The notes below the pieces were generated by a model that was given only the letters and a program-made list of their open reading frames with translations, ran no database searches and was not told where the DNA came from. This document shows, one piece after another, positions 1-16,367 of a stretch of 16,367 nt of DNA. The position numbers and the translations under genes are program-made. Source of the DNA: an uncultured Polymorphobacter sp. (GTDB taxonomy: Bacteria > Pseudomonadota > Alphaproteobacteria > Sphingomonadales > Sphingomonadaceae); contig CALDHQ010000032.1 in the NCBI GenBank assembly GCA_937894055.1, positions 1-16,367 of the forward strand, written 5' to 3'. Positions within the stretch are counted from its first letter, which is position 1. Every line of letters begins with the position of its first letter.

Positions 1-250
1 AACATGGGCGGCATCCCGACGAATTATCACGGCGAAGTGCTTGCCGGTGACTCCGCAAACCCCGAGAAGACCGTGCCCGGCCTGATGGCCGTAGGCGAGG
101 CGGCCTGCGTGTCCGTTCACGGCGCGAATCGCTTGGGCTCCAACTCGCTGATCGACCTCGTGGTGTTCGGCCGCGCGGCGGGCCACCGCCTCAAGGAACT
201 GATCAAGCCCGGTTCGGCCCACGCCGAACTGCCCAAGGATTCGGCCGACC
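1..250 (+). pseudogene. sdhA: Succinate dehydrogenase flavoprotein subunit, internal/C-terminal fragment
   Basis: The first frame reads as the late catalytic part of SdhA, the FAD subunit of respiratory complex II. Seen directly: [30 protein letters not shown] and [17 protein letters not shown], which are the FAD-pocket and dicarboxylate-binding (Arg of [10 protein letters not shown]) signatures of the SdhA/FrdA family. The match stops abruptly at [10 protein letters not shown] near base 250. The frame then continues to a stop at 372 with residues that do not resemble SdhA, and the C-terminal helical domain that should follow is missing. The 5' part lies outside the window. No sdhB or other sdh gene follows. 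I am confident of the family. That it is a stray fragment joined to foreign sequence, and not a real truncated gene, is inference. Confidence 0.85.
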
Positions 251-251
251 T

Positions 252-372
252 CGCGCTCCCACGTCGCTCGGTTGATCTGGAGGGCCGGGGCAACGGAGTC
301 GTTCTGCGCGCCGAGCGCATCGGCGATCGCCGCGATCTGGGCGATGGGCTCTGCGCCCTGGATCAACCGTAG
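252..372 (-). other. Unidentified protein-coding fragment in the left mosaic
   Basis: Read on the minus strand, these bases give a coherent helical-looking peptide, including [15 protein letters not shown] and [13 protein letters not shown]. Composition is balanced, unlike the Arg/Pro-rich shadow frames around it. It has no start or stop. I do not recognise the family. The overlap with the end of the sdhA piece, around the bases ccgacctcgcgctccc, suggests a join there. It is listed only to record which strand is likely to be coding. Confidence 0.25.
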
Positions 373-444
373 CGCCGCCCAGCCGCAGCGCGAGGCGCGC
401 ACGCCCCGGGGCCCGGGCTGTGCGTGCGACCCGCCTGCGGCGGC

Positions 445-537
445 GGGCGCGCCCAACCTGCTCGTGGCGGGCAAGAACATGGCCACGAGCTTTTTTGCCG
501 GCGCGGCCATGCGGCTGCACCCGGTCTACTGGAGCAT
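445..537 (+). pseudogene. FAD-dependent oxidoreductase C-terminal fragment
   Basis: About 30 residues, including PNLLVAGKNMATSFFAGA and AMRLHPVYWSIA, resemble the C-terminal FAD-closing segment of FAD-dependent oxidoreductases of the xanthan-lyase-like group, where NLLVAGK..A..F..NA..RLHP..W is followed by a Gly/Ala-rich helix. That helix is absent, and the upstream residues (370-440) look like non-coding shadow. The piece has no start or stop and sits in the same frame as the fragments that follow. The family assignment is from memory of the motif and is moderately secure. Its presence here is best explained as part of the chimeric left end. Confidence 0.45.
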
Positions 538-643
538 CGCGCCGGCCCAGCAGATCGTGCTGTACGGCACTTTCCCCGACCTGCTGCCGGTGCTGCAGTC
601 GCTGGGCGTGCCGCGCGACAATCCCCGCTTCCGTCCCGAATGG
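538..643 (+). other. Unassigned stretch between FAD-oxidoreductase and capsid pieces
   Basis: The open frame reads through as IVLYGTFPDLLPVLQSLGV and PRDNPRFRPEW. The residue mix is protein-like, but I cannot place it in a family. It may continue the preceding oxidoreductase or be another short insert. No start, stop or ribosome binding site is visible. Confidence 0.2.
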
Positions 644-924
644 CTGCTCGACCTGAAGGCGCGTCTGGACTCGACCGACAAGGTGACGCAAGTCGTCGAA
701 GCGCTGCACCAGACCAACGAGGTCTTGGATGATGCCGTGTGGGTCGAAGCCAACGAGCTGACCGGCCACACCACCAGCGTGCGCACCGGCCTGCCCGAGC
801 CCACCTGGCGCAAGCTGTACGGCGGCGTGCAGCCCAGCAAGACCACCAGCGTGAAGGTCCGCGAGGGCCTGGGCATGCTGGAGAACTACGCCGAGATCGA
901 CAAGTCGCTGGCCGACCTGCAGGG
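644..924 (+). pseudogene. Phage major capsid protein, N-terminal fragment
   Basis: About 93 residues match the N-terminal region of a tailed-phage major capsid family (the type seen in podoviruses). Seen: LLDLKARLDSTDKVTQVVEA, LHQTNEVLDDAVWVEAN, TGHTTSVRTGLPEPTWRKL, GGVQPSKTTSVKV and LGMLENYAEIDKSLADL. In the family, the QTNEILDD, RTGLP..W..L, PSK and G.LE.YSEVD elements occur in this order and spacing. The match ends at LADL, about base 920, where the full capsid would continue for 200 or more residues. The next residues belong to a flavin monooxygenase. No portal, scaffold or tail gene is nearby, so this is an isolated piece and not a prophage. Confidence 0.7.
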
Positions 925-1888
925 CATCAACGGCGAAATCGCGCTCAAGGTCGTGCGCCGGACCAAGGACAGCATCATCGTCCGCGGCGCCAAGATCCTC
1001 GCCACGCTCGGGCCGTTCGCCGACGAGCTGTTCGTCTATCCGGGGCAGCCGCAACCGCCGGGCTCCGACCCCGCCGCGCTGCTGTCCTTCTCGATCCCGA
1101 TGGGGTCGAAGGGCCTACACACTTTGTGCCGCGACCATTACGGGGTCGGGTCGAGCGTCGGTGACCGGCCGTTCAGCAGCCGCTTCGACGAGCAGGACGC
1201 CTTCATGATTTTCGACGATGTCGAGATCCCCAATGAGCGCGTGTTCATCGACGGCGATGGCGACGTCTACAACGGGCTGATGCAGCATGGCTGGGCCGCC
1301 AATATCATGCAGCAAACCTCGATCCGTGCGGCGGTGAAGCTCGAGTTCGCTTACGAACTCTGCACGCGGATGGCGCAGGCGACCAATTCGGACAAGCGCC
1401 CCGAAACCGCCGCGATGCTGGGCGAACTGTGGAGCTACGCCTGCCTGACGCGCTCGGCCATCCATGCCGCCGAGGCCGGTGCGCGCGATTGGGGCAACGG
1501 CGCCTTCTTCCCCGACGACCGCCCGTTCCGCGCGGTCCGCGCCAACATGCCGGGCTGGATGGTGCGCGCCAACGAGATCATCAAGACGATCGGCTCGCAC
1601 AATCTGCTGGCGACGCCGTCGCTCGAACTGCTCGACAATCCCGAAATCGGCCCGTTGATCGAGGCCTACATGCCGGGTGCCAACGGCATGAGCGCCCGCG
1701 AACGCGCCAAGCTGTTCCGCACCGCCTGGGACTTTGCGGGATCGGCGCTGGGCAGCCGCGCGGAGCTGTACGAACGCTTCTATCTGGCGAGCGCGCCGCG
1801 CAATTATGCGCTCGACCATATGTTCGCGCAAATGGAACGGCCGTGGGCGCAGTTCCCCGAAATGCTGGCGGAAGTCGGCGTGAAATAG
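925..1888 (+). CDS. HpaB-type flavin-dependent aromatic monooxygenase, 5'-truncated (C-terminal ~320 aa)
   Basis: This is the oxygenase component of a two-component flavin monooxygenase, the 4-hydroxyphenylacetate 3-hydroxylase (HpaB) family, which uses FADH2 from a separate reductase to hydroxylate phenols. Seen: ALKVVRRTKDSIIVRGAKI, ATLGPFADELFVYPG, FSIPMGSKGLHTLCRD, PFSSRFDEQDAFMIFDDVEI and ERVFIDGD, then the long helical C-terminal domain ending at GVK. Family members run about 480 to 520 residues, and here roughly the first 200 are replaced by unrelated pieces. The open frame extends back to base 272, but those residues are not HpaB, so the true start is lost. No HpaC-type reductase lies in the window. 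It converges on the TetR gene at 1937 across a hairpin. HpaB itself and related phenol, pyrrole-carboxylate or chlorophenol hydroxylases cannot be told apart from this part alone. Confidence 0.82.
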
Positions 1889-1893
1889 GCGGC

Positions 1894-1933
1894 GTCGGCG
1901 CGGCTGCGCCCGACCGGGCGTGGCCGCGCCGAC
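1894..1933. terminator. Bidirectional hairpin terminator between convergent genes
   Basis: Two perfect 11-base arms, GTCGGCGCGGC at 1894-1904 and GCCGCGCCGAC at 1923-1933, enclose a second 6-bp stem (CGCCCG/CGGGCG, 1907-1912 and 1915-1920) with a 2-base loop. The stacked hairpin fills the 48 bases between the stop of the flavin monooxygenase (1888) and the stop of the TetR gene (1937). There is no clear T-tract, as is common in high-GC genomes. The role is inferred from position and stem strength. Confidence 0.7.
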
Positions 1934-1936
1934 GGA

Positions 1937-2590
1937 CTATGCCAGCCCCGACAGCGCCAGCGCCAGATGCTGGCGCAGCCGGTCGAGCGCCTGTGTGCTG
2001 CTCTTGCGGCCGCTGAGCCACTCGAGCAGGATCATGTAATACGCCGAAAAGAAGCCCTCCGCGACCAGACGCGCATCGAAATCCGTCCTGAGGCGACCCG
2101 AGTCCATCGCCGATACCAGAATTGCCGACAGGCCGGTGTACACCACGTCCATCAGTACGGAGATTTCACCCGAATGGTCGTCGCGCACCGGAAACATGAT
2201 TTCGCGCAACAGGATCTTGGCGAGCTCGCGGTCGCGCTCGTGATAGCCCAGCATCGCCGTGAATACGTGCATCAGCTGTTCCAGCAGCCCATCCTGCGAC
2301 CGCAGGCTGGCAAAGGCGGCTTGCGCCTGCTCGATCATCTCGTCGCGAAAGACCATGACCAGCAGGTCTTCCTTCGACCTTGCATACAGGAATAGCGTGC
2401 CAGTGCCGATATCGGCATCGGCTGCAATTTCAAGCGTGGTGGTGTTCTCGAAGCCCTTCTCCGCAAACAGCCGGCGCGCGGCGTTGACAATGCGGGCACG
2501 CTTTTCCTGCTTGTTGCGCTCGCGGCGGCCAACGGGCGGCAGCCGTTCCGGTTTGCTATCCGTTTCCTGGCTTTGCGATGGGCGCGCCAT
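1937..2590 (-). CDS. TetR/AcrR-family transcriptional regulator (paralogue 1)
   Basis: A 217-residue one-component repressor of the TetR family. The N-terminal DNA-binding domain is clear: RARIVNAARRLFAEKGF (residues ~31-47), then the helix-turn-helix TTTLEIAADADIGTGTLFLY (~50-69) and RSKEDLL. The C-terminal ligand and dimer domain (~85-217) is mostly helical. The first ~28 residues are a polar tail typical of variable TetR N-termini. The protein resembles the other TetR in the window (6638-7279) in both halves, including RRE.NK..KRARI and YHERD, so the two are likely paralogues. It lies downstream of the minus-strand catabolic operon but has its own 122-base upstream gap with a promoter-like TTGACA. 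It probably senses an aromatic substrate or CoA-ester intermediate. The ligand is unknown. Confidence 0.9.
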   Translation of the reverse strand: MARPSQSQETDSKPERLPPVGRRERNKQEKRARIVNAARRLFAEKGFENTTTLEIAADADIGTGTLFLYARSKEDLLVMVFRDEMIEQAQAAFASLRSQDGLLEQLMHVFTAMLGYHERDRELAKILLREIMFPVRDDHSGEISVLMDVVYTGLSAILVSAMDSGRLRTDFDARLVAEGFFSAYYMILLEWLSGRKSSTQALDRLRQHLALALSGLA

Positions 2591-2631
2591 GCTTGCTGTT
2601 GACCATCTTCAATGCTGTGAACGATCTGCCA

Positions 2632-2660
2632 CTCATTCGGGTCCTGGCCACTATTGTCAA
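2632..2660 (-). promoter_or_regulatory. Possible promoter of the TetR gene with an operator half-site
   Basis: In the gap 2591-2712, the minus strand shows a perfect -35-like TTGACA (plus 2655-2660) and, 17 bases on, AATGAG (plus 2632-2637) at the -10 position. AATGAG is also one arm of the palindrome between the divergent operons at 6552-6567, and here the exact match is only a half-site (ACTCATT on the plus strand, 2631-2637). The rest of the gap holds nothing else I recognise. Promoter and operator roles are inference. Confidence 0.35.
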
Positions 2661-2712
2661 TGCAAGCGCACCTGGCGACGCGGCAAGCAGTTGCTCGACT
2701 GGCAGAAACCCA

Positions 2713-3960
2713 TCAGCGCGGGTTAAGGCTGGCCCTCGCATTCAGGATCGCCGGGTCGAATCCGGCGGTGGCCTTGTAGCCGGCGGCGATTTCGGCGCGT
2801 TCGGCCATCGGCAGCGCTGTCGCGAGCTCGCCGCCGGGCGTGTGCAGCCGTTCGGCGGCGAGATCGAGAACGCGGTCGGGGCCTTGCGCGCGGTTCATCA
2901 GCACGATGCGTGCCGTCGCTTCGCGGCGGTCGCCTTCGTAGCGCGCCAGCGCATCCTCGACCGTCGCGCAGGTGGCGAGGTGGAGGGCCATGACTCGCGC
3001 ATCGATGACGCCCTGCGTCGCGCCGTTCGAGCCGATCGGGTACATCGGGTGCGCAGCGTCGCCCATCAGCGTCACGCGGCCGAACGTCCAGCGCGGCAGC
3101 GGATCGCGGTCGACCATCGGAAATTCATAGATCGGCCCCGATGCCGCGACGATGGCGGGCACGTCGATACCCGGCCAGCGCCAGCCGGCGAACGGCGGCA
3201 GGAAGTCGGCGCGGTCGCCCGGCCGGTTCCAGTCGCGTGGCGGCGGCGCGCCATCGGCATCGCGCTTGAGGTCGCAAATCCAGTTGAGCCGGCCTTTACC
3301 GATGGGATAGGCGACGAACTTCTGCGCCGACCAGCCGGCCCAGATCATCGCCTTGCCGCCGAGCGGTGCGATGACGGGCGAGGTTGAACGCCACAGCGTA
3401 ATGCCGTTCCAGCGCGGCGCGCCTTCGTCGGGGTAATAGTGGCGCCGCACCGCCGAATGGATGCCGTCGGCGCCGATCAGCAGGTCGGCTTCGACGCTGG
3501 TGACGGTGCCGTCGCGGCGGTCGGCGAAGCGCATCTGCACGCGGCCTTCGTCGCGTTCGATGGCGACGAGTTCCTGGCCCAGCCGCACGGCATCGCTGCC
3601 CAGCCGCTCGCGCACCTTGGCGAGCAGGAACATCTGCAATTCGCCGCGGTGGATGGCGATTTGCGGCCAGTGATAGCCCGCTGCCAGCCCGCGCGGTTCG
3701 TGCCACACCGGCTGGCCGTCGGCGGTCAGGTAATGAAGGTCGGTGATCGCGACGCCGATGCCCAGCAGTTCATCGAGCAGCCCGAGTTCGGCGAGTTCGC
3801 GCACCGCATGCGGCAGCAGGTTGATGCCGACGCCGAGCGGCGCGGGCTGCGCCACCGCCTCGTACACCGTCGGCCGGAAGCCCGCGGCGTGCAGGCTGAG
3901 CGCCGCGGTCAGCCCGACGATTCCGGCGCCAACGATGGCGATATCGAGGTCACGATCCAT
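2713..3960 (-). CDS. FAD-dependent aromatic monooxygenase (class A, PhzS-like)
   Basis: A 415-residue single-component flavoprotein monooxygenase that should hydroxylate an aromatic ring using NAD(P)H and O2. Seen: the Rossmann GAGIVG (residues 11-16), the DG motif in GADGIHSAVRRH (~163-174) and the FAD-ribityl GD motif in MGDAAHPMYPIGSNGATQG (~299-317). Length and the MYP.GSNGA.Q motif fit the PhzS/3-hydroxybenzoate-hydroxylase side of pfam01494. It is the last gene of the minus-strand operon: its ATG begins one base after the DUF3237 stop, so the two are probably translationally coupled. The operon context suggests it prepares a substrate for ring cleavage or acts on a side intermediate. 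The substrate cannot be read from sequence, and a decarboxylating hydroxylase is equally possible. Confidence 0.87.
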   Translation of the reverse strand: MDRDLDIAIVGAGIVGLTAALSLHAAGFRPTVYEAVAQPAPLGVGINLLPHAVRELAELGLLDELLGIGVAITDLHYLTADGQPVWHEPRGLAAGYHWPQIAIHRGELQMFLLAKVRERLGSDAVRLGQELVAIERDEGRVQMRFADRRDGTVTSVEADLLIGADGIHSAVRRHYYPDEGAPRWNGITLWRSTSPVIAPLGGKAMIWAGWSAQKFVAYPIGKGRLNWICDLKRDADGAPPPRDWNRPGDRADFLPPFAGWRWPGIDVPAIVAASGPIYEFPMVDRDPLPRWTFGRVTLMGDAAHPMYPIGSNGATQGVIDARVMALHLATCATVEDALARYEGDRREATARIVLMNRAQGPDRVLDLAAERLHTPGGELATALPMAERAEIAAGYKATAGFDPAILNARASLNPR

Positions 3961-3961
3961 G

Positions 3962-4420
3962 TCAGGCGATCCTGAAAATATCGAGGTGGACGCGGTCGGC
4001 GCGGCGTTCGCCGGTCGTCACCGCGAGCAGGCGGTTGAGATAGGCCAGGTCGGGCGTGGCGGTGCGAAAGCGCATCGCGGTGCGGAAGTAATAGTCGGCC
4101 ACGTCAACCGCTTCGCCGCGCGCCAGCCGTGCCAGCACATCGGGCGGCCCGGCGCGCAACCCGCGCGAATCGACCTCGACATGGCGGCCACCGAGGTCGA
4201 GGACGTAACGCGCGTTGATTTCGAGGCTGCCGTCGGGCGCGATGTCCTGCCAGTCGGCACCGCCGGGCAGCACGACCCCGTCATGGTCGCCCCGCACGCT
4301 GCCGCCGAGGATGGGGATGTAGCGGCGCTGCGTGCCGTGTAGGCTGCCGGCATCGACGGGTGCACCGACCGCCAGCTCGAACTGCAGCATCGGCGTGCCG
4401 GTCAGCGCCACCCCCGTCAT
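3962..4420 (-). CDS. DUF3237 family protein
   Basis: A 152-residue protein of the DUF3237 (UPF0311) family, small beta-barrel-like proteins of unproven function often found in aromatic or acyl-CoA catabolic clusters. Seen: LQFELAVGAPVDAG near the start, the central RRYIPILGGSVRGD and GGADWQDIAPDGSLEINARY, then YYFRTAMRF with a C-terminal RLLAVTTGER. These are the family's usual landmarks (L..G....G..R...PI.GG...G and G.ADW), and the length is typical. There is no signal peptide or membrane segment, so it is likely cytoplasmic. Its start overlaps the stop of the thioesterase by ATGA (4417-4420), and it ends one base before the monooxygenase gene. It could bind or isomerise a pathway intermediate, but nothing in the sequence shows which. 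Confidence 0.85.
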   Translation of the reverse strand: MTGVALTGTPMLQFELAVGAPVDAGSLHGTQRRYIPILGGSVRGDHDGVVLPGGADWQDIAPDGSLEINARYVLDLGGRHVEVDSRGLRAGPPDVLARLARGEAVDVADYYFRTAMRFRTATPDLAYLNRLLAVTTGERRADRVHLDIFRIA

Positions 4421-4860
4421 GCGCGCGCCACCGGAATGACCGCGATGGTCAGCCGCGACAGGCAGACCAGCCGACCCTCGTCATCGGTAATGCGGATGCT
4501 CCAGATCTGCGTCGTGCGGCCGAGCGCGTCGGCGGTGGCGGTCGCGTGAACATGGCCCGATTTGACCGGGCGGACGTGGTTGGCGTTGATCTCCAGCCCG
4601 ACGCCGATGTGCGTTGCCGGGTCGAGCGTCAGGTTCGCCGCCAGCGAGCCGACGGTCTCGGCGAGCGCCACCGACGCGCCGCCGTGCAGGCGCCGGTGCG
4701 GCTGCACGGTGCGGTCATCGACGGGCATACGGGCGCGGACGAAATCATCGCCGACCTCGGTAATTTCGATGCCGAGATGCGCCGCCAGCGAGTTGGCCTC
4801 GCCCGCCGTCAGCGCTGCGGGGTCGAGGTTGTCACGCGTCCAGATACGCTTGCCCGCCAT
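4417..4860 (-). CDS. Hotdog-fold (PaaI/EntH-like) acyl-CoA thioesterase
   Basis: A 147-residue single-domain hotdog thioesterase, expected to hydrolyse an aryl- or acyl-CoA thioester. The key segment is RLHGGASVALAETVGSLAAN (residues ~57-76), with the HGG turn and the likely catalytic Glu68 placed as in the EntH/YdiI branch. GVGLEINANHVRPVKSGHV (~86-104) is the conserved second strand pair. I chose the ATG at 4858-4860 (MAGKRIWTRD) because the open frame upstream is a shadow of the hydratase gene. It follows that gene after a single base and overlaps the next gene by ATGA. A thioesterase in a ring-cleavage operon implies either a CoA-ester intermediate or relief of trapped CoA, as for PaaI in phenylacetate catabolism. 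Confidence 0.88.
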   Translation of the reverse strand: MAGKRIWTRDNLDPAALTAGEANSLAAHLGIEITEVGDDFVRARMPVDDRTVQPHRRLHGGASVALAETVGSLAANLTLDPATHIGVGLEINANHVRPVKSGHVHATATADALGRTTQIWSIRITDDEGRLVCLSRLTIAVIPVARA

Positions 4861-4861
4861 C

Positions 4862-5668
4862 CTAAACGAACCGCAGCCCGATGCCGCCGAGCGCGCCATA
4901 GTCGGCATGGAACACGTCGCTGGCGTTGGCGAACACCGGCCGCGTGAACGACCCGCACAGCAGGATGTCGCCGGGGTTGAGGCTGATATCGAACGGCGCC
5001 AGCTTGTTGGCGAGCCAGGCGATGCCGGTGGCGGGGTGGTTGAGCACGCCCGCCGCCAGCCCGGTCTCCTCGATGACGCCGTTGCGGTAGAGCATGGCGC
5101 CGACCCAGCGCAGGTCGACCGCATCGGGCTTGACCGGACGGCCGCCGAGCACGACGCCGCCGCACGCAGCATTATCCGAAATCGTGTCGAGCGCCTTCAT
5201 CGGCTTGCCGGTCTTGGGGTCGACCGGATCGACGCGCAGGTCGATGATTTCGAGCGCCGGGGTGACATAATCGGTCGCCGCGAGCACGTCGAACAACGTC
5301 ACCCCCGGCCCCTTGAGCGGCCGCGCCAGCATGAACGCCAGCTCGACTTCGATCAGCGGCTTGATGAACCGCGCGACGGGCACATCCGAGCTTTCGGCGT
5401 ACAGCATGTCGTCGAGCAGGCTGCCGTAATCGGGCTCGTCGATCGACGAATTGGCCTGCATGGCGCGCGACGTCAGCCCGATCTTGTAGCCGATGGTGCG
5501 CCGGCCTTCGCTGCGCTTGATGTCGAGCCACGCGGTCTGGATGGCATAGCCGTCGGCCATCGTCATGCCGGGAAAGCGCGGCGCGATCTGCGGAATGCGG
5601 ACCTTGCTGCGTTCGGCTTCGTGGAGGTCGCGCGCCAGCGTCGCGATGTCTTGCGGGGAAATGGTCAT
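4862..5668 (-). CDS. hpaH: HpaH-type 2-oxohept-4-ene-1,7-dioate hydratase
   Basis: A 268-residue hydratase of the FAH-like HpaH/MhpD/DmpE family, adding water to a 2-hydroxydienoate/2-oxoenoate to give the 4-hydroxy-2-oxo acid for aldol cleavage. It follows HpaH of the homoprotocatechuate pathway closely: [20 protein letters not shown] (62-81), [13 protein letters not shown] (106-118), [13 protein letters not shown] (131-143), [18 protein letters not shown] and [20 protein letters not shown]. The metal-binding Glu107, Glu109 and Glu140 and Lys62 are present. Length equals the E. coli enzyme. The ATG at 5666-5668 overlaps the aldolase stop (ATGA), and the longer open frame upstream is shadow. 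Hydration then aldol cleavage by the adjacent gene is the classical order. The substrate could be the 7-carbon diacid or a substituted analogue. Confidence 0.92.
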
Positions 5669-6447
5669 GACTGTCCTTTCGCGGCACCGAGCAATGTGCG
5701 CGCCTGTTGCACCAAGCCGCGCCCGGCCATGATGAAGTTGAAATCGCCGACCAGCGTGATGAAGCGGAAGCCGAGCTCCGCCATGCGCGCCGCGAATGCC
5801 GGGCTGGCGGTGTGGATGCCCGCGGTCAGGCCGTTCGCCGCGCACGCCGCGACAATCGCGCGATAAGCGTCGAGCATGTGCGGTTCGTCCTTGTCGAAGC
5901 CCTGCGTGCCACCGAGCGCCAGCGACAGGTCGGACGGCCCGACATAGAGCCCGTCAAGCCCCGGCGTCGCGGCGATCGCCGCGAGATTGTCGAGCGCGTC
6001 GCGGGTTTCGATCATCGCGAACTTGAGCAGCTGCGCTTCGGCGACCATGCCGTAGTCGAACCCGGCATAGATCATCGCGCGCGTCGCCCCCGAACTGCGG
6101 ATGCCGTTGGGCGGATAGCGGCACGCCGCGACAAAGCGCGCGGCATCGTCGGCGGTGTTGACCAGCGGGCAGATGACCCCCATCGCACCGGCGTCGAGCG
6201 CCTGGCCGACCAGCGTTGCATCATTGGCGGCGAGTCGCACCAGCGGCGTCAGCGGTGTCGTAGAAATCGCCTGCAGCATCGCCAGCATGTCGGGATAGCC
6301 GATCATGCCGTGCTGCATATCGATGGTGAGCGAATCCCAGCCGAGCGAGGCCATGACCTCGGCGAGAAAGCCGCCGGGAATCACCGACCAGCCGTTGAGC
6401 ACGGTCTGCCCACGCGCCAGTTGTTCCCTGACCTGGATTGCCTTCAT
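5665..6447 (-). CDS. hpaI: HpaI-type 4-hydroxy-2-oxo-acid (class II) aldolase
   Basis: A ~260-residue HpcH/HpaI-family aldolase, metal-dependent, cleaving 4-hydroxy-2-oxoheptanedioate or a relative to pyruvate and an aldehyde (succinate semialdehyde in the known pathway). Catalytic elements, numbered from my start: His46 in DMQHG, Arg71 in PLVRL, metal ligands Glu147 in MIETRDALDN and Asp173 in VGPSDLS. ACRYPPNGIRSSG is also family-typical. Two in-frame ATGs exist, at 6451-6453 and 6445-6447. I prefer the second because the GGGGAG Shine-Dalgarno abuts the first but sits 6 bases before the second. It is the first gene of the minus-strand operon, opposite the second TetR gene. A close alternative is 2-dehydro-3-deoxyglucarate aldolase, but the neighbouring hydratase argues for aromatic catabolism. 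Confidence 0.9.
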   Translation of the reverse strand: MKAIQVREQLARGQTVLNGWSVIPGGFLAEVMASLGWDSLTIDMQHGMIGYPDMLAMLQAISTTPLTPLVRLAANDATLVGQALDAGAMGVICPLVNTADDAARFVAACRYPPNGIRSSGATRAMIYAGFDYGMVAEAQLLKFAMIETRDALDNLAAIAATPGLDGLYVGPSDLSLALGGTQGFDKDEPHMLDAYRAIVAACAANGLTAGIHTASPAFAARMAELGFRFITLVGDFNFIMAGRGLVQQARTLLGAAKGQS

Positions 6448-6460
6448 GCGCATCTCCCCG

Positions 6461-6476
6461 TTTGAGCCTGGTCATT
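6461..6476. promoter_or_regulatory. Degenerate copy of the TetR-type operator beside the aldolase start
   Basis: TTTGAGCCTGGTCATT matches the perfect palindrome at 6552-6567 in 11 of 16 positions and keeps TGAGC on one side and TCATT on the other. It sits just ahead of the ribosome binding site of the minus-strand operon, where repressor binding could block transcription. The match is by eye and could be chance. Confidence 0.35.
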
Positions 6477-6551
6477 TTTTGTCCATTGGCCCGGCGTCGT
6501 CTTGCCTGAGGAGGAGATGGCACAATTCGCCGGACGGCTTCAAGCGAAAAT

Positions 6552-6567
6552 AATGAGCTTACTCATT
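6552..6567. promoter_or_regulatory. Perfect palindromic operator between divergent catabolic operons
   Basis: AATGAGCTTACTCATT has 6-base arms (AATGAG/CTCATT) around a 4-base CTTA spacer, in an AT-rich patch unlike the flanking GC-rich DNA. It lies in the 184-190 base gap between the aldolase and TetR starts and ends 6 bases before a -35-like TTGACT reading toward the TetR gene. Size, symmetry and position fit a TetR dimer site. The likely binder is the adjacent TetR (6638), possibly also its paralogue at 1937. Binding is inferred, not shown. Confidence 0.65.
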
Positions 6568-6573
6568 TTTCTA

Positions 6574-6601
6574 TTGACTCCGGTGACGCCTGGGTTAGCT
6601 T
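6574..6601 (+). promoter_or_regulatory. Candidate promoter of the plus-strand TetR-dioxygenase operon
   Basis: TTGACT (6574-6579), a 16-base spacer and TAGCTT (6596-6601) make a plausible sigma-70-like promoter 36 bases ahead of the GTG start. The -35 box follows the palindrome directly, so a bound repressor would occlude polymerase. The -10 box is weak. Confidence 0.4.
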
Positions 6602-6637
6602 TGGGCACAGAAAACAACGAACAGGGGAGGTCGGCCG

Positions 6638-7279
6638 GTGGCCGTCGCAGCGCTCAGCCGCAGAGAGCAGAACAAGCACGACAAGCGTGCGCGGATTACC
6701 GCGGCGGCGCGTGCGCTGTTCGCGCACAAGGGCTTTGCCGCGACCACCACGCAGGAAATCGCCGATGCCGCCGGCGTCGCGGCGGGCACGATCTTCACCT
6801 ATGCGCGGACCAAGGACGACCTGCTGATTCTGGTGTTCCACGACGAGATGCTCGACGTGGTCGAACGCGCCCGCACACGCGCCTTGCAGCAGCCGCGGCT
6901 GCGCGATCAGGCGATCGCCTTCTTCAACGAAATTGCCGATTATCACGAACGCGACCTGCCACTCGCACGCGCGCTGATGCGGCAGTTGAGCTATGTCGAA
7001 AGCACTGACCAGCGCGCCCTGGTGTCGCAACTGATGCGGCGGCTGACGGGCCATCTGGCGAAGCTCATCGATGCAGCGAAAGCCACCGGCGAAGTGGCTG
7101 CCAGCCGCCCGCTGACGGTGGCAGCGCGCACGCTGTTCGCGGTGTATTTCCTGCACCTCAACGGCCTCCTCAACGGCTACCTCGACCGCGCGCAGTTCGA
7201 ACGCGCGCTGACCGCGGATTTCACGCTGGTGCTCGCGGGGTTGGCGCCAGCGCGCGCTGCCAGATCAACAATCCGATAA
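6638..7279 (+). CDS. TetR/AcrR-family transcriptional regulator (paralogue 2)
   Basis: A 213-residue TetR-family regulator. The DNA-binding domain is KRARITAAARALFAHKGF (~16-33), the helix-turn-helix TTTQEIADAAGVAAGTIFTY (~36-55) and RTKDDLL. The rest is a helical ligand and dimer domain ending in Ala/Arg-rich residues. It starts with GTG (6638-6640), supported by a strong AGGGGAGG Shine-Dalgarno 7 bases upstream. No better-placed ATG exists. It leads the plus-strand operon, 19 bases ahead of the extradiol dioxygenase, and faces a divergent operon across a perfect palindrome, the usual arrangement for an autoregulated local repressor controlling both directions. It resembles the TetR at 1937-2590 through most of its length. 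The inducer is unknown but probably a substrate or ring-cleavage intermediate. Confidence 0.92.
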   Translation: MAVAALSRREQNKHDKRARITAAARALFAHKGFAATTTQEIADAAGVAAGTIFTYARTKDDLLILVFHDEMLDVVERARTRALQQPRLRDQAIAFFNEIADYHERDLPLARALMRQLSYVESTDQRALVSQLMRRLTGHLAKLIDAAKATGEVAASRPLTVAARTLFAVYFLHLNGLLNGYLDRAQFERALTADFTLVLAGLAPARAARSTIR

Positions 7280-7298
7280 CCACCTGGGGAGGTGTCAA

Positions 7299-8177
7299 AT
7301 GAGCGGCGTGACGGAATTGGGCTATGTGCGCCTCGGGGTCTCCGACCTCGCCAAGTGGCGCGATTTTGCCGGACGGCTGGTCGGGCTCGAGGTCGGCGCC
7401 GACTCGACCGACGATGTCGTCTATCTGCGTGCCGATGCGTGGCACCACCGGCTGATCCTCGAACGCGATGCCGGCGATGATATCCTCGCCGCCGGCCTGC
7501 GCGTCGCCGGACCCGGCGAGTTCCGCGCGCTGCAGGAAACGCTGCGCGCCGCGGGCGTTGCGTTCGATGTCGCCGACGCCGCAACTGCCGGCAAGCGCTG
7601 CGTGCTGGAGATGCTGTCGCTCACCGATCCGGCCGGCAATCCGCTCGAAATCTTCCACGGCCCGCGCGTCGATACGCACCGGCCGTTCCATCCCGGCCGC
7701 GGCATGTTCGGAAAGTTCGTCACCGGCAACGGCGGCCTCGGCCACATGATGCTGCGCGCCGGCGATCTCGGCGAAATGCACGCCTTTTACACGTTGCTCG
7801 GGATGCGCGGCAGCATCGAATACAAGGTGCCGGTGACGCCCGAATTCACCGTCGAAATCCTGTTCATGCACTGCAACCAGCGCGACCACACCTTCGCGTT
7901 CGGCTTGCCGTCGGAGCGCCGCGTCAACCACCTCATGTTCGAAGTCAGCGACCTCGATGACGTTTTCCTGGCCTATAATCTGGTGCGCGAGGCCGGCTAC
8001 GAGATCGCCATCCTGCCCGGCAAGCACGCCAACGACCAGATGTTCTCGTTCTACTGCATCTCGCCGTCGGGGTTTCAGGTCGAAATCGGCTGGGGCGGCC
8101 GTCCCGCCAGCCACCAGTCCGAATATTATGTCGGCGATACCTATGGCCATGAATTCACCGCCGGGAGGCCCGCATGA
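7299..8177 (+). CDS. Type I (VOC-fold, BphC-like) extradiol ring-cleavage dioxygenase
   Basis: A 292-residue two-domain VOC protein of the BphC/HsaC type, which opens catechols next to the diol using Fe(II) and O2. The C-terminal domain keeps the full active site: metal ligands His149 (GGLGHMMLR), His211 (RRVNHLMFEV) and Glu262 (GFQVEIGW), plus second-shell His197 (NQRDHTFAFG), His243 (LPGKHANDQ) and Tyr252 (FSFYCISPSG). Their spacing equals that of H146/H210/E260 and H195/H241/Y250 in biphenyl-dioxygenase BphC. A GGGGAGG Shine-Dalgarno precedes the ATG. It overlaps the aldehyde dehydrogenase gene by ATGA. The context suggests an aldehyde ring-fission product, because a dehydrogenase and no C-C hydrolase accompanies it. 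The E. coli Hpa pathway uses an unrelated type II enzyme (HpaD). The substrate is not determinable here. Confidence 0.92.
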   Translation: MSGVTELGYVRLGVSDLAKWRDFAGRLVGLEVGADSTDDVVYLRADAWHHRLILERDAGDDILAAGLRVAGPGEFRALQETLRAAGVAFDVADAATAGKRCVLEMLSLTDPAGNPLEIFHGPRVDTHRPFHPGRGMFGKFVTGNGGLGHMMLRAGDLGEMHAFYTLLGMRGSIEYKVPVTPEFTVEILFMHCNQRDHTFAFGLPSERRVNHLMFEVSDLDDVFLAYNLVREAGYEIAILPGKHANDQMFSFYCISPSGFQVEIGWGGRPASHQSEYYVGDTYGHEFTAGRPA

Positions 8178-9649
8178 GCACCGCCACCAAGCTGCCGCCA
8201 CAGGCGCATTTCATCAACGGCAAGTTCACTCCCGCTGCGTCGGGCGCGACGTTCGACGCGGTCAATCCGTACACCGAAACCGTGACCACGCAGGTCGCGC
8301 GCGGTGACGCTGCCGATGTCGCCAACGCCGTCGCGGCCGCCAAGGCAGCGTTCGACGATGGCGCCTGGTCGCGTGCGCCGGCGTCGTTCCGCCGCAAGGT
8401 GCTGTTCAAGGCTGCCGACCTTATCGAGGCACGCTCGGACGAAATCATCCGGCTGCAGACGCTCGAAATGGGCGGCCCCGTCGGCCCGGCGCACCCCGGC
8501 CCGCACCCGATCATGTCGCGTTCGGCATGGAACATGCGCTTCTTTGCCGAGGAGCAGGAACAGGCCGGCGACCATGCCTTCAACCGCGATGACAGCCTGC
8601 TGACCTACACGATGAGCGATGCCGCCGGGGTGTTCGGGCTGATCACGCCGTGGAACGCGCCGATCATGCTGTCGACGTGGAAGATGGCGCCGTGCCTTGC
8701 CTACGGCAATTCGGCGGTGCACAAGCCGTCCGAACTGTCGCCGCTGTCGATCAAGATCCTCTGCGAAATCTTCGCCGAAGCCGGCATGCCCGACGGCGTC
8801 TACAATGTCGTCCACGGCCTCGGCAAAGAAGCCGGCGTCGCGCTGGTCGAGCACAAGGATGTCATCGGCGTGTCGTTCACCGGCTCGCCCGGTACGGCGC
8901 GCGACATTGCCGCGCGCGCGGCACCGCAGCTCAAGCGCACCTCGTTCGAACTCGGCGGCAAGTCGGCGAACATCATCTTCGCCGATGCCGATCTGGCAAA
9001 GGCGATTCCCGGCGCCGCGATGGGCATCTTCATGAACAGCGGCCAGGCCTGCGTCGCCGGCTCGCGCATCCTCGTCCAGCGCTCGATTTACGACGCCTTC
9101 CTCGAAGGCTTCGCCAAGGCGGCATCGATGTGGAAGGCCGGCGACCCGTCCGACCATGGCACCCGTCTCGGGCCGCTGGTGTCGAAGGGCCAGTATGACC
9201 GCGTCACCGGCTATCTCGATCTGGCGCGGCAGGAAGGCCGCATCCTGTTCGGCGGCGGCCGTCCGGCGGGGCTCGACACCGGCTATTTCGTCGAACCCAC
9301 TGCCATCGTCGATGTCAGCCCCGACGCGCGCGTCTGCCAGGAGGAGATCTTCGGCCCCGTCGCCACCATCCTGCCGTTCGACGATGCCGATGACGCGCTG
9401 GCCATCGCCAACAACTCGGACTTCGGGCTGGCGGGCTATGTCTGGACGCGCTCGCAGGACACCGCGCACTATATGAGCCACCGCATGCAGACCGGCATGA
9501 TCTGGATAAACTCGGGCTTCGACCGCGACCTGCGCCAGCCGTTCGGCGGCATGAAGAACAGCGGCGTCGGCCGCGAAGGCGGCAACCTCAGCCGCGAATT
9601 CTTCACGACGACGCGCTTCGCCTCGTTCCCGCTGACACCGCGCAAGTAA
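8174..9649 (+). CDS. hpaE: HpaE-like semialdehyde dehydrogenase (aldehyde dehydrogenase superfamily)
   Basis: A 491-residue NAD(P)-dependent aldehyde dehydrogenase of full family length. Seen: VFGLITPWNAPIM (coenzyme domain, ~156-168), VSFTGSPGTARDIA, the general-base Glu259 in SFELGGKSANII, the nucleophile Cys293 in NSGQACVAGSR, EEIFGPVATILPF and FGGMKNSGVGREGG near the end. Overall it best fits 5-carboxymethyl-2-hydroxymuconate semialdehyde dehydrogenase (HpaE) or 2-hydroxymuconic semialdehyde dehydrogenase, which oxidise the aldehyde made by extradiol cleavage. Translation is coupled to the dioxygenase by ATGA (8174-8177), matching that order of reactions. A broad-specificity aldehyde dehydrogenase is the alternative. 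The symbol is assigned by similarity and context. Confidence 0.85.
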   Translation: MSTATKLPPQAHFINGKFTPAASGATFDAVNPYTETVTTQVARGDAADVANAVAAAKAAFDDGAWSRAPASFRRKVLFKAADLIEARSDEIIRLQTLEMGGPVGPAHPGPHPIMSRSAWNMRFFAEEQEQAGDHAFNRDDSLLTYTMSDAAGVFGLITPWNAPIMLSTWKMAPCLAYGNSAVHKPSELSPLSIKILCEIFAEAGMPDGVYNVVHGLGKEAGVALVEHKDVIGVSFTGSPGTARDIAARAAPQLKRTSFELGGKSANIIFADADLAKAIPGAAMGIFMNSGQACVAGSRILVQRSIYDAFLEGFAKAASMWKAGDPSDHGTRLGPLVSKGQYDRVTGYLDLARQEGRILFGGGRPAGLDTGYFVEPTAIVDVSPDARVCQEEIFGPVATILPFDDADDALAIANNSDFGLAGYVWTRSQDTAHYMSHRMQTGMIWINSGFDRDLRQPFGGMKNSGVGREGGNLSREFFTTTRFASFPLTPRK

Positions 9650-9660
9650 GGAAAACGACC

Positions 9661-10524
9661 ATGCATGTTTTGGAAGGTGAACGCTTCGAACAGCGCCGCA
9701 TCCAGTTCGAAGGCCGCCCCGAATGGGTGAAGGTCGAAGGTGACGAACTGCGGCTGATGGACGGGCGGCGCGTCGCCGAGGCGGCGGCGGTCTATCTGCC
9801 GCCGTGCGACCCGGGCAAGATCATCTGCATCCACCTCAACTACGATTCGCGACGCGTCGAATTCCGCGCGCCCGATCTGGTGACGCCGACCTATTTCCAG
9901 AAGCCGACGACGGCGCTCAACGCGCATCGCGGCATGCTCAACCGGCCGGCGAACACGCAGTATCTCAACTATGAAGGCGAAATCGCCGCGATCATTGGCC
10001 GGCCGATGAAGAACGTCGCACCCGAAGACACCTGGCACTATATCGCCGGCTTCGCGCCCGCCAATGACGTCGGCAGCCAGGACTTCCGCGATACCGACGC
10101 CGGCGGCATGCTGCGCGTCAAGGGCATGGACGGCTTCTGCCCCGTCGGCCCCGGCATCGTTCGCGGCGTCGATGTCCGCAAGTCGACGCTGCGCACCATC
10201 CTCAATGGCAAGGTCGTACAGGAAGACGAAGTCGCCAACATGACCTTCGGCATCGACTATCAGCTCGCCGACCTGTGCCGCCACATCACGCTGCTGCCCG
10301 GCGATATCGTGCTCACCGGCACGCCCGCCAACTCGCGGCCGATGCAGCCCGGCGATGTCGTCGAAGTCGAAGTCACCGGTCTCGGCCGGCTTACCAACCG
10401 CGTCGCCGACATTCCGGCGCCCGCGCACGATGTCGGCCACCAGCCGACCGACACCGATGCCGTGCGCCGCGTCGCATTGGGCGGCGAGTGGTGGAAAGAA
10501 CAGGATGCACTGAAGCGTCCGTAA
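9661..10524 (+). CDS. HpaG-like fumarylacetoacetate-hydrolase-family isomerase/decarboxylase (single domain)
   Basis: A 287-residue FAH-family protein. Metal-binding Glu105 and Glu107 lie in NYEGEIAAIIGR and Asp136 in PANDVGSQDFR. Other landmarks are MDGFCPVGPGIV and HITLLPGDIVLTGTPAN, close to the HpaG/HpcE type that decarboxylates and isomerises the oxidised ring-fission product to 2-oxohept-ene-dioate. E. coli HpaG is a 429-residue tandem of two FAH domains. This protein has one domain plus an ~85-residue N-terminal extension, so it may perform only one of the two steps. The ATG is preceded by AAGGAA and lies 11 bases after the dehydrogenase stop. Its product would feed HpaH and HpaI of the divergent operon. 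Acylpyruvase activity is a possible alternative. Confidence 0.86.
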   Translation: MHVLEGERFEQRRIQFEGRPEWVKVEGDELRLMDGRRVAEAAAVYLPPCDPGKIICIHLNYDSRRVEFRAPDLVTPTYFQKPTTALNAHRGMLNRPANTQYLNYEGEIAAIIGRPMKNVAPEDTWHYIAGFAPANDVGSQDFRDTDAGGMLRVKGMDGFCPVGPGIVRGVDVRKSTLRTILNGKVVQEDEVANMTFGIDYQLADLCRHITLLPGDIVLTGTPANSRPMQPGDVVEVEVTGLGRLTNRVADIPAPAHDVGHQPTDTDAVRRVALGGEWWKEQDALKRP

Positions 10525-10542
10525 TCTGGGGAGTCCAACGCC

Positions 10543-11778
10543 ATGACCGCCTATGCCATCGAAACCAACCTGCTCGACCCGGACATCTTTCCGCAAGCCA
10601 AGGGCCCGCCGCACAGCCTGTTCGCGCAGTGGCGCGACAAGGACCCGGTGCACTGGAACCCGGTCAACCCGAACTATGCCGCCGACGTGCCGTTCGCCAG
10701 CATCCGCAAGGGCTTCTGGGTGCTGACGCGCTACGCCGACGTGTCCGAAGTGTCGCGCGACCAGAAGCGTTTCAGTTCATATGACGAAGGCTTCGTCATC
10801 TGGGACATGGATGACGAGGAACTGGTGCGCCAGCGCGCCAACTTCATGGGCATGCAGCCCGAAGCGCATATGGCGGTACGCCGGGTGCTCAACGGGCCGT
10901 TCGCGCCCAACGCCATGCGCGCGCTGACCCCGAAGATCGACGGCCTCGCCGCCGAAATCATCGATTCGGTCGCCGCCAAGGGCAAGTGCGAGTTCGTCTT
11001 CGACGTCGCCAGCAAGCTGCCGGTCTATACCTTCTGCGAACTGATGGGCATTCCCGAAAGCTACCGCGACGCCGTCGTCGAATATGGCAATGCGCTGGCC
11101 GACGTCGAAACCCGCACCGCGCGCACCGTCGATCCGATCGTGCCGCTGTTCGCGATCTGCGAGGAAATCTGCGCGCAGAAGCGCGCGAACCCCGACGATT
11201 CGCTGATCAGCACGCTGGTGCATGACACGACGCTCGGGCTCGAACAGCTCCACATCAACATGTTCTTCATGGTGTTCGCGATCGCCGGCCACGAAACCAC
11301 GCGCAGCACAGCGGCGCACTTCATCTATCTGATGAACCAGTTTCCCGACCAGTTTGCGCTGCTGCGCAGCGACGTCGACAAGCACCTCGACAACGCCATC
11401 GAGGAAGTGCTGCGCTACACCTCGACCACCACCAACTTCCGCCGTACCGCGACCTGCGACACCGAAATCGGCGGCTTCAAGGTCAAGAAGGGCGACAAGA
11501 TCTATCTGTCCTACGCCGCCGCCAACCGCGACCCGGCGGTGTTCGAAAACCCCGATGCGTTCGACATCACCCGCGCCAATGCCAACCGTCATCTGTCATT
11601 CGGCGTCGGCCCGCACCTGTGCCTCGGCGCCCGCCTCGCGCGGCTCGAACTCCACGCGCTGCTCCGGCAGATCGTCACGCGGATCCCCGACATCCACCTT
11701 GCCGGTGAACCCGAATGGCTGCGCTCGATCTGGTTCAACGCCATCGTCCGCATGCCGGTGGTGTTCACGCCTGAATAG
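10543..11778 (+). CDS. Cytochrome P450 monooxygenase (bacterial class I type)
   Basis: A 411-residue soluble P450. The I-helix oxygen-activation motif is AGHETTR (~248-254), the K-helix ExxR is Glu288-Val-Leu-Arg291, and the heme loop FGVGPHLCLG places the heme-ligating Cys at 360. Length and absence of a membrane anchor fit bacterial three-component P450s, which need a ferredoxin and reductase. Neither is in the window. It follows the FAH-family gene after 18 bases with GGGGAG upstream, so it belongs to the plus-strand operon. Likely roles are hydroxylation or O-demethylation of the compound that becomes the catechol, or oxidation of an alkyl side chain. I cannot name the CYP family. Confidence 0.92.
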   Translation: MTAYAIETNLLDPDIFPQAKGPPHSLFAQWRDKDPVHWNPVNPNYAADVPFASIRKGFWVLTRYADVSEVSRDQKRFSSYDEGFVIWDMDDEELVRQRANFMGMQPEAHMAVRRVLNGPFAPNAMRALTPKIDGLAAEIIDSVAAKGKCEFVFDVASKLPVYTFCELMGIPESYRDAVVEYGNALADVETRTARTVDPIVPLFAICEEICAQKRANPDDSLISTLVHDTTLGLEQLHINMFFMVFAIAGHETTRSTAAHFIYLMNQFPDQFALLRSDVDKHLDNAIEEVLRYTSTTTNFRRTATCDTEIGGFKVKKGDKIYLSYAAANRDPAVFENPDAFDITRANANRHLSFGVGPHLCLGARLARLELHALLRQIVTRIPDIHLAGEPEWLRSIWFNAIVRMPVVFTPE

Positions 11779-11820
11779 CGGCAAGATGTCCGCATCGACC
11801 AACCGTGCATGGGGATCATC

Positions 11821-12609
11821 ATGGATACGACCAGCCTGTTTCGCCTCGACGGCCGCGTTGCGCTGGTCACCGGCGGCAGCCGCGGCATCGGCAAGATGAT
11901 CGCCGAGGGCTTCATCGCGCAGGGGGCGAAGGTCTATATCTCGTCGCGCAAGCCGGCGGCGTGCGAAGCGACCGCCGCCGAGCTTGGCCCGAACTGCTTT
12001 GCGTTGCCGCAGGATGTGTCGACGGTGGCGGGCTGCCGGGCTCTCGCGGCGCAGTTCGCCGAACACGAACCCAGGCTCGACATTCTGGTCAATAACGCCG
12101 GCGCGGCCTGGGGCGCGCCGTTCGAGGATTTCCCCGAAAGCGGTTGGGACAAGGTCATGGACCTCAACGTCAAGTCGCCGTTCTTCCTGATGCAGGCGCT
12201 GCACGGCGCGTTGAAGGCGTCGGGCACGCGCGCGCAGCCGGCGAAGATCATCAACATCACCTCGATCGACGGCCAGCGCCTCAATCCGGGCGAAACCTAC
12301 AGCTATCACGCGTCGAAATCGGCGCTGATCTATCTGACCAAGCGCATGGCCGCGCGGCTAGTGCGCGATTGCATCAACGTCACCTCGATCGCGCCCGGCG
12401 CGTTCGCCAGCGAAATGAACCGTGCGGCGCGCGATCACGGCGAGACAATCGCCAAGGGCATCCCGGCCCGGCGCATCGGCGTCGACGAGGACATGGCCGG
12501 CGCCGCGATCTACCTCGCCAGCCGCGCCGGCGACTATGTCATCGGCGAGACGATCACCGTCGATGGCGGCTTGGTCAACGCCAGCCTAGGCGCAAGTTTC
12601 GAGACCTGA
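11821..12609 (+). CDS. Short-chain dehydrogenase/reductase (classical SDR)
   Basis: A 262-residue NAD(P)-dependent oxidoreductase of the classical SDR family. Seen: the coenzyme motif TGGSRGIG (~17-24), NNAG (~91-94), catalytic Ser148 in INITSIDG, the Tyr162-x-x-x-Lys166 pair in YHASK, and the C-terminal TVDGG. I prefer the ATG at 11821 (MDTTSLFRLDG) over the in-frame ATG at 11809, because GGGGA lies about 6 bases before the former and the extra residues MGII are atypical. It is the last gene of the plus-strand operon, 42 bases after the P450. It could oxidise the alcohol the P450 forms or reduce a ketone intermediate. The substrate is open, and similarity to RhlG/FabG-like reductases does not imply lipid synthesis here. 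Confidence 0.9.
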   Translation: MDTTSLFRLDGRVALVTGGSRGIGKMIAEGFIAQGAKVYISSRKPAACEATAAELGPNCFALPQDVSTVAGCRALAAQFAEHEPRLDILVNNAGAAWGAPFEDFPESGWDKVMDLNVKSPFFLMQALHGALKASGTRAQPAKIINITSIDGQRLNPGETYSYHASKSALIYLTKRMAARLVRDCINVTSIAPGAFASEMNRAARDHGETIAKGIPARRIGVDEDMAGAAIYLASRAGDYVIGETITVDGGLVNASLGASFET

Positions 12610-12905
12610 CTGTCCGCCGTTGTGCCAATCGGCATTTCCGACCCAGCTCGACGCTTGAACGGCTGCTCATGATTTAATGTCCGGTTTCGAGCGACGACCA
12701 ACGTCCTACGAATGACGCAAATGGAGCGCGTTGCTGACATTTGACTAATCGTCCGCAATGGGGTCGTTAGCCGACAGGCAGCTAAAGCTCACCCCCGACC
12801 CCTCCCTTGCAGGGAGGGGAGCAGCCAGTATGCGGCGCCAAACAACCGGGTGCAGGGGTCACCCCTGCCCGCCGGAGGCCCTTCGCGGCCCCCCCTGCCC
12901 GTCCC
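12610..12905. repeat. Intergenic C-rich repeat block between convergent SDR and LysR genes
   Basis: The first ~170 bases show no gene. The last ~120 bases (12790-12905) are C-rich with two hairpins. One, at 12799-12819, has 9-base perfect arms CCCCTCCCT/AGGGAGGGG and a 3-base loop. The other, at 12852-12868, is GCAGGGGT-C-ACCCCTGC with 8-base arms. Such C-tract intergenic repeats are, from general knowledge, common between genes in sphingomonad genomes. Position between two convergent stops suggests transcription termination in both directions. No open frame here looks real. Confidence 0.6.
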
Positions 12906-13823
12906 CTAAACCGTCGGGTCGCGCGTCAGGTCGAGCGCTTCGAGCGTCATGCGTTGCACGAGGAAGTCGCGCAGCACGCCGACGCGGACGGATTTGCGCA
13001 GTTCGGAGGGGTAGACGAAATAGGTTCGGAAGACGGCGCCCTCGACATCGGGCAGGATGGGTTTGACGCGCCCCGAGAAGCGGATGAGGTAGCTGGGGAG
13101 TGCGGCGATGCCGGCGCCGGCTTCGACGGCTTGCAGCACGCCGAAGCTGTTGTTGATGGTCAGCACCGGCACGCGCTGCGGCGCATCGGGGCCGACTTCG
13201 AGGATCCAGTTGATGCCTTTGAGCGCATCGGGGGCCGAGGCGCCATAGGCGAGCAGCCGGTGGCCATCGAGGTCTTCGAGCGACTTGGGCTCGCCGTAGC
13301 GTTCAAGGTAGGCGGGCGACGCACACATGCGGTGGCGGATCGGCACCAGCGGTTTCTGGATGAGGTCGCTTTGGCGCGGTGCGTGGAAGCGGATCGCGAC
13401 ATCGGCCTCGCGCTTGGCGAGATCGACATCGCTGTCGCCGAGCAGCATGGTGACGGTGATATCGGGATAGAGATCGAGGAAATCGACCATTTGGCGGGCC
13501 AGCCAGGTCGACCCGAAGCTGACGGTGGTGGCGAGGCGGATCTCACCGGTGGGGCGGTCGCGCGACGCTTCGATACTGGCCTGGGTGCGGTCGACGGCCT
13601 CGGCCATGTCGCGCGTTGCCTGGTGGAGTTGTTCGCCTTCGTGCGTCATGGCGAGGCCGCGGGCGTGGCGGTGGAACAGCTTGGCGTTGATGCTGGTTTC
13701 CAGCGTCTGGATCTGGCGGCTGAGCGCCGGCTGGCTCATGTGCAGGCGCCGCGCGGCTTCGGTGAAGCTGCCGGCTTCGGCAACGGCATGAAACAGCCGC
13801 AGGCGCTCCCAATCTAGTTGCAT
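12906..13823 (-). CDS. LysR-family transcriptional regulator
   Basis: A 305-residue LysR-type regulator. The N-terminal winged helix is LRLFHAVAEAGSFTEAARRL and HMSQPALSRQIQTLE (residues ~8-42), followed by the linker helix and a periplasmic-binding-like effector domain starting near GEIRLATTVSFGS (~93). ADVAIRFHAP and AGAGIAALPSYLI are typical effector-domain segments, and the length is standard. It lies 13 bases downstream of trxB on the same strand, so the two are probably cotranscribed. LysR genes next to their target often read divergently, so this may instead regulate distant genes. It converges with the SDR gene across the repeat block. No evidence ties it to the catabolic cluster. Confidence 0.93.
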   Translation of the reverse strand: MQLDWERLRLFHAVAEAGSFTEAARRLHMSQPALSRQIQTLETSINAKLFHRHARGLAMTHEGEQLHQATRDMAEAVDRTQASIEASRDRPTGEIRLATTVSFGSTWLARQMVDFLDLYPDITVTMLLGDSDVDLAKREADVAIRFHAPRQSDLIQKPLVPIRHRMCASPAYLERYGEPKSLEDLDGHRLLAYGASAPDALKGINWILEVGPDAPQRVPVLTINNSFGVLQAVEAGAGIAALPSYLIRFSGRVKPILPDVEGAVFRTYFVYPSELRKSVRVGVLRDFLVQRMTLEALDLTRDPTV

Positions 13824-13836
13824 CAGGCGCGCTGCA

Positions 13837-14781
13837 TCAGGTTGGCGCGTGCGCGAGGAAGCGTTCGGCCTCGAGCGCCGCCATGCAGCCCATGCCGGCG
13901 GCGGTGACGGCCTGGCGGAAGACCTTGTCCTTGACGTCGCCGGCGGCGAACACGCCGGGCACCGAGGTGGCGGTCGAGTCGGGTGCGGTGAGCAGATAGC
14001 CTTCGCTGTCCATGGCGAGCTGGCCGACGAACAATTCGGTGGCGGGCGTGTGGCCGATCGCCATGAACACGCCGTCGACAGCGAGCGACTTGATCGCGCC
14101 CGTCACCGTGTCGCGCAAATTGACCCCGGTGACGCCGACGGGGTCGTGCGTGCCGGTGATGTCGGCGACTTCGGCGTTCCACACCATCTCGATCTTCGGG
14201 TGGGCGAGCACGCGCGCCTGGTTGGTCTTGTCGGCGCGCAGGGTGTCGCGGCGGTGGATGAGGTAGACCTTGGTGGCGAAGTTGGTGAGGAACAGCGCTT
14301 CTTCGACCGCGGTGTTGCCGCCGCCGACGACCGCCACAACCCGCCCGCGATAGAAAAAGCCGTCGCAGGTCGCGCACGCCGAAACGCCGTGGCCGCGGAA
14401 TTCGAGCTCGCTGGGCAGCCCGAGCCAGCGCGCCTGGGCGCCGGTGGTGATGATGACGGTGTCGGCGCTGTAGCGCGTGCCTGAGTCGCCGTTGGCGATG
14501 AACGGCCGCTTCGACAGATCGATATCGAGGATGATGTCGCTGACCAGTTCGGCGCCGACGTGTTCGGCCTGTTCGGCCATCTTGATCATCAGGTCGGGGC
14601 CCTGGATCGTGCTTTCACCGGGCCAGTTTTCGACTTCGGTGGTGATGGTTAGCTGGCCGCCGGGTTGCAGGCCCTGCACGAGCACCGGCGCCAGTGCGGC
14701 GCGGGCGGCATAGACGGCAGCGGTGTAGCCGGCCGGGCCGGAGCCGATGACGAGGACTTTGGCATGCTTGACGTCGGACAT
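13837..14781 (-). CDS. trxB: Thioredoxin-disulfide reductase
   Basis: A 314-residue low-molecular-weight thioredoxin reductase, transferring electrons from NADPH through FAD and a redox disulfide to thioredoxin in the cytoplasm. Seen: the FAD Rossmann motif VIGSGPAGYTAA (~11-22), PGGQLTITTEVENWPG (~40-55), the redox pair Cys136-Ala-Thr-Cys139 in SACATCDG, the NADPH motif GGGNTA (153-158) with NADPH-selecting HRR, and the closing GVFAAGDV. I chose the ATG at 14779-14781 (MSDVKHAKVL), with AAGGAA 9 bases upstream. The open frame continues upstream through an inverted-repeat element, but those residues (HSRAGGNP type) are translated repeat. Core housekeeping gene, diverging from the Lrp-family gene. 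Confidence 0.96.
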   Translation of the reverse strand: MSDVKHAKVLVIGSGPAGYTAAVYAARAALAPVLVQGLQPGGQLTITTEVENWPGESTIQGPDLMIKMAEQAEHVGAELVSDIILDIDLSKRPFIANGDSGTRYSADTVIITTGAQARWLGLPSELEFRGHGVSACATCDGFFYRGRVVAVVGGGNTAVEEALFLTNFATKVYLIHRRDTLRADKTNQARVLAHPKIEMVWNAEVADITGTHDPVGVTGVNLRDTVTGAIKSLAVDGVFMAIGHTPATELFVGQLAMDSEGYLLTAPDSTATSVPGVFAAGDVKDKVFRQAVTAAGMGCMAALEAERFLAHAPT

Positions 14782-14871
14782 TCGCGCGGATTCCTTGTTT
14801 GCGACTTCTCTAGCGCCAATGGCCAAGCGTTGCCTAGGGTCGGTTATTGAATCGCGCTCCACCAAAACGTC

Positions 14872-14945
14872 GTCATTCCCGCGCAGGCGGGAATCCACCG
14901 GCAGGCGCCGCGATGCACGTGGATTCCCGCCTGCGCGGGAATGAC
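14872..14945. repeat. 74-bp element with 27-bp perfect inverted repeats
   Basis: Bases 14872-14898 (beginning GTCATTCCCGCGCAGGCGGG) and 14919-14945 are exact reverse complements, with a 20-base spacer. Each arm also contains its own smaller palindrome, TTCCCGC-GCAG-GCGGGAA, so the element can fold as one long stem or two hairpins. The CATTCCCGCG..GCGGGAAT core is a widespread proteobacterial interspersed repeat, commonly seen as spurious HSRAGGNP/RRRESTG peptides. It lies in the trxB-lrp divergent gap (14782-15092). No transposase is nearby. Confidence 0.85.
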
Positions 14946-15002
14946 AATGTGTGTGGGGGTGCCCCAATCGCGTGATTTGTGCGTGCGTTGGACAAAAATG
15001 CG

Positions 15003-15031
15003 TGAATTATTGCCATTCTCCGCAATATAAT
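15003..15031 (+). promoter_or_regulatory. Promoter of the Lrp/AsnC gene with an embedded palindrome
   Basis: A perfect TATAAT (15026-15031) lies 17 bases after TGAATT (15003-15008) in the only strongly AT-rich patch of the region, about 60 bases before the ATG. Between and overlapping the boxes is the inverted repeat TATTGC-N8-GCAATA (15008-15027). That position suits autorepression by the Lrp-family product. The hexamers are seen. Promoter activity and autoregulation are inferred. Confidence 0.6.
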
Positions 15032-15092
15032 TATAAATGCCGCCATACGGCACACGCAACGCCACATACCGTCTGTATCCAAGGATTTTCGC

Positions 15093-15572
15093 ATGCACCG
15101 GTCCCGCCAGCCGCTCGATCAGATCGACCGCGTCATCCTGAGCCACCTGCAGAACGAAGGCCGAATCACCAACGTCGAACTTGCCGAGCGCGCCGGGCTG
15201 ACCGCCCCGCCCTGCCTGCGCCGCGTCCGCGCGCTGGAAGAAGGCGGCGTCATCCGCGGCTATCACGCCGACCTCGACGCCGACTCGCTGGGCTACGGCA
15301 TCACCGTGTTCGCGATGGTCAGCCTGAAGAGCCAGGCCGAAGGCGACCTGCGCGCGTTCGAGGAGCATGTCGCGGCGCTGCCGCAGGTCCGCGAATGCCA
15401 CATGCTCAACGGCGAGATCGACTTTATTTTGAAGGTCGCGGCGCACGACTTGCAGGAGTTCCAGCGCTTCCTGACGACGTCGCTGACGCCGGCGCCGAAT
15501 GTCGCGAGTGTGAAGACGTCGCTGACGATCCGGACGTCGAAGTCGCTGCCCGGGGTGCCGGTGGATTTGTAG
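15093..15572 (+). CDS. Lrp/AsnC-family transcriptional regulator
   Basis: A 159-residue Lrp/AsnC regulator. The N-terminal helix-turn-helix is LDQIDRVILSHLQNEGRITN then VELAERAGLTAPPCLRRVRA (~8-47), followed by LEEGGVIRGYHADLD. The C-terminal RAM/ligand domain (~66-150) contains VRECHMLNGEIDFILKV, whose turn normally forms the amino-acid or cofactor pocket. Length is standard. It diverges from trxB over a 311-base gap that holds the 74-bp repeat and its own promoter with a palindrome, so it is likely autoregulated. Effector and targets are unknown. The pairing of lrp-type and trxB genes fits, from memory, sphingomonad gene order. Confidence 0.93.
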   Translation: MHRSRQPLDQIDRVILSHLQNEGRITNVELAERAGLTAPPCLRRVRALEEGGVIRGYHADLDADSLGYGITVFAMVSLKSQAEGDLRAFEEHVAALPQVRECHMLNGEIDFILKVAAHDLQEFQRFLTTSLTPAPNVASVKTSLTIRTSKSLPGVPVDL

Positions 15573-15580
15573 ACGCGGCA

Positions 15581-15610
15581 ACGCCCGCCATTCCCGGGCT
15601 AGCCGGGCGT
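15581..15610. terminator. Possible hairpin terminator between Lrp and TPR-protein genes
   Basis: ACGCCCG (15581-15587) and CGGGCGT (15604-15610) are perfect 7-base arms. An alternative inner stem CCCGG/CCGGG (15593-15597, 15603-15607) overlaps them. The structure spans the stop at 15599-15601 of the minus-strand gene and follows the Lrp stop at 15572, so it could terminate both. There is no T-tract. Confidence 0.45.
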
Positions 15611-15964
15611 GGCGAGGCCGGTGCAAAGCGGTGGCGGCGCGGTCGTGCTGCAGAAATCGGGCAGTCGCCGCGATTGCCGCCAATAATCGTACATCCCCAA
15701 TCGCTGCGTTAGCGCGGCGAATTCGGGCAGCGTTCGCGCATTGGCAAGCGCCGGCTGGAAGAAGATCTGCGTCGGCGGGACCCCTGCACCGCCGGCGATT
15801 TCATCCGCGAGCTGCAGCGCCTGCACATCTTGACCCAGTGCGGCGAGCGCGGCGACCATGAAGCGCGCGCGCGTCGGTTTCGAACGGCCCAGTTCAACAA
15901 GCATCTGCGCGGCGGCATCCCTGGCAGCGGTGTCACCCTGCGCCAGCGCGGCCAGGGCCTGCTG
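15599..15964 (-). CDS. C-terminal fragment of a TPR-type (CadC-like regulator) protein, 5'-truncated
   Basis: About 118 C-terminal residues of a helical-repeat protein: VQQALAALAQGDTAARD, RARFMVAALAALGQDVQALQ, then FFQPALANARTLPEFAALTQ, LGMYDYWRQSRRLPDFC and a short tail to the TAG at 15599-15601. The ending ...DPRF..LA.RLGL..YW...G..PDFC is characteristic of large winged-helix/TPR proteins of sphingomonads (CadC-like, possibly OmpR-type DNA binding at the missing N-terminus). The frame stays open to 16363, but upstream of about 15960 the residues are Arg/Gly-rich shadow, while other frames carry pieces of unrelated genes. So the real gene is cut near 15947-15964, exactly at an 18-base repeat. 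Confidence 0.65.
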   Translation of the reverse strand, partial: QQALAALAQGDTAARDAAAQMLVELGRSKPTRARFMVAALAALGQDVQALQLADEIAGGAGVPPTQIFFQPALANARTLPEFAALTQRLGMYDYWRQSRRLPDFCSTTAPPPLCTGLATPG

Positions 15965-16036
15965 GACGGCCCTCACTGGTACGGCAGTTATGTCTGCGCC
16001 GATGGCGAGTACCTCAGCATCGGCGCGCTCGAACCA
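15956..16036 (+). pseudogene. CaiB/BaiF CoA-transferase (racemase-like) fragment
   Basis: On the plus strand, GLLDGPHWYGSYVCADGEYL followed by SIGALEP matches the conserved core of CaiB/BaiF family III CoA-transferases and alpha-methylacyl-CoA racemases, whose usual form is LLDGGAPFY..Y.CADGR..AVGALEPQFY. Only ~27 residues are present. After GALEP the frame loses similarity. There is no start, no stop and no CoA-transferase context. The piece begins at the 18-base repeat that ends the TPR fragment, so a chimeric join is the simplest reading. Confidence 0.55.
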
Positions 16037-16062
16037 CTGGCCGCGCATCGCCATACCCATGC

Positions 16063-16146
16063 CACCGCGATGACCGCGTCCGCAGCCTCGAAGGCCGTCC
16101 GCTCGGCCCACGACGAGAGGCGGTAGCCGCCGGCCAGCTGCTCGGC
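16063..16146 (-). pseudogene. Glycogen synthase / GT4 glycosyltransferase fragment
   Basis: Read on the minus strand, EQLAGGYRLSSWAERTAFEA followed by ADAVIAV matches the actinobacterial-type GlgA/GT4 segment in which G.GY.LSSW.ERTA.EAADAVIAVS is followed by GMR.DVL. The match ends at AVIAV (about 16063). It continues in frame from the PAS piece, so the two fragments join around AAAEQ. No glg gene is near. About 28 residues, moderately confident. Confidence 0.5.
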
Positions 16147-16367
16147 CGCGGCCAGGGCCTGCTGCTGTTCGACCATCTCGGTCACGTCCATGCGCACGCC
16201 GACCAGGCCGCCGCTGGCGGTGCGGCGCTCCCAGACCTGCAGCCAGCGCGGCCCGATCTTCAGCAGCAGCGGCTCGTTGTGCTTGCCGCGCACCGCCAGG
16301 CGCTGCGCCAGCCAGGCTTCTTCCTGGCCCTTGGCCTCGGGAATCAGCCCCTGGCGCAGGCATTCGC
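16147..16367 (-). pseudogene. PAS-domain sensor protein fragment
   Basis: The minus-strand frame entering from the window edge reads ECLRQGLIPEAKGQEEAWLA, then LLKIGPRWLQVWERRTASGG and LVGVRMDVTEMVEQQQALAA. R.(L/I)QV.ERRT..GG.VGVR.D(V/I)TE is the hallmark C-terminal strand and linker of a PAS/PAC domain, as found before histidine-kinase or GGDEF modules. It runs into a glycosyltransferase-like piece and not a second sensor domain. The end of the window truncates its N-terminal side. The catalytic module is not visible. Confidence 0.55.

Follow-up and report, generated by a model that had tools for sequence, protein, structure and literature searches.

The hpa/hpc pathway shares its logic, and the protein families of its aldehyde dehydrogenase (ALDH), HpaG, HpaH and HpaI, with the locus analysed here. 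As described in the accessible parts of the respective papers, several other systems resemble the locus in different respects. The Rhodococcus Aph system has in common with it a phenol hydroxylase, extradiol cleavage of a 4-alkylcatechol, a semialdehyde dehydrogenase, a decarboxylase, a hydratase and an aldolase leading to pyruvate (PMC6710988). The lower ibuprofen pathway (ipfL onward) of Rhizorhabdus wittichii MPO218, also a sphingomonad, shares a type I extradiol dioxygenase (EDO), acting there on 4-isobutylcatechol, and a dehydrogenative, oxalocrotonate-like branch (PMC9195938). The estrogen edc cluster of Novosphingobium tardaugens shares a P450, a glyoxalase-like EDO, divergent operons and a TetR regulator (PMC7793797). 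PinX belongs to the DUF3237 family and shares 42% identity with PhcG and 38% with PhcF; all three are decarboxylases of sphingomonad pinoresinol/phenylcoumaran (lignin-dimer) catabolism (PMC12607616, PMC12997858). A literature search found no characterised cluster of the make-up described below, in agreement with the first-pass annotation, which had matched it to no described gene set.

The window, a 16,367-nt stretch of DNA from an uncultured Polymorphobacter sp., contains the following features:
923..1888, plus strand, 3′ part of an HpaB-type flavin monooxygenase gene (PF03241 137.5 bits, PF11794 111 bits)
1937..2590, minus strand, second TetR-family regulator, TetR1 (PF00440)
2713..3960, minus strand, FAD-dependent monooxygenase (FMO) of the PRK07538 subfamily, PhzS-like (NF005720 534 bits, cut-off 400)
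3962..4420, minus strand, DUF3237 protein (PF11578 117.3 bits, cut-off 24)
4417..4860, minus strand, hotdog thioesterase of the EntH/MenI/PaaI type, starting at the ATG at 4860 (TIGR00369 126.9 bits, cut-off 36.6)
4862..5668, minus strand, HpaH, 2-oxo-alkenoate hydratase (TIGR02312 407 bits, cut-off 351.5)
5665..6453, minus strand, HpaI/HpcH-type pyruvate aldolase (PF03328 105.8 bits; TIGR02311 154 bits, below the cut-off of 368.8)
6549..6570, no strand, operator-like palindrome AATAATGAG-CTTA-CTCATTTTT between the divergent operons
6638..7279, plus strand, TetR-family regulator TetR2 (PF00440 57 bits)
7299..8177, plus strand, type I (VOC) EDO (TIGR03213 310 bits, cut-off 366)
8174..9649, plus strand, HpaE-like ALDH of the hydroxymuconic semialdehyde type (TIGR02299 533 bits, cut-off 638)
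9661..10524, plus strand, single-domain FAH-family protein resembling the HpaG C-terminal domain (PF01557 180.7 bits; TIGR02303 175.6 bits, cut-off 276.4)
10543..11778, plus strand, cytochrome P450, CYP125-like by its nearest solved structures (PF00067)
11809..12609, plus strand, accessory SDR dehydrogenase (PF13561 165 bits)

All genes named by the first-pass annotation were recovered, and every minus-strand junction of the island (2713..12609) is coupled, as it had claimed (−4, +1, −4 and +1 nt); the plus-strand junctions measure 19, −4, 11, 18 and 30 nt. Because the junctions are tight on both strands, the island looks like two operons. The HpaB-type fragment, truncated at a suspected assembly chimera, lies outside the island, as does TetR1. 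Pfam scanning of 18 of the 75 listed frames, the remainder mostly overlapping these genes, detected no C–C (alpha/beta) hydrolase, the absence of which had also been claimed. Nor did the island show a ferredoxin, reductase or tautomerase, which tells against the reading proposed below. The motifs GAGIVG, GADG and GDAAH of the FMO, AGHETT and FGVGPHLCLG of the P450, and ELGGK and GQAC of the ALDH are intact.

Together, the roughly ten genes resemble an almost complete catabolic set under common control, for converting a phenol-type compound to pyruvate. We put at about even the chance that the island is dedicated to the catabolism of a para-substituted phenol via a 4-substituted catechol to pyruvate and an aldehyde. 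The first-pass annotation had already proposed a dedicated pathway for an aromatic compound in which ring fission should yield an aldehyde, and the genes support this; the reactions given here are those that we infer from them. In the first step, the P450, whose place is taken by an HpaB flavin hydroxylase in sister clusters, would hydroxylate beside the phenol OH to give the 4-substituted catechol, which the EDO would cleave adjacent to the diol, yielding a 5-substituted 2-hydroxymuconate-6-semialdehyde. The HpaE-like ALDH would oxidise the aldehyde, the FAH protein would then isomerise and decarboxylate, HpaH would hydrate, and the HpaI-type aldolase would release pyruvate and an aldehyde bearing the old ring substituent (R to R-CH2-CHO). 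Because this product retains the substituent, the route could serve varied R groups. Upstream, the DUF3237, thioesterase and FMO trio may trim the side chain, and TetR2 is predicted to bind the palindrome at 6549-6570 and so repress the two divergent operons.

The ring-cleaving enzyme carries the ligand and second-sphere residues of type I (VOC) EDOs: H149, H211 and E262, which we take to be the 2-His-1-Glu ligands, and H197, H243 and Y252, presumably the conserved second-sphere His/Tyr, are invariant in 11/11 aligned sequences. Its nearest solved structure is 2wl3, and the nearest solved relatives include 1,2-dihydroxynaphthalene and 2,3-dihydroxybiphenyl enzymes, a point against the proposed route. 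In a tree of 37 hand-chosen rows, the EDOs of 11 clusters, a label given to rows with FAH and ALDH genes beside the EDO, group in a single clade (support 98/95), with rows named BphC and NahC as its neighbours. Of the plasmid records, only 5 entered this tree, which also omits the near-copy L030 and the order matches L019, L020 and L025-L029; it gave a long-branch warning outside the clade, and the US6-1 row (L110) keeps the sister group ambiguous. If the proposed pathway is correct, a dioxygenase clade near enough to the biphenyl enzymes to bear their name operates in a dehydrogenative phenol pathway.

The combination is not confined to the window but forms a conserved module that comes in two hydroxylase versions. 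A gene-order search, suggested by the first-pass annotation, returned nearly the same order in other sphingomonads. The ten-gene set, again as two divergent operons, is present in P. arshaanensis (L031), Sandarakinorhabdus sp. AAP62 (L075, genome G245) and another sphingomonad (L071, genome G319), and this recurrence in other genera is more than chance. P. arshaanensis has the window's own order, a TetR gene with EDO-ALDH-FAH-P450, and the other two have a slightly different one, TetR-HpaI-HpaH-hotdog-DUF3237-FMO // ALDH-EDO-FAH-P450; neighbouring genes outside the HMM searches were named by eye. L031, around the P. arshaanensis cluster, gave no match to the SDR; G777 has a partial 72% match (L115). 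In Pyruvatibacter (L081), the stretch covered holds a seven-gene core but not the trio. Across clusters, ALDH, HpaI and HpaH types only ~38-46% alike (up to 54% for the HpaH of L032) fill the same slots, and such non-orthologous replacement speaks for a genuine pathway logic. As a counterexample, at L085 a 72% FAH relative shares one 10.8-kb stretch with an EDO from outside the clade. Plasmid records with a match numbered 208 for the EDO, all below 60% identity, and 1067 for the FAH protein; no EDO-ALDH-FAH set occurred in the 7 plasmid records inspected from the best 20 of the 208 and the best 20 of the 1067, and the others may include members at 50-60%.

In 8 of 13 loci, drawn from both hydroxylase versions, the divergent promoter linked to the TetR gene carries a ATGAGnnnnCTCAT-like palindrome. 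The scan of all 13 (221,688 bases) yielded 9 strong sites, in these 8 loci, and none in 20 sets simulated with a first-order Markov model. The pattern had been built from the window, L031, L034, L071 and L075, and L030, L082 and L089 were added by the scan; the palindrome is conserved in L030, which was also in the alignment, and in L031, both near kin of the window, and the sites in L034, L071, L075, L082 and L089 are similar. It is absent from the other five loci scanned (L032, L033, L035, L081, L083), although the TetRs of L035, L081 and L083 are alike in the DNA-binding region. TetR2 resembles the TetRs of related clusters in that region, and TetR1 matches those of L035, L071, L075, L081 and L083 at 43-52%. 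Judged by this conservation, the palindrome is likely a shared operator and TetR2 a candidate regulator of both operons, which would provide a testable operator for finding further members. Such a site between the two operons would also fit the co-regulation on which the first-pass annotation had made its reading depend. Scans for sigma-70 promoters and terminators gave no excess over shuffled sequences.

At E ≤ 1e-130, the P450 occurs in 3 of 386 sampled genomes of the order, each time inside such a cluster. Among 11 chosen genomes, some incomplete, HpaB (PF03241) is absent from all five of the P450 version (G776, G777, G245, G319, G618), and the best P450 in the HpaB-version genomes G715, G778 and G779 reaches 34-37%, none being close. 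The window's genome (G000) and G780 carry both HpaB and a P450 of the island's group, so the alternation is not strict. The EDOs of L035 (HpaB version) and L081 (P450 version) are 82% identical. We infer that the P450 may be a substitute phenol ortho-hydroxylase. Tentatively, we propose that it displaced HpaB as the entry enzyme of a conserved phenol-to-pyruvate module in which operator, dioxygenase clade and slots were retained, and that in sphingomonads DUF3237, FMO and thioesterase genes were added at its front to deal with side chains of a phenylpropanoid- or lignan-like kind, the whole forming an undescribed aromatic pathway. This would be a natural case of a P450 and a flavin hydroxylase seeming to swap in one pathway.

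Within the trio, the FMO is 80% identical to orthologs occupying the corresponding slot of L071 and L075, and its nearest solved structures, 3c96 and 2rgj, are what we take to be PhzS, a decarboxylating hydroxylase. In 186 genomes of the class, its relatives (~50%) turned up at 15 places other than the window; an EDO adjoined none of the 7 places inspected, which gave no lead to the substrate. Among these 7, L148 has a DUF3237 gene ~3 kb away and L152 adjoins a TetR gene. The DUF3237 protein, well above its domain cut-off, was modelled with a pLDDT of 90.7 and a TM-score of ~0.9 to 3c5o, and a fold search returned its own family; a likeness to pyocyanin demethylase was weak and not significant (E 0.15). 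By analogy with the PinX-type enzymes it may be a side-chain decarboxylase, and together with the FMO and the thioesterase it looks like part of an accessory side-chain module, which would be a new setting for DUF3237 proteins.

It is possible, if somewhat improbable, that the P450 instead oxidises an alkyl or terpenoid-like side chain, the catechol coming from decarboxylative hydroxylation by the PhzS-like FMO, as the activity of PhzS would allow, or from an enzyme outside the island, with the lower pathway unchanged. The nearest solved P450s are CYP125 structures, some titled steroid C26-monooxygenase, and some database names read cholest-4-en-3-one 26-monooxygenase. P450s outside such clusters (54% in G776, E 1.4e-149; 59% in G780, E 9.2e-165) lie in CoA-ester gene sets with CoA-transferase, MaoC and lyase genes (L130, L129; by eye), and these settings and the CYP125 likeness fit side-chain rather than ring attack; the DUF3237 and thioesterase genes suggest side-chain acids. 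Against this, P450 and HpaB alternate beside closely related EDOs, and the Pyruvatibacter cluster, over the stretch covered, has the P450 without the trio.

That the island encodes the plain 4-hydroxyphenylacetate/homoprotocatechuate pathway, its usual dioxygenase swapped for a BphC-type one, is unlikely. HpaH, the sole hpa-type protein above its curated NCBIfam cut-off, speaks for it, and this part of the earlier Hpa naming stands; the HpaE-, HpaI- and HpaG-like proteins score below theirs, as the EDO does with the BphC model, and the hpa names are therefore family resemblances. TIGR02299 (HpaE) is the best match of the ALDH yet falls short, and the HpaD model TIGR02295 gives the EDO 65.8 bits (cut-off 321.4). 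HpaH does not by itself point to this pathway, since the hpaH annotation is also found on a gene in the bphC cluster of Rhodococcus DK17; the HpaH of L075 reaches 243.6 bits, under the TIGR02312 cut-off. The FAH protein, whose nearest solved structure is 1gtt (HpaG), lends further support through relatives near LigB-type genes in L087 (64-65%; TIGR02298 is the best match, at 168.8 bits with a cut-off of 316) and L107 (53%; LigB assigned by eye) and beside hpaE/hpcG/hpcH genes in Sphingobium TomTYG64 (54.8%). The 18 frames, each at least 90 aa, include neither a LigB-type protein nor HpaF (tautomerase/CHMI family), and intra-operon gaps are at most 30 nt. To our knowledge, the homoprotocatechuate pathway has no P450 at its entry. 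Given the BphC-type EDO, the four missed models (HpaD, HpaE, HpaG, HpaI) and no HpaF in the cluster, a close kinship to that pathway, to which the first-pass annotation had seen a resemblance, is not supported, and on the model scores we placed this identity second.

It is very unlikely, in our view, that the substrate of the EDO is a catechol with a 3-substituent or a fused ring, of the biphenyl, naphthalene or phenazine type, and that the Hpa-like genes serve something else. The BphC/NahC family of the EDO, 2wl3 and the PhzS-like FMO would suit such a substrate, but its ring-fission products are ketones, handled by C–C hydrolases or aldolases. The low rank follows from the missing hydrolase and the presence of an ALDH/FAH route, both genes accompanying the EDO in 11/11 clade rows. 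An estrogen-type (edc/oec) route, in which a P450 would hydroxylate estrone at position 4 ahead of 4,5-cleavage, suggested by the P450, type I EDO, TetR and divergent operons, is barely credible and was rejected on gene content, the edc indolepyruvate ferredoxin oxidoreductase (IOR), MaoC, thiolase and acyl-CoA dehydrogenase being absent from the frames scanned and HpaG, HpaH and HpaI not being named for edc in the accessible part of its description (PMC7793797).

Compared with hpa/hpc, then, the island has a BphC-type EDO for HpaD and a P450 for HpaBC, besides the four sub-cut-off models and the lack of HpaF among the 18 frames. The edc cluster, as far as its accessible description goes, differs in the IOR, thiolases and MaoC of its lower part (PMC7793797); neither an IOR-type edcC nor CoA-dependent lower genes occur in the window frames scanned. 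The MPO218 ibuprofen route is described, in the text available, with its own tautomerase, an acylating ALDH and an XylR/DmpR-type regulator, and with an upper CoA ligase and dioxygenase (PMC9195938). With PinX, PhcF and PhcG the window protein has the DUF3237 family in common, a likeness known at family level (PMC12607616, PMC12997858, accessible parts); the window showed no lignostilbene dioxygenase. Aph, in the accessible part of its description, differs in its two-component flavin hydroxylase AphAB at entry, Dmp-like lower enzymes with a tautomerase and an acyl-CoA end product, and mentions no DUF3237 protein there, unlike the island (PMC6710988). The island proteins score below the DmpH and DmpE equivalog cut-offs (TIGR03218 189 against 350.6 bits, TIGR03220 199 against 408.8 bits), and the 18 frames hold no tautomerase; as in Dmp/Aph-type clusters, a type I EDO and a semialdehyde dehydrogenase stand together in one cluster.

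The cluster is a conserved aromatic pathway module. Reading frames and family-profile searches bore out the gene list of the first-pass annotation, which had named HpaI, HpaH, HpaE (here ALDH, for aldehyde dehydrogenase), an HpaG-like protein (here FAH), a type I extradiol dioxygenase (EDO), a PhzS-like monooxygenase (here FMO), a cytochrome P450, an SDR, a thioesterase (here hotdog) and DUF3237. Two divergent operons are separated by a 184-nt region (6454–6637): minus-strand junctions from HpaI through HpaH, thioesterase and DUF3237 to FMO are −4, +1, −4 and +1 nt, and plus-strand junctions from the regulator TetR2 (6638–7279, plus strand) through EDO, ALDH, FAH and P450 to SDR are 19, −4, 11, 18 and 30 nt. 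Of the matches shown for the cluster genes, just three exceeded curated NCBIfam cut-offs: those of HpaH (407 bits against 351.5), the FMO (534 against 400 for subfamily model NF005720) and the thioesterase (TIGR00369). HpaE (533 bits; cut-off 638), HpaI (154; 369), HpaG-C (176; 276) and BphC (310; 366) scored below theirs.

Judged by the EDO, which is present in all three Polymorphobacter genomes compared, the window's included, the closest genomes were an uncultured Polymorphobacter (98%) and P. arshaanensis DJ1R-1 (94%). The latter (locus L031) carries ten of the window's genes in identical order at 93–99% identity, the P450 excepted; the SDR was not found beside this cluster. The P. arshaanensis P450 (L031:13246–14475) is 67% identical to the window's and 85% to that of Sandarakinorhabdus sp. 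AAP62 (genome G245, locus L075), and because it is closer to the latter, the P450 seems to have been swapped even among members of the genus. On the contig of the near-copy in uncultured Polymorphobacter (L030), approximately 149 of 262 HpaI residues were found, as two overlapping pieces (4648–5057), and HpaH to FMO were not found.

The same ten genes, also in two divergent operons, occur in L075 and in another sphingomonad (G319, L071), in the order ALDH-EDO-FAH-P450 // TetR-HpaI-HpaH-hotdog-DUF3237-FMO; relative to the window, ALDH and EDO have traded places and the TetR gene leads the HpaI operon. Pyruvatibacter (G618, L081) has this arrangement without hotdog, DUF3237 and FMO, and in a second version (L033, L034, L035, L082 and L083) the flavin hydroxylase HpaB replaces the P450. 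FAH was matched at E ≤ 1e-90 in 15 of 396 genomes sampled from the window's order, with at least 74% identity only in the window's genome (G000), G245 and G319, and in 17 of 385 from its class; the EDO was matched at E ≤ 1e-40 in 23 of 396 order genomes, the cluster members among these being the same three. Scanning named genome contigs yielded nine loci (L030–L038), with L030–L035 of the cluster kind and L036–L038 not. Genome G715 holds two HpaB-version copies (L082 and L083; EDOs 95% identical), and beside L082 lie ketosteroid-dehydrogenase-like, Baeyer–Villiger-type and P450/ferredoxin genes, named by eye.

The best evidence for the dehydrogenase–decarboxylase–hydratase–aldolase route as the real function is that different, non-orthologous protein types occupy the same slots. 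Pairwise identity between HpaI of the window, L031 and L034 and that of L035, L071, L075 and L081–L083 is 38–43%; HpaH is split likewise (41–45%), with a third type in L032 (44–54%), and ALDH of the window and L031–L033 is 41–46% identical to that of the remaining loci. These types are mixed, L034 combining HpaI and HpaH of the window type with the other ALDH type. For L075, the sole member of the second set tested, HpaE and HpaI were the best NCBIfam matches, below cut-off. FAH (61–96%) and EDO are related across clusters, as are P450 and FMO where the slot holds them. A tree of 37 EDO rows placed the 11 EDOs from clusters with FAH and ALDH in one clade (support 98/95), with ligand and second-sphere residues invariant in 11 of 11. 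The clade adjoins rows including S. yanoikuyae bphC, DK17 bphC and JS3066 nahC, and its sister group is ambiguous owing to one plasmid row, L110. L085 has a 72% FAH and an EDO outside the clade within one 10.8-kb stretch, in which ALDH was not found.

At E ≤ 1e-130 the P450 was present in 3 of 386 order genomes, each time inside this cluster. Among 11 chosen genomes, PF03241 (HpaB) was absent from G776, G777, G245, G319 and G618, all of the P450 version, and from G781, and present in G715 (two), G778, G779, G780 (two) and G000. The P450s of G715, G778 and G779 are only 34–37% identical to the window's; a 59% copy in G780, on a separate contig, and a second P450 in G776 (54%) lie outside such clusters. 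P450 and HpaB thus alternate, G000 and G780 excepted. At the left end of the window (1–1888), an SdhA fragment (1–372) and then a single open frame (272–1888), in which a short piece of FAD-oxidoreductase is followed by a GP7-type capsid portion (approximately 602–922) and then by HpaB lacking its N-terminal third, look like an assembly chimera; the rest of the genome yielded nothing beyond a weak, sub-cut-off match to HpaB_N (C393, 26.9 bits).

We infer that the P450 catalyses ortho-hydroxylation of a phenol. It may instead oxidise the side chain, given its CYP125-like kinship and its relatives in L129 (5585–6832, 59%) and L130 (9029–10279, 54%); these relatives lie in another recurrent setting, of CoA-transferase, two MaoC-like and lyase genes (named by eye). 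L032 (G781) appears to preserve a vestige of the replacement of HpaB: directly upstream of the EDO remain the C-terminal 63 residues of an HpaB frame (9806–9994), and downstream is a P450 (51% identity) cut by the contig end. Alternatively, a chimera may have arisen during assembly or amplification; AG-908-B16, as the isolate is named, points to a single-cell genome.

The confident predicted structure of DUF3237 (pLDDT 90.7) matched RPA1785 (3c5o; TM approximately 0.9) and, more weakly, PhnH (6jjs; TM 0.65–0.76). In the portions available of the respective reports, the DUF3237 protein PinX and its relatives PhcF and PhcG are decarboxylases of lignin-dimer catabolism, PhcF and PhcG likely forming a quinone methide (PMC12607616, PMC12997858), and for PhnH the reaction described is the addition of a phenol across an alkene (PMC8704240). 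As these substrates are all phenolic, a substituted phenol would fit the cluster. In another sphingomonad (L103:9302–13257), an FMO (49%) adjoins DUF3237 (34%) with a P450 (29%) nearby, and no EDO match was found in that stretch.

The divergent region contains the palindrome AATAATGAG-CTTA-CTCATTTTT (6549–6570). Scanning 13 loci (221,688 bases) for TGA[C/G]-N4-[paired]TCA with A/T-rich flanks revealed nine sites in eight loci (the window, L030, L031, L034, L071, L075 (two), L082 and L089), and zero in 20 Markov-simulated sets. Checked against gene frames, every site falls within or borders a TetR-linked divergent promoter; none was found in L032, L033, L035, L081 or L083. By eye, the DNA-binding regions of ten TetR proteins, including those of L035, L081 and L083, are alike. 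The pattern is consistent with TetR2 as candidate controller of both operons through a putative operator, and the module is probably jointly regulated. The SDR and LysR genes converge on a GC-rich palindrome (12799–12819), possibly a terminator, which was not among the terminator-like sites of a terminator scan.

The cluster is read as a variant of the dehydrogenative meta-cleavage kind, with a substituted phenol as candidate substrate and the P450 as candidate hydroxylase. In the parts available of the published descriptions, Ipp (PMC12442392) is unlike it and edc (PMC7793797) has only the first two enzyme types in common with it; the Aph (PMC6710988) and ipf (PMC9195938) pathways work in the same way with different enzymes.
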